A DNA stretch of 59,616 nt, from the IMG/VR virus record IMGVR_UViG_3300010391_000280, positions 1 to 59,616 of that record; one strand, given 5' to 3'. The notes beneath the pieces are model-generated. The model saw nothing but the letters and a program-made list of their open reading frames with translations. It had not been told where the DNA came from and did no database searches. A program made the position numbers and the translations under genes. The stretch comes from a virus. Shown here piece by piece: positions 1-59,616 of this stretch (position 1 is its first letter; every line of letters starts with the position of its first letter).

Positions 1-93
1 CCCGGCAAGGATAAAACTATGTCTAGATGTATATATTGTGGGTTTGATGCTCCTCGTCTAAGTGACGAAGACTGTCCTAATAAAGAGAAATAG
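1..93 (+). CDS. C-terminal end of a small Cys-containing protein (partial or 24-aa microprotein)
   Basis: The frame is open from the first base of the window to a TAG at 91-93. An ATG at 19 would give a 24-residue protein with a CIYCG knuckle and a third Cys, but the frame is also open upstream, so this may be the tail of a gene starting outside the window. The CxxC pair suggests metal binding. No family is recognised. Confidence 0.35.
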   Translation, partial: PGKDKTMSRCIYCGFDAPRLSDEDCPNKEK

Positions 94-113
94 GAGAAAA
101 TAGGGAGGTTATT

Positions 114-254
114 ATTAGATTTAATCACTATCCCAATATCGGAGAGATTAAATTGTATGATGCTAGCACAGAAGATTTTTATAATCTTGGACACCTTTTC
201 TCAAATTTTAATTGGCAACTAGAAGTCGAAGCTTCGACTTCTAAGAAAAAGTAA
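114..254 (+). CDS. Hypothetical protein, about 46 aa, no canonical start codon
   Basis: A frame open from 84 to the TAA at 252-254 encodes a protein-like sequence (RFNHYPNIGEIKLYDAS onward, ending STSKKK). It has no ATG, GTG or TTG. A GGGAGG Shine-Dalgarno at 102-107 sits 3 and 6 nt before ATT codons at 111 and 114, so an ATT start is proposed; 114 has the better spacing. The next gene starts 6 nt after the stop. Amino-acid content and spacing favour a real gene, but the start is inferred. Alternatives are a -1 frameshift from the preceding small frame, or a sequence error. Confidence 0.4.
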   Translation: MRFNHYPNIGEIKLYDASTEDFYNLGHLFSNFNWQLEVEASTSKKK

Positions 255-260
255 ATAATC

Positions 261-1502
261 ATGGCTGTTAAAAGTCTTAATAAAAATAGCAGTAAAAAAT
301 CTGCTGCACATTTGCTCTCCACAGGAAGAATTCAATTAGTCATTACTAAACCATTCTGGGGATTCATCGCCCTTCAGATGCCTTTTATTGAAAGCGAATC
401 TGCTGGTGGGCAACGAACAACTGCTGTCGATCCAAACGGCCGAATGTATTATAACAAGGATTGGATCGAAAGCATGTCAGTTTATGAAGTAATTTTTGAA
501 CTGGCACATGAGGTAATGCACGTCGTTCAACAATGCAATGATAGATTTCCTCCCGGGGCCAATCCTGCACTATGGAATCTTGCGGCAGATTATTCAGTAG
601 ATACAATTCTTGTTGATGCTGGATTTAAGCAGAGTGAAGTCAGCAAGAAAATGGTAACTAAAGAAATTCAAAGTCTAGCGAGAGGTAAAACAACTGAACA
701 GATATATTGGAGTCTTATAAAGAATGGAGAAGGAAATGGAGGAAATAAATCTGGAGGTCAACCAGGTAAAGGAGATTCAGGGCCGGGTAATTGTCCTGAT
801 AATCACCCGAAAAACCATAGAGGGTGTAGCAGCGCATCTATCATGGGGAAAAAGGTTGGACCTGAGCAGCTAGAAAAATTTAAACAACACGTAATCTCAG
901 CCGCGCAAGCTGCAAAGGATAGAGGCGATCTACCTGGATTTGCTAGTGATTTCATTGTTAAGCTGATGGAGCCTACCGTTACATGGCGAGACAAGCTACG
1001 AAACATGGCTTGCACTACATTCAAGGGGCGCTATTCTTTCGCTAGACCAAGCCGGCGGTCACACTCTATCGGAATGAGATTGCCGTATCGTAAACCCGCA
1101 AAAGAAGGTGCCATCGTAGCTATAGATACTTCAGGTTCCATTTCCGATTCTGAACTCTGTCAATTTATTACTGAATGTACCCAAATTATGAGAGAAACAG
1201 GAGCACCGTGGATTAAGATTTATTTCCATGATGTCAATGTTCATCATATTGAAGAATATAATTTCGAGACTATAAAGAATATTAAAGCAGGGCGCGGAGG
1301 AACTAGCCATATTGATGTGTTCAATAAAATAAATGAATCTGATGATCGTATTGGTCTAGTAATATGCTTCACGGATCTATTTACTACATTCCCTACTGAC
1401 ACTCCAAATTATCCAGTTATTTGGGCACACCCTCCCAGCGGGGCTTCTCAAGATGTGCCGTGGGGAACTAAGGTACAAGTAGATTTGTCCAATATAGAAT
1501 AA
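261..1502 (+). CDS. Metallopeptidase-like protein with VWA domain (DUF2201-type)
   Basis: 413 residues. The N-terminal half carries a zinc-peptidase HExxH motif (H83-E84-V-M-H87, context ELAHEVMHVV). The middle (about 155-190) is a Gly/Pro/Asn-rich linker. The C-terminal domain starts with a MIDAS-like DTSGS (289-293) and a later T-S-x-D typical of VWA-like folds. This order matches the DUF2201 pair (putative metallopeptidase plus VWA-like domain), which in bacteria often accompanies a MoxR AAA ATPase. No ATPase is visible here; one could lie left of the window. A role in remodelling a host or phage complex is inference. The stop overlaps the start of the next gene. Confidence 0.8.
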   Translation: MAVKSLNKNSSKKSAAHLLSTGRIQLVITKPFWGFIALQMPFIESESAGGQRTTAVDPNGRMYYNKDWIESMSVYEVIFELAHEVMHVVQQCNDRFPPGANPALWNLAADYSVDTILVDAGFKQSEVSKKMVTKEIQSLARGKTTEQIYWSLIKNGEGNGGNKSGGQPGKGDSGPGNCPDNHPKNHRGCSSASIMGKKVGPEQLEKFKQHVISAAQAAKDRGDLPGFASDFIVKLMEPTVTWRDKLRNMACTTFKGRYSFARPSRRSHSIGMRLPYRKPAKEGAIVAIDTSGSISDSELCQFITECTQIMRETGAPWIKIYFHDVNVHHIEEYNFETIKNIKAGRGGTSHIDVFNKINESDDRIGLVICFTDLFTTFPTDTPNYPVIWAHPPSGASQDVPWGTKVQVDLSNIE

Positions 1503-1765
1503 TGTCGAACCAAGCAATTATAACAGCAGATAACAAACCTAACCGAAAAATTAAATTACTCGAACACAACTGGTTAATTTTCGAGGAAAATGAAAAACTG
1601 TGGGCTGCTCATTTCTGTTCGGGAAATACAAAACGAAAACCTTGGTTCAATCAAGCAATTAATCTTAAAACTAATTCTTCAGAAAATACGACATGTAATG
1701 CATGTGGAAATGAAATACCTAACAGTCTTTTAATGATCTTAAAGATTAGTAATCTTTCTATATGA
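1502..1765 (+). CDS. Small W-motif/CxxC-knuckle protein, family copy 1
   Basis: 87 residues. It has an N-terminal HNW segment and a C-terminal knuckle CNACGNEIP followed by a Leu/Ile-rich tail. The same layout (acidic residue then Trp near the N-terminus, CxxC-[GN]-x2-[IV]-P near the C-terminus) recurs in the genes at 1762, 6042 and 10213, so this is one member of a dispersed paralogous family. The Cys pair may bind zinc, possibly in a dimer since only one pair is obvious. Function is unknown. The start overlaps the upstream stop by one base (TAATG). Confidence 0.65.
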   Translation: MSNQAIITADNKPNRKIKLLEHNWLIFEENEKLWAAHFCSGNTKRKPWFNQAINLKTNSSENTTCNACGNEIPNSLLMILKISNLSI

Positions 1766-2025
1766 ATAAATTAATTGAAAAAATTATTAAACTTGACGAC
1801 GAGTGGTCTTATTATGAGGTATGTAAACCCAATAAAACATCCCATATTTTGTCTTATATCACTCACGATAAATGCAAACGAATGCGGCAAGTACTTTTCG
1901 AGGACCAGAGCGGCGTATCAGGATCTCGCCGATCATTCTTCATGCTATGTGTGTTGTGTAATCAAAAAATACCTGAGGAAACAATTAAAAAAGCAAGAGT
2001 ATTGATCTTAATGAGAACCATATGA
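1762..2025 (+). CDS. Small W-motif/CxxC-knuckle protein, family copy 2
   Basis: 87 residues. It begins MNKLIEKIIKLDDEWSYY and ends with CVLCNQKIP plus a basic-hydrophobic tail, matching the W-motif and knuckle of copy 1 immediately upstream (4-nt ATGA overlap). The middle (about 48-60, QSGVSGSRRS) is encoded by a locally GC-rich stretch that differs from the AT-rich surroundings. The tandem position of copies 1 and 2 suggests duplication. Function is unknown. Confidence 0.65.
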   Translation: MNKLIEKIIKLDDEWSYYEVCKPNKTSHILSYITHDKCKRMRQVLFEDQSGVSGSRRSFFMLCVLCNQKIPEETIKKARVLILMRTI

Positions 2026-2108
2026 TAGCGTTTATCATAGGTTTGCTTGTGTGTTTTTGGGTTGGTTTGTGTATAATAATCATCGTAGAAACAATTAGGG
2101 GAAATTAA
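2022..2108 (+). CDS. Single-helix membrane microprotein, 28 aa
   Basis: An ATG at 2022 overlaps the upstream stop (ATGATAG) and runs to a TAA directly abutting the next ATG at 2109. The 28 residues are almost entirely one hydrophobic helix (IIGLLVCFWVGLCIIIIV) with a short charged tail. The tight coupling on both sides argues that it is translated. It is probably an inner-membrane microprotein. No family assignment is possible at this length. Confidence 0.5.
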   Translation: MIAFIIGLLVCFWVGLCIIIIVETIRGN

Positions 2109-3101
2109 ATGACAAGATGGACCAGCAAAGTTTTTATTGAAAGATTTTGTAGAGGTAAGCTAGGAAGAAAAAGCCAATATGGTAAATATTATGTTATTGA
2201 TGCAGATAGTTGTAAAATTCTTTGTTGTAAAAACGAAGAAATAGTAGCCGTTTATATGGGTCCTGACTTTACAATTTTTAACGGAACCGGGCTCAGCCGT
2301 GACGTTGCCGGCATCGCCGAGTTTAGTATGCATATTAAAGAAGATGAAAGTATAACCGAATCAGGTTTAATTGATTGTGATAATTCAATAATGAAAAGCG
2401 TTCTATTCCAAATAGGACATAAACAATATCTTTTGGAGCCTGAATGGGCAACAAAAGATATTGTAACTCATAAAGAATATATGAAAAGAAATAATAATGA
2501 TATTTGTTTATCCCTAAATAGAAGATATGGCACTAGAAACGACGGTGCAATAATAAAAATTCTGAATAAAAAATGCAATTCAATTAATGAAGCAAGAGAA
2601 AGTTTAGTTCCGCAAGACATTCTAAATAATATTGAGGAATCATTTATATTTAATAATTATTGGTTTGTCCCTGATTATACGTATACTCGCAGAAGTTTGT
2701 CTCTACAAGAAAAAAGAATCTTAGAGCAACCCCCTATGCCTTGGCATTTTAATATGCAAAATGTTTTAAGTAAAGAAATAGAATCGGCAATATTTAATAC
2801 GTCGATAACTAGTGAATATATTTCTTGTGCAGAAAATATTTTGGCCTTTATTAACGCTAAACATGCATACTATTGCTCTTTGAAAATGTATGAGATTTCT
2901 GAGGAAAAAGATTTTAAATCTTTTTCAATTTTGCCGTCAAATTCAAATGATGGTATTTTACCTAGCGAAGACGGGAATTTCTTTGTAAAAGGATCAATTA
3001 GGCTGAAAAATATTCACGGATATGAAAGTATAGCCGAACAATACAAGAGACCGCCTATAAAAGAGCTTAATGTATGGCATAAAATGATTAGAGAATTCTA
3101 A
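2109..3101 (+). CDS. Hypothetical protein, 330 aa
   Basis: Starts with ATG after AGGGGAAATTAA, which supplies a Shine-Dalgarno. The protein is soluble, mixed alpha/beta in appearance, with scattered Cys (ILCC near residue 38) and no motif I recognise. It is directly followed, with no gap, by the sigma factor gene, so the two are probably co-translated and may be functionally linked, for example as a modulator; that is inference only. Bases about 2280-2325 are a short GC-rich patch inside an AT-rich gene. Confidence 0.7.
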   Translation: MTRWTSKVFIERFCRGKLGRKSQYGKYYVIDADSCKILCCKNEEIVAVYMGPDFTIFNGTGLSRDVAGIAEFSMHIKEDESITESGLIDCDNSIMKSVLFQIGHKQYLLEPEWATKDIVTHKEYMKRNNNDICLSLNRRYGTRNDGAIIKILNKKCNSINEARESLVPQDILNNIEESFIFNNYWFVPDYTYTRRSLSLQEKRILEQPPMPWHFNMQNVLSKEIESAIFNTSITSEYISCAENILAFINAKHAYYCSLKMYEISEEKDFKSFSILPSNSNDGILPSEDGNFFVKGSIRLKNIHGYESIAEQYKRPPIKELNVWHKMIREF

Positions 3102-4052
3102 ATGTCAAAAAAAATAGATACAGGTGCGATAGCATATTACAATGATGTAGCTTTCAATGCTATTGATTCCCTCACAGAAAAACAAGAAATTGAACTATTC
3201 AACAAAAGAACATTATTGCTAAAAGAAAAACCAGATAAAAAGAATAGAAAGAATATCAATGAGATTGATAATATACTTGTATTAAGTACAATAAAAATGG
3301 CTTATGAAATAGCACTAAGATATGCTACTAATATCCCAGGTATTGATATCAAAGATGCAATTCAAGAAGCCAATGAAGCACTAATTGATGCTATACGTCT
3401 ATACAATCCTGAAAAGAAAGGAAAGGACGGACTAAGAATTAAATTTAGAACCTATGCTTATATTCGAGCAGAATATAAAGTTAAAGATTATATTATGAAT
3501 AATTCTCGACTGGTGCGTCTGCCAAGAAGTAAACTAGACGATCTATTTCTGCTTATTGAAGCAATAGAATCACTTAGTCCAGAGGACACAATAGAGGAGC
3601 TTAGAATAAAGTTAAATGAAAAAGGCTCCAATATGAAAATAGAAGAGGTGTATAAATCTTTGGAGCTTCTCCAAGGAATTCACACTTCTCTAGATCAAAC
3701 GGTACGGAATGAAAGTGTTGGAAAAGATCAAACTCTTAAAGATATAATTCCAGTACCTGAAGATGTCCTTAACCAAGAACAAACACTTGACGTTAAAATG
3801 GCTACTGAGCTATTGAATAGTAAAGTGAAAGAAATTCTGGCTCCGTATAAAGATATGACCTATGAAGTAATCTACTATAGATTCTTAGACCCTTCCTTAA
3901 ATAAAATTAGAACCTATGAAGAGACAGCGAAAGCTCTTTATATAAATAAAGCTAGTATAAAAATCCTGAGTAAAGAGTGGATTAGACAGCTTGAATCTAT
4001 TGGAGTAGATCGCATTCATAAAAGGGCACCAGAGCTAAAGGATATTTTGTGA
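3102..4052 (+). CDS. Phage-encoded sigma70-family RNA polymerase sigma factor
   Basis: 316 residues. Residues about 55-140 match sigma region 2: DAIQEANEALIDAIRLYNPEK corresponds to the DLIQEGNxGLxxAxxxFDPxxG core-binding helix, and FRTYAYIRAEYKVKDYI to the -10 recognition helix (FxTYAxxxI). Residues about 155-205 resemble region 3 (SPEDTIEELRIKL ... TSLDQTV). Residues about 225-305 resemble region 4 (an acidic YEVIYYRF segment, then TYEETAKAL and a helix-turn-helix-like end). It should redirect host RNA polymerase to phage promoters. Candidate targets are the CAGATAnT promoters described here, especially the two late ones at 44.2 and 56.8 kb. The protein is divergent, so region borders are approximate. 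Confidence 0.85.
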   Translation: MSKKIDTGAIAYYNDVAFNAIDSLTEKQEIELFNKRTLLLKEKPDKKNRKNINEIDNILVLSTIKMAYEIALRYATNIPGIDIKDAIQEANEALIDAIRLYNPEKKGKDGLRIKFRTYAYIRAEYKVKDYIMNNSRLVRLPRSKLDDLFLLIEAIESLSPEDTIEELRIKLNEKGSNMKIEEVYKSLELLQGIHTSLDQTVRNESVGKDQTLKDIIPVPEDVLNQEQTLDVKMATELLNSKVKEILAPYKDMTYEVIYYRFLDPSLNKIRTYEETAKALYINKASIKILSKEWIRQLESIGVDRIHKRAPELKDIL

Positions 4053-4222
4053 GTTTAATATGTTGCAATTGTTTCCGAAGGTTTCTTAGTTATGAAAACA
4101 ATCCTCATTGTCCAGGGCCGGCATTTCAGCATGAGTATTGTGGTTTAAACTACTGTAAATCATGTAATAAATGTATTCATATTATATGCAACAATTGCCT
4201 GATTATAAAGGGAAAAATTTAA
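4049..4222 (+). CDS. Cys-rich zinc-ribbon-like small protein, 57 aa
   Basis: A GTG at 4049 overlaps the sigma factor stop (GTGA) and the TAA at 4220-4222 abuts the next ATG. The 57 residues contain twelve-odd Cys/His, with CCNC near the start and CKSCNKC and CNNC clusters, so a treble-clef or double zinc ribbon is plausible. Coupling to the sigma gene suggests a partner in transcription control, but this is inference. The fit between both neighbours supports the GTG start. Confidence 0.6.
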   Translation: MSLICCNCFRRFLSYENNPHCPGPAFQHEYCGLNYCKSCNKCIHIICNNCLIIKGKI

Positions 4223-4495
4223 ATGCAAATCATAATTGGTTTATTGTTTATTATTTCAATTCTAATGGTTATTTTGTGTGCCTTAACCGTAACTAATATA
4301 TATCTTACTTATAGGACACTGATACGCCCAGAATCGCCCTGCTTTGCTGGCAGTTTGGCAACCCAAATTCCTAGGTTTGGAGTAATGGAAGTTGATCCTC
4401 AAAACCCTTACTATGCTGCTCTTAGCAAGATGAATAAAAATAAAGTAGAAGGCACCGATATAAAGAAACCTATTAGTGATGGAAATTATTTATAA
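4223..4495 (+). CDS. Small single-pass membrane protein
   Basis: 90 residues. A strong hydrophobic helix spans about residues 2-27 (IIIGLLFIISILMVILCALTV), followed by a Pro-containing polar tail of about 60 residues ending in a Lys/Asp-rich segment. It looks like an N-in single-pass protein or an uncleaved signal anchor. The ATG follows the upstream stop without a gap. Function is unknown. Confidence 0.6.
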   Translation: MQIIIGLLFIISILMVILCALTVTNIYLTYRTLIRPESPCFAGSLATQIPRFGVMEVDPQNPYYAALSKMNKNKVEGTDIKKPISDGNYL

Positions 4496-4509
4496 AAATC
4501 TTACATGAT

Positions 4510-4716
4510 ATGACTATAAAAGCTACCAAAACCTCTGCTTGCGAAGTTTCAATTACTTTAAATGAAGCAGTCGAAATTATTCGTCATGAGTTAAATATAC
4601 ATGGAAGCAGAGAAGCCGGTGCTAACATTGCTATCCCTCCTCATGCTTCATTCTTTATTGTTTCAGATGAAACAGATTCAAATAAAAGAACCCTAGTTTT
4701 TCGTTGGAACGAATAA
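4510..4716 (+). CDS. Hypothetical protein, 68 aa
   Basis: A small soluble protein of mixed composition (LNEAVEIIRHELNIHGSREAG, then a beta-rich FFIVSDETDSNKRTLVFRW end). The alternation suggests one helix followed by two strands. No clear Shine-Dalgarno precedes the ATG. A phage promoter lies just downstream, so this gene ends the preceding transcription unit. Function is unknown. Confidence 0.5.
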   Translation: MTIKATKTSACEVSITLNEAVEIIRHELNIHGSREAGANIAIPPHASFFIVSDETDSNKRTLVFRWNE

Positions 4717-4718
4717 CC

Positions 4719-4747
4719 TTGGCTTTTCCATACAAAACACAGATAAT
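4719..4747 (+). promoter_or_regulatory. Promoter of the CAGATAnT family (site 1)
   Basis: -35 TTGGCT at 4719-4724, 17-nt spacer, -10 GATAAT at 4742-4747 in the context ACAGATAATTAC. It shares the -10 context and spacing with sites at 11069, 15826, 24546, 44164 and 56758. The predicted start near 4754 leaves only a few bases before the ATG at 4762. The -35 is the weakest of the plus-strand set. Confidence 0.6.
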
Positions 4748-4761
4748 TACATAGGTATACC

Positions 4762-4995
4762 ATGTCTACACTAATTCCTAAAGGATTCAACAGAATTGCA
4801 TGTTCAGAACTTATAGCTGGAAAAGCGGAAGCATTTTGGAATGCTCATCGTAAACTTTTAATGGTTAAAATTACTACGGGCCATGATTCTCAAGAAAGGT
4901 TAATTGGACCCTTTGATAACTCCCAAGAACTTGAAGTTTTATTTCATGTTCTTAGTGATGTTAAAAGTATGAAGGGGAACTATGGAGCCTGTTAG
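4762..4995 (+). CDS. Hypothetical protein, 77 aa
   Basis: First gene after promoter site 1. It starts with ATG at 4762 behind a short leader with AGGTATACC. The protein is small, soluble and ends in YGAC. It contains an AFWNAHRKLLMVKITTG segment and no recognised domain. Being first in its operon suggests a high expression level. Function is unknown. Confidence 0.55.
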   Translation: MSTLIPKGFNRIACSELIAGKAEAFWNAHRKLLMVKITTGHDSQERLIGPFDNSQELEVLFHVLSDVKSMKGNYGAC

Positions 4996-4998
4996 CCG

Positions 4999-5508
4999 AT
5001 GAAAGGCAAAGCAAGAAAAAGACAAGGGAAAAGAAATACTGAAAGCTGGAGAACTCTAATTTATCCAGGCTTATCTGTATACGAAGTAAGCAATCGTGGA
5101 CGAGTTAGAAAAGTTAAAGGTAAGCTTATACCTTCCAAGCCTTCAGGAAATAAAGGTGACTTAAGAGTTAGAGTTGTTTATAATGTGAAACCCCGCGTTC
5201 AAACACATTTGGTATTAAAATCCATAGTAGCAGATCATTGGCTTAGACCTAGAACGATAGGCAAGCGAGTTTATTTTTTAGACAAAAACACTCAAAATTG
5301 TGATGTAAGAAATTTAAGAGAAAAAGGAGTCACAAGATATAAAAATAGACGAATTACTCCTGGACTATTAGCTGATGTTCAATCATATTTTCAACATGAT
5401 ACCGTTCGAGGAAATCAAACACGAGCCTGTATCATGTTTGGATTAAACAAATCTACTGTTTCCTTAATAAAAAGGAAAGAAAGATATTATGTTGAGAATA
5501 AGATGTGA
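4999..5508 (+). CDS. NUMOD4-type DNA-binding protein with degenerate HNH region
   Basis: 169 residues. The N-terminus matches NUMOD4 (SWRTLIYPGLSVYEVSNRGRVR), found in phage homing endonucleases. The expected HNH follows: the VADHWLRP segment and NTQNCDVRNLREK resemble the conserved frame, but the central N-H-x-D-G-N is replaced by YFLDKN, so the catalytic His is gone. The C-terminal 50 residues are basic and may form a helix-turn-helix (NQTRACIMFGLNKSTVSLIKRKERYY). It is probably a former homing endonuclease retained as a DNA-binding protein. This is inference from the missing residue. Confidence 0.65.
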   Translation: MKGKARKRQGKRNTESWRTLIYPGLSVYEVSNRGRVRKVKGKLIPSKPSGNKGDLRVRVVYNVKPRVQTHLVLKSIVADHWLRPRTIGKRVYFLDKNTQNCDVRNLREKGVTRYKNRRITPGLLADVQSYFQHDTVRGNQTRACIMFGLNKSTVSLIKRKERYYVENKM

Positions 5509-6088
5509 TGATTATATGGTAAACAGTACAGAATTCATTAGAGAACGAGCTATCAAGCGTATAATTCAATTACATAAATGGATGGATCAAGCACCTCAAG
5601 GTTATTTTAATTATATACCTACAGTAATAGTAGGAGAGATGGATAATTGGCCAGAGATAACAGAACTGTTAAAACATGAAACAGCGGCCAATAAAATAAG
5701 TCCTCAAATTCATGGATATATGCATATTAACTATACTGATCTAGATAAAACTGTTATTCGTGAACATCTGCAAAAATGCATAGATTGGTTTAATAGTGCC
5801 TTAAAATATCAGCCTACTATTTGGGCAACCCCATGGGGAGCATGGACACAAGAAATGGAAGAGATAGCTGCCGAGTTTCAATTAACTCTTGAAACTACAG
5901 CGCCTACAATGCCTATTGGACAATGTATTGATTTATGTAAAACAACTGGAGTTGAAACTGTAAGGTATAACAGTCCTCTCGTATTAATTCATTGGTGGGA
6001 AAAAGGATTAAAACTGCTCAGGCTAACGGAGATAGTCAGGTATGGATCATATGATCTTGCGAAAAGATCGCGACCAGATTTGTTCTAG
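5489..6088 (+). CDS. Polysaccharide deacetylase-like (NodB-fold) protein
   Basis: 199 residues. It carries the hallmarks of carbohydrate esterase family 4: a D-D pair (RCDDY, D7-D8), a metal-binding H-x3-H (H75-GYM-H79), a TPWG loop (about 113-117) matching RxPxG, and a late IHWW segment. These residues bind a divalent metal and deacetylate N-acetyl sugars in cell-surface polysaccharides. The position in an early cluster with no signal peptide is unusual for such an enzyme and suggests a cytoplasmic substrate such as a nucleotide sugar or lipid-linked precursor; this is inference. The gene overlaps the upstream gene by 20 nt and the downstream gene by up to 47. Confidence 0.65.
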   Translation: MLRIRCDDYMVNSTEFIRERAIKRIIQLHKWMDQAPQGYFNYIPTVIVGEMDNWPEITELLKHETAANKISPQIHGYMHINYTDLDKTVIREHLQKCIDWFNSALKYQPTIWATPWGAWTQEMEEIAAEFQLTLETTAPTMPIGQCIDLCKTTGVETVRYNSPLVLIHWWEKGLKLLRLTEIVRYGSYDLAKRSRPDLF

Positions 6089-6269
6089 ATATAAAAAACT
6101 AATGAACTATAGAACTTTGGGAGATAATGAATGGATTTATAACAATTCATCATATATTATTCATTTATGTCAACGTATAGGTATTTTATTTAATGAAAAT
6201 AGATGTCATCACTGTAATGAACAAGTACCTGCAATTCTATTAATTAATAATCTTTTAAGATCAATATGA
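6042..6269 (+). CDS. Small W-motif/CxxC-knuckle protein, family copy 3
   Basis: 75 residues from the first ATG. A later ATG at 6102 would give 55 residues and avoid the overlap with the deacetylase gene. The conserved part begins LGDNEWIYNN and ends CHHCNEQVPAILLINNLLRSI, matching the W-motif and knuckle of the copies at 1502, 1762 and 10213. The stop overlaps the next ATG. Function is unknown; the Cys pair suggests zinc. Confidence 0.6.
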   Translation: MDHMILRKDRDQICSRYKKLMNYRTLGDNEWIYNNSSYIIHLCQRIGILFNENRCHHCNEQVPAILLINNLLRSI

Positions 6270-6874
6270 CGGGCACACAATTTAGCAGATTTAGAAAGCA
6301 TTTTTTTAAATTAAATACTGATATAATGAAATTTTATCCGAAATCACCTTTGCTAGTTATGAGTGAGGTTGTTTCTCTCTATAAAAAAGCAAAAGGATGT
6401 TGTCAATTTTGCGGTAGTACAATCTATCTAGTAGGGCCAGGGGCTTTTATTTTTCAATGGTATATTCCTTTAGAATATGGAGGAAAGGCTTCAATTGGTA
6501 ACGTCGTTGTTGTGTGCTCTACTCACGAACGAGAGTTGACAGAAAGAAAACGACCTCAAGACGTATTTGGAATAAATACCTTTGCTGATTTATGTGAACA
6601 ATTATTCTTGGCTGTTCAAGATAAATCTACTGAAAGAATAAAACAAATAAAAAGGATGATGAACTGGACTCTCGAAGATATTGCTGCTACCTTACGGTAC
6701 AAAACTTTTGACGACTGGAAACCTGAGAAGTTTGAACTGATATATGAAGGTAGAAATACGATCCCTGATTTAATTGAAAAGATTGTTAAAGAACCTGAAA
6801 CTAAAGAAGATATAACAGAACAAATAAAACAAATTGTTACATCTAAAAAATATAGAGTACTAAGAAATGAATAA
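6266..6874 (+). CDS. HNH-nuclease-like protein lacking the first catalytic His
   Basis: 202 residues. Residues about 45-95 follow the HNH layout with structural Cys: CCQFCG, then WYIPLEYGG, then an Asn (IGN) and CSTHERE. In active members the segment before IPL-xx-GG reads DH; here it is QWY, so the general base is missing. The C-terminal half is helical and charged, with a possible helix-turn-helix (WTLEDIAATLRYKTFDDW). A nicking or DNA-binding role is possible, but catalysis is doubtful. It sits just upstream of the SF2 helicase. Confidence 0.5.
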   Translation: MTGTQFSRFRKHFFKLNTDIMKFYPKSPLLVMSEVVSLYKKAKGCCQFCGSTIYLVGPGAFIFQWYIPLEYGGKASIGNVVVVCSTHERELTERKRPQDVFGINTFADLCEQLFLAVQDKSTERIKQIKRMMNWTLEDIAATLRYKTFDDWKPEKFELIYEGRNTIPDLIEKIVKEPETKEDITEQIKQIVTSKKYRVLRNE

Positions 6875-6910
6875 ATCGTTTAGAAGATCAGATGAAACAT
6901 ACTCAGAAAT

Positions 6911-8353
6911 ATGAAAATCGAATACGATAATATAAAAGCTAAAGTATATGCTGAGTCTCAACACGAACAATCGTTTATTGAACAACTTAGATATGATACA
7001 TCTATTATAGCCCCTGGTGCTAGGTATATGTATACTCATAAGCAGTATATTAAAACCAAAGGCAAAGCCGGATGGGATGGTAAAGTATATTCAGTTGATA
7101 AAAATGGAACGTTTTTATCTGGTCTTGTTCCTAGTGTTCTAGATAAAGCAAGTAAAAATAAAATAAGTTATAAAGCAGATTATATAGGCCCCAACAGAAA
7201 CCCAGGCACTTCATTTAATAATACCACGGTACAACTTAGACCCTATCAAATGATAGGGGTAAACAAATGCTTAGGAAATGCTCATCCCGTATTGGGATGG
7301 AGCCCTAGAGGTATTATACAAGTAGCAACAGGTGGTGGAAAAACGGAGATGGCTATATCTATATATCAACAGCTTCCTCTGCCTACTATCTTTTTTGTTC
7401 AATTGAAATCTTTGCTCAAACAAACAGCAGATAGGTTTCAAAAGTATTCAATTAATCCAGGTATAATTGGAGATAGGCAATATAATATATCAAATGATAT
7501 TAATATTGCTACAGTACAAACAGTAGTCTCCTTACTCAAAAAAGGAGATCAACGTATCATTCGAATGATGAAAGAAGCCAAACAAGTATTCTTTGATGAA
7601 GCCCATGGCATTGCTGCCACAGTAGCCAAAGGAAATACTTTTGTTCAACTCGCATCAATGCTGGAGAACGCCTTTATAAGATGGGGACTCACAGCAACGC
7701 CGTTCATGCGAGATATTTACTCTAACAATTTGCTTGAAGGAGTGACTGGTCCTGTACTTTACAAGATATCTTCAGATGAATTAATCAAAGATGGATATCT
7801 TACTCCTCCTGATATTCAAATAATTCAATCTCCAAAGGTTCCTTGTAAGAACTCATGGCCTGAATGTTATGATTCAGCAATCGTACTAAACGCAGGCCGC
7901 AACAAACAAATTCTTGAAGAGTGCGTAAAAATCCCGAAGCCTTGTCTTATTATGTGTACACAAATCGCGCACGCAAAAATTATTGAACGCAATGCAATAC
8001 TATTCGGACTTCGCATGGGTTATCTAGATGGACAAAGTGATACAGGAACTAGAAATCATTTGATTGCAGAGCTAGTATTAGGCAATCTAGATGCAATAGT
8101 TTGTACAACCATTTTTAACGCAGGAATAGACATTCCCCAACTTAAGTCGTTAATATTAGCTGCTGGAGGTCGGTCTAAAGTGGCTCAATTACAGAAGCTA
8201 GGAAGAGGACTTAGAAGAGCTGCTGGAAAATCGTCTGTCACGGTAATTGACTTTTGGGATACGTCTAGTAAAATTCTCGAAAGACATTCAAAGGAAAGAA
8301 TGAGAACCTGGGAAAATGAAGGATTCAAAATCACTTCAATATCAAATAACTGA
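6911..8353 (+). CDS. SF2 DNA helicase, UvsW/DEAD-box-like
   Basis: 480 residues, a normal length for T4 UvsW-like helicases. After about 105 residues of N-terminal accessory domain it shows a Q-like motif (LRPYQMIGV), Walker A ATGGGKT (139-145), a DEAH box (VFFDEAHG), motif III-like GLTATPF, and motif VI GRGLRRAAGK. It should unwind branched DNA using ATP, acting in recombination-dependent replication or fork reversal. Neighbours include a replicative helicase 127 nt downstream. Assignment to SF2 is firm; the exact role is inferred from the UvsW resemblance. Confidence 0.88.
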   Translation: MKIEYDNIKAKVYAESQHEQSFIEQLRYDTSIIAPGARYMYTHKQYIKTKGKAGWDGKVYSVDKNGTFLSGLVPSVLDKASKNKISYKADYIGPNRNPGTSFNNTTVQLRPYQMIGVNKCLGNAHPVLGWSPRGIIQVATGGGKTEMAISIYQQLPLPTIFFVQLKSLLKQTADRFQKYSINPGIIGDRQYNISNDINIATVQTVVSLLKKGDQRIIRMMKEAKQVFFDEAHGIAATVAKGNTFVQLASMLENAFIRWGLTATPFMRDIYSNNLLEGVTGPVLYKISSDELIKDGYLTPPDIQIIQSPKVPCKNSWPECYDSAIVLNAGRNKQILEECVKIPKPCLIMCTQIAHAKIIERNAILFGLRMGYLDGQSDTGTRNHLIAELVLGNLDAIVCTTIFNAGIDIPQLKSLILAAGGRSKVAQLQKLGRGLRRAAGKSSVTVIDFWDTSSKILERHSKERMRTWENEGFKITSISNN

Positions 8354-8479
8354 CGCAGGAACTTTTACCTTCTTAAAAATGCATTCGGCGGGGAGAGGGC
8401 TGCGAAGGCGCAAGTCTAGCGGGAATAATTGGTGGATGCATAATAAAGCAGGAAGAATAATTTCTGTTAAGGAGAATAA

Positions 8480-9886
8480 ATGGATTTTAATGAAAAAGTT
8501 TTCTTGTATGCTCTATGTGGCAGGCCGGAAGACGCAAAGAGATTTGTAGGAATGTTTCAACCTTCATGGCTTGGAGATGTCAGGTTACAGCCGATATTAT
8601 CAGAAATATACGCTTTTACAATAAAACATGGAACCCCACCTTCCATAGATTTGCTTCATACGATTTTGAAAGATAAAGATAATGAGTTGTATGAATTGAG
8701 AATGAAAGACCCAATCAATGAGATTCAGTCAGAGACTCCAGATACAAGTGAGATGATTTATACTCTAAATCAGGCTAAACAAGTAGCGGTAGTACGTTCA
8801 TTTGTTGAGTTAACGCGAAACCCTGCATTTGTGGAAAGAGAAGTCGCTTATGACGGCGATACTTTAATTAAAGAAATACACACTTGGCTAACTAAATTTA
8901 ATAGTTCATCTGGAGATAGAACAATGGACTTGAAAGAAGCCATTGAAAATTTAATCCAGACTACTGGTTTTAATCAAACAAATGAACGAATTCCTGTCGG
9001 AATAGGGCCCATTGATGAATGGACCGGAAACGGACTACGAAGAAAACAATTAGGGGTTTTTCTAGCTCCTACAGGGCACGGAAAAACTGCTATATTGAAC
9101 ATTATTTCTCACAAAATTGCAACAATTGAACGTAAAAGAGTATGGTTTATTACCAACGAACTTTCAATTGAAGAAGTAACTGAACGGCTGATGACAAGAC
9201 TATCTGGTATAGAATTAGAAAGAATTATAGAAGATCCCATCATTGGATTTAAAGGATTAGACAGACATTGGAAAGACGGCCTCCAGAATCGCTTGTGGCT
9301 GTCTGAAGTAAATAGAGAGGTGTCCACGGACGATCTTGAGGCAGAGATGGCATCCTGGGCCAACGTGCGAGGCTGGAAGCCCGACGTAATCGTTCTAGAT
9401 TATATGGAACGAATGAAACCTACCATGAGCGGGTATCGAAGAGACAAAGAATGGCAATGGTTAGGGTCCATAGCTAACGATCTAGTTAGAATGGCCAAAA
9501 GACATAATATAGTTATATGGTCAGCGGCTCAGACCAATAGAGAAGGATTAAATGCAACTAGTGGTATTACAGGTAGTATGGCACAAGCCTCTATTCGACA
9601 TCTGCAAGAATGCACGGCAGTTATTGGAATGAGTCAGCAAGAAATGCCTGGAACAGATAAAATTGTCATGCAATTTAGTTCAATTAAACAAAGACAGAGC
9701 AGACGAGCGCCTCGCCCCATTGCTTTGGAATGTGATCTTGCTAAAATGAACATTACTAACATAGAAGTAGATATTGAGGAAGCTCAGCAAAAAGAAAATG
9801 CACGAAAGATAGAAGAAATAACTGAAGAAAATAGAGATTCAACTCCTCTTCAAGATCAAAAACGGAGAAAGAAATATGCGAAATAG
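8480..9886 (+). CDS. dnaB: DnaB-type replicative DNA helicase
   Basis: 468 residues. The N-terminal domain (1-150) is helical like DnaB/T4 gp41. The RecA-like motor follows with Walker A APTGHGKT (196-203), WFITNELS (H1a), Walker B VIVLDYMERM, and an SAAQTNREG segment matching motif H3. The C-terminal tail is charged, possibly for primase contact. It forms the hexameric helicase at the fork, together with the primase at 11888. The start is ATG behind AAGGAGAATAA. Assignment is firm. Confidence 0.92.
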   Translation: MDFNEKVFLYALCGRPEDAKRFVGMFQPSWLGDVRLQPILSEIYAFTIKHGTPPSIDLLHTILKDKDNELYELRMKDPINEIQSETPDTSEMIYTLNQAKQVAVVRSFVELTRNPAFVEREVAYDGDTLIKEIHTWLTKFNSSSGDRTMDLKEAIENLIQTTGFNQTNERIPVGIGPIDEWTGNGLRRKQLGVFLAPTGHGKTAILNIISHKIATIERKRVWFITNELSIEEVTERLMTRLSGIELERIIEDPIIGFKGLDRHWKDGLQNRLWLSEVNREVSTDDLEAEMASWANVRGWKPDVIVLDYMERMKPTMSGYRRDKEWQWLGSIANDLVRMAKRHNIVIWSAAQTNREGLNATSGITGSMAQASIRHLQECTAVIGMSQQEMPGTDKIVMQFSSIKQRQSRRAPRPIALECDLAKMNITNIEVDIEEAQQKENARKIEEITEENRDSTPLQDQKRRKKYAK

Positions 9887-10223
9887 AAAAGGACCTACAT
9901 TATTTCCTTATTTTCGTAATAATAGAAGAAATGTAAACTCAGACCATTTGAAAACGAAGAAAGAAAATATGCGAAATAGAGGCATTTTAAATTATAGATA
10001 TAAATTTCAAATGACTAAGACTACTTTTACTCTACTATTTCTAATTATATTGATTGGTGGAATTGTCATACCTGTACTGCTTTTCTATACGCACATAGAG
10101 AAGAAGCCAAAGTTTAACGATAAATGTCAGGAAGCAATTTGGAATGAAAGTCACATGTCTTATAGAGATGAACGTATATTACAAGCAATAGTGATGTACG
10201 ATAGATATAAAAATGAATATTAA
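9876..10223 (+). CDS. Single-pass membrane protein with duplicated N-terminal segment
   Basis: 115 residues from ATG 9876. A second in-frame ATG at 9969 lies in a near-exact copy of the same start context (GAAAGAAATATGCGAAATAG against GAAAGAAAATATGCGAAATAG), 93 nt later. Either may be used, giving MRNRKG or MRNRGI. One strong hydrophobic helix (FTLLFLIILIGGIVIPVLLFY) is followed by a 45-residue polar tail, and basic residues before the helix suggest N-in topology. Function is unknown. Confidence 0.55.
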   Translation: MRNRKGPTLFPYFRNNRRNVNSDHLKTKKENMRNRGILNYRYKFQMTKTTFTLLFLIILIGGIVIPVLLFYTHIEKKPKFNDKCQEAIWNESHMSYRDERILQAIVMYDRYKNEY

Positions 10224-10542
10224 TAGTGGTGAAATGATTAATTGCGGAGAATGGTCATATACAATTAGAGATTATAATACTCCTCCGCTCCGAAGATATT
10301 ATAAGGAGCTGAAGTTATGTATGTATGTACAATTATTACATACTCCTGAATGGAATCGGTGGAGCCCCGCCGTGCGGTCGCGCCGCGGAGAACATTGGAC
10401 AAATTTAACTAGAAAAACAGTAATAGAAGAATGTCAATGCGGAGCGGAAATACCTGCGGCTATTCGTATGCTAATATTATTAGTTGACAATGGGTATTAT
10501 ATGAGTGAACCTGTAACAAATTCAAATGAAGAGGTTAGGTAA
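10213..10542 (+). CDS. Small W-motif/CxC-knuckle protein, family copy 4
   Basis: 109 residues. The GEWSYT N-terminal segment and the CQCGAEIPAAIRMLIL C-terminal knuckle match copies at 1502, 1762 and 6042, with CxC replacing CxxC. It carries an insertion around residues 50-60 (WSPAVRSRRGEH) encoded by an exceptionally GC-rich stretch (about 10363-10392) within otherwise AT-rich sequence, so part of the gene may have been acquired or expanded. Function is unknown. Confidence 0.6.
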   Translation: MNINSGEMINCGEWSYTIRDYNTPPLRRYYKELKLCMYVQLLHTPEWNRWSPAVRSRRGEHWTNLTRKTVIEECQCGAEIPAAIRMLILLVDNGYYMSEPVTNSNEEVR

Positions 10543-10862
10543 TGAGTTTTTTCACATATAGACAAAATAATAGTGGTGGTTCATTTGTTGAAAATGAACA
10601 TGTAAATATATTTGTAATTATAGAAGCAGATTCTGCCAAACAAGCCGATAACAAAGCAAAATCTATAGACATATATTTCGATGGATGTGAAAACGGTACA
10701 GACTGTCATTGTTGCGGTGATCGCTGGAGTCGAGCAGCGACCACGTATTTTGAAGAAAAAGGCTTTTCGGAAAAATACGGTGGCGACCGGGGAACAATTA
10801 TTTACTATAAAAATGGAAATAAGGAAATAATAGGTGAAAGAATGGAAACCCAGGCTATTTAA
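10542..10862 (+). CDS. Conserved phage protein of the MSFFTYRQNNSGGSF type
   Basis: 106 residues. It starts MSFFTYRQNNSGGSF and contains VIIEADSAKQADNKA and a Cys cluster DCHCCGDRW. This combination recurs in small proteins of many tailed phages (a DUF-level family; I cannot recall its number with certainty). The Cys cluster may bind metal. The stop of the preceding gene overlaps the ATG. Function is unknown. Confidence 0.65.
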   Translation: MSFFTYRQNNSGGSFVENEHVNIFVIIEADSAKQADNKAKSIDIYFDGCENGTDCHCCGDRWSRAATTYFEEKGFSEKYGGDRGTIIYYKNGNKEIIGERMETQAI

Positions 10863-11100
10863 AAAATGGCCTCCTGAACTACAGGCTATTTATAACTTAT
10901 CTGATAAGAAATGGGAAAAGGCTATTAAAAGAATATTTATTGAAGCTGAATTAGCAGGAAAGAAAAATATTAAATCTGGTAAAGCTAAATGGGATTCAAT
11001 TACTCATGAAATAGTATGTAAAGAAAAATGTATTTTAGATCAGCCAAATAAAATAACTCAAAAAGGTGTTGACAAATCAGAAAAAAGTGCAGATAATTGA
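10834..11100 (+). CDS. Hypothetical Lys-rich protein, 88 aa
   Basis: A GTG start at 10834, behind AAGGAAATAATAG, overlaps the upstream gene by 29 nt. The protein is basic and helical (WPPELQAIYNLSDKKWEKAI; LAGKKNIKSGKAKW), with one C-x3-C late in the chain. Promoter site 2 is embedded in the last 32 nt of this gene, so its C-terminal residues are constrained by DNA regulatory sequence. Function is unknown. Confidence 0.5.
   Translation: MKEWKPRLFKKWPPELQAIYNLSDKKWEKAIKRIFIEAELAGKKNIKSGKAKWDSITHEIVCKEKCILDQPNKITQKGVDKSEKSADN
11069..11097 (+). promoter_or_regulatory. Promoter of the CAGATAnT family (site 2)
   Basis: -35 TTGACA at 11069-11074, 17-nt spacer containing AAAAAA, -10 GATAAT at 11092-11097 in the context TGCAGATAATTG. 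The -35 is a perfect sigma70 match and the -10 matches 5 of 6. The predicted start near the G at 11104 is exactly where the structured leader begins. It drives the unit leading to primase and DNA polymerase. Confidence 0.75.
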
Positions 11101-11103
11101 AAT

Positions 11104-11206
11104 GAGAGACACCAATCCTGGCCGAGTGATCGTGAGGCCAATAACCAGACAAAAGGTTTGGAATCTAGAGGAAAAGTAAACTGAAATGGTGTTAATTTAC
11201 TTTTCC
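11104..11206 (+). ncRNA. Structured leader or small RNA with possible pseudoknot
   Basis: Starting at the predicted transcript start, four helices can be drawn: GACACC 11108-11113 with GGTGTT 11188-11193; TGGCC 11119-11123 with GGCCA 11136-11140; CCAGAC 11145-11150 with GTTTGG 11156-11161; and an 11-bp perfect stem, 11170-11180 with 11196-11206. The first and last helices interlock, giving pseudoknot topology. The second arm resembles a class II tRNA D-arm (GGCCGAGTGATCGTGAGGCC), but no T-arm or U33 is present, so it is not a recognisable tRNA. It could be a riboswitch-like leader, a regulatory RNA or an origin-linked transcript. No known class is recognised. Confidence 0.45.
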
Positions 11207-11303
11207 GGGTCATAAACACAGTAGAGAAAAAAAATAATTAAATATTAACAATAATTATATTAACAGTAAAAAATAAAAATTTATGAATAACAAAAACAAT
11301 ATG
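11207..11303 (+). other. Very AT-rich non-coding spacer
   Basis: This stretch (for example TAATTAAATATTAACAATAA) has no convincing reading frame and almost no G or C from about 11219. It lies between the structured leader and the hairpin before the next gene, upstream of primase and polymerase. An origin or unwinding element is possible from composition and location, but no iterons or helicase-loader sites are seen. Confidence 0.3.
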
Positions 11304-11353
11304 AAGAAGAAAGATTAGAGACATAAGATTTGTTCTATAGTCTCTTTCTTCTT
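11304..11353 (+). other. Long hairpin just upstream of a ribosome binding site
   Basis: AAGAAGAAA (11304-11312) pairs with TTTCTTCTT (11345-11353), and after a bulge GAGAC (11318-11322) pairs with GTCTC (11340-11344). The loop can pair further (ATA with TAT). The stem ends 2 nt before the AAGAGG ribosome binding site of the gene at 11364. There is no U-run after it, so it is more likely an mRNA-stability, processing or translation-control hairpin than a terminator. Confidence 0.6.
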
Positions 11354-11363
11354 AAGAGGAAAA

Positions 11364-11648
11364 ATGAACACAAATAGATTTGCATCTGAAGCTGAAAAAT
11401 TCATAAACCAACAGCCTGAAGTTTGGGATTTGTTTGTAGGTTTTACCTTAGAGGCTATAGCTTCTGGTAGAAAACACTTTGGAGCCAAAGCAATCTGGGA
11501 AAGACTTCGATGGGAGACTGATATTGTAGCTGGCTATGATGATTATAAAATGAATAATAACTATCATGCTTATTTTGCAATCAGGTTTGAAAAACAATTC
11601 CCTAAGTACAAAGGCTTTTTTAGGCACCGAAAAGTTGGTACAATCTAA
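11364..11648 (+). CDS. Conserved phage protein with RWE and NNNYHAYFA motifs
   Basis: 94 residues. The sequence contains FTLEAIASGRKHFGAKAIWERLRWET and YKMNNNYHAYFAIRFEKQFP, a pattern seen in small proteins of many phages and some prophages; no function is established that I know of. It is first after the long structured leader and has an AAGAGG ribosome binding site. The product is soluble and helical. Confidence 0.7.
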   Translation: MNTNRFASEAEKFINQQPEVWDLFVGFTLEAIASGRKHFGAKAIWERLRWETDIVAGYDDYKMNNNYHAYFAIRFEKQFPKYKGFFRHRKVGTI

Positions 11649-11869
11649 TGGTTAACTATATTATAGTTTCGCTGGCTTTTGTTGTTGCTTTCATTGTTAC
11701 TTTTATTGCGGCTTCAGCGTCGCCTCCTGGTGAGGCATATCCTTCTCCAGATCAGAATATTATTGAAATAGGTAGTGTTAAAGACGTGGAGATTTATACT
11801 TATCTTTATCATGGACAGAGATGTTTTATAGCAGTGAATAATTCCAGTTTGGATTTGGAGTGTCTGTAA
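11648..11869 (+). CDS. Small membrane-anchored or exported protein, 73 aa
   Basis: An N-terminal hydrophobic helix (IIVSLAFVVAFIVTFIAASASP, about residues 4-25) is followed by a 48-residue polar, beta-looking domain with two Cys (GQRCFIA and LECL at the end). An AxA-like site after the helix (AASASPP) allows cleavage, so it could be secreted with a disulfide, or anchored. The start overlaps the upstream stop by 1 nt (TAATG). Function is unknown. Confidence 0.55.
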   Translation: MVNYIIVSLAFVVAFIVTFIAASASPPGEAYPSPDQNIIEIGSVKDVEIYTYLYHGQRCFIAVNNSSLDLECL

Positions 11870-11887
11870 TATGAGATTAGGTTATTA

Positions 11888-12793
11888 GTGAACAATGTTC
11901 TAAGCTGGTTAAAATCGGCTTTTTCGGTACAGTCCTTAAAGGGACAAGAAGTTAATTTTAATTGTCCATACTGTGAACATCCTAGATTTTATTTTAACTG
12001 GAAAAAGAAAGTAGGTTATTGTCACAGAGCCAGTTGTGGTAGGAAGCCTAATTTAAGTGATTTAGTTAAATTAAAAGGTTATGGCCCTTCTGATTATTAT
12101 ATTGATCAGTCTATTCAAGAAGCAGAGAAGCCTAAGAAGGTCGAGCTACCGCCTGGATTATGGGATATAACAGAGAATACCGATCCTTGGTTAGTAAAAG
12201 CTCTCGAATGTCGCGGAATTGTAAAAGCAAAAATAGATTTAATAGAAATTAAGGGATTTACAAATCGAGTTTATATTCCAATTACTTATAAAAGTGAATT
12301 GGTCCAGTTTATAGGACGAGCAATTGATAGATCAAAAGAGCCTGTTGATGGTTTTAAAACTGACCACTCTCAAAGATTTAAATACGCATCTGGATCTTCA
12401 GTAAGTAAATTCATTTTTAATTGGGACGTATCTAGTACCTGGGAAAAATTAGTACTTGTAGAAAGCACATTTAATGCAATTGCTTGGAACGATAAATTTA
12501 ATTGCACAACTAATTTTGGTTCTCATTTATCAGATATTCAAATAAATTTGCTTTCTCATTCTAATATAAAACAAGTCATATTTTCTTGGGATAAAGACGC
12601 CTACAAAAAAGCTTATGCGGCAGCCATTAAACTAGGAAAGGTAGGAATTAAAACAGCAATATTAATTTACAAAAACTATAATCAGCCTGATGAAATACAA
12701 TTTGACTTATTGTCACACACAATCAATGAAACATTTAAAGAATTAAATAAGAACGCCCCGCATAGCTTCGGGCCGTTGAGGAATACAATATGA
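11888..12793 (+). CDS. DNA primase (zinc finger plus Toprim)
   Basis: 301 residues, GTG start at 11888. The N-terminal 60 residues hold a primase zinc ribbon: CPYC (near 25), then CHRASCG (near 48). The Toprim-like core follows, with LVLVESTFNAIAW containing the catalytic acidic residue and VIFSWDKDAYKKA giving the D-x-D pair. It lays RNA primers for the DNA polymerase encoded just downstream (4-nt overlap) and should work with the helicase at 8480. No helicase domain is fused, so this is a stand-alone primase. Confidence 0.85.
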   Translation: MNNVLSWLKSAFSVQSLKGQEVNFNCPYCEHPRFYFNWKKKVGYCHRASCGRKPNLSDLVKLKGYGPSDYYIDQSIQEAEKPKKVELPPGLWDITENTDPWLVKALECRGIVKAKIDLIEIKGFTNRVYIPITYKSELVQFIGRAIDRSKEPVDGFKTDHSQRFKYASGSSVSKFIFNWDVSSTWEKLVLVESTFNAIAWNDKFNCTTNFGSHLSDIQINLLSHSNIKQVIFSWDKDAYKKAYAAAIKLGKVGIKTAILIYKNYNQPDEIQFDLLSHTINETFKELNKNAPHSFGPLRNTI

Positions 12794-15369
12794 GCTGTCG
12801 CATAGATGAAGGCGGTAGTCCTAACTGCCCAAGAGCAGCTAATTGTAAAAGTGTAGAACTCAGAGGCAGATCGTTATTTAGTATAAATCAATATAAACAA
12901 AGAATTACAAATACCACTACAGCAGAGGGTGGTCCTTATAAAGTAGTTTTTGTTGCTGATTATCCTGATAGATGGGACGATAGAAACGGATTTATCGGTC
13001 ATGCTAGAGGTATTGATAAAATAATTGAATTTTGTAATAGAGCAAATATACCTCTCCAATCTGCCTATTTAACTTATCTAACTCGTTGCTTTACTTATAA
13101 AAAGCCTTCTATTCAAGAACAGAAGGCTTGCACTCCTTATACAGTTGAAGATATTGAACGATTGTCTCCTGAAGTTGTCGTCCTATTAGGATCGGCAGCT
13201 CAGAAATTGTTTAATCTTCATACTCAAGGAGGAGTAACTAAACTACGAGGGAAGCATTTCTCGCTGCCTATTCCTGGCGGCGATCCAAATAAAACATATT
13301 CAGTTGTTGCTACCTATGATCCGGCTATATTTTTTCATAGGTCTGATTCCTTTTTAGAGCAGAGAATTTTAGATGATTATCGAATGATTAAAAAACTGGC
13401 TGATAAGAAGGAAGTTGAAGAAAAGAATCAATTTGCTAAATATGAAGTATTAAAAACCATTGAAGATATAAAAGAATTCATTCATGAAGTAAAACAAAAG
13501 AATTTTTTTGCGTTTGATACTGAATCTCGTGGTTTACCTTGGACTAGAGAACCTCTAATTCTTATTTCCTTTTCCTTAGGGGAAGGAAGAAACTATATCC
13601 TTCCATTATATTATCATGATTCTACAGGAAGTCCTTGGCTATTACGCCCAGCGTTTTCCAGTAAAGCAAAAAATGAAATAATTATTCCTTTACTTAAAGA
13701 AATCTTTGAGAGTGAAGATATACATAAATCCGCTCATAATATAAAGTACGATTCTAATGTTATAAGAAAGTATTTAGGTTTACGTGTTAATGGATATATT
13801 TATGATACAATGTTGATGCATCATCTATTAAATGAACAGAAACCTCATGATCTTGAATATTTAATGGACATTGAGTTTGGCAGCCGCAATTACAGCCACA
13901 AAGTAGAAGCTATTGTAGGGAAGGGAAAAATATTAAAACAACAATATGATGCAATTCCTGATGATGTACTACACGAATACACTGCGACAGACGTAGAAGG
14001 TACTTATAAGTTAACTAAAATTTATGCCGCGAGATTACGTGAATCTCCTAAATTATGGAATCTATATTGGGAAGAAACTGCTCAGCTTTCAAAAATTCTA
14101 ACTGATTCTGAATGGTACGGGCATGAAGTAGATATGGATATTCACGCTAAGCTTGTTAACTCATATACAAGCGATGCAGCTTCTTTATTAAAAGAAATTG
14201 AAACTGATACTTGGAAAGACTTTAATCCTAATTCATCACAGGATGTCCAAAAAGTTATCATATCTTCTGGATTTGAAGAAGCCATTCGTGATAAAAAGAA
14301 TATGAGCGGGTATTCTACTGGTAAAGAAAAATTAATGATACTTCAGAAACAGTTGCCTATTGTTGATAAAATTATTAGCTATCGTAATACACAGAAAATG
14401 CTCGGTACCTATCTTGAGAATGTAACATATGATAGAGACTTAGATAATAGAATAAGATATAGTTTTTTTATTCATGGTTCTGAAACAGGCAGGCTTTCTT
14501 GTCGCTTTTTACATCAATTACCTAGAGTTGACGAAAAACGAAAAATAAACATGAGAGACATGCTTATTTCTGCGCCTGGGTATAGTCTAGTTTATTTCGA
14601 TTACGATCAAATCGAAATGAGGGTCTTGACAGAACTCAGCGGAGATAAAGAACTATCTAAAATTTTTTGTTATCCTGAAAAAGAAACCATTGATGTTCAT
14701 AGAGCAACAGCCGGTACCGTGCTTAGTATAGACTACAATAAAGTATCTAATTTTAATAGACAAGAAGTAGGAAAATCAGTAAATTTTGGAATTTCTTATG
14801 GTTCGGAAGGTCACAGACTAGTTGCAAAATGTCAATGGGAAGATCCTAAAGGTTATAGACATCCTATCACATGGGATATGTTTAATGCAGGAATGAATAG
14901 ATTTAAGTCTAAATATATTAGTTTAACAGAATTTCTTGAAATTCAACCTGATATTGCTAGACGAAATGGTAATAAATTAACTACCCCGTTTGGTAGAGAT
15001 CGCAGGATGGGAGGTAAACTAAGTGACCCCGTGGAAGGTGTTCGTAAAGCAGCAGAAAGAGAAATTGTTAATTTTATTATTCAATCTACTGCCGTGGCGA
15101 TTACTTATAGAAGCCTTATTATACTTGATTCTATCATACGCGCTTGGATTCGATCTGGTGAAGTTAAAGAAGGAGACATTAGATTAGTAAACACTGTCCA
15201 CGATTCAGGTATGTATGAAGTAAAAAATGAATATATTAATAAATGGACAGATGTTCTTAAAAAGACTTTAGTAAGACCTATAATTGAACTTAACAATAGA
15301 CAATTTCCATGCGCTATTGGTATAGGTCTTACTTCTACTAAAGCAGAGAAAGATAAAATTGCACAATAA
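12790..15369 (+). CDS. polA: DNA polymerase I with N-terminal uracil-DNA-glycosylase-like domain
   Basis: 859 residues. Residues 1-205 resemble family 4/5 uracil-DNA glycosylase: VVFVADYPDRWDD for the GEAPGxxED loop, C13, C19, C100 and C114 as likely 4Fe-4S ligands, VVVLLGSAAQKLF, and TYDPA where active enzymes have xxHPS, so D177 replaces the motif-2 His. Residues 235-410 are the 3'-5' exonuclease (D243/E245, D321, Y397/D401). The polymerase has motif A DYDQIEMR (D604), motif B with R657, K662, F666, Y670, and motif C VHDS (D805), with Ser in place of the usual Glu. No 5'-3' exonuclease is present. It is the replicative polymerase. The glycosylase part may sense uracil rather than excise it (inference). 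Confidence 0.9.
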   Translation: MSCRIDEGGSPNCPRAANCKSVELRGRSLFSINQYKQRITNTTTAEGGPYKVVFVADYPDRWDDRNGFIGHARGIDKIIEFCNRANIPLQSAYLTYLTRCFTYKKPSIQEQKACTPYTVEDIERLSPEVVVLLGSAAQKLFNLHTQGGVTKLRGKHFSLPIPGGDPNKTYSVVATYDPAIFFHRSDSFLEQRILDDYRMIKKLADKKEVEEKNQFAKYEVLKTIEDIKEFIHEVKQKNFFAFDTESRGLPWTREPLILISFSLGEGRNYILPLYYHDSTGSPWLLRPAFSSKAKNEIIIPLLKEIFESEDIHKSAHNIKYDSNVIRKYLGLRVNGYIYDTMLMHHLLNEQKPHDLEYLMDIEFGSRNYSHKVEAIVGKGKILKQQYDAIPDDVLHEYTATDVEGTYKLTKIYAARLRESPKLWNLYWEETAQLSKILTDSEWYGHEVDMDIHAKLVNSYTSDAASLLKEIETDTWKDFNPNSSQDVQKVIISSGFEEAIRDKKNMSGYSTGKEKLMILQKQLPIVDKIISYRNTQKMLGTYLENVTYDRDLDNRIRYSFFIHGSETGRLSCRFLHQLPRVDEKRKINMRDMLISAPGYSLVYFDYDQIEMRVLTELSGDKELSKIFCYPEKETIDVHRATAGTVLSIDYNKVSNFNRQEVGKSVNFGISYGSEGHRLVAKCQWEDPKGYRHPITWDMFNAGMNRFKSKYISLTEFLEIQPDIARRNGNKLTTPFGRDRRMGGKLSDPVEGVRKAAEREIVNFIIQSTAVAITYRSLIILDSIIRAWIRSGEVKEGDIRLVNTVHDSGMYEVKNEYINKWTDVLKKTLVRPIIELNNRQFPCAIGIGLTSTKAEKDKIAQ

Positions 15370-15379
15370 AGGAGAATAA

Positions 15380-15817
15380 ATGGAATTGATTAATAATCTG
15401 TTTCATGTTGATACAGATCAAGGTATAAGGTTAATTGAAATTAATTCTGACGATTTTTCTATTGATGAAATGAATATAGAATCTGAATTATGTAAAGCAG
15501 GTGTTTTACTTTGTTACTATAGTGATTTGGCTGCTGAATTAGATGCAAAAGCCGCCAACCTTAAGAACAAGGCCGATGAAGTAAGGGGGAAACAAGCAAT
15601 TGAATTGAGAAAAGTTCATACAGGATCTAGGCTTACTGAAAATATGCTTGATGAAATGATTGTAACGTCTCCCGGATATCAAACAATTCGTAGTCTTTTG
15701 GTTGAGGCTCAAAAAGAAGCATTTAAAGCAAGTAACCTCTTCAAATCAATGAATCAACGGGTGGAGTGCCTCAAGGCTTTGTCGTATAGGCAAGGAAAGC
15801 AAGAGAAAGTTTTTTAA
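15380..15817 (+). CDS. Hypothetical coiled-coil protein, 145 aa
   Basis: The C-terminal two thirds are strongly helical (YYSDLAAELDAKAANLKNKADEVRG; LLVEAQKEAFKASNLFKSM). RLTENMLDEMIVTSPGYQ is a distinctive segment. Size, helicity and position between polymerase and SSB would fit a UvsY-like recombination mediator that loads RecA/UvsX onto SSB-coated DNA, and both partners are encoded nearby, but no diagnostic motif is visible, so this is inference. It has a good ribosome binding site (AAAGGAGAATAAATG). Confidence 0.6.
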   Translation: MELINNLFHVDTDQGIRLIEINSDDFSIDEMNIESELCKAGVLLCYYSDLAAELDAKAANLKNKADEVRGKQAIELRKVHTGSRLTENMLDEMIVTSPGYQTIRSLLVEAQKEAFKASNLFKSMNQRVECLKALSYRQGKQEKVF

Positions 15818-15825
15818 AAAAGCAG

Positions 15826-15854
15826 TTGACAAATGACACAAAAAAGCAGATAAT
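15826..15854 (+). promoter_or_regulatory. Promoter of the CAGATAnT family (site 3), upstream of ssb
   Basis: -35 TTGACA at 15826-15831, 17-nt spacer with an A-run, -10 GATAAT at 15849-15854 in the context AGCAGATAATTC. The predicted start near 15861 is followed at once by a small hairpin, GCGG 15863-15866 with CCGC 15872-15875. GGAC 15865-15868 can instead pair with GTCC 15889-15892 beside the AAAGGAG ribosome binding site. Such a leader would suit autogenous control of an SSB, as known for T4 gene 32. Confidence 0.75.
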
Positions 15855-15897
15855 TCTCATGAGCGGACAACCCGCCCAAAGCAAAGGAGTCCTATAA

Positions 15898-16650
15898 ATG
15901 ACTGATGCAAATGGTTTTTTCCCGGTTAATCAAAACGAAGTAGACAAGCAATCAGGCGTCCAGCCTTTTCTATTTCTAAAGGAAGGTATCACCCAAATCA
16001 GGGTGCTTCCTCCCTATTCTAATAAAGGTGTCTGGGCTCGCGAAATTCGTGAGCATAGCCTAACTATTGAAGGCAAGTTTATGACCTTTACTTGCCCTAA
16101 ATATCACGATAGCGATCCTTGTCCTTTTTGTGAGGAAGGTGCAAATCTTCATTCTCAAGGTACTGAGGAGAGCGTTGAAGCTTCAAAAGTACTTAGACCT
16201 AAGCGTTCATTTCTTTTCAATGTTCTAGTATACTCTGCTCCTGGAGATCAACTCTCACTTCGATCAGGAGTAAAAGTACTCAAGACTGGTATTACTGTTC
16301 AACGCCAAGTTTTTGATCTTGATCAGGACGCAGCCGGCGGTTGGGGTAATATTTATGATCTTGAGAAGGGGTTTGATCTTAGAATTACTGCAAAAGGCGC
16401 CGGTAGGTCGAGAGAGTATATTATAAAGGGCGTGCCAGGTCGAACTAATGTATTGGAGCAACTTAAAATTCAAGGAGTCAGTATTGAATTGAAACCTGTT
16501 AATCTTGATGAGCTTCTTCCTTGTCAACCCTACGACAAGTTGCAGCGCGCGCTTCAGGATTCCCGTAGCGTTTTAAATACTGCTCCTACTGATTCAGGCG
16601 TACATGACCCATCATCTAAGATGGCTCCTCCTAGTGGAGGACCAGTTTAA
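15898..16650 (+). CDS. Single-stranded DNA-binding protein (T4 gp32-like)
   Basis: 250 residues. The core shows a zinc site TCPKYHDSDPCPFC (C66, H70, C75, C78), the C/H-x-C-x2-C arrangement of gp32-like SSBs, flanked by an OB-type beta region (QIRVLPPYSNKGVWARE; RSFLFNVLVYS). The C-terminal tail is flexible and Pro/Ser/Gly-rich; it is less acidic than in gp32. It coats single-stranded DNA for polymerase, recombinase and helicase. Its own promoter and leader imply abundant, possibly self-regulated expression. Confidence 0.85.
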   Translation: MTDANGFFPVNQNEVDKQSGVQPFLFLKEGITQIRVLPPYSNKGVWAREIREHSLTIEGKFMTFTCPKYHDSDPCPFCEEGANLHSQGTEESVEASKVLRPKRSFLFNVLVYSAPGDQLSLRSGVKVLKTGITVQRQVFDLDQDAAGGWGNIYDLEKGFDLRITAKGAGRSREYIIKGVPGRTNVLEQLKIQGVSIELKPVNLDELLPCQPYDKLQRALQDSRSVLNTAPTDSGVHDPSSKMAPPSGGPV

Positions 16651-16916
16651 TGTGGTATCCTCAAGGACAAACTGTATTTGTCAAAAAATCGGTTCCTAAG
16701 GAAATAACTGATGGTGGAATTGTTCTTCCTAATGCTCAGCAAGAATTGACTCTTGAAGGCACTGTTATTCTTGTATCTGATGGTTTTGGAGTTTATAAAG
16801 GAAAAAAGGTATTGTTTAGTAAATTTTCTGGGTCTGAAGTTAAGGTTGGCAGCGAGTCGCTGTTAATTATGAGAGTGGAAGATATACTCGCAGTTTGGAC
16901 TGATGAAACATTGTAA
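16650..16916 (+). CDS. GroES-like co-chaperonin
   Basis: 88 residues. It aligns along its length with GroES: a mobile-loop region DGGIVLPNAQQELTLEG (GroES has TAGGIVLxxxxxxxPxxG), then VILVSDGFGVYKGKKVLFSKFSGSEVKVG and LLIMRVEDILAV. It should cap host GroEL to fold phage proteins, as T4 gp31 does, most plausibly the major capsid protein. It is translationally coupled to ssb (TAATG overlap). Slightly shorter than bacterial GroES (about 95). Assignment is firm. Confidence 0.88.
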   Translation: MWYPQGQTVFVKKSVPKEITDGGIVLPNAQQELTLEGTVILVSDGFGVYKGKKVLFSKFSGSEVKVGSESLLIMRVEDILAVWTDETL

Positions 16917-17352
16917 TAAATGTAATTCCGATAAATTTCCAGGTGACTTCTATAAAAACAAAAAAGCTAAAGATGGTTTACATTCTTGGTGTAAAGAGTG
17001 CTGTAGGGTATATCACCAAACAGAACACTATTTAAAAATAAGAAATAAATATCAAAAATCCGAAGCTGGAAAAGTTAGCAAAAAGAAATATCAACAATCA
17101 GATGGATATAAATTACTGAGGAAAAGAAACCATGTAAAACGTAATTACAATATAGATATAAAAGACATTCCAAATAAGTGTCAAGTTTGTGATTCTGGTG
17201 GTAAGATTAGTGTGGATCACTGTCATAGGACAGGAAAAGTTAGAGGTTTCCTCTGTCAAAATTGCAATGTTACATTGGGAATGGCAAAAGACGATATTTC
17301 AAGGCTACAAAAATTGATAAACTATTTAAATAAGGAAGAGGAAAATGTTTAG
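16903..17352 (+). CDS. Recombination endonuclease VII-like HNH nuclease
   Basis: 149 residues. An N-terminal zinc element (CNKCNSDKFPGDFYKNK ... WCKECC) precedes a basic linker. The C-terminal nuclease part has CQVC, DHCHRTGKVRGFLCQNCNVTLG and a helical end, the exact signature of endonuclease VII (CxxC ... DHxHxTGxxRGxLCxxCNxxLG). It resolves Holliday junctions and mismatched branches before packaging. It overlaps the GroES-like gene by 14 nt. Assignment is firm. Confidence 0.88.
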   Translation: MKHCNKCNSDKFPGDFYKNKKAKDGLHSWCKECCRVYHQTEHYLKIRNKYQKSEAGKVSKKKYQQSDGYKLLRKRNHVKRNYNIDIKDIPNKCQVCDSGGKISVDHCHRTGKVRGFLCQNCNVTLGMAKDDISRLQKLINYLNKEEENV

Positions 17353-17677
17353 TACGAAGACTGTAACGGTAGATAAGGTTACCGAGCTTGTTACCAATTA
17401 CAAGAATGGAAATATTACACTTACTAGTATTGCTATGGAGCTTGGTTGTTCTGTTCCTACAGCCGCCCGCCTCCTCAAGAAGGAGGGAGTGGTAATGCGT
17501 GGAAAGGGGCGGCCCAAGGGGAGTAAAACGGTAAATCGCAAGCCTAAAGTTGTGACCTTTAAGCAGGTTGTAAATCCTGAAGTAAACGATACGCTTCCTG
17601 TTTCTGATAAGAAGCTGCTAGTGGATTCTGGGGACTTCGCTGCTTTTCAAAAGCGCGTACTTAATTACGCCAAATAA
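17345..17677 (+). CDS. Helix-turn-helix protein with AT-hook
   Basis: 110 residues. Residues about 25-48 form a resolvase-like helix-turn-helix (NITLTSIAMELGCSVPTAARLLKKEG). It is followed by GKGRPKGSK (53-61), an AT-hook core (GRPKG) that binds the minor groove of AT-rich DNA. The tail is basic and then mixed. It is a probable DNA-binding regulator or nucleoid-type protein and suits an AT-rich genome. Its overlap with the endonuclease VII gene suggests co-translation. Confidence 0.7.
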   Translation: MFSTKTVTVDKVTELVTNYKNGNITLTSIAMELGCSVPTAARLLKKEGVVMRGKGRPKGSKTVNRKPKVVTFKQVVNPEVNDTLPVSDKKLLVDSGDFAAFQKRVLNYAK

Positions 17678-17686
17678 TCTAAGTAA

Positions 17687-17746
17687 TTCTTCCCGAGTGA
17701 AGTTGCTGCGGTACAAGACTGTAGGGCGGTTAACTGACGGGAAGAA
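17687..17746 (+). other. 60-nt stem-loop element in the leader of the next gene
   Basis: TTCTTCCCG (17687-17695) pairs perfectly with CGGGAAGAA (17738-17746), enclosing a 42-nt interior that holds AGTT/AACT (17701-17704 with 17732-17735) and TACA/TGTA (17712-17715 with 17720-17723) as nested helices. The element ends a few bases before the CAGGAGAAATTT ribosome binding site of the gene at 17765. No U-run follows. It is a likely structured leader or processing site. Confidence 0.55.
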
Positions 17747-17764
17747 AGAATTCAGGAGAAATTT

Positions 17765-18064
17765 ATGTGGCCGTTTAAGCGTGAAGTTGAAATTGAATTG
17801 GTTTCTCATATTAAGAGCGTGCGAAGGACAATTTATCTTACTGATAAGTCAACTATTGTTTCATATATGCAGGAAGTCGGAACAGCCAGAGAGGGTGCCC
17901 CTCCTCCGGCTAACTATCACTTTGAAGCCCGTACGAGACATAATGATGAATGGGATAGCTCGTGGAGTCATTCTAATGACAGCTTTTTCCTTAGGGGCAG
18001 TGACCCGACAGCCTTAATAAGGCGAGACATGATTACCAAAATTACATATGAAGTAGTAGAATAG
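17765..18064 (+). CDS. Hypothetical protein, 99 aa
   Basis: ATG at 17765 follows a strong AGGAG. The protein is soluble and beta-rich (VEIELVSHIKSVRRTIYLTDKSTIVSYM; YHFEARTRHNDEWDSSW), with a segment rich in Asp/Ser/Trp. No family is recognised. Its TAG overlaps the GTG start of the recombinase gene, so the two are likely coupled. Function is unknown. Confidence 0.6.
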   Translation: MWPFKREVEIELVSHIKSVRRTIYLTDKSTIVSYMQEVGTAREGAPPPANYHFEARTRHNDEWDSSWSHSNDSFFLRGSDPTALIRRDMITKITYEVVE

Positions 18065-19134
18065 TGCCAACATTTGACGATTTATTTTCCAAAATAAATA
18101 AAGATATTGCTAAAGATCCTGGTTGTTCAGTTAAAAGGCCCGGGGATATAACGCTCAGTAGTCGTATTCCGTATGGAATTCCATCAGGAATTCCTGAGTT
18201 AGAATTGGCCATTGGGAGACCTGGTATACCTGCTGGTCGAATTACAGAATTGTATGGGTTTGAACGATCTGGAAAAACTACGGCTGCTTTACATATTCTC
18301 GCATCCGCCCAGAGAATGGGTGGCGGCGGCATGTATATTGATTCTGAATCTACTTGGGACGAAGAGCGGGCTATTCAACTCGGGGTCGATCCAGATAAAA
18401 ATTTAATAATTGGTGAAGTTCAAAATATTGAAGGTATTTTTAGATTACTGCTTTCTTCTCTAGATAATCTCAGAGAAGTAGGGCTTACTAAACCGTTTGT
18501 TTTTGTTGTTGATTCAATTACTGGTGTTGAATCTGAAGTTAACGATGACGCCAAAAAATTCGGCAAAGAAGCTAGAGTAGGCCAAGACGCTAGACTTATT
18601 CGTAGAGGAGTGAGGTTGACAAATAAGAAGATAGCTGAAACCAAAGCAGCCGCTATCTTTATTAATCATGCTATATCCAATATCAATAGTAATCCTTTTG
18701 CCCCACAATCTACTGCTGCTGGTGGTAGAGCACTTAAATTATTTTCTACTCTTCGTATACAATTTAGTCAGGGATCTGAAATTCAAGATAAGAGAGGCGA
18801 GAAAGGGGAAATCCGCCTTCGTCATGGTATGACTTCAAACATTAAGGTAGAGAAATTAAAAGGATCTAAATTAATGTTTCAATTTTTTCAGTTAGATCTT
18901 TTAGATGAAGGCGGGTTTGATACTGCTTCTTCTTTGCTTAAAGCAGGCGTACATACAGGATGGATAGAAAAAGAGAACCCTAAAACGTATAAACTAGGAG
19001 ATCATGAATTTCCTGAAGCTGATTGGCGGTCTGTGATTTCAATTCTCGGTGGAAAAGATGTAGCTTATGAATCTTGGCTTAAATGGTGCCTTGAAAATAA
19101 AAAACTTAATCTTTGGGCTAATTGGAATGGCTAA
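18064..19134 (+). CDS. RecA/UvsX-type recombinase
   Basis: 356 residues, GTG start at 18064 overlapping the upstream TAG. Walker A is GFERSGKTT, followed by a RecA-like MYIDSE, Walker B FVFVVDSITG, and FINHAISN where RecA has FINQ (the gamma-phosphate sensor region). A Gly-rich TAAGGRALKLFSTLRIQ matches the L2/DNA-binding area. It forms filaments on ssDNA and drives strand exchange, working with the SSB, SbcCD and endonuclease VII encoded in the same arm. Assignment is firm; it is divergent from bacterial RecA. Confidence 0.9.
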   Translation: MPTFDDLFSKINKDIAKDPGCSVKRPGDITLSSRIPYGIPSGIPELELAIGRPGIPAGRITELYGFERSGKTTAALHILASAQRMGGGGMYIDSESTWDEERAIQLGVDPDKNLIIGEVQNIEGIFRLLLSSLDNLREVGLTKPFVFVVDSITGVESEVNDDAKKFGKEARVGQDARLIRRGVRLTNKKIAETKAAAIFINHAISNINSNPFAPQSTAAGGRALKLFSTLRIQFSQGSEIQDKRGEKGEIRLRHGMTSNIKVEKLKGSKLMFQFFQLDLLDEGGFDTASSLLKAGVHTGWIEKENPKTYKLGDHEFPEADWRSVISILGGKDVAYESWLKWCLENKKLNLWANWNG

Positions 19135-19211
19135 TCCTGCGCAGATCGTGTAACTAGCCATATCGTAGAACCGTCTGGCATGCTCAGGTATGCCTCTGAG
19201 GAGATGGAGCC

Positions 19212-19517
19212 GTGAACGAAACTTACCTGATCGTGCCGCCCTGTGCGGAATGCGAGCACCTGCGCGCCGAGGTGAAGGCTTTGCATGAGGTGGAGCACGT
19301 CGAGCTAGCCCACTTGCGCGCCGAGGTGGCCGAGCTGCGACGTGAAAACACGCGCATTGCATTGGGCCAGCCAGCCGTAGAAGCAAACATCAAGCTACGC
19401 GAAGAGATAGACGTAGTGCGCAGCGAACTCGACGCAGCCCGCAGAGAGAGAGATCGCTATCTGGAGAGGTTGGACCGTATCATCAAAGCTTGGTCCAGCG
19501 AGGCAAACTTGCCATGA
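19212..19517 (+). CDS. GC-rich coiled-coil protein, 101 aa (probable recent import)
   Basis: A GTG at 19212 lies behind GAGGAGATGGAGC. After a short head with CAEC, residues about 15-95 are an almost uninterrupted charged coiled coil (HLRAEVKALHEVEHVELAHL; LRRENTRIA; SELDAARRERDRYLERLDR). Codon use is strikingly GC-rich (GCGCGC, GAGCTGCGACG), unlike the AT-rich genes on both sides, and the change is abrupt at about 19135 and 19513. It therefore looks like an insertion between recombinase and sbcD. Function is unknown. Confidence 0.6.
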   Translation: MNETYLIVPPCAECEHLRAEVKALHEVEHVELAHLRAEVAELRRENTRIALGQPAVEANIKLREEIDVVRSELDAARRERDRYLERLDRIIKAWSSEANLP

Positions 19518-20530
19518 AAGTACTCATTTTTTCAGATATACATTTCCATAATTGGAGCTATGGAGCTTCATATGAAAATGGTTGGAATAGCAGATTACTT
19601 GATCAAAAAAAAGTATGTGATCAATTAGTTGATCTTTCTTATCGTCATAATGTTGATTATGTGATTTTTTGTGGTGATTTATTTCATACTCATGGCAAAA
19701 TTGAATCTGGTCCCCTTTATATAGCCTCTGATTTATTTTCTAGATTTAAAAAACCTGATCGTAAAATAATAGTTCTCGTGGGAAACCATGATCTTGGCAT
19801 CAAAAAGGGCGCAACATCAGTTGATTGGTTAGCTAAACTTGATGTAAAAATAGTACACGACACTTACATAAACGATAAATTTGGATTTATAGCTTATACT
19901 GATAATGAGCAATCATTTAAAGATAGTTGTTTTAAATTAAAAGAACATAACTTAGATTATTGGTTTTTACACCAAGGAGTTAAAAACGTTCCTGTTGGAT
20001 CTGATTTTGTTGTTCCTAATGAATTTTCTTTTGATATTCCTGAGAATCTTAAAATGGTTTTTACTGGACATTATCATAATCATACGCAAGTTATTGATAG
20101 ACCTATTACGATAATAGGCTCCCCTATGCAATTTAATTGGTCAGATACAGAAAAAACTCGCGGTTGTATTATTTTAGATACTTGGACTCATGAATGGAAA
20201 TTTCATCCTTTAGACTCTCCTAAATTCATTGCTTTAAAGGGCCTAGATAGTTTTTTTAATGCTAATAATGTCGAAAATAATTTTGTAAAAATAACAGAAG
20301 AAATCCCTATTATTTTTATGGATGAAATTAGATCAAAGTTAATGGAAGCAGGTGCCCGGGCTGTTGAGTTTTCATTCAAAGCATCTAAAGCTAAAGTAGG
20401 AATGACTACTAATGTATTTGATATAAATTCTCTTATTAAACGTTATATAAATTTAAACAAAGTAGATAATAAAGGCCAAAATATAGCTGATCAATTGCGA
20501 GAAGGAAATTATGCGCCTCCAGCGGATTGA
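19514..20530 (+). CDS. sbcD: SbcD/gp47-like exonuclease subunit
   Basis: 338 residues from ATG 19514, which overlaps the upstream stop (ATGA). An earlier in-frame GTG-like start at 19490 would fall in GC-rich sequence and add eight non-homologous residues, so it is rejected. Metallophosphoesterase motifs appear in order: SDIHFH, GDLFH, VGNHD and GHYHNH. With the SbcC-like ATPase encoded next it forms an Mre11/Rad50-type nuclease that processes DNA ends and hairpins for recombination or host DNA turnover. Confidence 0.9.
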   Translation: MKVLIFSDIHFHNWSYGASYENGWNSRLLDQKKVCDQLVDLSYRHNVDYVIFCGDLFHTHGKIESGPLYIASDLFSRFKKPDRKIIVLVGNHDLGIKKGATSVDWLAKLDVKIVHDTYINDKFGFIAYTDNEQSFKDSCFKLKEHNLDYWFLHQGVKNVPVGSDFVVPNEFSFDIPENLKMVFTGHYHNHTQVIDRPITIIGSPMQFNWSDTEKTRGCIILDTWTHEWKFHPLDSPKFIALKGLDSFFNANNVENNFVKITEEIPIIFMDEIRSKLMEAGARAVEFSFKASKAKVGMTTNVFDINSLIKRYINLNKVDNKGQNIADQLREGNYAPPAD

Positions 20531-22214
20531 AGCAGAAAACGTATTTTCAATAGGCAGTATAAATATTGATTTATATTGTCGAGGTGTTGTTCTCATTACT
20601 GGTTTTTCCAATGATGATAACTCTGGTAACGGCGCAGGAAAATCTTCTGTAGCTAATCATGCTATAGTTTGGGGTTTATTTGGACAAACTTATGATGGTG
20701 TTAAGGGAGACTCTATAATTAATAGAAATAATTTAAATAAAACTAGTAAAGTCACTATAGAATTTTTAGGCATAGATAATAATCTTTATAAAATTATTAG
20801 AACACGAAACCCTAATAGTTTAAAATTATATAGTTTATATAATACAGACATTTCTCATAAATTAGAAAAAGAAACGCAGCTTATGATTAACAGCCTTTTG
20901 GGCAGAAGCTTTTCGACATTTATTCATTCCGATCTTATTGGACCAGGAACAGAAAGATCGTTTTTTAAATTAAGTGGTGCAGATCAGATTTCTGTAATTG
21001 AAAATTTACTCCCTATCAATGAACTTGAACTTTGGACAGTAAGGGCTAAAGAAAATACTACCTTAGTCAAGGAAAAGATTGAAAGTTTTCAATTAGAACT
21101 ATCTAAAACTCAAGGTAAATTAGAAGCTGTAAAGGATCATTTTCAATTTGTAAATAATCAAAATTTTTTATGGGAAAGCAGATTAGTATCGGAGTTAAAT
21201 TTAACTAAATCTGAATTAAATAGATTGATTGAATTAGAAAGTAAAAAAACTTTAAAAGCTGATATTATTAAAAAAATTGTAGGAGAAGACTGGTCAGATC
21301 ACTTTGATTTAAAGCAGGCTGAAAAATCTGATCTTGAATTTAATAAGGCCGTTTTAGATACTGAAATAAAATATATTGACAGTGTTGCTAATGCGGAAAC
21401 CTGCATTGCTTGTAGACAAACGATAATAGAAAAAACTAAAAAAGAGGCCAGTAATAGATTAGATTCTTTGACTATTTTTTTAAATTTAAATATAAAAAAA
21501 TATCAGGAAGTGTGCGTTTGGTTAGACTGGGTTAGACAACTTACATCTATAGTATTTTCTGTTCCTATAATAGAACAATATAAAACCACTCTTTATAAAC
21601 TTGAGAGTTCTACTTCTCCATATGTGATTGATTCAGTTTCAGAGCGAATTAAAGAATTAGAAGCTTCTATTGTTAAGATTAAATCTAATATAGATAATTT
21701 AAATGATGAATTAAAATGGCTAAATTTTTGGTCTAATGGGTTTAGTAAAGATATTAGAACTATGATGATTGAGGAAATTTGTCCTTTTTTAGAAAGCCGT
21801 ATCAATCAATATCTAAAACAATTAAATAATCCTCAGTTTAAAGCTACGGTTTCAACTATAAAGTCATTGAAATCAGGAGACATAAGAGAAAAATTTAATC
21901 TTGAAATAAAATCAGACTATGGTGCTAACGAGTTTGACTTGCTTTCTGTAGGAGAAAAACAGATAGTTAGCTTTGCGGCTAGTTTAGCTGTAGCTGATTT
22001 AGCTGTAACTCAAGTTCATGGTAAGTCAAATATTTTAATATTAGATGAGCCTTTCATGGGATTACATAAAAATAATTGCGATAATGTTATAAACTTTCTT
22101 AATCAACACGATATTGAAACTATTTTTATTATTAGCAATGAGGATAATTTAAAGACATTGATTCCTGATCGCATTCATATTGTTAAATCAAAAGGGCAAT
22201 CATGGATAGAATAA
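20511..22214 (+). CDS. sbcC: SbcC/gp46-like ATPase subunit
   Basis: 567 residues. The N-terminal ATPase half has Walker A SGNGAGKSS (38-46). Coiled-coil arms flank a zinc hook CIAC (about residue 299). The C-terminal half has signature LLSVGEKQIVSFAASLA and Walker B ILILDEPFMGL. It is much shorter than bacterial SbcC, as usual for phage gp46 proteins. It overlaps sbcD by 20 nt and pairs with it as the Rad50-like motor. Confidence 0.9.
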   Translation: MRLQRIEAENVFSIGSINIDLYCRGVVLITGFSNDDNSGNGAGKSSVANHAIVWGLFGQTYDGVKGDSIINRNNLNKTSKVTIEFLGIDNNLYKIIRTRNPNSLKLYSLYNTDISHKLEKETQLMINSLLGRSFSTFIHSDLIGPGTERSFFKLSGADQISVIENLLPINELELWTVRAKENTTLVKEKIESFQLELSKTQGKLEAVKDHFQFVNNQNFLWESRLVSELNLTKSELNRLIELESKKTLKADIIKKIVGEDWSDHFDLKQAEKSDLEFNKAVLDTEIKYIDSVANAETCIACRQTIIEKTKKEASNRLDSLTIFLNLNIKKYQEVCVWLDWVRQLTSIVFSVPIIEQYKTTLYKLESSTSPYVIDSVSERIKELEASIVKIKSNIDNLNDELKWLNFWSNGFSKDIRTMMIEEICPFLESRINQYLKQLNNPQFKATVSTIKSLKSGDIREKFNLEIKSDYGANEFDLLSVGEKQIVSFAASLAVADLAVTQVHGKSNILILDEPFMGLHKNNCDNVINFLNQHDIETIFIISNEDNLKTLIPDRIHIVKSKGQSWIE

Positions 22215-22900
22215 AGTCTAAATTTGAATTATTTGAAAATTTAAAGGCTATTCATGAGTTAGACATAGACCCAGTAGGGTTTCAAATCTATCTGTTTGGT
22301 CGTGAAGATGTACATGAAGAAATGGAAATGGGCGAGCCTGGAATAGAATATAAACTCGCTAATAGGTTTATTAAAAATCTTGATTTTCTCAGTACAGTTG
22401 ATTCTAGTCGTCCTATTTTAATTACTATGAAGAGTTGTGGCGGCGTTGTTCATGAAGGTATGGCAATTTATGATGCTATCATGGCGGCTCCAAACCCTGT
22501 TACTATCGTAAATTATACTCATGCACGAAGCATGACTAGCATTATTCTTCAGGCTGCCAATAAACGTATAATGATGCCAACATCTTCCTTTATGTACCAT
22601 CAGGGAGATGTCTTGGTTCAAGGCACAATTAAACAAGTATCATCTGCAATGAGATTTGATGAAAAATTCGAAGAAACTATGTTAGGAATTTATATAGAAC
22701 GAATAAAATCACGTCCAGAATCTTTGGCTTATGGTTGGCCTGAGAAAAAAATAAGGGCCTGGTTAAAAGGCGAGATGGATAAAAAAGAAGACGTATATCT
22801 TACAGCTAATGAGGCAGTTCAGTGGGGATTTGCAGACGAAGTATTTTGTGATTGGGATACGGTATTTGATTATACGCCTGAGCAGAAAAATATTAAATGA
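22202..22900 (+). CDS. clpP: ClpP-like serine protease (S14)
   Basis: 232 residues. It contains the S14 fold markers: MKSCGGVVHEGMAIYDAIM (oxyanion and GG region), the nucleophile in ARSMTS (S110), the His in MYHQG (H133), and DVYLTANEAVQWGFAD with D197 as the probable third triad residue. No Clp ATPase is encoded nearby, so it may recruit a host ClpX/ClpA or act as a compartment protease alone. S14 proteins also serve as prohead proteases, but this gene lies among recombination genes, far from the capsid genes. Confidence 0.82.
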   Translation: MDRIKSKFELFENLKAIHELDIDPVGFQIYLFGREDVHEEMEMGEPGIEYKLANRFIKNLDFLSTVDSSRPILITMKSCGGVVHEGMAIYDAIMAAPNPVTIVNYTHARSMTSIILQAANKRIMMPTSSFMYHQGDVLVQGTIKQVSSAMRFDEKFEETMLGIYIERIKSRPESLAYGWPEKKIRAWLKGEMDKKEDVYLTANEAVQWGFADEVFCDWDTVFDYTPEQKNIK

Positions 22901-23130
22901 CAATAGAAGACGTTTTAGGGCATATTTTTTATGTTAGTATTTTAACAGGGACCATATTATTAACTAAAAAAAATAAATGGGGATGGTTGTTTAGAGTAAT
23001 AGGAGATATAGGGTGGGTAATAATAGGATGGCAAATATCTATGTATTCTATTGTTATATGGTCGTCTATTTTTAGTATAAATGACTTCAGAGGATTTTTG
23101 AAGTGGAGGAGTGAAGATGAAAACAAGTAG
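22897..23130 (+). CDS. Small two-helix membrane protein
   Basis: 77 residues. There are two to three hydrophobic segments: IFYVSILTGTILLT, then LFRVIGDIGWVIIGWQ and YSIVIWSSIF, separated by a basic KKNKWGW loop, with a charged C-terminal tail. It resembles small inner-membrane proteins or a nicotinamide-riboside-transporter-like fragment, but the match is weak. It overlaps clpP by 4 nt and the next nuclease gene by 14 nt. A holin is a possible alternative. Confidence 0.55.
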   Translation: MTIEDVLGHIFYVSILTGTILLTKKNKWGWLFRVIGDIGWVIIGWQISMYSIVIWSSIFSINDFRGFLKWRSEDENK

Positions 23131-23548
23131 TTGCAAAGCGAAGGGTCGCGAGTTGCAAAAATTCGTAGCCGAAAAGATAAGACAAGTATTCAACCTGCCA
23201 GAAGAGGACGTAGTAAGCCAGTGTATGGGCAGCCCAGGAAAAGATATACGACTAAGCGAAAGAGCATTAAGTCTTCTGCCTCTATCAATAGAATGCAAAA
23301 ACACAAAAATCCACCCGAGCGTCGCAGCATTAGACCAAGCAAGGCACAACTCAAAGCCATCAGAGACGCCCTGCGTAGTGTGGAAGCCACCGAGAAAAGG
23401 GTACCAAGAATCCCTGGTATATTTGAACCTAGAAGATTTTTTAATTCTTCTAAAGACATCAAGAGAACTACAAATAAATAAATCTATATCTGCTGCTTTA
23501 AATTTACATACAGAAGAATGGGCAAAAGTAAACAAAGGAAATAAATAA
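23117..23548 (+). CDS. PD-(D/E)XK-like nuclease, putative Holliday-junction resolvase type
   Basis: 143 residues from ATG 23117 (a GTG at 23111 is an alternative; GGAGG spacing favours the ATG). CKAKGRELQKFVAEKI is the conserved N-terminal helix. GSPGKDIRLS (D43) and SIECK (E59, K61) form the D ... E-x-K catalytic set of this superfamily. Archaeal Hjc-like and phage endonucleases share this arrangement. It may act with endonuclease VII and RecA on branched DNA. Codon use is slightly GC-richer in the middle. Confidence 0.65.
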   Translation: MKTSSCKAKGRELQKFVAEKIRQVFNLPEEDVVSQCMGSPGKDIRLSERALSLLPLSIECKNTKIHPSVAALDQARHNSKPSETPCVVWKPPRKGYQESLVYLNLEDFLILLKTSRELQINKSISAALNLHTEEWAKVNKGNK

Positions 23549-24279
23549 TGGCACGCATAGTGGCTTGGGATCTAGAAACATCAAATTTAAATGCTAACAT
23601 AGGTTTCATCCTATGTGCTGGCTGGAAAGTAATAGGAGAAAAAGAAACTCATGTTATCAAAATCAGTGATTACAAGTTACATAAAACAGATCCCACGAAT
23701 GACTACGAAGTCGCTAAACGAATGGGTGAGATCCTTACAGATTGCGACGGGATGCTTACTTGGTTTGGTCAGTTTTTCGATGAGCCCTATTTGCAGTCCC
23801 GTCTTCTTTTTCATGGTCTTCCTTTACTTCCCACATCTACTACTGGTACGCACATTGATGGCTGGAGAATCGCCAAGAAAAAATTAAAGATGACTTCCAA
23901 TAGATTAGCTACAGTGTCAACTTTTCTTGGTCTTGATGAAAAAACTACGCTTAATTTTAATATATGGAGAAAAGCGATGGGAGGACATCTTCCAAGCCTT
24001 CGTTATATTTATAAGCATTGCCATCAGGATGTACTTGTATTAGAACAAGTATATAAGAAGATAAAACCATTATGCACTTGGCACTTTAATGTTAATCTTG
24101 ACGCAAATGCGGCGCTTAAGGAAAGCGGACCTCTGTGTCCTAGATGTGGTTCTCCTAGACTAATGAAGCGCGGCTTCCGAGGGTCTTATACCGCCAGAAC
24201 TCAGCGATATTATTGTGGTGCTTGTGGTTCATGGTCTATGGGTAATCCAGTGAAGGTAAAAGGTCTTGTTGCAAGATAA
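23548..24279 (+). CDS. DEDD 3'-5' exonuclease with C-terminal zinc ribbon
   Basis: 243 residues. AWDLETSNL (D8, E10) is exo motif I, FGQFFDEPYL resembles motif II, and HCHQDVLVLEQVY gives the motif III Asp. The C-terminus has CPRCG ... CGACG, a zinc ribbon that may bind DNA. The fold matches RNase H-like exonucleases of the YprB/PolB-exo type. It could trim 3' ends in recombination or proofread. It starts immediately at the stop of the nuclease gene. Confidence 0.75.
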   Translation: MARIVAWDLETSNLNANIGFILCAGWKVIGEKETHVIKISDYKLHKTDPTNDYEVAKRMGEILTDCDGMLTWFGQFFDEPYLQSRLLFHGLPLLPTSTTGTHIDGWRIAKKKLKMTSNRLATVSTFLGLDEKTTLNFNIWRKAMGGHLPSLRYIYKHCHQDVLVLEQVYKKIKPLCTWHFNVNLDANAALKESGPLCPRCGSPRLMKRGFRGSYTARTQRYYCGACGSWSMGNPVKVKGLVAR

Positions 24280-24436
24280 ATGTCGAGGCGGTATGCCTGC
24301 ATACGTAAAAAACTGTAAAAATAAACCTAGAAAGCCTCATCCTTGCCCAGAGAGAAATTTTTGGGGACCGGAAGACGCGGCAAAGTTATGTAATTGTTGT
24401 AAAGAATGTACTGAAGAATGTGCAGAAGATAGTTAA
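24269..24436 (+). CDS. Cys-rich small protein A (47-55 aa)
   Basis: ATG 24293 (behind GAGGCGGT) gives 47 residues; a TTG at 24269 gives 55 and begins LQDKC, matching the start of the next small gene (LSQDKC). The chain has CPERNFWG and a dense CNCC-x2-C-x3-C cluster near the end, consistent with zinc binding. Starts of both small genes share GCAAGATAAATGT (24271-24283 and 24446-24458), so they may be a tandem pair. Function is unknown. Confidence 0.45.
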   Translation: MQDKCRGGMPAYVKNCKNKPRKPHPCPERNFWGPEDAAKLCNCCKECTEECAEDS

Positions 24437-24437
24437 A

Positions 24438-24596
24438 ATGTTGTCGCAAGATAAATGTACCTGTATAAAAGAGTCTTTCTATTTTTACTATTGTGATATA
24501 CACGGCTGGAAATGTACATGGCCTAAACCTACCTTAAAAAACTGGTTGACAACCACAGAAAAAAATCAGATACTTAAGGACAAAGGAGAAAAATGA
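24438..24596 (+). CDS. Cys-containing small protein B (52 aa)
   Basis: ATG 24438 follows the stop of small protein A by one base. The 52 residues begin MLSQDKCTC and include YYCDIHGWKCTW, a four-Cys plus His set that could bind one zinc ion. The second half is polar and basic. Promoter site 4 overlaps the last 50 nt, so part of the coding sequence doubles as promoter. The stop overlaps the next ATG (ATGA). Function is unknown. Confidence 0.5.
   Translation: MLSQDKCTCIKESFYFYYCDIHGWKCTWPKPTLKNWLTTTEKNQILKDKGEK
24546..24574 (+). promoter_or_regulatory. Promoter of the CAGATAnT family (site 4)
   Basis: -35 TTGACA at 24546-24551, 17-nt spacer with a run of seven A, -10 GATACT at 24569-24574 in the context ATCAGATACTTA. 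The predicted start near 24581 leaves a short leader with AAAGGAG before the ATG at 24593. It would drive the nucleotide-metabolism block. Confidence 0.7.
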
Positions 24597-24724
24597 GTGT
24601 TCAAATTGACGGGCCTAAGTATCCTGTGTGGACTTGGAGGTGGTATCTTTGGGTTGCGTGGAGAGAGATGCAACTTCAATGGGGTGTTCTGACTGGAAAG
24701 ATTGACCCTAATGATCCTTCCTAA
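24593..24724 (+). CDS. Trp-rich microprotein, 43 aa
   Basis: ATG 24593 behind AAAGGAGAAAA, the first gene after promoter site 4. Six Trp occur in a 43-residue chain (VWTWRWYLWVAWRE), giving an amphipathic or membrane-interfacial helix, followed by a polar tail. It overlaps the next gene by 14 nt. Function is unknown; a membrane-associated role is plausible. Confidence 0.5.
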   Translation: MSVQIDGPKYPVWTWRWYLWVAWREMQLQWGVLTGKIDPNDPS

Positions 24725-25160
24725 AGTATATCTTTCTGGAAGTATGGCTGGATTAACCTATCAAGAGGGAACCCAGTGGAGAGATTATGTAACAAACAAA
24801 TTAAAAGATGTAGCTAATTGTCTGTCTCCTTATCGTGGAAAGGATTTTCTTAAGGGTCAAGTTATAAAAAACCAGGAATACACTCAGGTAATGAGTACTC
24901 CTAAAGCCATAACAATTCGAGATCGTTGGGACACCATGAATGCTGATGTGGTATTAGTTAATTTAACAAATTGTCGAAGTTTTTCTATTGGGACTATAAT
25001 GGAAATTGGTTGGGCAGATGCTGCTAGAGTCCCTATAGTAGCAATAATCCCTCAAGAATCTGAATATTTTAAACATCCTATCCTCACTCAAGCGTGTGCA
25101 TATATTGTGCAAGATCTGAACGAGGCCATCAATATTGTAAAGGTACTATTAAATGTCTAA
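24711..25160 (+). CDS. Nucleoside 2-deoxyribosyltransferase-like protein
   Basis: 149 residues from ATG 24711 (a TTG at 24702 is possible). YLSGSMAG is the N-terminal glycosyl-binding loop. RDRWDTMNADVVLVNLT and SIGTIMEIGWADA carry the family's Asp and the catalytic Glu region. Members exchange or hydrolyse the base of nucleosides or nucleotides (also the MTH538/DNPH1-like group). Beside RNR, ThyX and MazG it fits salvage or hypermodification of deoxynucleotides. The exact substrate cannot be told. Confidence 0.75.
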   Translation: MILPKVYLSGSMAGLTYQEGTQWRDYVTNKLKDVANCLSPYRGKDFLKGQVIKNQEYTQVMSTPKAITIRDRWDTMNADVVLVNLTNCRSFSIGTIMEIGWADAARVPIVAIIPQESEYFKHPILTQACAYIVQDLNEAINIVKVLLNV

Positions 25161-26754
25161 TACTTTAGGAGCTTTTGCTACTACTATATTTAAAAGAACG
25201 TATGCTTTTGATGAAAATGAAACGTGGGAAAAATGCTCAAAAAGAGTAGCGAAATTTGTAGCAGGAGATAATACTGACGATTATAGAGACTTTTACGATG
25301 TTATTTCTTCTCGACGGTTTATTCCAGGCGGACGTTATTTGTATAGCTCGGGCCGAGAAATTGCTCAATTGACAAATTGCTTCCTTTTACAACCCGAAGA
25401 TAGTCGGGCGGGATGGGGAGAACTCTTGTCTGTTGCGGTAAATGCTTTATGCACAGGAGGAGGCATAGGAAGTGAGTACAGCCAGATCCGGCCTAAAGGT
25501 ACACCCATTAAACGTTACGGAGGTACGGCTAGCGGCCCTATTTCTCTTATGGCTATGGTCAACGAAGTGGCTCGGCATGTCATGGCTGGTGGTAAGCGCC
25601 GGAGCGCTCTTTGGGCTGGCCTTGTTTGGAATCATCCAGACATCGAGGATTTCATCAACGCGAAAAATTGGGAAACATCGGTTAAAGCGTTAAAGGAAAA
25701 AGATTTTAATTTTCCTGCTATTCTTGATATGACCAATATCAGTGTTCGTCTTGATAAGCATTTTTTTAAAGCAATTAAAACAGATGAATCTATTCAGGAT
25801 CTCTATGCTCATATTTGTCGATCAATGTGTAAGACTGGAGAGCCTGGCTTTTCTATTGACTTGGGTAAAAATGCAAACGATATTCTACGTAATCCTTGTT
25901 GCGAAGTCGTATCTGATAAAGATGGAGATTGTTGCAATTTGGGAAGCGTTAATTTAAGCCGTATTTCTGATTTAACTGAACTAGAGCGTGTTACAAGAAT
26001 TGCTACTAAATTTCTTTATCTTGGAACATATAGAGGATGGTTACCACATGAAAAATTCTCCAAAGTACGAGAAGAATATCGACGCATTGGTTTGGGACTC
26101 ATGGGACTCCATGAATGGTGCATCAGGAACGATCAGGGGTATGAGCCTTCGGGAAAGTTGGGTGAATGGCTTTCAACATGGAGGAGAATAAGTGACGATG
26201 AAGCGGATCGAGTATCTTCTGAGAAAGGTGGAGCAAGACCCCGGGGCGTTCGTGCCGTTGCTCCTACCGGCACTATCGGAATTATCGGCGAAACAACGAC
26301 GGGAATTGAACCTGTCTTTTGTGTGGCATACAAGAGACGATTTCTTGGCGCTAACCAGAAATGGCAATATAGTTATGTGGTGGACCCTACCGTCGCTAGA
26401 TTGGTGGCTGAGAAAGGAATCACAGCGGATGAAATTGAAGATTCTTATTCTCTTTCACGAGACGTTGAAAAAAGAATCTCTATGCAGGCTTTTGTCCAAG
26501 ATTTTGTAGATCAAGCTATCAGTTCTACTATCAACCTTCCAGAGTGGGGAGAACCCGGCAATAACAACGCTAAGGAGTTTAGCAGAATACTTCTTAAGTA
26601 TTTGCCTAGACTAAGAGGGGTAACTTGCTATCCAGAAGGAGCACGAGCAGGACAGCCTATTGTGCCGGTTCGCTTCGAAACCGCTGTTAAACATAAGGAC
26701 GTAGTATTCCAGGAATTTGATGATAGGTGCCGTGAAGGAGTATGTGGGATCTAA
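25153..26754 (+). CDS. nrdJ: Class II (adenosylcobalamin-type) ribonucleotide reductase
   Basis: 533 residues. Diagnostic segments are NCFLLQPEDS (C76, redox Cys), NPCCE (N247, C249, E251: radical-site Cys and Glu), DCCNLGSVNLS, APTGTIGIIGETTTGIEP (the NrdJ-type P-loop-like substrate segment), and a C-terminal C526-x4-C531 pair for re-reduction. There is no ATP cone at the N-terminus and no separate beta subunit gene, which fits class II. It makes deoxynucleotides for phage DNA and depends on host cobalamin. It overlaps the upstream gene by 8 nt. Confidence 0.88.
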   Translation: MSNTLGAFATTIFKRTYAFDENETWEKCSKRVAKFVAGDNTDDYRDFYDVISSRRFIPGGRYLYSSGREIAQLTNCFLLQPEDSRAGWGELLSVAVNALCTGGGIGSEYSQIRPKGTPIKRYGGTASGPISLMAMVNEVARHVMAGGKRRSALWAGLVWNHPDIEDFINAKNWETSVKALKEKDFNFPAILDMTNISVRLDKHFFKAIKTDESIQDLYAHICRSMCKTGEPGFSIDLGKNANDILRNPCCEVVSDKDGDCCNLGSVNLSRISDLTELERVTRIATKFLYLGTYRGWLPHEKFSKVREEYRRIGLGLMGLHEWCIRNDQGYEPSGKLGEWLSTWRRISDDEADRVSSEKGGARPRGVRAVAPTGTIGIIGETTTGIEPVFCVAYKRRFLGANQKWQYSYVVDPTVARLVAEKGITADEIEDSYSLSRDVEKRISMQAFVQDFVDQAISSTINLPEWGEPGNNNAKEFSRILLKYLPRLRGVTCYPEGARAGQPIVPVRFETAVKHKDVVFQEFDDRCREGVCGI

Positions 26755-26882
26755 TTTTATATTTAATTGTTAGTTTAATTATATTAATTCCTCTTTTAAT
26801 AGTTAAAATAAAATTTTATAAGAATATAATTAATTATCCAATTATTTTAGAAAAATATTTAAGGGAAAAATATAAAATATGA
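26742..26882 (+). CDS. Single-pass membrane microprotein, 46 aa
   Basis: ATG 26742 lies 13 nt inside the RNR gene, behind GAAGGAG. It encodes one hydrophobic helix (LILYLIVSLIILIPLLIV) followed by a basic tail rich in Lys and Tyr, and its TGA overlaps the next ATG. Extremely AT-rich. It fills an otherwise empty gap, which supports it. Function is unknown. Confidence 0.5.
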   Translation: MWDLILYLIVSLIILIPLLIVKIKFYKNIINYPIILEKYLREKYKI

Positions 26883-27235
26883 ATAGTTTACTTCTTGGTA
26901 TTTTAGTGTTTTTTGGTTTAAATAATATTATTCGAGTTCAGACTACGCTTATTCCTGAAGCTAATGGATATGAGTGGTGTATAACTTATACAGACCTACC
27001 AGAAAATTGTTATATTGATACTACTTATGATGTTAATTTACTTGTTATTAAAGGACATAGAGCGTCTATTAAAGTCAGAGGAATGTTAGATAATGTGCCT
27101 ATAACAGAATTCAGTGCTCCATCAAGAGAATTTGTAATTGATCCTCTATTTGCTGATCTTGACAATGATTGCATCGTTGGAACACCGGATTATCTTGAAC
27201 TTGGCAATAACTTCGGTAATACGTGTCAGCCATAA
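26879..27235 (+). CDS. Secreted protein with dockerin-type calcium-binding loop
   Basis: 118 residues. A short signal-peptide-like start (LLLGILVFFGL, about 3-14) is followed by a beta-rich middle with two Cys (WCITYTDLPENC) and a C-terminal DLDNDCIVGTPDYLEL. That loop matches a type I dockerin/EF-hand pattern, D-x-D-x-D-x3-G-x2-D, and such modules appear singly at the end of secreted proteins. A phage gene of this kind in a nucleotide operon is unexpected. Export and calcium binding are inferred. Confidence 0.5.
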   Translation: MNSLLLGILVFFGLNNIIRVQTTLIPEANGYEWCITYTDLPENCYIDTTYDVNLLVIKGHRASIKVRGMLDNVPITEFSAPSREFVIDPLFADLDNDCIVGTPDYLELGNNFGNTCQP

Positions 27236-27252
27236 CAAGGATAGCTTATAAA

Positions 27253-27639
27253 ATGAATGAAATAAAACCTTACGACCTTAATAAACATATGAAACCTTGG
27301 GAAGAGAAGCGTATGACATTAAATGAATATCAAGAACAATCCAAAAAGACAGCTAATTATCACGGTTGTATGGGTGGCAGCCATCCACAAATAGAATCTT
27401 TGATTTATTGTTCATTAGGGCTAGCTGGTGAGTCTGGTGAAGTGGTTGAAAACACTAAAAAGCTTCTTAGAGATGATAATTCTGAGCTTACATTGGACCG
27501 CAAAGTTAAATTTCTTGGGGAACTAGGTGATGTTCTATGGTATTTAGCAAACCTAAGTTTTGCTTTAGGCTACTCTTTGGAAGAAGTTGCAGAATATAAT
27601 TTACATAAACTACAAAAAGGTATGAGAAGTGATATTTAA
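27253..27639 (+). CDS. mazG: MazG-like nucleotide pyrophosphohydrolase
   Basis: 128 residues from ATG 27253 (AAGGATAG precedes it); a GTG at 27223 would extend it over the upstream gene. The MazG signature is clear: GLAGESGEVVENTKK (E-x2-E) and KFLGELGDVLWYLA (E-x2-D), which coordinate magnesium. It hydrolyses NTPs or dNTPs to monophosphates, either to remove non-canonical nucleotides, to tune ppGpp, or to feed dNMP for modification pathways. Which of these applies is not visible. Confidence 0.85.
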   Translation: MNEIKPYDLNKHMKPWEEKRMTLNEYQEQSKKTANYHGCMGGSHPQIESLIYCSLGLAGESGEVVENTKKLLRDDNSELTLDRKVKFLGELGDVLWYLANLSFALGYSLEEVAEYNLHKLQKGMRSDI

Positions 27640-28111
27640 AGATAGTTTTTTTAATAGTGTAAGGATTGAAGGAAATTTTACCTTAAGTTCAGGTAAAAAG
27701 TCAAATTATTTTTACGATTTTGAAAAAGTGCATCCTAGTAATATGACAATTGTATCTGAATTACTTCACAAGGAAATTAAAGATGATTGTACTTTTGAAT
27801 TTGTAGTAGGTCCTGCTTATGGTGGAATTATTCCAGGGTATATTATTGCTAATTTTTCAGGTTCCCGTTTTATAGCTTATGATCCTAAAAATAATAAATT
27901 TAGAGGAGACATAGATAGAATGGATGGTCGTTATATTATTATTGATGATGTTATATCTACTTATGGTACGATTGATGCTACTATAAATGCTATCGCTGAT
28001 CTCAGCCCAGCAGCTAAATGCGTAGGAGTTGGTTGTTTTGTGTTTAGAGGAGATTCTGTAAGAGAAGAACTTCCGACTTATTATCTTTATCGCGGGGAAA
28101 TTGAAGTATGA
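27629..28111 (+). CDS. Orotate phosphoribosyltransferase-like enzyme
   Basis: 160 residues, GTG start at 27629. FTLSSGKKSNYFYDFEK resembles the PyrE N-terminal loop, and YIIIDDVISTYGT (102-114) is the PRPP-binding motif of type I phosphoribosyltransferases. It is shorter than bacterial PyrE (about 210). It would join a base to PRPP, orotate being the default guess. Its neighbours suggest nucleotide salvage, but a modified base as substrate cannot be excluded. It overlaps mazG by 11 nt. Confidence 0.75.
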   Translation: MIFKDSFFNSVRIEGNFTLSSGKKSNYFYDFEKVHPSNMTIVSELLHKEIKDDCTFEFVVGPAYGGIIPGYIIANFSGSRFIAYDPKNNKFRGDIDRMDGRYIIIDDVISTYGTIDATINAIADLSPAAKCVGVGCFVFRGDSVREELPTYYLYRGEIEV

Positions 28112-28269
28112 AGAAAATTAAAACTAAAAATGGTGGACGCATCATGAATCCAGTAGAAATTCAATCTATAATTGGTAGGGAAGCTTTCTTTGAGGCCATG
28201 AAGATTACCGATAGATCGTTTAAGGTCGTCTTGAATACCACTGCTACCTTGGAGGCTATTGAGGAATAA
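28108..28269 (+). CDS. Hypothetical protein, 53 aa
   Basis: ATG 28108 overlaps the upstream stop (ATGA) and its TAA directly precedes the ATG at 28269. An internal ATG at 28144 would give 41 residues. The chain is soluble and helical (PVEIQSIIGREAFFEAMKI). Position between a PRTase and an IMPDH-like gene in a packed operon supports it. Function is unknown. Confidence 0.5.
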   Translation: MKKIKTKNGGRIMNPVEIQSIIGREAFFEAMKITDRSFKVVLNTTATLEAIEE

Positions 28270-29237
28270 TGGAAACCGGGCTGTCTTATAGTGATGTTTG
28301 CATGGTTCCTAAATATAACAATATATCTAGTAGATTAGACCCATCTGTGTCTACTCAACTTACAAAGAAATTTAATATTAAAATACCTATTTTAGCGGCT
28401 AATATGGATACTATAATAGGATCAGATTTAGCTAAAATTCTTACAGAGAAAGGTAGTGTTCCTATTTTTCATCGCTTTTATAAAGATCAATCTGAATTAA
28501 GTGCTTTAGTTACTGAATACAAAGGTAAATGTTTTATGTCTTGTGGAGTAACTGAGCTTGGAGAGCTGTTTAGTTTAATTGAAACTAATAAATTGGAACC
28601 TACTGGAGTTTGTATTGATATAGCTCATGGCCATTCTAAAACAACGTTTGCTTCTATTGGAAGAATAAAAGAAAGATACGGAGAAAATTTTCAGGTAATT
28701 GCTGGTAATTGTTGTACCCCCACGGCTTTTAGAGATTTAATAAATGCCGGCGCCGATGCTGTTAAAGTCGGCATAGGACCTGGATCTATCTGTACCACGA
28801 GAAAAGTAACAGCTTTTGGAGTTCCACAATTTACTGCTGTTTATATGTGTGGAGAAGTAGCCAAAGAACTTAAGGTACCTTTAATTGCAGATGGAGGTAT
28901 TCGAGGCTCAAGAGAAATTGTTTTAGCTTTAGCTGCTGGGGCCTCTTCAGTTATGATTGGAGGGTTATTTGCTGAAACGTATGAAGCTGCTGGCAAAGGC
29001 AGCTTTCGTGGGCAGGCTAGTCAAGCGTTTCAAAATGATTATTTTGGTCGAGTTAAAGATGGCACTATCCCTGAAGGAATGAGTAGAGTCGTAAAACAGC
29101 GAATAACTGCTGCTGCTGCAATTGATGATTTATTAGCTGGACTCCGTTCTGGTATGACTTATTGTGGTGCTAATACCATTCATGAATTGCAAAGAAAAGC
29201 AGAATTTATGAGAGTTACAGAAGGATATTGGTCATGA
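28269..29237 (+). CDS. IMP dehydrogenase / GMP reductase family enzyme
   Basis: 322 residues, a catalytic barrel without CBS domains. It has [10 protein letters not shown] (N-terminal strand), ANMDTI, and the active-site loop [11 protein letters not shown] with C175, followed by ADGGIRG and MIGGLFA for phosphate binding. Length and lack of CBS domains fit either a CBS-less IMPDH or a GMP reductase; the sequence alone does not decide. It controls the IMP/XMP/GMP balance and is an unusual gene for a phage. Confidence 0.85.
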
Positions 29238-29416
29238 AAATTAAAAAACCTAGAAGCAGTTATTTTGTTATTTGTAGTAAATCTATTGGTGGAAATGGTC
29301 CTTTTATTTGGATTTCAAGTCAAGGTTCTAGTACTCCTGTAAGCCCTAATGAGGCTGAAAGAGTAGGAAAGAAGCTAATTCAAGCTGCTAAATATGTTAG
29401 ATCAAAAGGTAGATAA
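29234..29416 (+). CDS. Hypothetical basic protein, 60 aa
   Basis: ATG 29234 overlaps the IMPDH-like stop (ATGA). The chain begins [13 protein letters not shown] and is short, basic and mixed in structure, ending AAKYVRSKGR. It overlaps the start of the ThyX gene by up to 23 nt. No family is recognised. Confidence 0.5.
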   Translation: MKIKKPRSSYFVICSKSIGGNGPFIWISSQGSSTPVSPNEAERVGKKLIQAAKYVRSKGR

Positions 29417-30098
29417 ATTGAAACCTGTAAATGTTCTGGATCATGGTTATGTAGTGCTTCATTCTCATATGGGCAATGATTTGTCTGTTGTTAACGCTGC
29501 TAGGCAATCTTTTGGCGCATCTGAAGTTGAAATGAACGAGCGTAATAAAGGATTGATTAATTTTCTTATGAGAGAAAGGCACGGCACTCCATTTGAAATG
29601 GTTGCTTTTACTTTTAATATAAAACTTCCTATATTTGTAATGAGAGAATTAATTAGACATAGAATTGCAAGCTATAATGAATATAGCGGCCGTTATACAA
29701 AAATGATTTCAGATTTTTATGTTCCTTCTGAAGCAAGTATAAGAACCCAAACTGGAAAACCTGGTTCTTATATTTTTTTGCCTATTGAGAAGCGTAAAGC
29801 TAAAATTGTAAGAGCAGGATTCAATATTTTTTCAAAAGTTGCATATAAACTTTATGAGTTTTTTTTAGACATGGGAGTAGCTAAAGAAGTAGCTAGAATG
29901 ATTTTACCGGTTAATTATTATACGCAATTTACATGGACCATAAATTTACGTTCTTTATTTAATTTTATTAGTCTTCGTAGTGATGAAACTGCAATGTATG
30001 AAATTAGACAATATTCTCAAACTATCGAAACTATGATAAGTGAAATTGTTCCTGAGTGTTATAGGGCGTTTATTAAGAATGGAAGAAAGTCTCCATGA
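29394..30098 (+). CDS. thyX: Flavin-dependent thymidylate synthase ThyX
   Basis: 234 residues from ATG 29394; a TTG at 29418 with AAAGG at good spacing is a credible alternative start. The ThyX signature R-H-R-x2-S-x2-E-Y-S-x-R-Y is intact (R88-H-R90 ... S93 ... Y101). It methylates dUMP to dTMP with FAD, NADPH and methylene-tetrahydrofolate, and supplies thymidine for phage DNA. Together with the uracil-sensing-like polymerase domain it bears on dUTP/dTTP balance. Assignment is firm. Confidence 0.93.
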   Translation: MLDQKVDKLKPVNVLDHGYVVLHSHMGNDLSVVNAARQSFGASEVEMNERNKGLINFLMRERHGTPFEMVAFTFNIKLPIFVMRELIRHRIASYNEYSGRYTKMISDFYVPSEASIRTQTGKPGSYIFLPIEKRKAKIVRAGFNIFSKVAYKLYEFFLDMGVAKEVARMILPVNYYTQFTWTINLRSLFNFISLRSDETAMYEIRQYSQTIETMISEIVPECYRAFIKNGRKSP

Positions 30099-30391
30099 CT
30101 TGTTTAAATTGTGAAAAAATGCAATTGACAAATAAAGAACTGCATAGACGACTGCAAAAAGCCGAGTCTAAGGCGGCTCAAATTTTTAAGTTGCATAATC
30201 CTATGTTAGCTGAATTAGAAAGTAGTGCTAATACATTAAAAGACTGTGCAGGAAAATTGAGGATGTTATATAAAAAAGAGTGGAGGCAGTTTCAAACCGA
30301 TGATCCGCTATTTAAGGAAAAATATGAACTGTATATTACAAAACATGACATGTTTAATCGGTTTAAGAGCTGGATAACTAAAGGAAAATAA
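30095..30391 (+). CDS. Hypothetical helical protein, 98 aa
   Basis: Begins MTCLNCEKMQLTNKELHRRLQ. A CxxC at the N-terminus is followed by helical, coiled-coil-prone sequence (ELESSANTLKDCAGKLRMLYKKEW). The start overlaps the ThyX stop. No family is recognised; a small DNA- or protein-binding adaptor is possible. Confidence 0.55.
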   Translation: MTCLNCEKMQLTNKELHRRLQKAESKAAQIFKLHNPMLAELESSANTLKDCAGKLRMLYKKEWRQFQTDDPLFKEKYELYITKHDMFNRFKSWITKGK

Positions 30392-30393
30392 AT

Positions 30394-30939
30394 ATGCCAA
30401 TTATTGTAGGATTGTGTGGTAACAAGCAAAGCGGTAAATCTACCGTAGCTCAACACTTAGTAAGTCTTGGATTTTATGAGATTTCTTGGGCTTACCCTTT
30501 AAAAGAGATAATTGGTCGTGAGTTGTTTGGTCTGAAGGAGCATCAGCTTTATGGATCTGAAGAAGAGAAAGAAGCAATTATTCCTGACTGGGGATTATCT
30601 GCTAGACAAATTCTTCAGTTAACAGGTACCGAATGTTTTAGAAAAGTAATTAGAGATGATTTTTGGGTAGTTATAGGGAAAAGAAGATTAATTGAACTTT
30701 TTGATAGAGGTAAAAATATTGTAATAAGCGATTGTAGATTTCCTAATGAAATGGAAGCTATTAAATCTTTAGGAGGCTATTCAGTTAGAATAGTCCGTAG
30801 AGGTCAGATATCTACAGATCCGCATCCTAGTGAAAATAGTTTAAATGATTATATAACAGATCATACTATTATCGCCTCATCTGGAGACATTAAAGAATTG
30901 AAGGGTGAAATAGAAAAATTTATATATGCCAATAGTTAA
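30394..30939 (+). CDS. Deoxynucleoside monophosphate kinase (T4 gp1-like)
   Basis: 181 residues. P-loop GNKQSGKST (9-17), a YPLKEIIG segment, LSARQILQLTGTECFRKV (the conserved LxRxxLQxxGT-like helix of gp1 kinases) and a VISDCRFPNE motif are all present. It phosphorylates dNMPs, downstream of ThyX and MazG, to complete dNTP supply. It is shorter than T4 gp1 (241). Assignment is good. Confidence 0.85.
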   Translation: MPIIVGLCGNKQSGKSTVAQHLVSLGFYEISWAYPLKEIIGRELFGLKEHQLYGSEEEKEAIIPDWGLSARQILQLTGTECFRKVIRDDFWVVIGKRRLIELFDRGKNIVISDCRFPNEMEAIKSLGGYSVRIVRRGQISTDPHPSENSLNDYITDHTIIASSGDIKELKGEIEKFIYANS

Positions 30940-33900
30940 ATCAAATACAGGGGCTCTAATGTGGGAGAACCCTACTCAAGAGAATATTGATTCGTTTAAA
31001 AAAAGTGTATTAGATTCTAGTTCTATAACCTACCAAGAAAAAAACCAATTAGGTTTAATTAAAAAATTAGACGAATTTGTTATTGACACTCTTAACGGAG
31101 CTAAGAGATTAGCTGATTCTAATGAAGCCATATTTAATAGTCTCAATGTTATTACTAAGGAAGGCTTAGGTATTGTAGATATCATTGTTCCGGTTTATGG
31201 TAGTTTTTATATTTTAAAAGAATGCATTAGAACAATAGAAGAACGAACTAATTGGCCTTATAGAATTACAATCATAGACGATTGTTCTCCTGAAGAAAAA
31301 ACCAAAGATTATTTACGAGAGCTTGAAAATAAATGGACTGGTTCTCTTAATAAGCATCAAGTAATTTATAACAAAAAAAATAAAGGATTCGCAGCTACTG
31401 TAAATAGTGGAATTCGAGCTACTAATGGTCGTTATATTTGTATCCTAAATTCAGACGTATTGGTTACTCAAAATTGGTTAACTAAAATGGTTCTAGCTTT
31501 AGAAAGCAACCCAAAAAATAAAATAGTTAATCCTTGCACCAATAATACAGCTTTAATAGATGTTCCTATGCAACCGGGAACATCGTATATAGATATGAAT
31601 AGAGCTTTAGAAAAAGTATCTTCTCACCGCTACCCTGAAGTTATGCCTACCGGATTTTGCTTTATGTTTAATAGAGCCTTAACTAGATCGGTAGGTTTCT
31701 TAGATGAAGGATTTGAAAATTACGGCGAAGAAACTGATTTCTGGATGCGAACAATTACTCATGTACAAGGAGGAGAGTATCCAAGATGGAAAGCTGTATT
31801 AGCTGATGATACTTATCTTTTCCATGAAAGAGGGAGTAGTTTTTCAAGTTTAGGTCATTCAGTTCACATGTCTAAAAGACGAGATGGAAGTGATAGATTT
31901 CATTCTAGATGGCCTTCATTTAAAAATTGGCAAAAATCTTTTGATATTAAAAAAACAATGGCACCATTACGGTCTACTTTACCTATTTCTTCTGTGCAGA
32001 ATTCAAAATGGAAATATAATATTGCGTTTGTAACATACAGTACAGCTTATTGCGGCGGCATGAAATATATTACAGATATAGTAAATTATTTAATAGAAAA
32101 TAATGTAAATGTAAAAGTTGTTCAAATTAAAAGAAACCCTACTCAGCCTATAGAAACCCTTGGAGAACTTAGAATCGCACCTATTATATTTAATGATCCT
32201 GAAGATGCGATCAGAAATTTTAAAGTTAAAGTTTTTGATAGAGGCGTAGTAGTGGCTGCTACAAATGAGCTGGCTCTTATTGTTAAACATATTTGTTTTG
32301 GAGATGATAGATTAAATTCTGTTCTATTTGCACAAAGCCATGATCCATTAATTGCTCCAGGTCCTGAAATGAAAGAATTAATGGAAGAAGCTTATAAATC
32401 AGTAGATCATATTATATCCAATGCTGAATGGTTGGATTCTTATATAAAGGAAACTCATGGAGTAGATACTTTAGGTTTTGTTCGTCCTGGATACGATAGT
32501 GATGTGTTTTTTAAACGAGATAGAGAGTTAGGAGATGATAGACCTACAGTTCTTATATCTTTATTAAAATCATATCCTTTTAAAGGATATGATAGAGGAA
32601 TAACATTAGCTGTTACATTATCTAAGTTGATACAAAGAAACAATGAAAATTTTCGTATAATGGCTATAGGAACTACTCAAGCTTTTGAGTGTCCAGATGT
32701 TATTTGTCTAGGAGCAGTTTCTCCTAACTATTTATCTAAGCTTTTATCTACAGAAGTAGATATATTTGTAGATCCATCATATATACATACCTATGGTTTG
32801 CCTTCTATAGAAGCAATGGCCTCAGGTGTAGTTCCAGTTTCATGGGATAATTATGGTATAAATGAATATGCAGTCAATGGAAAAAATTCTTTAATTTTTC
32901 CAAATAATGCACCACCAGAAGCCTTGGCTAAAGAAATATTTGATCTTTTAAAAGATAAAGTTAGATTAAATAATATGAAAAATGAAACTGTAAAAATTGA
33001 TCAAACTAGAAAAGACTCGGTTAAGAACTTTGTTAATATATTAGAAAAAAAGTTAAATATATATTCAAATCCAAAAAATATCGCTATAATAACTCCTCAT
33101 CTTAGAAAGAGAGGAGGACCTGTAACTATAATGGATATAGCTAATAAACTTCAAGACAAAGGCCATCAAGTAGACATGTATACTCTGCATTCAGATTTAA
33201 ATACAGATCTATTAAAAAATTTAAGAGTTCCTATTCATATTGATTGGAAGAATATAAAGAAATGTGATCTATTAATAACGAATTCAGATAATCCAGAAAA
33301 TATATATTTTAATAAATTAAAGCAAGTTCGTAAGAAAGTATTATTAAAATTGTCTCATAATAAACGATTTCAAGTTCTTGAAGATAATAGTTTAAAATTA
33401 AAATGGGATAAAATAATTACAAGTACACAATGGTTAGTTGATTCCTGTATAAATCCTAGGGTTAGTGAAGGTTGGACTCATCCTCCTCAGCCAGCCGTCA
33501 GATTAGGCTGGTATCATTATGATCATTCTTCATTTTCAAAACCTCCTAATGAAATAGTTTTTAGAACGTTAGAAGATGAAAAAGTACCTATTATTGTGGG
33601 TATTTTAGCTCATCACTATCCATTAAAAGGAACACCAGATTCTTTAAAAGTCCTAGAAATTTTAAAGAAAAAGTATGGTACTAAGCTTTATGTGGTTGCT
33701 GTAGGAGAGCAAGAAGAATTTACCAAAACAAAACCTAGTTGGGTTAATTTTTTGTACAATTTACCTAGAAACCAATTAACTGAAGTTATGGCTCAAACAG
33801 ACATATGGCTTAATTGTTCACATACAGAAGGACTAGGAAGAATGACATTAGAGGCTATGTCAGCAAGCTGTGGAATTGTGACTACAACTACAGAAGCAGA

Positions 33901-34108
33901 GTTTACTGTAGAAGGAGAAAATTGTTTAATGGCTCCTATAGGAGATATTAGAAAAATAACAGAAGCAGTAGATTTATTAATAAAAGATCCTGAATTACGC
34001 AAAAAATTAGCTACTGCTGGTCATGAAACAGCTAAAAAATGGTCAAATTCAGAGGAATATAGCGATAAATTAAATAAAATAATTAAGGACATATTTGAAA
34101 ATGACTAA
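30926..34108 (+). CDS. Three-domain glycosyltransferase, 1060 aa
   Basis: Residues about 80-300 are a GT2 (GT-A) domain: DIIVPVYGS, IIDDCSP, NKGFAATVN and ILNSDV, a DxD-like site. Residues about 362-700 are a GT4-type (GT-B) domain: AFVTYSTAYCGGMKYI, YPFKGYDRG and HTYGLPSIEAMASGVVPV. Residues about 714-1055 are a second GT-B: IITPHLRKRGGPVTI, HHYPLKGTPDSL and HTEGLGRMTLEAMSA. Three fused transferases could build a short glycan on protein or lipid. The target is not shown; the Ser/Thr/Asn-rich gene at 35776 is a candidate. Confidence 0.88.
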   Translation: MPIVKSNTGALMWENPTQENIDSFKKSVLDSSSITYQEKNQLGLIKKLDEFVIDTLNGAKRLADSNEAIFNSLNVITKEGLGIVDIIVPVYGSFYILKECIRTIEERTNWPYRITIIDDCSPEEKTKDYLRELENKWTGSLNKHQVIYNKKNKGFAATVNSGIRATNGRYICILNSDVLVTQNWLTKMVLALESNPKNKIVNPCTNNTALIDVPMQPGTSYIDMNRALEKVSSHRYPEVMPTGFCFMFNRALTRSVGFLDEGFENYGEETDFWMRTITHVQGGEYPRWKAVLADDTYLFHERGSSFSSLGHSVHMSKRRDGSDRFHSRWPSFKNWQKSFDIKKTMAPLRSTLPISSVQNSKWKYNIAFVTYSTAYCGGMKYITDIVNYLIENNVNVKVVQIKRNPTQPIETLGELRIAPIIFNDPEDAIRNFKVKVFDRGVVVAATNELALIVKHICFGDDRLNSVLFAQSHDPLIAPGPEMKELMEEAYKSVDHIISNAEWLDSYIKETHGVDTLGFVRPGYDSDVFFKRDRELGDDRPTVLISLLKSYPFKGYDRGITLAVTLSKLIQRNNENFRIMAIGTTQAFECPDVICLGAVSPNYLSKLLSTEVDIFVDPSYIHTYGLPSIEAMASGVVPVSWDNYGINEYAVNGKNSLIFPNNAPPEALAKEIFDLLKDKVRLNNMKNETVKIDQTRKDSVKNFVNILEKKLNIYSNPKNIAIITPHLRKRGGPVTIMDIANKLQDKGHQVDMYTLHSDLNTDLLKNLRVPIHIDWKNIKKCDLLITNSDNPENIYFNKLKQVRKKVLLKLSHNKRFQVLEDNSLKLKWDKIITSTQWLVDSCINPRVSEGWTHPPQPAVRLGWYHYDHSSFSKPPNEIVFRTLEDEKVPIIVGILAHHYPLKGTPDSLKVLEILKKKYGTKLYVVAVGEQEEFTKTKPSWVNFLYNLPRNQLTEVMAQTDIWLNCSHTEGLGRMTLEAMSASCGIVTTTTEAEFTVEGENCLMAPIGDIRKITEAVDLLIKDPELRKKLATAGHETAKKWSNSEEYSDKLNKIIKDIFEND

Positions 34109-34835
34109 ACGAGGAGTAGGTATCGTACATTATAATAGAAATAATTTAATTAACAAGCTGTATGAGGCTGTAAAAGATACGGTTCCAATTGGAACCAAGA
34201 TAGTCGTGTGCGATGATGGCAGTTCTGAGGCTCCCAGGTTGCCCCAGGACGCGATTTTATTAAGAGGGCCTAACCTGGGCGTGTCTGCCAATAAAAATAG
34301 GGCTCTATGGGCTTTACAAGACGTTCATTATTTGGCTATTATAGAAGACGATTTATTCCCTACCCAAAAAGGATGGTTTGAGATGTACGAAGAAGCAGCA
34401 GCTTTATCAGATACCCATCATTTTTGCAGAATAGCTGATGATAAATCAACACCAGAGATATACCCTAAAGCTTCAGAATTTTTAAAAACTTTTAATTATA
34501 CTCCTGTATACGGTAATAGCCCACGCGGAGACTTTACATTTATTACATCTAGAGTAATTAAAGAAGTTGGAGCGTTTGATCCTAGATTTTTAGGTGCGGG
34601 ATACGCCCACGGACATTGGTCTGATAGGGTGATAAAAGCTGGTTTAGTTCCTCATCCTTTGAAGTATTGGGATATTAAGGAAGCGAGAGATTTATTTGTA
34701 CAAGAAGGAGACACTGAAGGAGGCCGGTGGATAGACCTAGAAAAAACCAAGTTAGAAATAAAAGCCAATAAATCTATATTAAAAAGTATAAATAAAGAGC
34801 CAGAATACACTTATCGCTCTCTGGTTTTATCATGA
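34101..34835 (+). CDS. GT2-family glycosyltransferase
   Basis: 244 residues from ATG 34101 (8-nt overlap with the upstream gene). RGVGIVHYNRNNL, VVCDDGSSEAP, NLGVSANKNRAL and AIIEDDLFP give the nucleotide-sugar-binding and metal-binding motifs of a GT-A fold, with EDD as the DxD-like triad. It is part of the four-gene glycan block. Donor and acceptor are unknown. Confidence 0.82.
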   Translation: MTKRGVGIVHYNRNNLINKLYEAVKDTVPIGTKIVVCDDGSSEAPRLPQDAILLRGPNLGVSANKNRALWALQDVHYLAIIEDDLFPTQKGWFEMYEEAAALSDTHHFCRIADDKSTPEIYPKASEFLKTFNYTPVYGNSPRGDFTFITSRVIKEVGAFDPRFLGAGYAHGHWSDRVIKAGLVPHPLKYWDIKEARDLFVQEGDTEGGRWIDLEKTKLEIKANKSILKSINKEPEYTYRSLVLS

Positions 34836-35779
34836 AGATAATATTGGGATACAGACAAGAATTTGATCCAAGAGATCAAAAACCAATAGAAACATATTCT
34901 AGATCATTTCATCATTATTTAAATCAAGCCGGTCACACGGTTTTAGCCGTAGGCGAAGGACACCCTTTTCAAGATATAGATCAGATAGGAGATATTTGGA
35001 AATCCTGGGATTTATGGTTGGATATAGAACAAGGGCGTAATAATAAGGGTGAACTCCGCTTTCAATATGCAGATCAAAATAGAACAGATAAAGTACAACT
35101 TCCTTCGGCTGTTAGATATGTAGATTCGCATGGAAACCCTTCTCTCCACCATAGAGGTGCGAAAAAATACGATCATGTTTTTTTTGCTGTTTGGGATAAA
35201 CGTGATTTATTTGCAAATCATCCCTCAGCTCATTGGTGTCCAAATGCCAGCGATGAGAGATGGTTTTATAGATTACCAAACTTAGATTTTTACAGTTTTC
35301 CTATAGGGTTTTATGGGACCAAAGATGGTCTCGATAGGGCTGATGATTTAAAAAGAATCTGTGAAATAAGAGAAATAAGTCCTGATGTACGAGAAATAGG
35401 CCGTAATGGTAAACATAGATGGCCCGAAACTTGTAGATCAATGAACCAATGTAAAGTTTTATTTAATAAGGGCCAAAAACATGATGGGCCTAATCAGAGA
35501 GTAATCGAGTCTATGCTTGTTGGTAGACCATTAATAACAGATAAAGATGCTAGAGATGGTATATCTAAACTGTTCATAGAAAATGAACACTATTTAGGAT
35601 ATTCCAATCAAGCTGAGCTGGGAGTTCAGCTTGATTGGGCAATGAGCGAATGTGAAGGTAAAGATACGTTAGCTATAAGTATGGCTGAACGTGCTTTATT
35701 AATAGTAAAAGAAAAACATCTTATACAACATAGAATTAATCAAATTCTTGAAGTTGTAAATAAAGGAGAAAGTAAATGA
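34832..35779 (+). CDS. CgeB-like glycosyltransferase, 315 aa
   Basis: The sequence has a GT-B-type end: CRSMNQCKVLFNKGQKHDGPNQRVIESMLVGRPLITDK, where E in RVIESM and the Gly-rich turn match retaining glycosyltransferases of the CgeB/GT4-like group. The N-terminal half carries SAHWCPNASDERWFY. It overlaps both neighbours by 4 nt. Probable third enzyme of the glycan pathway; substrate unknown. Confidence 0.7.
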   Translation: MKIILGYRQEFDPRDQKPIETYSRSFHHYLNQAGHTVLAVGEGHPFQDIDQIGDIWKSWDLWLDIEQGRNNKGELRFQYADQNRTDKVQLPSAVRYVDSHGNPSLHHRGAKKYDHVFFAVWDKRDLFANHPSAHWCPNASDERWFYRLPNLDFYSFPIGFYGTKDGLDRADDLKRICEIREISPDVREIGRNGKHRWPETCRSMNQCKVLFNKGQKHDGPNQRVIESMLVGRPLITDKDARDGISKLFIENEHYLGYSNQAELGVQLDWAMSECEGKDTLAISMAERALLIVKEKHLIQHRINQILEVVNKGESK

Positions 35780-36135
35780 ACAAAAAATTCGATAAATATA
35801 TAAAGCAATATATAGGCAAGAAAAATAAACAAAAAAAGACATTAATTAGTGAGTCATTTATAGATGGAATAATGGCCTCAACATCAATTAATGCGACTAA
35901 CACTAGTATTAATACTAATTGGTTGCTCCCTACTATTAATACTACAGGTAATAATAATAATACTTGGTTGACTACTACCAGTAATATCATTAGTAGTAGT
36001 AGTAATGATGTAAATTATTATCCTGACAAGATTTTAGATTATAATATTAAAATTATTAATGGAAATAAAATTCAAAAAAGATTAGAAACTATTTTTGAAC
36101 CTAGTGATGATGGAGTATTCTTTCCATGCGAATAA
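35776..36135 (+). CDS. Ser/Thr/Asn-rich protein, possible glycan acceptor
   Basis: 119 residues. After a Lys-rich N-terminus (KKFDKYIKQYIGKKNKQKK), residues about 35-78 are almost only S, T, N, I and W (STSINATNTSINTN; TTGNNNNTWLTTTS; ISSSSND), encoded by triplet-rich DNA (AGTAGTAGT). The tail is ordered-looking and ends FFPCE. Such composition next to three glycosyltransferases suggests a glycosylated virion or adhesin fragment, but this is inference; low-complexity drift is the alternative. Confidence 0.6.
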   Translation: MNKKFDKYIKQYIGKKNKQKKTLISESFIDGIMASTSINATNTSINTNWLLPTINTTGNNNNTWLTTTSNIISSSSNDVNYYPDKILDYNIKIINGNKIQKRLETIFEPSDDGVFFPCE

Positions 36136-36860
36136 GTAATGATCTCACTGCTTGTGTGCTTGTTTTGAATGATGAATATTGGCTACCATATGCTTTACAA
36201 GCAAGTCGAGGATTTTTTGGCCGATATGTAATTTATAATGTGGGAAGCAAAGACGGTACTAAAGAAATAATTAAATGGTTTATATCGTCAAGTGATGCAG
36301 AGTTTTTTGTTAGAGAGTTTGAAGATATACCTCCACGATTAATACAAGGAGTATTTAGAAATTCCATGATTGCAGAAGCAAGAACTGATTATTTTTTTAT
36401 ATTAGATGGCGATGAGGTTTATAATTCAAAGTCTTATTATAATTTAAAACTGCAAATACATAACGGTATAAATGAATGTAAAAATATTTACGGAGTAGTA
36501 AAACGCTGTGAAGTAAATAATGATTTAACAAAACGCTATTCAGATTTTAGAACTCATCATAGAATTTACCATAGAACAGCAATATTTAAAGGACCACATC
36601 CAGGAGAAGAACCGTATTTTAAACAAACATAAAATAATGAAACCCATTACACTGATGTTTTATGTTATCATTTACATAATGCTGAAAGGTCTAGTAAAGA
36701 TAAAGATGCGCTTAAACGTGCTGATAGGAAAAACCAAGGAACTTACCATCCAGGAAATCTTATTGCTTTTAATTTATTAGAAGAAGTGCCCCTACTAAGA
36801 AAGCCCATAGAAAACTTTCCGGTAGCGCCAGCTCTTAAAGAGCTACAACAAACCCAATGA
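36126..36860 (+). pseudogene. GT2 glycosyltransferase frame broken by one in-frame TAA
   Basis: The first 168 codons encode a GT-A enzyme start (CVLVLNDEYWLPYALQ, YNVGSKDGTKEI, ILDGDEVY as DxD). A TAA at 36630-36632 ends this part at EEPYFKQT. The same frame then stays open for 75 more codons (NNETHYTDVLCYHLHNAERSS ... KELQQTQ) to a TGA at 36858-36860, which overlaps the ATG of the HNH gene. The downstream part reads as normal protein, so a full-length 244-residue enzyme has been interrupted by a single stop. Nonsense mutation, readthrough or sequence error are all possible. Confidence 0.65.
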
Positions 36861-37303
36861 ATTTTTGGGATAGAGTAAATAGAACAGCTACTTGTTGGTT
36901 GTGGACTGGTCCTTTAAAAGAAGGACGATATGGTTCTTTTTATTTTAAAGGAAAAGGAGATCGAGCGCACAGAGTATCTTGGATAATAGCTTGGGGAGAT
37001 ATACCAAAAGGAATATGTGTTCTTCATAAATGTGATAATACCCTATGTGTTAATCCAGAACATTTATTTTTAGGTACACAACTTGATAATATTAAAGATA
37101 GAGACAATAAAGGCAGATGCAATCCTGGCGTTTCCTTCCAAAAAGGGTCTAAACATAAGAACGCAAAATTGACAGAGGAGAGTATATTAGAAATAAGAAA
37201 ATTGGCTAGCAGTTATACGCAAAAAGATTTAGCTAAAAAGTTTAGTGTGTCCATTGCAACTGTAAACTTTATAGTCAATAGAAAGACATGGACTCACATA
37301 TGA
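36857..37303 (+). CDS. HNH homing-type endonuclease
   Basis: 148 residues. ATCWLWTGPLKEGRYGSFYF and RAHRVSWIIAWGDIP lead to the HNH core VLHKCDNTLCVNPEHLFLGT (H-x2-C-D ... N-P-x-H-L), typical of the HNH_3 type in phages. The C-terminal 45 residues form a helix-turn-helix for target binding (TQKDLAKKFSVSIATVNFIV). It is a mobile selfish gene placed at the end of the interrupted glycosyltransferase. All catalytic residues appear intact. Confidence 0.82.
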   Translation: MNFWDRVNRTATCWLWTGPLKEGRYGSFYFKGKGDRAHRVSWIIAWGDIPKGICVLHKCDNTLCVNPEHLFLGTQLDNIKDRDNKGRCNPGVSFQKGSKHKNAKLTEESILEIRKLASSYTQKDLAKKFSVSIATVNFIVNRKTWTHI

Positions 37304-37461
37304 ATATTTCTTACCGCTGCAAATGCGGCCGCACTACTACTTATGGTCTTAAATGCGTAGCTTGTTCTGGTCCAACATTTGATTTTATATCTAAAAAGAT
37401 AGATGATCTTGAAGAGGAAAAAGATGATCCTGAAGAAGAAAAAGATGATGATGAAGATTAA
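37300..37461 (+). CDS. Zinc-ribbon protein with acidic tail, 53 aa
   Basis: ATG 37300 overlaps the HNH gene stop. CKCG and CVAC (residues 7-9 and 19-22) form a rubredoxin-like knuckle set. Residues 32-53 are almost all Asp/Glu with a few Lys (DDLEEEKDDPEEEKDD), a tail that could mimic nucleic acid. It is the last plus-strand gene, and its stop overlaps by 4 nt the end of the converging minus-strand gene. Function is unknown. Confidence 0.55.
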   Translation: MNISYRCKCGRTTTYGLKCVACSGPTFDFISKKIDDLEEEKDDPEEEKDDDED

Positions 37462-37745
37462 ACTTCTTTACATGTTAGATTATATATAAACTCTGGTTTC
37501 ATTAATTTTTCAATTTCATCGGGTAATATTTTTTTAATAGCAATTGCTTGATTAGGATCTTGTTTCATTGCATGAATCAATGATTTTACTTTTTGTTTTT
37601 GAAGTAAAATAAAATCATTTAACATACCACAATCAACATTCTGGAATTCAGGTTCCGTATTTTGGTGTCCGTTTTTATGGTGAGCCAATGTATTGTGTGA
37701 ATGTAGTAATAACGCTAGTGTAAATAAAAAGATTATTTTTTTCAT
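37458..37745 (-). CDS. Exported small protein with signal peptide
   Basis: 95 residues. MKKIIFLFTLALLLHSHNTLAHH is a classic Sec signal peptide with an ALA-like cleavage site near residue 21. The mature part has two Cys (VDCG and LTCKE), probably a disulfide, and a helical KQKVKSLIHAMKQDPNQAIAI segment. No lipobox. A periplasmic role in lysis, superinfection exclusion or host-envelope change is possible. It ends the minus-strand arm. Confidence 0.6.
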   Translation of the reverse strand: MKKIIFLFTLALLLHSHNTLAHHKNGHQNTEPEFQNVDCGMLNDFILLQKQKVKSLIHAMKQDPNQAIAIKKILPDEIEKLMKPEFIYNLTCKEV

Positions 37746-37761
37746 TCATCTCCTTATTCCC

Positions 37762-40700
37762 CTATCGTAACAATCCTTTTTTTCCGCCAAGTCCTGTTTT
37801 TTTCCTTAGGAAGGCTTCTTTTCTTCTCATGATTTTTTGAACTTCATCACTTCCCATATTTCTAATTCTTGTTTCTTCCTGTAAAAATTTAATCATTTCA
37901 TCTCTAGCCTGTCCTCTGGCTTCTTCAGCAAACGAAGAAGAAGTATGCAATCTTTGCTCCAATTCTTCTTTGCTCCAACTTCGTAATCTAGGATGTTGAC
38001 CGATTGCTTTAGTTTTTCTTTTCAGCCATTCACCAAATTTCTTTTGAGCTTCTCTAGGATTACCTACATATTGTTTAGCAAAAGATCTTTGAACTTTGCT
38101 TAAAATATCTGTAGATAGATCGTCTTGGCCATTCGCTAAATGATAATCTAAGTTTTTAGCTAGATAAGTTCTGATTTGCTCTTGATTTTGATCGGCTAGT
38201 CCTTCATTACTTAAGCGAGTATCTGGTTTAGCTGCATAAGACTTCCACATACCGAAGTTATTTAATACGAAATCTTGTGATAAATTTCCCGGTTTACCGC
38301 TAGCTGGATCAATAGCTATCCCTGTATCTATTAAAGCTCTTGACATATTCGTAAAATCTCCAGGCAAAGACTTACCTAAGAAAGCTTCTGATACCGATAC
38401 ATCAGGAGTTGTAACTTTAAATCCGTATTTTTGAATAATTGGTGGAGCTAAATTTCCAATAAACCCAGCAATCATTTTTTGAATAGAGTCTCCTATACCT
38501 TCACCGCCAATTTGTTGCCCCCAAGGAGTTTGTCCTGCTAAAACGTCCCAAAATGGCTTTACAATAGCTAATGGCTGTGATGGAATCTGTTCTAACATGG
38601 TTCTACCAGTCCATTCAAAATCTGGACTGGTAGATGTTACCATAAAAGCTGAATGAGGAAGCCAATCCATCATAGCTCCTCTTAGTTCTTTAGTATCTTT
38701 GTTTAAACTAGATGTTAGACCGGCTCCGGCCATCGCCCCTAGAACACCTCCAACAGCGGCCCCTGGGGCTCCCGCTCGCAACATACCACCAGCCATTCCA
38801 AGTAATCCCCCTGTAGCAGCCCCTCCTGCTGTTGCTTGAGTTCTGCCTGAAGCCATGACTGTTGTTGGTGATTGGGCGAATAAAGGAAGGCTTCTTTTAG
38901 CTGCTTCTATATCTTCATAGCCTCTTCCTTCCATACCAGCAACAAGAGATTGTATGATAGCAGGCATATGTAACCAAGGCATAGTTCGAATAGGATAATC
39001 CATTAAATTGTTCTTAGTTATCCGAGCAGCTTCAGTTGTAAACGTCAACCAAGGAAATGCAAATTTTCTGGCTCCTTTAATGGCCGATCCTACGGTATTA
39101 TACATAGGTAAACGTCTACCTGTTTCAATAGACGCAGAAGTTTTAGAGAAGCCCTGTGATCGTAAGTGCATATAGTAGCTCATTTTTGGAATCATATCTT
39201 CGGCTACATAAGCTTTGGTCATTTGATCAAACCATTTTACTTTATTATTCACTTGAGCAATATTTTTAGCTTTTAATATATTTTTCAATAGGCTCTTAGT
39301 AAATCCTCCTTGTCTTTTAGCTTGTTCATATAACCCTTCTAGATGGGCAAACCCTTCTGTAGCATCCAAAGAGTTATCATCAAACAGTTCTCTAGCAGCA
39401 GGATGTAGAAGTTCATCATTTAAATTAAACTTTCTACCATCAATTATCATATCCCCTAAATTAAAAGTAGACTTCTCCATAATCTCTCTGCTATTAATTC
39501 CAGCAGCTTTTCCTGTTTTATATACCTCAGAAATCTTTCCAAAAGCTTTTGATACATTATGGGCTATATCCACGTTTCTAGGAGAAAATGGATTCATTCC
39601 GGCCATAGATAACATTACCATATTACCTGTAGCATTATTAAAATGAGATGGAATTGAACCGGCTGTCTTTACACTCTTAAAAACAGAAGACATTATATCT
39701 AATATAGAAACAGCGTTTTGTGATTGGGCGAACATACCGCTGTGTTCTCCAAATGCTTCGTCAAATATTTCTCGTCTAATCCAAGGTAATTCTCCGTTTA
39801 TACCAAGGGTTCCGCCTTTCTTTTTAATCATTCTTTGAAGTCTTTCAGTGGCATTGCCTCCAACTGAATCTAGATGCACGTATCCGGCTTTTTTAGCAGC
39901 ATTGGTATCAAATTTACCTGTTTTATCTATATACTTTAAAATCATATCATCATGACTTACTGCGTATCTAGCGTCTGTAGCTGCATCTCTAACAAATTCA
40001 AAGTTATTCAATAGAAGATGATCAACAACAAAACTTCTTACAGTTAAATCATGAGGATCTGTGATTAGTTGTCCTTTTTGAAGTCTCTGGTAAATTTCAG
40101 GAAGATCTGAAGATCTTTTCATTAAAGTTTCAGAATTCAATCTAGGCATCCCGTATAATCTAACTGCTATATAATCTTGTCCTCCTGTAACCGAAGCAGC
40201 AGGAGCTTTGTCTCCTAAAAGAAATTTAGACAACCCAGTTCTAGGTTTATCAGATCCTATGACTGTACCTGGATATTGTCTTGGTTTTTTTCCTATAAGA
40301 GGAATGATTTGTTGACGAGCTGTACTAAGATCGGGCTCAGGTGTTCCTTTATATTGTGCAGAAAGGTGCATAGGACCAATTTTATCAAATTCATCTTGAG
40401 AAATTACTCCAGCATCAAACATTCTTTTTTGTAGATCTGTTTTAGCGTGTCCGAGATTATCTGCCCAAGCTATATCTTGAGGAGACATTCCAGTAGGATG
40501 AGGTACATTTGTAGGGTCCATCTGATGTAGCCATCGTTGATAGATTTTAGGGCCCGCGGCTTCATCAGGTATATCAACAAAAAATTTGCCTATATTTTCA
40601 GCTTTCCATAATTGATCTAGTCTAGAATTATAAGCTATTTTAGCGTTAGTACTAGAAGTCTTGTTAAAATAATCATTAGCAAAATTTTTTTCAAATGAAT

Positions 40701-41472
40701 AAAGTATTTTATCCTTTATTCCCATTGGTTCTCCGCGTTCAGCTTTAGCGGCCCTTTCTCTCATAGCTGGCCATTTCTCTGTATTTCTTTCAAAAATTCT
40801 CATTGATTTTCGTTGATTGAAAGTTAAATCTTTAATATGAGATTTATCTAGAATATCCATCTTCTGCCATCTTACGATTTCATCTGCATGGCTACCAGTT
40901 AAACCAAGCGCTTCTCCTACGCGGCCTATTTTAGTTGTCATATGAGCAGCTTTAGCGATAGGAAATAAAGCTGTTCCAAAAAGGTCGGTCGTAGCTAATA
41001 AATTTAGCCACATAGGCTGTTCAGACCATTGTTGTTTAGCGTTTTCCCACTCCCACGAAAAACCTTCAGTATCCCATTTAGCGCCAGCTACACCCATTGT
41101 ATCTTTAAATAGAAAATTAACTACATCTCTAGGCTGTAATCCTGGATCAAAGTCTTGAGTAGTAGCTAGTTTTTCAACCATAGGATTTTTGAACATAGTC
41201 AAATCATCCGGGGCTACATCAGGGCTTTTATCTTTTATAGTAAATAATTTATTGTCATTAGGATCAATTGATGTGCGATCTTCTTCAGGAGATACCGCTG
41301 ATCTAATAAAAATGGAAGCCTTAGCTTTTTGTCCCATTTTAGGGACAACGCCAGGAGGAACAGGAGCCATTTGTTTAACAGTTTCTTCTGTAGAAGTTGG
41401 AGGAGATGCCAATTCTACGTCTTCATCATTCAACAGTCCTTTGGATTGTGGTGCTAGTAATGGTGCGGCCAT
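37762..41472 (-). CDS. Large candidate internal virion (DNA-ejection) protein, 1236 aa
   Basis: One of three long genes at the distal end of the late arm. The chain is mostly soluble and helical, with a glycine-zipper membrane segment around residues 880-915 (AGGAATGGLLGMAGG; AGAPGAAVGGVLGAMAGAG) that could insert in a membrane. Size, order (third in a set of three) and the zipper resemble the gp14-gp15-gp16 ejection complex of T7-like phages, though no lytic transglycosylase motif is seen in this protein. Assigned from context and composition; sequence homology is not claimed. Confidence 0.6.
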   Translation of the reverse strand: MAAPLLAPQSKGLLNDEDVELASPPTSTEETVKQMAPVPPGVVPKMGQKAKASIFIRSAVSPEEDRTSIDPNDNKLFTIKDKSPDVAPDDLTMFKNPMVEKLATTQDFDPGLQPRDVVNFLFKDTMGVAGAKWDTEGFSWEWENAKQQWSEQPMWLNLLATTDLFGTALFPIAKAAHMTTKIGRVGEALGLTGSHADEIVRWQKMDILDKSHIKDLTFNQRKSMRIFERNTEKWPAMRERAAKAERGEPMGIKDKILYSFEKNFANDYFNKTSSTNAKIAYNSRLDQLWKAENIGKFFVDIPDEAAGPKIYQRWLHQMDPTNVPHPTGMSPQDIAWADNLGHAKTDLQKRMFDAGVISQDEFDKIGPMHLSAQYKGTPEPDLSTARQQIIPLIGKKPRQYPGTVIGSDKPRTGLSKFLLGDKAPAASVTGGQDYIAVRLYGMPRLNSETLMKRSSDLPEIYQRLQKGQLITDPHDLTVRSFVVDHLLLNNFEFVRDAATDARYAVSHDDMILKYIDKTGKFDTNAAKKAGYVHLDSVGGNATERLQRMIKKKGGTLGINGELPWIRREIFDEAFGEHSGMFAQSQNAVSILDIMSSVFKSVKTAGSIPSHFNNATGNMVMLSMAGMNPFSPRNVDIAHNVSKAFGKISEVYKTGKAAGINSREIMEKSTFNLGDMIIDGRKFNLNDELLHPAARELFDDNSLDATEGFAHLEGLYEQAKRQGGFTKSLLKNILKAKNIAQVNNKVKWFDQMTKAYVAEDMIPKMSYYMHLRSQGFSKTSASIETGRRLPMYNTVGSAIKGARKFAFPWLTFTTEAARITKNNLMDYPIRTMPWLHMPAIIQSLVAGMEGRGYEDIEAAKRSLPLFAQSPTTVMASGRTQATAGGAATGGLLGMAGGMLRAGAPGAAVGGVLGAMAGAGLTSSLNKDTKELRGAMMDWLPHSAFMVTSTSPDFEWTGRTMLEQIPSQPLAIVKPFWDVLAGQTPWGQQIGGEGIGDSIQKMIAGFIGNLAPPIIQKYGFKVTTPDVSVSEAFLGKSLPGDFTNMSRALIDTGIAIDPASGKPGNLSQDFVLNNFGMWKSYAAKPDTRLSNEGLADQNQEQIRTYLAKNLDYHLANGQDDLSTDILSKVQRSFAKQYVGNPREAQKKFGEWLKRKTKAIGQHPRLRSWSKEELEQRLHTSSSFAEEARGQARDEMIKFLQEETRIRNMGSDEVQKIMRRKEAFLRKKTGLGGKKGLLR

Positions 41473-42960
41473 TTAATAAATTAATCCTCTTGACTTAGCT
41501 TCACTAGCTTTTCTTGCCCCACTCATAGCTTTTTTAGTTGTTTTTTCTATTTTTTCAAATAATGTAGGAGTTCCTGTTACTTTTCTAGCAGTAGGAGAGT
41601 TTCCCCAGTTTGCCCCTACGTACTCTAATAGCTTTTGTCCTGCTTCTTTAGCTTGTCTTCTAGCTGCTAAGGTTCCAGCATGTGTTGTATTTTCTTCAAT
41701 AATTTTTCTAGCATATTCCATTACTTCTTTTTCAGTTTTAATTTGCCCAGTTCTAAAAGCTTTATCTATTTCTTGAATTAATACAGGCCCATTTGATTCA
41801 ACTAAATCATCAACCTCATCATCTGTCATGATACCTTGAATCAAAGCCTCTGCTGGTGCTTCTATTTCTTCTTTATCCATCCATTGAGAGTACTCAGATC
41901 TGCTTGCTAAAGTTCTCATAACTTCAGGTCGTCCGTTAAATATAACTTTAGCGGCAGAAAGCGTAGCTTTTTGAAGAGCTTCGTCGTTTCTACTTTCAAT
42001 CATTGCCGAAAACTTTTTCTCATCTGATGGTGTGTCAATCAAACTTCCTTTTTCATCATAAGAAAAGCCAGCTTTAGTACCAAACTTTCTATCTTTAATA
42101 GCTTTTTCTCTAATATCTTGTTCAATTTTTGCTTGTTCTTGAGCGCGCAATTGTGTCATCCATTGATTATTGGCAGCACCCATAAATCCTATAGTTGCAT
42201 CAACTCCATTTTGATCTAAATATCTTATAGGATCATTAAATAGAGCTTTTGATTCTGAACCAGAAGAATCTTGTGGCATCCTATCCATATATCTAGCATG
42301 AGCTAGAGTGTCTTTTGTTTGAGCCTCAATTAATCCTGGCTTTTTAATTTCGGTACCCGACTCTGCTTGAATTAATCCAGTCTTAGCAAAGCCTTGTTCT
42401 CCAGCAATTAATTGAGCTGGATTGGTTAACATGGAAATTTGCTCAGTATGAGCTTGTAAAATATCGTTTACTCTCGCAGCAATCAAAGGATTTCCGCTTC
42501 CATATTTAGAGGCTTTCTGTAAAAGAGAGTCTGTAGCTTTAGATATTTCACCTACATGAGCAGCCAACCAATTTGATTTCATTCTAGCTACTTGAGTAGT
42601 ATTAGGGTCTACTTGTACGCTTGTTCCATCTGGTCCCATGATTGTTCCGCTATCTGCTTGACCAAATTTTTCCACTATAGAGTTTCCTACGCTTTGTACG
42701 TGCTCAACATATGGTTGTAGGTATTGATCATTAAAACTTTCAAATTCTTTTCGGAACCATCGTTCTTGTAGAACTCCAGTTATATTTTGTCCTGCCTGTC
42801 TCCATGCTGCGGCCGCATTAGGGTCGCCGCCTCCAAAAGCAGATCCCGCTGCGGCAAACCCAATATCTGTAAAATCCAAGGCTCCTTTAAGATTAGGATC
42901 TTGTACTCTGCCTCTATATGCTGGATCTTGCGGATCTAAAGATTCTCGTTGTTCAGGCAT
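41473..42960 (-). CDS. Candidate internal virion protein, 495 aa
   Basis: Soluble, helical, Gln/Ala-rich protein (AAAWRQAGQNITGVLQERWF; AQTKDTLAHARYM) with long charged helices towards the C-terminus and no signal peptide. Sits between two glycine-zipper proteins in one tight operon (3- and 0-nt gaps), the position of T7 gp15. Role as middle ejection protein is inferred from order only. Confidence 0.55.
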   Translation of the reverse strand: MPEQRESLDPQDPAYRGRVQDPNLKGALDFTDIGFAAAGSAFGGGDPNAAAAWRQAGQNITGVLQERWFRKEFESFNDQYLQPYVEHVQSVGNSIVEKFGQADSGTIMGPDGTSVQVDPNTTQVARMKSNWLAAHVGEISKATDSLLQKASKYGSGNPLIAARVNDILQAHTEQISMLTNPAQLIAGEQGFAKTGLIQAESGTEIKKPGLIEAQTKDTLAHARYMDRMPQDSSGSESKALFNDPIRYLDQNGVDATIGFMGAANNQWMTQLRAQEQAKIEQDIREKAIKDRKFGTKAGFSYDEKGSLIDTPSDEKKFSAMIESRNDEALQKATLSAAKVIFNGRPEVMRTLASRSEYSQWMDKEEIEAPAEALIQGIMTDDEVDDLVESNGPVLIQEIDKAFRTGQIKTEKEVMEYARKIIEENTTHAGTLAARRQAKEAGQKLLEYVGANWGNSPTARKVTGTPTLFEKIEKTTKKAMSGARKASEAKSRGLIY

Positions 42961-42963
42961 TAT

Positions 42964-44127
42964 TTATTGTCCATATTGTGTTAATCCTGGTCCGACAGGA
43001 CCAGTATTTTCATTTTTTTCAAATAACCTATTATAAACAGATTTTCCAGTCTTTGCAAGTAATCCAGCTCCCGCCCCAGCAGCTTGGCCTCTACTATATG
43101 AACCGAAAATTCCTCCTGCACCCGGCCCAGCTCCAGCAGATCCACCCTCGTTTCCAAAAGCTGTTCCTCCTTGTTCACCTGCCGCGGAAGCACCCATAAC
43201 ACCACCAAGAGCAGCACCAGCTAGACCACCGCCAGTCATATAACCTTGCGCTGCTCCGGCGATAGCTCCCACTACTCTTTGAAAGGCTGATGTTTTTGGA
43301 TGGGCTTCTACTGCCTGAAAGCCCATTTTTTGCATATTCGCACTCATAGGAAGAGCAATTTTACCCATCATTTCTGCCAAAGCAGACATAGTTTCCTGAT
43401 ATTGTGCTCTAATTCCAGGCAAATTGTTCATAAAATCATAATTGCCTTTCTGAACAGCATCGGCATTTGCTCTAACTACATCAAATAAAACAAAGTTAGC
43501 CTTCCAAGTTTGTTGGACTTTCATTTGATTTGATTGTTCTTGGGCGTGCATTTGTTGAGCTTCAGCAAGGGCAGTTCTTCTAGCAGAACCTCCTTTGGCT
43601 GAATTATTCTTAATTGTTCTAAGGTCTTCTCTCCATTGAGTAGCAGCACCTTCGCTAATTATTCCATATGTACTATTACTTAATTGATCCCACATTGGAC
43701 CTTCGCGGTTTAAAAGCTGCTCAGCTTCTGCTGTTCTTTGGCTTTGAATTCTAAACATGGCGCTTTTTCGAACATCCTCGCCATATTTTTCAGGGTCTAA
43801 GATTCCAGCTCTAGACTCCCACTCGTTCCATTTTTTTGTTCTACCTCCTCCTTTTAATTGAGCTTCAGCTAATGGGCTTTTAGTTGTCGTATCTGTTTGA
43901 AAATAATCGCCCGTAGATGGGGCTCCTGTGGGAGCCCCCGGAGTTCCAGGGACACCATAAGTGCCTGGAGCGCCTAAGGATTGAAATACGTTTTGTCTAG
44001 CTTGTTCAGAAGCAATTGTACGTGCTTTTTCGGCTTCTACGGTTTCAATTTCCGTAGCCGACAAAGCATTCATTTTCTTTTTAAATTGCTTAGATTGTTT
44101 AGCTACTTTATTACTAAAAATACCCAT
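42964..44127 (-). CDS. Candidate internal virion protein with glycine zipper, 387 aa
   Basis: The first gene after late promoter 2, with AGGA upstream of ATG. The N-terminal 250 residues are coiled-coil and Gln-rich (AEQLLNREGPMWDQ; AEAQQMHAQEQSNQM). Residues about 285-350 are very Gly/Ala-rich (VGAIAGAAQGYMTGGGLAG; AGPGAGGIFGS), a glycine zipper compatible with membrane pore formation, as in T7 gp14. It probably heads the three-gene ejection operon. Confidence 0.6.
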   Translation of the reverse strand: MGIFSNKVAKQSKQFKKKMNALSATEIETVEAEKARTIASEQARQNVFQSLGAPGTYGVPGTPGAPTGAPSTGDYFQTDTTTKSPLAEAQLKGGGRTKKWNEWESRAGILDPEKYGEDVRKSAMFRIQSQRTAEAEQLLNREGPMWDQLSNSTYGIISEGAATQWREDLRTIKNNSAKGGSARRTALAEAQQMHAQEQSNQMKVQQTWKANFVLFDVVRANADAVQKGNYDFMNNLPGIRAQYQETMSALAEMMGKIALPMSANMQKMGFQAVEAHPKTSAFQRVVGAIAGAAQGYMTGGGLAGAALGGVMGASAAGEQGGTAFGNEGGSAGAGPGAGGIFGSYSRGQAAGAGAGLLAKTGKSVYNRLFEKNENTGPVGPGLTQYGQ

Positions 44128-44163
44128 TATTATAGTCCTATTATTTATGGTACTCTCTATTTA

Positions 44164-44192
44164 ATTATCTGATTTTTTTGGTTATTTTTCAA
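44164..44192 (-). promoter_or_regulatory. Late promoter 2 (CAGATAnT family, site 5)
   Basis: On the minus strand: -35 TTGAAA (44192-44187), 17-nt spacer, -10 GATAAT (44169-44164) in the context ATCAGATAATTA. The block at 44152-44172, covering the -10 and initiation region, is identical over 21 bp to that at late promoter 1. The predicted start near 44157 precedes the ATG at 44127 by about 30 nt. It separates the adhesin cluster from the ejection-protein operon. Confidence 0.75.
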
Positions 44193-44196
44193 GTAT

Positions 44197-46143
44197 TTAT
44201 GCTGGATAGTCGGCTACAATATCCGTAGCGTTAGGTTGATGGAATCCAAAAGTAAGTCCAGGAGCCCCTCCAATATCAGTTTTAGTCCAACCTCTATCAT
44301 TATTTGAAGGCGCGTTCACTTGAATTTGGTTTGTAAAGTCATAAGGTTGACCAAGAGCAGGCTCCCCAGACCTTCCTAAATCAAATGAAACATCGTTAGC
44401 TACGTTTATATTTACTTGTGCTTGAGTTGGTTGGCCTCCTCCACTCTTGATCCAATGGCCATCTGAAGGCCCAGTAAATGAATTGTTTAATGCCCCAAAT
44501 CTCCAGTAATGTTGTAAATCAAGCTGGTTTCCATAAGCTCCTGAACTAAATCTCCAGTCCCTAAAGCTTCCATGCCCTGAGTTATAGAGAGCCGAAATTG
44601 CCGAACTTGATAGAACCACACTCCAAAGGCCAGCCTGATGAACGCTGGCATTCATTGGATCATTGTCAAACAGAACAGCGGTGCCAGACGTCCAAGAAGT
44701 ATCAGGACGGGAACCTATAGAGATAATCCTTGTGACAGGAGGGCTGTTTCCAAGAGTATAAGGAAGAATAACATCAGTATTTGAATCATCAAAAGTCGGA
44801 CTAGTAATCTGACTTCCATTTACATAAACACTTATCTTGCTTCCTGCCCTGGTTCCGTAAAATGAAACAACAAGAAAATGCCATTGGTTTAATCCCAATG
44901 GCCAAATGTTTGCTTGCCCGTTCTTTATCCACGTCAAAGTAACTGTATTATCATTATTTGTTACTTGGACATTTAATCTTGGAGTTGTATCATAGTTTAT
45001 ATTCATAAGTTTTCTGCTCGTGGTAGTGTTAATCCCGCCAATCGTCCATTCGCTCATGTGTAGTATTCTAAATGCCGGTGAAAAAGCCTGAGGTTTGATC
45101 CAAGCAGCAAAAGTCCAGATATTATTTATTGAAGCATCTTCTGCACTTGATGATTCGATATATCCAAAAGCCCTATCCAAACCAACAGTAGTAGTGCCCA
45201 GATTTACAGAAAACTTATGCTGTTCCTCTGTTGTGACGCCTGTTGTTTCCTCTGATAGCCCTTCCGAGGCCACCCAAATAGCACACGATAAACCGACAAC
45301 ATCATTAGAATGATTAGTAACAGTAATCCAAAACTTGGTATTTAAATCTTCAATACCTGAATCTTCAAGAATTTGAAAAGGTGTAAACATTACCGATTGC
45401 GTAGTTTGAAAGGTACCGCTACGTGTAGGAGTGCCTGCTGGTCTTGTTACTCCTTGAGTTGCATCGAAATTACACAAATCCTCGGATTCTGGATACATGT
45501 CAAACTCTTCAACAAAAACAGAAGCATCATATGTTTCCCCATAACTCAATTTAACCGTAACCGCAGGATTACTATTAGGATCTGAAAGAGTGTCCAATAC
45601 TAATGACGCAAACGCGAATACGGTATAGTTTAATGGGGTTAAGACAGTTTCAAATACCTGAGGGCCTAGCTCTTCTACGCCTAGTTTGTTCCCTTCCAGG
45701 ATCATAGGAGTGTCTGGGATTTGGAATAAATGATCAGCAGACCATCCACCAGCTTGGCTGTTTCTATTAACCACTGAAATATTGAACTTATAATCTCCTG
45801 CTTTCCCTTTAAATAGAAACTGGTTTGTATAGGCGATAGCGTCTATCTCTGTACCAGTTCCGTCTTGTGCGAGAATTCGGATTTTATATTGCAACAAGTC
45901 CGAGCTGTCTACTTTGTCCCATCGAAGTACAGAACCTCTAGCGCTTATGTCCGAAGACAGACTGGTAGCTTGAATTACCCGGTTCTTTCGATGTCCCTTC
46001 TGGGCGTTTGGGTTTGTAGGCGTTCTATTATTGATCGCATTGTCAATGAGTTCGCCCATTCGAATCAAAAGCATCTTCTCGTCAATAGGAAGCCCTTGCA
46101 TTTTGTTCAATCTTGCCCTAAAGTTTGATCTCCTACGTAGCAT
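44197..46143 (-). CDS. Tail adhesin with FN3-like and LamG-like domains, 648 aa
   Basis: The N-terminus is helical (LNKMQGLPIDEKMLLIRMGEL). Residues about 55-140 look FN3-like (GSVLRWDKVDSSDLLQYKI; FKGKAGDYKFNISVVN). Residues about 310-560 match a LamG/concanavalin jellyroll (FAAWIKPQAFSPAFRILHMS; LNQWHFLVVSFYG; KISVYVNGSQITSP), a carbohydrate-binding fold common in receptor-binding tips. It is the last and longest of three related genes, so it probably contacts the host surface. Receptor unknown. Confidence 0.75.
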   Translation of the reverse strand: MLRRRSNFRARLNKMQGLPIDEKMLLIRMGELIDNAINNRTPTNPNAQKGHRKNRVIQATSLSSDISARGSVLRWDKVDSSDLLQYKIRILAQDGTGTEIDAIAYTNQFLFKGKAGDYKFNISVVNRNSQAGGWSADHLFQIPDTPMILEGNKLGVEELGPQVFETVLTPLNYTVFAFASLVLDTLSDPNSNPAVTVKLSYGETYDASVFVEEFDMYPESEDLCNFDATQGVTRPAGTPTRSGTFQTTQSVMFTPFQILEDSGIEDLNTKFWITVTNHSNDVVGLSCAIWVASEGLSEETTGVTTEEQHKFSVNLGTTTVGLDRAFGYIESSSAEDASINNIWTFAAWIKPQAFSPAFRILHMSEWTIGGINTTTSRKLMNINYDTTPRLNVQVTNNDNTVTLTWIKNGQANIWPLGLNQWHFLVVSFYGTRAGSKISVYVNGSQITSPTFDDSNTDVILPYTLGNSPPVTRIISIGSRPDTSWTSGTAVLFDNDPMNASVHQAGLWSVVLSSSAISALYNSGHGSFRDWRFSSGAYGNQLDLQHYWRFGALNNSFTGPSDGHWIKSGGGQPTQAQVNINVANDVSFDLGRSGEPALGQPYDFTNQIQVNAPSNNDRGWTKTDIGGAPGLTFGFHQPNATDIVADYPA

Positions 46144-47004
46144 CTAACTTACTCCTAGCTCAAAAATATTCATATGTATCCATTGAACCTGAGTCGAGTC
46201 TTCGCTTGTCCCAGTAGTGTCTTGCACTGTGACAAATAGCTCCACAGAACTATTTAGTTCTGGGTGGTCTACCGTAAAGGGGCCTATAGCCAGAGTGTTG
46301 AAATATTCCGAACATGAATGTTTCCACATAAGAGTATCAGTTATGCTTCCGTCTGGTTTAATAACTCTATAGTAAACTCGAACGTTAATATTATCTATTC
46401 CATACATCGCCACGGCAGGATCAGCGTAAACGCAACACTGCCCCCATACCATCGACTGCCCTGCCGGGTTGATGGGAGTAAACGCCAAATCTGACCCCGA
46501 CCCACCCAATACTACATTCTCGCCAACACCAATCACATGGATGTAGAAATCTTCATCTGTATGTGTGGTTACTTCAAATGCTTCCGGGCTAACTATGACA
46601 GTATCGGAATAAGGTGTGGTAGTTTCGTCTCTTCGCACTCCTCTTACTCTTGCAAATTTTGTTGTAGTTAATCCGTCAATTACCGCAGATAATCCAAATG
46701 TGGTAGTTGTTACAAAGCTAGCAAAGTTATTAGTATCAGACACGTCAATTTCAAATATTGAAACCCTCTGATCTGGCAAGGGGTCCCATTCTAAAATAGC
46801 TCCACGCACAGTAGGCGTTGAAATAACCTGTGGCACAGGCAAACTCTGATTTGGTCTCCGACGCAAAAGCTCTAGTGACGTAGTTAGACTTGTTGTGTCA
46901 ACCGAATCCTGAAGATCCTTGAAAGCAAGTTGAAGCTCGTCTTGTTGTCCCGAAGTCAAGTTTGTGAACATACTCGCAAAGTTCTGTATTACTTTTAATG
47001 GCAT
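46144..47004 (-). CDS. Tail protein with FN3-like domain, 286 aa
   Basis: A helical N-terminus (QDELQLAFKDLQDSVDTTSL) is followed by an FN3-like domain at about 60-145 (TPTVRGAILEWDPLPDQRVSIF; FARVRGVRRDETTTPYSD) and a second beta domain. The RGAxLxWD strand is shared with the adhesin downstream, and the general layout with the gene upstream, so the three are paralogues. It ends 3 nt upstream of the preceding gene's stop. Probable tail or collar structural component. Confidence 0.65.
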   Translation of the reverse strand: MPLKVIQNFASMFTNLTSGQQDELQLAFKDLQDSVDTTSLTTSLELLRRRPNQSLPVPQVISTPTVRGAILEWDPLPDQRVSIFEIDVSDTNNFASFVTTTTFGLSAVIDGLTTTKFARVRGVRRDETTTPYSDTVIVSPEAFEVTTHTDEDFYIHVIGVGENVVLGGSGSDLAFTPINPAGQSMVWGQCCVYADPAVAMYGIDNINVRVYYRVIKPDGSITDTLMWKHSCSEYFNTLAIGPFTVDHPELNSSVELFVTVQDTTGTSEDSTQVQWIHMNIFELGVS

Positions 47005-47007
47005 AGA

Positions 47008-48054
47008 TTAACCTTGCGTGAAAACTTCAAACCGCGTAAAATTTTTAATAGACAAAGACGACGCTGCTGCAAAAGAACTAATAGAAGAACCAGCGTTAAA
47101 TGTAAACTCATTAGGCAAGGTATGATAGTTTACTATTTTGACTTGTAGTTCTACTGAAAGAAGGCCAGCCGCAATGCTATGAAATTTCTGTACTAGGGTT
47201 CCTCTTTTCTTGGTTTGAAATGAAGAAGTCTTTGTGAGAGGATTCCCAGCAGTAGCTACCTCACCATCGTAAATAGATAGCTTATTAGCGCCACCAGATG
47301 AACCACCATAAGCGTAGTTTGTAATTTGAAAGCTTTGGCCTTGTTGTTCTAGGGGGTCGATGTCTATTGCTTCTATCCACCTAAATTCTAATGTTGAATA
47401 TTCAAAATTATCAATCGCTGGCAGTGATCCGTTTTGGCAGTTGTATTGAAGTGAATAATATGTTTTTCCTCCTAAAGTTTCCCAGGAAGAAGCGTAGATA
47501 GTAGTAAACGATGAACTTGAAATTGTAACAGTAGATTCAGTTATGTCTAAAGAACCAGACGCTTTGGCAGTAGGAGTTACGGCTGTTAAGTTATCTGAAA
47601 ATGGACCAACTAAACCATTAGTTGTAACCACCCTAAGTCTAATATAGAATCGGGTATTGTCTTCTAGTCCCGAAAATACATAACTTGGATCAGGTGACTC
47701 GAAACCGTCAAACTGAAAGAACCCAGGAGTTCGGCTGATTTGAAACTCATAAAACAGTAGGTTTTTCAAGCCCTTAGGAGGTATAAGTTGAACTCTTATT
47801 TCACGAAACTCGACAGTTCCTTCAATATCTTGAAACGGCACAATAGGAACAAACTCCGAGAACTTTCTCTTAGGAGACTGCTCTACCTGAGCCGCCAAGG
47901 ATCGGTTGACAGCTTGCTCAAGATTTGATACCATTAGCTTAAGCTGTGATACCCGTCCAGGCGGCCACTTTCGAAGTCTGATCTCTTCGCTAGGCCGTAT
48001 GGTTTTTACGGTGCTCACGTTAAGTCGTCTTCTCACCTTCGAAAGGGCGAACAT
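47008..48054 (-). CDS. Tail protein with FN3-like domain, 348 aa
   Basis: The N-terminal 75 residues are basic and helical (KWPPGRVSQLKLMVSNLEQA). An FN3-like domain follows (VEFREIRVQLIPPKGLKNLL; TRFYIRLRVVTTNGLVGPFSD), then a beta-rich C-terminal region (SSFTTIYASSWETLGGKTY) probably forming another sandwich. It overlaps the nozzle-like gene by 35 nt, so translation is coupled. It is the first of the three-gene adhesin/tail set. Confidence 0.65.
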   Translation of the reverse strand: MFALSKVRRRLNVSTVKTIRPSEEIRLRKWPPGRVSQLKLMVSNLEQAVNRSLAAQVEQSPKRKFSEFVPIVPFQDIEGTVEFREIRVQLIPPKGLKNLLFYEFQISRTPGFFQFDGFESPDPSYVFSGLEDNTRFYIRLRVVTTNGLVGPFSDNLTAVTPTAKASGSLDITESTVTISSSSFTTIYASSWETLGGKTYYSLQYNCQNGSLPAIDNFEYSTLEFRWIEAIDIDPLEQQGQSFQITNYAYGGSSGGANKLSIYDGEVATAGNPLTKTSSFQTKKRGTLVQKFHSIAAGLLSVELQVKIVNYHTLPNEFTFNAGSSISSFAAASSLSIKNFTRFEVFTQG

Positions 48055-50518
48055 GGAAGAAACACCGAGCAGCTAATATCCTAGAAGACACATTAGCTTG
48101 TGCGTTTTCAAATTTAAATCTTACGTAATTTCCAGGAGTAATTGCTGGAACTGCATATCTCATAAGTGAATCTCCAGATTCAAATACCATATTTAGTACT
48201 TTTGTATCTCTGGGAGTGGACTCTAAAGGCCCGCTAGCGGTGTCTATTGTCACTATCCATGTTGAGGCATCTCCTACGGCGCGAACCTCCATATATCTAG
48301 GCTCAGACCTTCCAGTTGCTCCTTCGCTTTCAAGCCCGGCTTCTCCAGGTCTAATATAAGATGTTTGAATTATAGTATCAATAGCAGATGTTGTACCGTT
48401 AGCATTTACAAAGTTTTTAGAGCTATCGTTTAATAATTCATAAATCATACCATCAGCAGCTCCAGCATAAACTCTAGCGTCTCCATTAGAGTCTTCAATT
48501 TCTTCAGCATCCAAAATATTGACATTATTACCCAAGCTAATTGTACTCCATTGACCTTGATTTACATCATCAATTGCATATTGCCAACAAAAAGCTGAAT
48601 CATATATAGGATACGTGGTAGTTAAATCAATAGAAGTATCATCTGGATTAAATTGAATAATAGTATTTCTCCGTTTACTATGAACAGTGTGCATAAGCTC
48701 AATATTTACTTTGTTGATATCATTATCATATTTATCTCGTATTGGTTCGCTAATTTTAACAGTATCACTACCATCATAAATTCTCATACCGTCACGATCA
48801 ATTGTATATCCTGCTCTTCTAGCAGTACCGGCTGCACGTCTTCCTACACAACCCACTCCTTCAATAATTTTGCTTAATGAAAAGTCAGGGTTATCGCCTA
48901 TAACTTGATATTTTCCTGTTTCTGTTTCAATTACTAAATTAGAATAAGTTTCATATATTGCTGTAATTTTACCATCCAGTACAAATTCATTAATTAATGG
49001 AAAACTTTCAGGAGCATCATCATCAGAGAAAAATAGACTTTCTGGGTTTTGTGGGTCTCCTGCAATGAATACTGTTCTTTTCCATTTTTGTACTATTCCT
49101 CCTTTTGGAGGAGGAGAATTATCAAGAGAGAAATCACCAGCCAGTGGCGGTGTTTCATTTCCTAAACTTCCATCTGCTATTATGTCTCTATATATAGTTG
49201 TGGTATTATCTGGTATTTCATCTAAAAATAAATAAATAGAACCATTTGCGACAGTCCTATAGATTCGTCTCATTATTATCTGTGGATCGGTAGAAAGAGG
49301 AACACTAGTTAAATTTATTTGGCTATTTGAAGAAGCTGTAACCGAGGTACTAGTAGGGCCTGCATTAGATACAAAGCCATATTTACTAACAAAAGATATT
49401 CTATATGAATAAACTCCTGTTAAACTTCCTGATCCTGATGGAGTTGCTACTGGAGTTCCTTGGTCATAGTTTACTAGTTTATCTAATTTTAAACCAGTCA
49501 TTTGAGTACTGGCATTTTGAAGTTTAAATTCAAACTTTAATTTTTTAATTTGCTGAGATTCTGGATAAAAACTTCCCATTTGGGAAAAGTTAGGCTCGTG
49601 TCCTTGAGAAAAGTCTAGATTTAATTTATTCCAGCCTTCTACCAAGTCTCCAATAGAGAAATAGAATCTCCAATTATTAGTAAATGATCCTATGTTTGGA
49701 GATACCCAAACAGCAATAGCCTCATCCCTCGTAGAAAAGAAACCGCTTGTATCCTGGTCCGAGCCGGTTAATTTTCCACAAGGGATATAGGTAAAAAAGC
49801 TTACTCTATTAGTTGGTGATAATATACTGCTTCTTGTATCTTGTGTTCCTTGATGATTAATTTGAACATAAAAAGATACGTTTTTCTGTATATCAAATAC
49901 ACTACTACTGGTTCCGGTTTTATCTAATGCAAGAGCAGCACCGTCCCATGTAATAGTGCTTTCATTTGATAATGTTACATTATTTGGAGTCCAAACTGAA
50001 CTATCAGCGAATGTTTCTCGTATGATTTCTTGGCTGCCTGGAGGAGTTAATCCCCATTTTGATAAAACGCAACCATCATATTTGACCATATCATCACCAT
50101 CTCCTACCAGATCCGGGTTCTGGTTAGAGATGAACGTAAAGCGACTCAGCCGAGCACTTGTATGGAACCTGCCGGATCTTCGCCCGGTCGCGAGAGTAGT
50201 TAGGCTTCCATCAGTGTTTATTCGGCTGAGCCGGGTACCAGTTGCAGCAAGAACATGCCGCAAAATTGAACCATCTAAATCAGGAGATTTGTGAAAACCA
50301 ATCCATGAAATAGGTTTAACCACAGAACTTTCTGTATAAATAGACGATAGGACCCGACTAGATCCTTTGATCTTAGCTACTGAGCCGTATTCTTCAAAAA
50401 AATCACAATTTTGAGCAATTCTTAATTGAGACTCTTTTAAAACTTCTGGACTAGATTTAGTGTATAAACCCTGCCATCCGATGAGTTCTATGAAGGGCTG
50501 TTTTGGCCGCGAACTCAT
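48020..50518 (-). CDS. Tail nozzle/tubular-like beta-propeller protein, 832 aa
   Basis: The start, QGLYTKSSPEVLKESQLRIAQNCDFFEEYGSVAKIKGS, resembles the beginning of phage tail-tube or nozzle proteins that open with a ring of propeller blades. Repeated beta stretches follow (WIGFHKSPDLDGSI; FTFISNQNPDLVG; IYETYSNLVIETETGKYQVIG), ending in a jellyroll-like tail. Its place between the adaptor and the adhesins fits the T7 gp12 position. Assigned mainly from order and composition. Confidence 0.65.
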   Translation of the reverse strand: MSSRPKQPFIELIGWQGLYTKSSPEVLKESQLRIAQNCDFFEEYGSVAKIKGSSRVLSSIYTESSVVKPISWIGFHKSPDLDGSILRHVLAATGTRLSRINTDGSLTTLATGRRSGRFHTSARLSRFTFISNQNPDLVGDGDDMVKYDGCVLSKWGLTPPGSQEIIRETFADSSVWTPNNVTLSNESTITWDGAALALDKTGTSSSVFDIQKNVSFYVQINHQGTQDTRSSILSPTNRVSFFTYIPCGKLTGSDQDTSGFFSTRDEAIAVWVSPNIGSFTNNWRFYFSIGDLVEGWNKLNLDFSQGHEPNFSQMGSFYPESQQIKKLKFEFKLQNASTQMTGLKLDKLVNYDQGTPVATPSGSGSLTGVYSYRISFVSKYGFVSNAGPTSTSVTASSNSQINLTSVPLSTDPQIIMRRIYRTVANGSIYLFLDEIPDNTTTIYRDIIADGSLGNETPPLAGDFSLDNSPPPKGGIVQKWKRTVFIAGDPQNPESLFFSDDDAPESFPLINEFVLDGKITAIYETYSNLVIETETGKYQVIGDNPDFSLSKIIEGVGCVGRRAAGTARRAGYTIDRDGMRIYDGSDTVKISEPIRDKYDNDINKVNIELMHTVHSKRRNTIIQFNPDDTSIDLTTTYPIYDSAFCWQYAIDDVNQGQWSTISLGNNVNILDAEEIEDSNGDARVYAGAADGMIYELLNDSSKNFVNANGTTSAIDTIIQTSYIRPGEAGLESEGATGRSEPRYMEVRAVGDASTWIVTIDTASGPLESTPRDTKVLNMVFESGDSLMRYAVPAITPGNYVRFKFENAQANVSSRILAARCFFHVRPFEGEKTT

Positions 50519-50553
50519 AAGTTATCCTTTATCTTCTAAGTACTTGATTTTAC

Positions 50554-51255
50554 TCACGAATCCGAATACGGCCCTCTGAAGGGTGTTACATGTTGTCTTT
50601 GAATCATTCGTGCATTTACAAACTGAGAAAACTCTTCTTGCCATTCTGTACGAAGTCTTAAAAGAGTACGTAACTGCCCAGATTCTTGCATTCCTTCAGA
50701 ATCAAATAAAGAAACAGCAGTATCTAAAACAATAAGTTCATCCAATATAAAAGGAAAATCTGAGTGTAAGCCGTCTCCAGCATCTGTTAATTCTTCAGGA
50801 ATTCCGTTCCATTCCATATATAAACCATCAATTATATTTTCAGAAGGAGGAGGCTCTAAAACAAAACCAGACCCTACTGGACGAAAATTTGGATAATATG
50901 AGTCTTGGGTATTACCACCTGTATTTGACGGATACCATTTGCCGTAATGTCTTTCCTCTCTTTGAAGAGGTATTCGACTACCATCAGATCTCACGATTTC
51001 TAGTTTAAGTAATCTTGATAATCCTGTAGGCCAAGAATATCGGCCTTGGTCTGCTACTAGACTTTTAGTGCCTATTATTGTAAAGAAGCCTTCATGCGCT
51101 CTAACAAGTTCAGCACATCGGCGCCGATAAGACGTATTAAATACTTGTTTTAAAAAATCGTCTGACCAATGCGATATTGAAGCTGTATTCTCTTGAAGAT
51201 ATCTTCTAACCCGTATGACGTACTGGGATAGTGTGTTGTCTAATTGATTAGCCAT
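50554..51255 (-). CDS. Head-to-tail adaptor protein
   Basis: 233 residues. VIRVRRYLQENTASISHWSDDFLKQVFNTSYRRRCAELV is the helical start typical of phage adaptor/gp11-like proteins, followed by a beta part with GRYSWPTGLSRLLKLEIVRSDG and LDELIVLDTAVSLFDSEG. These join portal to tail. Sits immediately upstream, in transcription order, of the nozzle-like gene, supporting the role. Good, not certain. Confidence 0.7.
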   Translation of the reverse strand: MANQLDNTLSQYVIRVRRYLQENTASISHWSDDFLKQVFNTSYRRRCAELVRAHEGFFTIIGTKSLVADQGRYSWPTGLSRLLKLEIVRSDGSRIPLQREERHYGKWYPSNTGGNTQDSYYPNFRPVGSGFVLEPPPSENIIDGLYMEWNGIPEELTDAGDGLHSDFPFILDELIVLDTAVSLFDSEGMQESGQLRTLLRLRTEWQEEFSQFVNARMIQRQHVTPFRGPYSDS

Positions 51256-51281
51256 TTATTGTTCCTACAATCAGCGCATAT

Positions 51282-51926
51282 TTAGTTCTTAAAGTAACCT
51301 CGGGATGGTACAATCAAGCCTCCTTCTTCATCTTCTAAAGGACGAACTATACGCGACCGATTCTTCTGATTGGAATAACTTATGATACTATCTTTAGTGG
51401 GGTTGGTTGGATTAATAATGCCCCTCTGAGCATTTTCTAATGCCTTTTTGAAAAAGGAAGAATTTTCAGAATCTATATCTCGTTTATATTCTTGAATATC
51501 TTTCTGTTCTTTTAATCTTTTAGCTTCTTCTTCATTCGCTTTTTGCTTTTGATAGTCTCTTGCACTTGAAGCATTAGCTTGAAGATGAAGTCTTGAAAGC
51601 AATACGTTTAAGTACCTACTTTCAAGACTTTCAATCTTCACTACATGACTATAGCCATGAGGCCAACCGCGGCGCCAAATGTGCCAGGCACATTCTAATA
51701 GAGGCGTCCCTCGATTACTAATCAAAGGGAAGCCCCATAATTCTTGACCAAGTTCATTATGAATATAATATCTACTATCTTCAAAAGAGCCGCTATATGT
51801 GTTCATAATATCATCATAGAGAGTGCGGAACTTATGCCATATAAACTCTAATTGATTGTCGATACCTTTAATTTCATGATAGAACCATCCCGGTAAATCT
51901 ATACCGGGTATACATTTTCGTTTCAT
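51282..51926 (-). CDS. Hypothetical protein, 214 aa
   Basis: The N-terminal half is compact with aromatic residues (IDLPGWFYHEIKGIDNQLEFIWHKF; LGQELWGFPLISNRGTPLLE). The C-terminal half is a charged helix (QKANEEEAKRLKEQKDIQEYKRD) and a flexible tail. Located between virion genes, so possibly a virion or assembly protein. No family recognised. Confidence 0.55.
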   Translation of the reverse strand: MKRKCIPGIDLPGWFYHEIKGIDNQLEFIWHKFRTLYDDIMNTYSGSFEDSRYYIHNELGQELWGFPLISNRGTPLLECAWHIWRRGWPHGYSHVVKIESLESRYLNVLLSRLHLQANASSARDYQKQKANEEEAKRLKEQKDIQEYKRDIDSENSSFFKKALENAQRGIINPTNPTKDSIISYSNQKNRSRIVRPLEDEEGGLIVPSRGYFKN

Positions 51927-51944
51927 TAGTTCTCCCCTCTAACT

Positions 51945-52301
51945 TTAGAAACCTACTACAACAACCAATATTGCATCGACTGTAGTTGCTATAATATCTC
52001 TTAATGTTACAGTTCTAAAAGTTGCTGATGTTGGGTTTGTATCTAATGAAACAGATCCAACAAAAGCTGTACCTCCTAAGTCAGAATTCATAGTCACAAC
52101 ACCTGCACCAAGAGGGCTAATCAGTTTTGTTTTAAATGTATCGTTGTCAGTAAATACATCGGCCGCTGACGCTACTTGGAAATAATTCCATTCAACTTTC
52201 AACGGACCAACTGATGTGATGAAACGTCTCTGCGAGCCAGCAGCGGTAGTACCAACTTGAACTTGACCGTCTGTAAGGCTGGAAATTGTTACTGATGCCA
52301 T
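51945..52301 (-). CDS. Small beta-rich virion-type protein, 118 aa
   Basis: The chain is Thr/Val/Gly-rich and strand-like (VTISSLTDGQVQVGTTAAG; VGPLKVEWNYFQVASAADV; ILVVVVGF at the end), with no charged clusters. Such proteins are often capsid decoration or tail components. Its start overlaps the stop of the 42-residue zinc-ribbon gene. Specific role unknown. Confidence 0.55.
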   Translation of the reverse strand: MASVTISSLTDGQVQVGTTAAGSQRRFITSVGPLKVEWNYFQVASAADVFTDNDTFKTKLISPLGAGVVTMNSDLGGTAFVGSVSLDTNPTSATFRTVTLRDIIATTVDAILVVVVGF

Positions 52302-52429
52302 TACCTTTTCTCCTTATTCTTCTTCCATTTTTCTTGTCTTTTAGTTCTACACGATATACAATATTTAGGCCGCCGACCCGATGTTCGGATGGGGGTAATA
52401 ATGATTCCGCAGTCTGAGCAATTTAACAT
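52301..52429 (-). CDS. Zinc-ribbon microprotein, 42 aa
   Basis: Reads from ATG 52429 to a TAA at 52303-52301 that overlaps the next gene's ATG. CSDCG (residues 4-8) and CISCR (24-28) make a clear CxxC-x15-CxxC zinc ribbon, followed by a very basic tail (KRQEKWKKNKEKR). It lies directly after terminator 2. The ribosome binding site is weak, but coupling to the downstream gene supports it. Confidence 0.55.
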   Translation of the reverse strand: MLNCSDCGIIITPIRTSGRRPKYCISCRTKRQEKWKKNKEKR

Positions 52430-52440
52430 GAAAATGGAAG

Positions 52441-52469
52441 GGAAGGGCTGAGAAGATCCCAGCCCTTCC
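52441..52469 (-). terminator. Terminator 2, 10-bp perfect hairpin
   Basis: GGAAGGGCTG (52441-52450) pairs with CAGCCCTTCC (52460-52469) around a 9-nt loop. On the minus strand it follows the stop of the gene at 52482, with a moderate T-rich tail (CCATTTTC). It could attenuate readthrough from capsid-region genes into the tail genes. Efficiency is uncertain because the U-tract is imperfect. Confidence 0.65.
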
Positions 52470-52481
52470 AATTCAAGTTGT

Positions 52482-52862
52482 TTATGTTAGATCGGCTACA
52501 GTTGCGTCGCCGGAAGCTAGATAAAAGACAGTAGCTATATGTGTAGATGTAGTTTCTGCACCTCCGTCCACGTCAGAAGTAAGCATCAGCTTATTTGATG
52601 TTCCAATATAGCCCGCTCCTAGAAAGGCGCCGGTCGCCGTTTCTGTGGTACCAGCAGCACCTGCAAATCTTACGTCTGTTTGAATGTAGTCGATAGCTGC
52701 AAGACCTATATCCTTCGGAGCAACTAACTCTCCACCTGTTGTATAAGATGAGATTGCAATTTTACCCCATACAACCACTTTGTTATTTTTTATCGAACCG
52801 TCAGTTCCTCTACCTGAACGAGCTGTACCGATTCTACCAAGTTCTGTTATTACTCTTGCCAC
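52482..52862 (-). CDS. Small virion-type protein, 126 aa
   Basis: A beta-rich, Gly/Ala/Thr-rich chain (VITELGRIGTARSGRGTDGSI; TTETATGAFLGAGYIGTSNKL) with few charged residues, consistent with a capsid decoration protein. It is followed by terminator 2, so it is the last gene of the strongly expressed capsid block. No family is recognised. Confidence 0.55.
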   Translation of the reverse strand: MARVITELGRIGTARSGRGTDGSIKNNKVVVWGKIAISSYTTGGELVAPKDIGLAAIDYIQTDVRFAGAAGTTETATGAFLGAGYIGTSNKLMLTSDVDGGAETTSTHIATVFYLASGDATVADLT

Positions 52863-52863
52863 T

Positions 52864-53121
52864 TTACTGTACCTCCGTACTTACTGGGCAGACACCTATT
52901 AGCTCTCTGACAGTATTTCCCACTACGGGAACCTTGCCAAGGAGCGAGTCAACCTTGCCGCCTTCTTCAAGGCACAAAGTCTTTACCTCTGCACTTACAT
53001 TACCTACTTCAAGCCGAACACCGTTTGCTCCAGCCGCAGCTTCCACTTGTGGAACCACATAACCTAAAGCTCCTGCACATCCAACCAAAGTAGCTGTCAA
53101 TGCTATTGTTAATTTTTTCAT
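52864..53121 (-). CDS. Signal-peptide protein with lipobox
   Basis: 85 residues. KKLTIALTATLVGCAGALG gives a short Sec signal with lipobox L-V-G-C (Cys 14), so lipidation at Cys 14 is plausible; cleavage at VEA further on is the alternative. The mature region has Cys pairs (TLCLEEGG, GVCPVS) suggesting a disulfide. Lipoproteins in late phage clusters include o-spanins and exclusion proteins. Neither is proved. Confidence 0.6.
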   Translation of the reverse strand: MKKLTIALTATLVGCAGALGYVVPQVEAAAGANGVRLEVGNVSAEVKTLCLEEGGKVDSLLGKVPVVGNTVRELIGVCPVSTEVQ

Positions 53122-53122
53122 T

Positions 53123-53329
53123 TTATGCTCCTAGTTTTGAATCTACAAATTCAAAGGCTCTTTTTTCAACTAAATCTAATACCATATTGACTGTTGCTCT
53201 CTCCTTTTCAGAGAGTTTTTTTTGTGTTTCTACGTCTTCCTGAACATTATCAATTACGTGAGTAATTAAATCATGAGTCAGTTCTTTAATTGCACTTCCA
53301 GCCAATTTAAGTATTAATTTCTTAAACAT
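53123..53329 (-). CDS. Amphipathic helical protein, 68 aa
   Basis: Almost wholly helical: FKKLILKLAGSAIKELTHDLI could lie on a membrane, and the rest is charged coiled coil (EDVETQKKLSEKERATVNMVLDLVEKR). A holin, anti-holin or spanin partner are options, given the adjacent lipoprotein, but the first helix is too charged to be a certain membrane span. Overlaps the next upstream gene by 1 nt. Confidence 0.5.
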   Translation of the reverse strand: MFKKLILKLAGSAIKELTHDLITHVIDNVQEDVETQKKLSEKERATVNMVLDLVEKRAFEFVDSKLGA

Positions 53330-53610
53330 TAGCTAGAACCTTCATCATTGTAGTTCAATGATCCACGGTGCCGAGAAACGACTGTATACTTTTCGCCAGT
53401 ATTGGCGTCTATCGAAAACCTGTTTTTATTTGGGTTCAAATAAAAGTTCGGTTGTGCAGCATCAAAAGTCGCAGAAAGAATTCTGGCATCTGTAGCTGTT
53501 GGTAGGTTAAAGAAACTGTCGCCCGAAGTCAGTGTAACTTTTGTTACGCCGATTGTGTCACCGTCTCTCGTATCTAGGAAGGTTTGAAAATCAGGAAATA
53601 TTTTAGCCAT
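53329..53610 (-). CDS. Small virion-type protein, 93 aa (paralogue of 53626 gene)
   Basis: FLDTRDGDTIGVTKVTLTSGD and YTVVSRHRGS match the layout of LLDLRNGSVFQVFTVEHTTG and YTIVVRFSGS in the gene just upstream, so the two are a tandem duplicate pair with diverged middles. The beta-rich composition fits capsid decoration or tail use. Position directly before the lipoprotein. Confidence 0.6.
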   Translation of the reverse strand: MAKIFPDFQTFLDTRDGDTIGVTKVTLTSGDSFFNLPTATDARILSATFDAAQPNFYLNPNKNRFSIDANTGEKYTVVSRHRGSLNYNDEGSS

Positions 53611-53625
53611 GTTTTATTCCTTCCT

Positions 53626-53970
53626 TTATTTGCTTGAGCCGATGCCAGAACCGCTACCTGAGAATCTTACTACAATTGTATAAGTTCCTGAAGCAGCAGA
53701 CGAGCCAATTTGTACCTTCTTCAAGCCTCCTGAGGCTGTTCCAAGAGATACACCTGATGACGGCGATGTTTCTTTGTTAAGACCCACACTTTGACCTGCA
53801 ATACCGACTGTTAGCAATGTTCCAAGCTCTGCTGCCGAAACCGCTGACTGTTCTACTTGCAAATCTGATTGTGTGCCTGTAGTATGTTCTACAGTAAATA
53901 CTTGAAATACCGACCCGTTTCTAAGGTCTAGTAAATCACTTACTGATTGTGGCATTACTGTATTAGCCAT
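53626..53970 (-). CDS. Small virion-type protein, 114 aa (paralogue of 53329 gene)
   Basis: A beta-rich chain (SDLLDLRNGSVFQVFTVEHT; ELGTLLTVGIAG), ending in a Gly/Ser-rich flexible tail (SGSGSGIGSSK). It shares its start and end segments with the gene at 53329. It lies just after the HNH gene that separates it from the major capsid protein, so it may originally have followed the capsid gene directly. Candidate decoration protein. Confidence 0.6.
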   Translation of the reverse strand: MANTVMPQSVSDLLDLRNGSVFQVFTVEHTTGTQSDLQVEQSAVSAAELGTLLTVGIAGQSVGLNKETSPSSGVSLGTASGGLKKVQIGSSAASGTYTIVVRFSGSGSGIGSSK

Positions 53971-53973
53971 TTA

Positions 53974-54378
53974 TTACTCCTTGTTGAAATCTTTGAGGGC
54001 TTGTACATATCCCTCGTTGAAGGCATCTTGCTTGATCTTGTCAAGAGTTTTCTTGGCATGGTCAATGCGAGATAGTGCTTGGAGATTACTGAGTGAATTG
54101 TTTAAAGGATTACCGTCAATATGGTCTAGGTCTAAACCTGCTGGAATTGATCCATTGAAAGCCTCATAGACAGCACGGTGAACAACCTTATTTTTGTGTA
54201 TACCGTTTATCCAAGGTCGAAAACATAGGTAACCTTGGGTATCTGGATGTAACGCTAATTGTCGTTCTGGTGTTGTATGAGGCCATCCGTTGCTTCTGAT
54301 TTTAGTTCGTCTGATTGAACGGATTTGTCCATTAGCAGCCGCTTCATATCCAGGACATGAAGGAATAGATTTCCACAT
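53974..54378 (-). CDS. NUMOD4/HNH homing endonuclease
   Basis: 134 residues. MWKSIPSCPGYEAAANGQIRS is NUMOD4. The HNH core is complete: VHRAVYEAFNG, DLDHIDGNPLNNSLSNLQ (H, then N). The C-terminal helix (KTLDKIKQDAFNEGYVQALKDF) may aid target contact. It sits between the major capsid gene and the decoration-type genes, a favoured site for free-standing homing endonucleases in phages. All key residues are intact, unlike the plus-strand copy at 4999. Confidence 0.88.
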   Translation of the reverse strand: MWKSIPSCPGYEAAANGQIRSIRRTKIRSNGWPHTTPERQLALHPDTQGYLCFRPWINGIHKNKVVHRAVYEAFNGSIPAGLDLDHIDGNPLNNSLSNLQALSRIDHAKKTLDKIKQDAFNEGYVQALKDFNKE

Positions 54379-54403
54379 TAGTAATCTCCCCTGTTGCAGA
54401 AAT

Positions 54404-54434
54404 AAGGGCTCCCCTCTTATGGAGAGGAGCCCTT
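54404..54434 (-). terminator. Terminator 1 after the major capsid gene
   Basis: AAGGGCTCC (54404-54412) pairs with GGAGCCCTT (54426-54434); with a one-base bulge the stem continues as CTC/GAG. The tail on the minus strand is ATTTCTGC, only partly U-rich, so termination is probably partial. It lies 37 nt past the capsid stop, before the HNH gene, and would give capsid mRNA in excess. Confidence 0.65.
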
Positions 54435-54470
54435 TGTTTCAATTATAACGAACCAAAAACACCAACAAAA

Positions 54471-55682
54471 TCAATATGTTGGCGTAGTAAGCCCGGTTAT
54501 TTTGGCAGTTTGATTTATTAATCTGGCTACGTTTTCGCCATAATACTTCAAAGCTGTTGTAAAGGCATCCTGCCCAGGTATCCACGCCATGTTGATTCTT
54601 TCATCAATGCTCAAAGGTCTTACAACACCTCGCTCAATAGCACCAAGGTTCAACATGTAGACTATAGCCGGATCGGCCGCCCAGCTAATTAGCCAAGGCT
54701 TACCTTCGAATGTAGTCAACTCTTGCTGAGCACCTAGCTCTAGTCGCATATCATTGAATCGTCTGAAAGGCAGAGCGATTTCTGTGTATCGGTCGTACTG
54801 ATCCCAGTTAGAGACGAATACGAAGCCGTCCACTGTAGCCGTATCTGTTTCAGTCAATAGCTGCTTCCGTAGTCGCCGTAGAAGCGACTCATCTAGAGCT
54901 TGACTTGTTACCGTAATTACCTTACTCTGTAGAACAGGGTAAGTTGTTCTGCTGATATTGTAAATTGTACCAGTATTTGTTACGATGGCAGGCAGACCTA
55001 GGGCTGTTGTTTCGACCGGGGGCGAAGATCCTGACTGCTCACCATAAACGTAAATACCGTCATTGTCTGTTACCGATACAGCAGAACTTACAGTAATTGT
55101 TCTAGCGCTTACGTCTCTCGACATAACTCGAACAGGACCATCTGATCGTAGACCAGTCGATGTGTTCAAGAATTCGACCATCTGTCCTTGTCGGAATGGT
55201 CGAGCGTCGTCAATTAGAACAGCAGTCACAGTAGCCTGTGTACCGTCAACTAATGTAAGACGACCTGTGCCGTCACTTCGTAGGAAGTTGTTTTCGAAGT
55301 TAGCGCCAGTTCTTTTTACTGCTTGTGATAAGGCATCGCTAATGCTATTAGCAAAAGCATCCTCACCACCTCTTTGCGATACGGCTTCTGATAGACCTGA
55401 GAATGTTACTACATGGTAGTATTTCTTAGGTCGTACTCTAGCCTGCTTTACTAGCTCGTTGCCTGCTGTAGGTAGCTGGTTGTCGTCTGTTGCACGCCAT
55501 CCACCACCTTGCTCATTACCGGCGATCCTTACGGGGAAAAACGCACCATCGCCTGACGGAACGAATCGAGTGTTCTCTCTAAGCTGTGAATAGATGGGAG
55601 CACTTAACTGTTGCATCTGCGCGATGAAATCTACCACGTATCGCCGTAGGAGCATATCGCCTAGCGTTTCAAATGTAATCAT
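54471..55682 (-). CDS. Major capsid protein
   Basis: 403 residues. Size, position after a scaffold-like gene, a following terminator and a strong promoter/leader upstream match a major capsid gene. The sequence begins MITFETLGDMLLRRYVVDFIAQM and contains RPKKYYHVVTFSGLSEAVS, YPVLQSKVITVTSQALDES and TALKYYGENVARL near the end, consistent with an HK97-type fold, with a long N-terminal segment and a P-domain-like insertion. No prohead protease gene is seen. The family is not named. Confidence 0.75.
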   Translation of the reverse strand: MITFETLGDMLLRRYVVDFIAQMQQLSAPIYSQLRENTRFVPSGDGAFFPVRIAGNEQGGGWRATDDNQLPTAGNELVKQARVRPKKYYHVVTFSGLSEAVSQRGGEDAFANSISDALSQAVKRTGANFENNFLRSDGTGRLTLVDGTQATVTAVLIDDARPFRQGQMVEFLNTSTGLRSDGPVRVMSRDVSARTITVSSAVSVTDNDGIYVYGEQSGSSPPVETTALGLPAIVTNTGTIYNISRTTYPVLQSKVITVTSQALDESLLRRLRKQLLTETDTATVDGFVFVSNWDQYDRYTEIALPFRRFNDMRLELGAQQELTTFEGKPWLISWAADPAIVYMLNLGAIERGVVRPLSIDERINMAWIPGQDAFTTALKYYGENVARLINQTAKITGLTTPTY

Positions 55683-55713
55683 TTAGATTACTCCTACTTT
55701 AATAGGAGAATAA

Positions 55714-56643
55714 TTACTTACCTCTAGATTTATTGGCTATTTTCATTGCTTTAGCTAAGTCTGTTGTGAAGTCATCTTCTGATACTTCAGGCGTCATGAT
55801 CTCAACTCCAGCACTGTTTTTCTTGCCAGTACTTTTAAAACTACTATAGTTTTTTGAGGCAATTAATTGGCCAAGTTCTTCCTCAGGGGATAGAGTTTTG
55901 GCTTCTCCAGTTGGTTTCTTCAATTCTTCCACTTGCTCTGAAGTAAACAAATGACCTCGTGGAACACCATAAATATTTAACGTGTCTTGGAAAGAATCTG
56001 CTAGGAATTTTTCCAGTCCAGCGGGGTTGCCTTCAATCGCATTCCAATCTACTCGACTGGTCCACAAATGGGCAACTGCGTTACGGTCTTCCGACGTGTA
56101 CTCATCAGGCAGTGCTTCTAGCCACCTATCAGCGATAAGATCCGCTCTTTGAATAATCTGATCGGCTCGCTGATCAACAATAGAAGCTCTTAGTTCTTCC
56201 TGAGCTTTTGTAAGTTCAGTAAGTCTTCGTTCTTCTTTTTGTTCAAGCGTTGCATCTGCCGGTAGTGGAGTTTCCTCTTCAACCGACTCGCCAATTAGAA
56301 CCTTGTGCAAATACTCCACATGAGGTTTATGCCTAGGATCATTAGCAAGTGCCCGTAAATCGTTCAATGTCTGTTGAGCAGTCTGAGCACCTTCTAACAT
56401 TTTTGTTAGACGTGTAACAGATGCATCTGATTCAGCAATTTTAGCACTTAATGTAACAATCGTTTGATCGCGTTCATTTCTTGCTTGAATTACTTCATTG
56501 AATCGGCTTTTGGGAATCCAATCGCTTTCTTTACCTGATGTCTTAGTTACTTCAGTTTTGCCAGGTGCGCTTTCTGGCTTCTCCCCAGCGGCTACTCCTT
56601 CAAGCTCCGCTAGCATTTCTTCCGCGCCTTGTGCTGCTGCCAT
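55714..56643 (-). CDS. Scaffold-like capsid assembly protein
   Basis: 309 residues, acidic and helical. LSAKIAESDASVTRLTKMLEG and KEERRLTELTKAQEELRAS are coiled coil; an EKPESAPGKTE linker and a Lys-rich end (ANKSRGK) fit the electrostatic capsid-binding tail of scaffolds. It is the first gene of the capsid operon, immediately before the capsid gene, with a strong GGAGGAG site. Role inferred from order and composition. Confidence 0.7.
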   Translation of the reverse strand: MAAAQGAEEMLAELEGVAAGEKPESAPGKTEVTKTSGKESDWIPKSRFNEVIQARNERDQTIVTLSAKIAESDASVTRLTKMLEGAQTAQQTLNDLRALANDPRHKPHVEYLHKVLIGESVEEETPLPADATLEQKEERRLTELTKAQEELRASIVDQRADQIIQRADLIADRWLEALPDEYTSEDRNAVAHLWTSRVDWNAIEGNPAGLEKFLADSFQDTLNIYGVPRGHLFTSEQVEELKKPTGEAKTLSPEEELGQLIASKNYSSFKSTGKKNSAGVEIMTPEVSEDDFTTDLAKAMKIANKSRGK

Positions 56644-56674
56644 CTTTTCTCCTCCGGCGATGAAGCCGTAAATT

Positions 56675-56738
56675 GAACAGTTCTTCCGGGTGAGACGAGT
56701 CCCAACTTGGATACCAAGGTAAAACTGTTCTTCGTCTC
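56675..56738 (-). promoter_or_regulatory. Interlocked leader structure of the capsid operon mRNA
   Basis: In the transcribed strand, GAGACGA (56738-56732) pairs with TCGTCTC (56698-56692), 7 bp; GAACAGTT (56730-56723) pairs with AACTGTTC (56682-56675), 8 bp; and CTTGG-TAT-CCAAG (56718-56706) forms a small hairpin between them. The two long helices interlock (order 1-2-1'-2'), a pseudoknot or two mutually exclusive folds. It begins about 13 nt after the predicted start and ends about 30 nt before the GGAGGAG site. Confidence 0.6.
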
Positions 56739-56757
56739 TTTAATGGTTCTCTATTTA

Positions 56758-56786
56758 ATTATCTGATTAATTAGGGAAAAAAACAA
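56758..56786 (-). promoter_or_regulatory. Late promoter 1 (CAGATAnT family, site 6)
   Basis: On the minus strand: -35 TTGTTT (56786-56781), 17-nt spacer, -10 GATAAT (56763-56758) in the context ATCAGATAATTA. The -10 and initiation region share a 21-bp identity with late promoter 2. The poor -35 but conserved discriminator suggests dependence on an activator or the phage sigma factor. Drives scaffold and major capsid genes. Confidence 0.75.
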
Positions 56787-56802
56787 CTTTTTATAAAATT
56801 AA

Positions 56803-56864
56803 GGGGCTCTAGCCGCAGGGGAGGAAAACGACTAGAGCCCCGCTCGGCCCCAAAGGGCCTGAGC
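56803..56864 (-). terminator. Tandem-hairpin terminator upstream of the capsid operon
   Basis: Two hairpins: GCTC-A-GGCCC with GGGCC-GAGC (56864-56842) around TTTG, then a 10-bp perfect stem GGGGCTCTAG with CTAGAGCCCC (56841-56803) around a 19-nt loop, followed on the minus strand by TTAATTTTAT. It lies 4 nt after the stop of the gene at 56869 and should insulate the capsid operon from the upstream unit. Confidence 0.75.
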
Positions 56865-56868
56865 AAAA

Positions 56869-57153
56869 TTATAATATTCCGCCACCTTCTTCAGGCCCAT
56901 ATCCTTGTTTTTTTCTTTTATTTTGTTTAACTTGCCAATTGGCATAATCCAAAGCGTCAAGACCCGTGCTGACCACGCTAAGTTTACCCATTCCTTTTCC
57001 TAGCTTGCCTATCTTTTGGACAAGCGAAGGTTTAGTATCTTCTATAAATGTTCTTCCTATTCGTCTATCGGAAGCAGCTTTAATTAATTCTTGTTTAGGA
57101 GGTTTTGGAATTTCAATTCCCCCAACTGGTCGTCTTTTTAAAAGATCGGGCAT
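56869..57153 (-). CDS. Hypothetical basic protein, 94 aa
   Basis: Pro/Lys-rich chain (LLKRRPVGGIEIPKPPKQEL; SLVQKIGKLGKGMGKL; KQNKRKKQG). No recognised domain. It is the last gene before the tandem terminator and follows another small gene with a 3-nt gap. High basicity suggests a DNA- or capsid-interior-associated product. Confidence 0.5.
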   Translation of the reverse strand: MPDLLKRRPVGGIEIPKPPKQELIKAASDRRIGRTFIEDTKPSLVQKIGKLGKGMGKLSVVSTGLDALDYANWQVKQNKRKKQGYGPEEGGGIL

Positions 57154-57156
57154 TTT

Positions 57157-57417
57157 TTATTGCCTTTCTTGAAATTGTCCGAAGCCGCTTCCTTCATTGA
57201 ATCCATTAATGTTCCTCTTCTTTCTTTTAAAAAGATCAGGATTGTTTATTTCTTCTCTTTTACTTAAAGTTTGTTCTGTAAGACTTCCCATGGCGCCGCC
57301 TTGTGCCATATCTGCCATCCTGGATGGAGGATTTACAACTCCTCCTGTATTGTCTAATCCAAGATTTTCTTGTACATTTTTTGGTTTCTTTTGTACAGGA
57401 AGTCCAAATATAGGCAT
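57157..57417 (-). CDS. Hypothetical flexible protein, 86 aa
   Basis: Gln/Asn/Gly-rich, low in hydrophobic residues (VQKKPKNVQENLGLDNTGG; MAQGGAMGSLTEQTLSK), so largely disordered. It ends FNEGSGFGQFQERQ. Its start lies directly beside the stop of the 49-residue gene upstream. No family recognised; short virion-associated proteins of this type are common. Confidence 0.5.
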   Translation of the reverse strand: MPIFGLPVQKKPKNVQENLGLDNTGGVVNPPSRMADMAQGGAMGSLTEQTLSKREEINNPDLFKRKKRNINGFNEGSGFGQFQERQ

Positions 57418-57567
57418 TTAATTACTTCCCAATCTGCCTTTGATCATAGCTTTGGCTTGTAAATTACCTTTAAATGTAGGAGAAGGTCTGCTTCCTTGTT
57501 TATTTGATCTAGCACGACTAACTCTAAAATTTTTATTTATTAATGCAGATTTTATATTTTTCCACAT
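57418..57567 (-). CDS. Basic small protein, 49 aa
   Basis: ATG 57567 behind GGAGTAATAT, ending in a TAA that abuts the next ATG. The chain is highly basic (RVSRARSNKQGSRPSPTFKG; AMIKGRLGSN), so DNA or RNA binding is likely by charge alone. No family recognised. Tight spacing on both sides supports translation. Confidence 0.55.
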   Translation of the reverse strand: MWKNIKSALINKNFRVSRARSNKQGSRPSPTFKGNLQAKAMIKGRLGSN

Positions 57568-57570
57568 ATA

Positions 57571-57738
57571 TTACTCCGATCCCATTTTCTTTCTAGATTT
57601 TTTAGTTCCTGTTTTACTTGGCTTGCTCCCGCCAGCTATCCAGCCAAAGAATCTCTTTTGTTTATTAGAAATAGATTTACCATGAACCGTTCCATCCTTC
57701 AGTATTTCGCGGGCCTTTTGAGGAGAAGGACTTGTCAT
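57571..57738 (-). CDS. Small conserved phage protein, 55 aa (IL-DG-xxHG-KQ-FFG-IAGG type)
   Basis: The sequence AREILKDGTVHGKSISNKQ followed by KRFFGWIAGG matches a short motif found in many tailed-phage structural clusters (iL-DG-xxHG-xxxx-xQ-xxFG-xIAGG). The tail is basic. Function is not established; its position between a lytic transglycosylase and virion genes suggests a virion or packaging role. Confidence 0.65.
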   Translation of the reverse strand: MTSPSPQKAREILKDGTVHGKSISNKQKRFFGWIAGGSKPSKTGTKKSRKKMGSE

Positions 57739-57779
57739 TTATCTGTTCCTTTTGCTTTTTCTGATGTAGGTTTAGACAT
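57735..57779 (-). CDS. Possible 14-aa microprotein
   Basis: ATG 57779 to a TGA that overlaps the next ATG (ATGA), giving 14 residues (MSKPTSEKAKGTDK). The overlap pattern matches the rest of the operon, but the length is too short for any composition test. Listed so that the 43-nt gap is accounted for. Confidence 0.2.
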   Translation of the reverse strand: MSKPTSEKAKGTDK

Positions 57780-57781
57780 AT

Positions 57782-58225
57782 TTAAGGCTCCGTTGTCACT
57801 CTGTTTTTTGCTCCACGTCTAACATCATAATCATATATGACATTACTTACATAATCTTGGGTTTCAGGTATATCAGGCAACCCCATTTTAGGGTTTCTGC
57901 TTACTTTCCCAGGACCGGCATTATAAGCTCCAAGTGCTTTAGGCACGTTGTTACCATATCGGTCTAACATTTTCTTTAAGTATTTAGTCCCTCCCATAAT
58001 ATTCTGTTTTGGATCTTTTGGATCTTTTACGCCTACAGATCTAGCAGTCTTTGGCATAAGTTGCATTAAGCCTATAGCTCTACGATTGCCTCTAACTTTT
58101 GGACCAAGTACTTTAGCTCTTCCTGAAGATTCTCTATGGATTACTGCTCTAATAAGGTGAGGGTCTACCTTATGTGTTTTAGCAGCTTCTTCAATTATTG
58201 AATTATAATCTTCAGGTTTAGGCAT
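57782..58225 (-). CDS. Lytic transglycosylase (SLT domain)
   Basis: 147 residues. SLT signature: RESSGRAK with catalytic E32, then AIGLMQLMPKTA (50-61) and AYNAGPG (100-106). It cleaves the peptidoglycan glycan strand. No signal peptide is present, and its place in the virion-gene arm favours a virion-associated enzyme that opens the cell wall during infection; use as endolysin is the alternative. Assignment to the family is firm. Confidence 0.88.
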   Translation of the reverse strand: MPKPEDYNSIIEEAAKTHKVDPHLIRAVIHRESSGRAKVLGPKVRGNRRAIGLMQLMPKTARSVGVKDPKDPKQNIMGGTKYLKKMLDRYGNNVPKALGAYNAGPGKVSRNPKMGLPDIPETQDYVSNVIYDYDVRRGAKNRVTTEP

Positions 58226-58323
58226 TACTTATTTCCCATCTTTTTCTTGCCTTTTTTAAACCTTAGCCAAAATGGTTTCTTGCCATCGTCTTTCTTATCA
58301 GGCTTCTTTTTCTTGTTATGCAT
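58225..58323 (-). CDS. Lys-rich microprotein, 32 aa
   Basis: ATG 58323 overlaps the stop of the upstream gene and its TAA overlaps the transglycosylase ATG. Half of the residues are Lys or Arg (HNKKKKPDKKDDGKK; FKKGKKKMGNK). This suggests nucleic-acid or phosphate binding. Position in a packed operon supports translation. Confidence 0.5.
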   Translation of the reverse strand: MHNKKKKPDKKDDGKKPFWLRFKKGKKKMGNK

Positions 58324-59616
58324 TATAGTATTCCTCTCTTATCTTTTCTAGTCCGAGTAGCTGCTTCAATTGTTCCATATTTAGCTTCAGAAGCTTTTCT
58401 TTGCTTATAAGCATCGAATATTGCTGAACCAGCCTTGGCTCCCTCACGGACAGCTATAGCTGTATTGTAGGCCCCTATGCCTGCTCCTAAGGCCAAGCCT
58501 GGAAGGCCGGCTGCTCCCAAAGCTCTTACAGCCAATCCACTGCCGCCACGAGTCGCAGCAATTTGAGCTGCTTTACTTAAAGCAGAGTATCCTAATATAG
58601 AAGGTGCTGCACTACCTACAGCCCCAGCAGCGGCTTTAGCTTGTGCTCGCCCGCCGCCGCCAGTTGAAGCGGCAGCTTCGCCTGCGCTAGCAGCCAAATA
58701 GGCCGCACCCAGACCTCCTCCTATTAGAGCCTTACTTTTGGCAAATTGAGATAGACTCTTTCCAGCAGCCATAGCCGCTCTAGCTGTTTTACCGGAAAGT
58801 TTAACTGAAGCAGGAGGAGCTTCGACTCTGTGCTTAATCATTTCAGGATTAGCCAGAGCCGCTACTGTTACTCCTTTAGATTTAATGTGTTTCTCTATAG
58901 TAGCCTTTCTAGCTGCTCTCTCTGCTTCAGCTTCAGCACTACCAGAAGCTGTTAAAGAAGGAGACACTATAGCACTTTGTTTTTCTCCTCGTCTTTTATT
59001 TATAAGTTTAGTTCGTTTCTTTTCTATTCTAGCTTCTGATTCAGTTTGCTCTTCAATTGCTCCAGGAGCCATCTTTTTTACAGTGTTTCTAATAGTCTTT
59101 TTAGCTTCAGCAGGAGTTGGTAGTGCTGCGGCAACTTCAGAAGCTTTATTAGATACGGTTTCTTTAAGTTTTATTAGGCTTTCCTTTACTCCTTGAGGAA
59201 GGATATCAGATAAAGTTGACTTAGGTGTTACTTTTTCAGCTTCTAGGTCTCGCCGAGCCTGTACATTTTCTAGATATCTTTTAGTTTCTAAATCTGTGGC
59301 TATATCAGCATTTACAACCGGCGGGTTCTTAGGAATAGAACCAGGAGAGATTGGTTTTTCAATTCCAGAAGCATCTAGATTCTTAGATCTTCTTGCGTTT
59401 TCTTTTGCTATAATTCTATCTCTTGCTGTTCCTTTTCTTACTATAACAGTAGGAGCTGTTACTTCTTTAGCTGACATAGGTGTAATTTTAGGAGTCAATC
59501 CTAGACTTTCAGGAGCTTGTGGAGTTGTTACACCTACTGGCATTGCAGGTCTTGTTCCAGCCTTTAACTTTACATTTTCAGTTCTAGCTGCTTCAAGCTG
59601 TTTAGTTAGATCAGGA
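58323..59616 (-). CDS. Ala/Lys-rich protein, 5' end beyond the window (partial)
   Basis: An ATG at 59543 would give 406 residues, but the frame stays open to the last base (PDLTKQLEAARTENVKLKAGT upstream of it), with no ribosome binding site at that ATG, so the real start lies past 59616. The visible part has charged, repetitive helices, then a long Gly/Ala-rich hydrophobic stretch (ALIGGGLGAAYLAASAGEAA; GLPGLALGAGIGAYNTAIAV). This resembles other internal virion proteins with membrane-active zippers. Function is unknown. Confidence 0.6.
   Translation of the reverse strand, partial: PDLTKQLEAARTENVKLKAGTRPAMPVGVTTPQAPESLGLTPKITPMSAKEVTAPTVIVRKGTARDRIIAKENARRSKNLDASGIEKPISPGSIPKNPPVVNADIATDLETKRYLENVQARRDLEAEKVTPKSTLSDILPQGVKESLIKLKETVSNKASEVAAALPTPAEAKKTIRNTVKKMAPGAIEEQTESEARIEKKRTKLINKRRGEKQSAIVSPSLTASGSAEAEAERAARKATIEKHIKSKGVTVAALANPEMIKHRVEAPPASVKLSGKTARAAMAAGKSLSQFAKSKALIGGGLGAAYLAASAGEAAASTGGGGRAQAKAAAGAVGSAAPSILGYSALSKAAQIAATRGGSGLAVRALGAAGLPGLALGAGIGAYNTAIAVREGAKAGSAIFDAYKQRKASEAKYGTIEAATRTRKDKRGIL

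What the first reader, a model, noticed from the sequence alone, without database searches (positions are those of the whole stretch)
11069..11363. Promoter running straight into a 260-nt structured, non-coding leader with pseudoknot potential
The predicted start (about 11104) coincides with the first of several helices: an outer 6-bp stem, two internal hairpins, one resembling a class II tRNA D-arm, and an 11-bp perfect stem that interlocks with the outer stem. A very AT-rich stretch and a bulged 14-bp hairpin ending at the next ribosome binding site follow. In a genome this compact, 260 nt without a gene before primase and polymerase needs a function: riboswitch, regulatory RNA, or origin with RNA primer.
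Basis: partly seen in the sequence, partly recalled or inferred. Interest (0 to 1): 0.65.

Follow-up and report, generated by a model that had tools for sequence, protein, structure and literature searches.

The report
Phage replication-operon leader RNA, probable pseudoknot
A virus of bacteria starts the messenger RNA for its DNA-copying genes with a 260-letter untranslated stretch that probably folds into a knot; close relatives lack this exact RNA, but they keep the same layout at the same place, and the same virus opens its coat-protein message with a different RNA knot that evolution has clearly preserved.

Summary
A strong promoter (11069-11097, TTGACA-N17-GATAAT) runs into a 263-nt gap (11101-11363). 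Its first ~110 nt fold better than shuffles (z about -2.8). A crossing 7-bp + 11-bp pair gives an H-type pseudoknot (48 of 5,000 shuffles as good). Then come the most A-rich stretch of the genome and a 14-bp bulged hairpin ending 1 nt before the Shine-Dalgarno.

The promoter is real by repetition: near-copies precede the ssb gene and two other genes. The leader sequence itself is in no relative found, so covariation cannot be tested. The layout recurs at the syntenic site: L120 has promoter, 100 nt, A-rich stretch, hairpin, primase; L045/L046 and L060/L070 have most of it. In the same window the late (capsid) operon also opens with an H-type pseudoknot, supported by covariation in 11 sequences plus 2 later ones.

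Most likely reading: a cis-acting 5' leader of the replication-operon mRNA that protects the 5' end and keeps the ribosome site open (mechanism inferred). gp32-like operator, Put-like antiterminator and origin are rivals. No riboswitch, tRNA or Rfam family was found. The late leader is the stronger discovery.

The parts
11069..11097 (+). sigma-70-type phage promoter TTGACA-N17-GATAAT; overlaps the 3' end of ORF 10834-11100
   Evidence: same motif before ssb (15826), at 44192(-) and 56763(-)
11104..11104 (+). predicted transcription start (7 nt after the -10 hexamer)
   Evidence: inference from promoter spacing; not measured
11108..11114 (+). S1 5' strand of the pseudoknot (GACACCA)
11119..11140 (+). 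hairpin 1 (TGGCC/GGCCA, 12-nt loop)
11145..11161 (+). hairpin 2 (CCAGAC/GTTTGG, 5-nt loop)
11170..11180 (+). S2 5' strand (GGAAAAGTAAA)
11187..11193 (+). S1 3' strand (TGGTGTT), inside the S2 loop: H-type pseudoknot
   Evidence: 48 of 5000 shuffles as good
11196..11206 (+). S2 3' strand (TTTACTTTTCC)
11207..11211 (+). GGGTC, alternative nested partner of 11108-11113
   Evidence: pseudoknot-free MFE
11214..11303 (+). A-rich single-stranded linker
   Evidence: most A-rich stretch of the window; same feature at the syntenic site in L120, L045/L046, L060, L069
11304..11353 (+). bulged 14-bp terminal hairpin
11355..11360 (+). Shine-Dalgarno AGAGGA, just after the hairpin
   Evidence: sequence
11364..11648 (+). 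first gene of the operon (94 aa, phrog_13625, function unknown)
11888..12793 (+). DNA primase
12790..15369 (+). DNA polymerase A with N-terminal UDG domain
15826..15855 (+). near-copy of the promoter, before the gp32-like ssb gene (15898)
56644..56763 (-). sister element: late (capsid) promoter -10 and leader; H-type pseudoknot plus hairpin before the Shine-Dalgarno, conserved with compensatory changes in relatives

Best explanation
The region is the 5' leader RNA of the phage's primase-polymerase mRNA and acts in cis. Shown by computation: a recurring phage promoter, a better-than-chance 5' fold with a crossing helix, an A-rich unpaired linker, a hairpin that ends beside the Shine-Dalgarno, and the same order of parts at the syntenic site in relatives. 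Inferred: transcription starts near 11104. The pseudoknot forms within a few nucleotides of the 5' end and shields it from 5'-end-dependent decay. The linker and the terminal hairpin keep the ribosome-binding site clear of the knot and of upstream sequence. The replication message is thereby long-lived and translated whatever lies upstream. The late operon of the same phage uses a differently built pseudoknot leader in the same position, so this looks like a general habit of the phage rather than a gene-specific switch.
For: Promoter motif repeated in the window with near-zero expectation. Fold z -2.8 and pseudoknot p about 0.01. Syntenic promoter plus leader in L120 (tGGACA-N17-GATACT, nearly T-free A-rich 113 nt, long hairpins, primase) and in L060/L070/L106. 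The A-rich segment is the highest-scoring of its locus in L120, L045, L046, L060, L069 and L070. About 20 relatives have TTGCAA/CTGGCA-N17-TATAAT right after dnaB with a short hairpin leader. The late leader starts with an H-type pseudoknot whose helices S1, S2, S3, P4 are kept by 8, 10, 9 and 7 different strand combinations in 11 sequences (246 of 247 pairs standard) at nearly constant spacing; the descriptor fits 10 of 10 leaders against 2.7% of shuffles.
Against: No relative carries this exact RNA, so no covariation for the helices of 11104-11206 themselves. The nested alternative fold competes with the pseudoknot. The 5' domain of L120 is not clearly structured (z -1.1, pseudoknot p 0.6). 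Nothing here measures transcription, decay or translation. The mid and late knots are built differently, so the late covariation supports the habit, not this fold.
Confidence: 0.5

Rival explanations
1. gp32-like translational operator: the phage's own single-strand-binding protein nucleates on the 5' pseudoknot and spreads over the A-rich linker, damping the replication operon when enough SSB is present.
For: The T4 gene 32 operator is a 5' pseudoknot followed by a less structured stretch of more than 40 nt (PMC535899). This phage encodes a gp32-like SSB (PF08804; phrog_1192). Same order of parts here.
Against: The leader precedes primase/polymerase, not ssb. In T4 the unstructured part contains the Shine-Dalgarno; here a 14-bp hairpin separates them. 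The ssb leader here is about 45 nt with no pseudoknot seen. The 5' knot is about 100 nt, not 28 nt.
Confidence: 0.15
2. Put-like antitermination: the nascent leader RNA binds RNA polymerase and makes it resist pauses and terminators in the long operon downstream.
For: HK022 putL is a ~70-nt structured RNA just downstream of an early promoter and acts without a protein (PMC9378689). Both the mid and the late operon here begin with structured RNA at the start site.
Against: putRNA is two stem-loops with no pseudoknot reported; only 7 terminator-like sites, fewer than in shuffles, lie in 11000-26000; no sequence likeness could be tested.
Confidence: 0.12
3. Replication origin: the promoter makes an RNA primer and the AT-rich stretch opens the DNA, as in the T7 primary origin or T4 oriF.
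For: Promoter followed by 83% AT DNA beside the helicase, primase and polymerase genes.
Against: The stretch is strand-biased (A 62%, T 22%; 4% T in L120) and only 68-74% AT in most relatives; no iterons; no skew turn at the site; another intergenic stretch at 26755-26878 is even more AT-rich (10% GC).
Confidence: 0.12
4. Processed trans-acting RNA: the 5' domain is cut off in the A-rich linker and works as a separate small RNA.
For: An A/U-rich single-stranded linker between two folded parts is a likely RNase E target (general knowledge of RNase E); a discrete ~110-nt domain.
Against: No conservation of the 5' domain in relatives; no terminator after it.
Confidence: 0.05
5. A spacer without specific function: a strong promoter plus drifting DNA whose fold is a modest chance event.
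For: p about 0.01 for the fold with no conservation; other gaps of similar length exist in the window.
Against: The layout recurs at the syntenic site in several diverged relatives, in six loci with the strongest A-rich segment of the locus.
Confidence: 0.1

Closest known systems
T4 gene 32 translational operator (pseudoknot plus unstructured tract)
   Same: H-type pseudoknot followed by an A/U-rich unpaired stretch in a phage replication-gene mRNA leader; the phage has a gp32-like SSB
   Different: precedes primase/polymerase genes, not ssb; much larger 5' domain with two extra hairpins; Shine-Dalgarno separated from the tract by a hairpin
HK022 putL RNA
   Same: structured RNA starting almost at the promoter start site of a phage operon
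   Different: putL is ~70 nt of two stem-loops without a reported pseudoknot; antitermination not tested here
T7 primary origin / T4 oriF
   Same: promoter followed by an AT-rich stretch near replication genes (recalled from general knowledge, not tested)
   Different: strand-biased A-rich rather than simply AT-rich in relatives; no skew signal; T7 uses its own RNA polymerase
Late-operon leader of the same phage (this window, 56644-56763, -)
   Same: same promoter type, H-type pseudoknot near the 5' end, hairpin just before the Shine-Dalgarno
   Different: extra hairpin sits between S2-5' and S1-3' instead of two hairpins between S1-5' and S2-5'; no A-rich linker; covariation-supported

Membership tests
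T4 gene 32-type operator | pseudoknot upstream of the regulated start codon | tested here: met
   (nominal p about 0.01; prediction only)
T4 gene 32-type operator | adjacent unstructured tract that contains the Shine-Dalgarno | tested here: not met
   tract 11214-11303 is separated from the Shine-Dalgarno by the 11304-11353 hairpin
T4 gene 32-type operator | regulated gene is the SSB gene | tested here: not met
   ssb lies at 15898 with its own promoter at 15826
T4 gene 32-type operator | SSB binds the leader and represses | not testable with these tools
   needs binding and reporter assays
HK022 put RNA | structured RNA promoter-proximal in an operon | tested here: met
HK022 put RNA | two adjacent stem-loops, ~70 nt | tested here: not met
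   predicted pseudoknotted ~100 nt with two further hairpins; put architecture from PMC9378689
HK022 put RNA | antitermination through the RNAP beta' zinc-binding domain | not testable with these tools
   needs in vitro transcription
known riboswitch or other Rfam family | covariance-model match at the curated threshold | tested here: not met
   0 matches in the window at gathering; only chance eukaryotic hits at E <= 10
tRNA or tmRNA | ARAGORN match | tested here: not met
replication origin | AT-rich unwinding element with iterons or a skew turn | tested here: inconclusive
   AT-rich stretch present, no iterons, no skew turn; initiation not measurable here

The most novel reading that the evidence does not exclude
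A widespread, uncultivated group of large phages (relatives 83-121 kb) opens its middle and late operons with transcription-start-proximal H-type pseudoknots that work as general 5' caps or polymerase-loading signals. They are not in Rfam release 15. The leader at 11104 would be the replication-operon version of this strategy.
Probability: 0.35. Interest if true: 0.75.

Novelty: new variant of a known kind. Interest (0 to 1): 0.5.

Why it matters
Pseudoknots at phage mRNA 5' ends are rare in the literature: a 2010 review calls the T4 gene 32 case perhaps the only viral one used in translational autoregulation (PMC3014915). A phage that begins two different operons this way, one of them with clear covariation over very diverged relatives, makes the question of what such knots do (decay, translation, antitermination) testable with simple reporters. 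The conserved late leader would also be a new RNA family.

Tried and rejected
Close homologues of the leader: none in phage records, IMG/VR by exact 22-mer, or the MCP/DnaB/polymerase relatives. Neighbour gene 11364 in other phages (CRP-901, Hodr, Lo5R7ANS, Quesadilla): different context in the annotated regions; their upstream sequences were not folded. tRNA-like domain: no support. RBS-mimic switch (S2 3' arm pairing with the true RBS, suggested by the 81% direct repeat 11167/11355): p 0.24-0.33 and rank 30 of 67 genes, rejected. Leader peptides (25, 9 and 11 codons): no well-placed Shine-Dalgarno, not pursued. Origin by skew or iterons: no signal. Hammerhead-like reading of the L060/L070/L106 leader: core not matched by eye; one pattern scan for more members found only the known ones plus three others that do not look like this leader. 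MAFFT alignment of the late leaders was too poor to use, so they were aligned by structure. More hosts: 46 genomes of the phylum of the L120 MAG gave no further DnaB relative.

Full report
What is there. At 11069-11097 the window has TTGACA-N17-GATAAT, 11 of 12 consensus matches. The region then stays without a gene until ORF 11364. The exact promoter pattern occurs twice in 59.6 kb against 0.03 expected. A longer pattern drawn from these two, allowing 3 mismatches, hits three places against zero in shuffles. Related CAGATAATT sites lie about 4740(+), 44169(-) and 56763(-), in front of genes. This is a phage promoter family, so transcription starting near 11104 is a good inference, though not measured.

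The fold. The first ~110 nt fold with z between -2.2 and -2.9 depending on the ends chosen. The outer stem's 3' strand lies in the loop of the 11-bp stem, so the two interlock as an H-type pseudoknot. A simple two-helix search finds exactly this knot as the best one; 48 of 5,000 dinucleotide shuffles do as well, and 64 of 2,976 windows of the genome. A nested alternative (11108-11113 with GGGTC 11207-11211) competes. The support is therefore real but modest.

The rest of the leader. From 11214 to about 11303 the RNA is about 62% A; three of the four most A-rich 90-nt windows of the genome lie there. A bulged 14-bp hairpin (11304-11353, z -2.2) ends 1 nt before AGAGGA.

Relatives. The genome is diverged from all isolate records (best polymerase match about 26% identical). 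The major capsid protein found relatives in IMG/VR at 71-86%. The polymerase and DnaB found 36 and 37 more loci, some of them overlapping or distant; contigs that also carry a related capsid protein reach 83-121 kb. One MAG contig, L120, was found in the genome collection. None carries this leader sequence (exact 22-mer). The question 'do the helices covary' thus has no data yet.

Layout at the syntenic site. L120, between dnaB and primase: a matching promoter (tGGACAAATCCCTCGGGAAAAGCGATACT), ~100 nt, 113 nt of A-rich RNA with 4% T, two long hairpins (z -4.4), primase. L045/L046: a weak promoter in the end of the preceding ORF, A-rich 111-121 nt, long hairpin (z about -4), with one A-U to G-C compensatory change between them by eye. 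L060/L070/L106: TTTGCAAT...TATAAT-type promoter directly before a leader sharing AGTGCTGA...AATGAAACCCA, in L060/L070 followed by an A-rich segment and a hairpin at the Shine-Dalgarno. In six of these loci the leader's A-rich segment is the strongest of the whole locus. About 20 further relatives have a promoter right after dnaB and a short leader with a 5' hairpin (mean z -1.7 on simple shuffles); L090 forms its own H-type pseudoknot. The 5' domains themselves are not conserved: L120 is not clearly knotted.

The sister leader. The late operon on the minus strand (56763 to 56644) starts from the same promoter type and opens with S1 GAGACG/CGTCTC, S2 GAACAGTT/AACTGTTC, S3 CTTGG/CCAAG and P4 CGGC/GCCG before the Shine-Dalgarno. 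In 11 sequences the four helices are kept by 8, 10, 9 and 7 different strand combinations, 246 of 247 pairs standard, and S3-to-S1 is 8 nt in 9 of 11. The helices were picked by eye; as a control, a descriptor made from them finds all 10 non-redundant leaders but 2.7% of shuffles. Two leaders fetched later (L138, L136) fit; L130 and L025 do not. A minimal descriptor alone hits 83 places in the window, so only position plus conservation carries the weight. It is not in Rfam.

What it most likely does. A promoter-proximal, fast-evolving, structured leader in front of replication genes, in a phage that opens another operon the same way, points to a cis-acting leader. 5'-end protection plus an open ribosome site is the simplest common function; it is inferred. 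The T4 gene 32 operator and HK022 put are the nearest known arrangements; each fails at least one defining feature here. The T-depletion of the linker, with C present in relatives, suits unpaired RNA better than a DNA melting element, so an origin is less likely but open.

A switch that failed. The S2 5' strand resembles the true RBS (11167-11187 against 11355-11375, 81%), suggesting mutually exclusive pairing. The energy is ordinary (p 0.24-0.33) and 29 other genes of the phage score at least as well.

Noticed in passing
56644-56763 (-); L020, L024, L026, L027, L028, L029, L129, L131, L132, L134, L136, L138: Late (capsid) operon leader: covariation-supported H-type pseudoknot starting at or close to the transcription start, plus a hairpin before the Shine-Dalgarno; no Rfam match. 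Probably a new RNA family.
   Followed up: yes
about 56790-56868 (-) and upstream of the late promoter in L020-L134: Terminator-like hairpin just upstream of the late promoter whose loop is C-rich (CCTCCC-like) in most relatives.
   Followed up: no
L060 4221-4545, L070 4566-4833, L106 about 5127-5516: Second leader class at the syntenic site: shared AGTGCTGA...CCTCT...AATGAAACCCA with a possible small pseudoknot (TGG/CCA to CGG/CCG).
   Followed up: partly
L084-L104, L112, L118, just after dnaB: Promoter TTGCAA- or CTGGCA-N17-TATAAT followed by ~60-nt leaders; many share ACATACACCT...AGGGAGG.
   Followed up: partly
L135/L138 (MAG contig of L120, 117401-119489): Major capsid gene interrupted: residues 1-22 and 20-403 lie about 875 nt apart, possibly an intron.
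   Followed up: no
19135-19517: GC-rich (58%) patch in a 37% GC genome between uvsX and sbcD, apparently a recently acquired ORF (19212-19517); L044 has a similar GC-rich patch at 8065-8549.
   Followed up: no
26755-26878: 124-nt intergenic stretch with 10% GC after the ribonucleotide reductase gene.
   Followed up: no
3102-4052: Phage-encoded sigma-factor-like protein (phrog_351), a possible reader of the promoter family.
   Followed up: no
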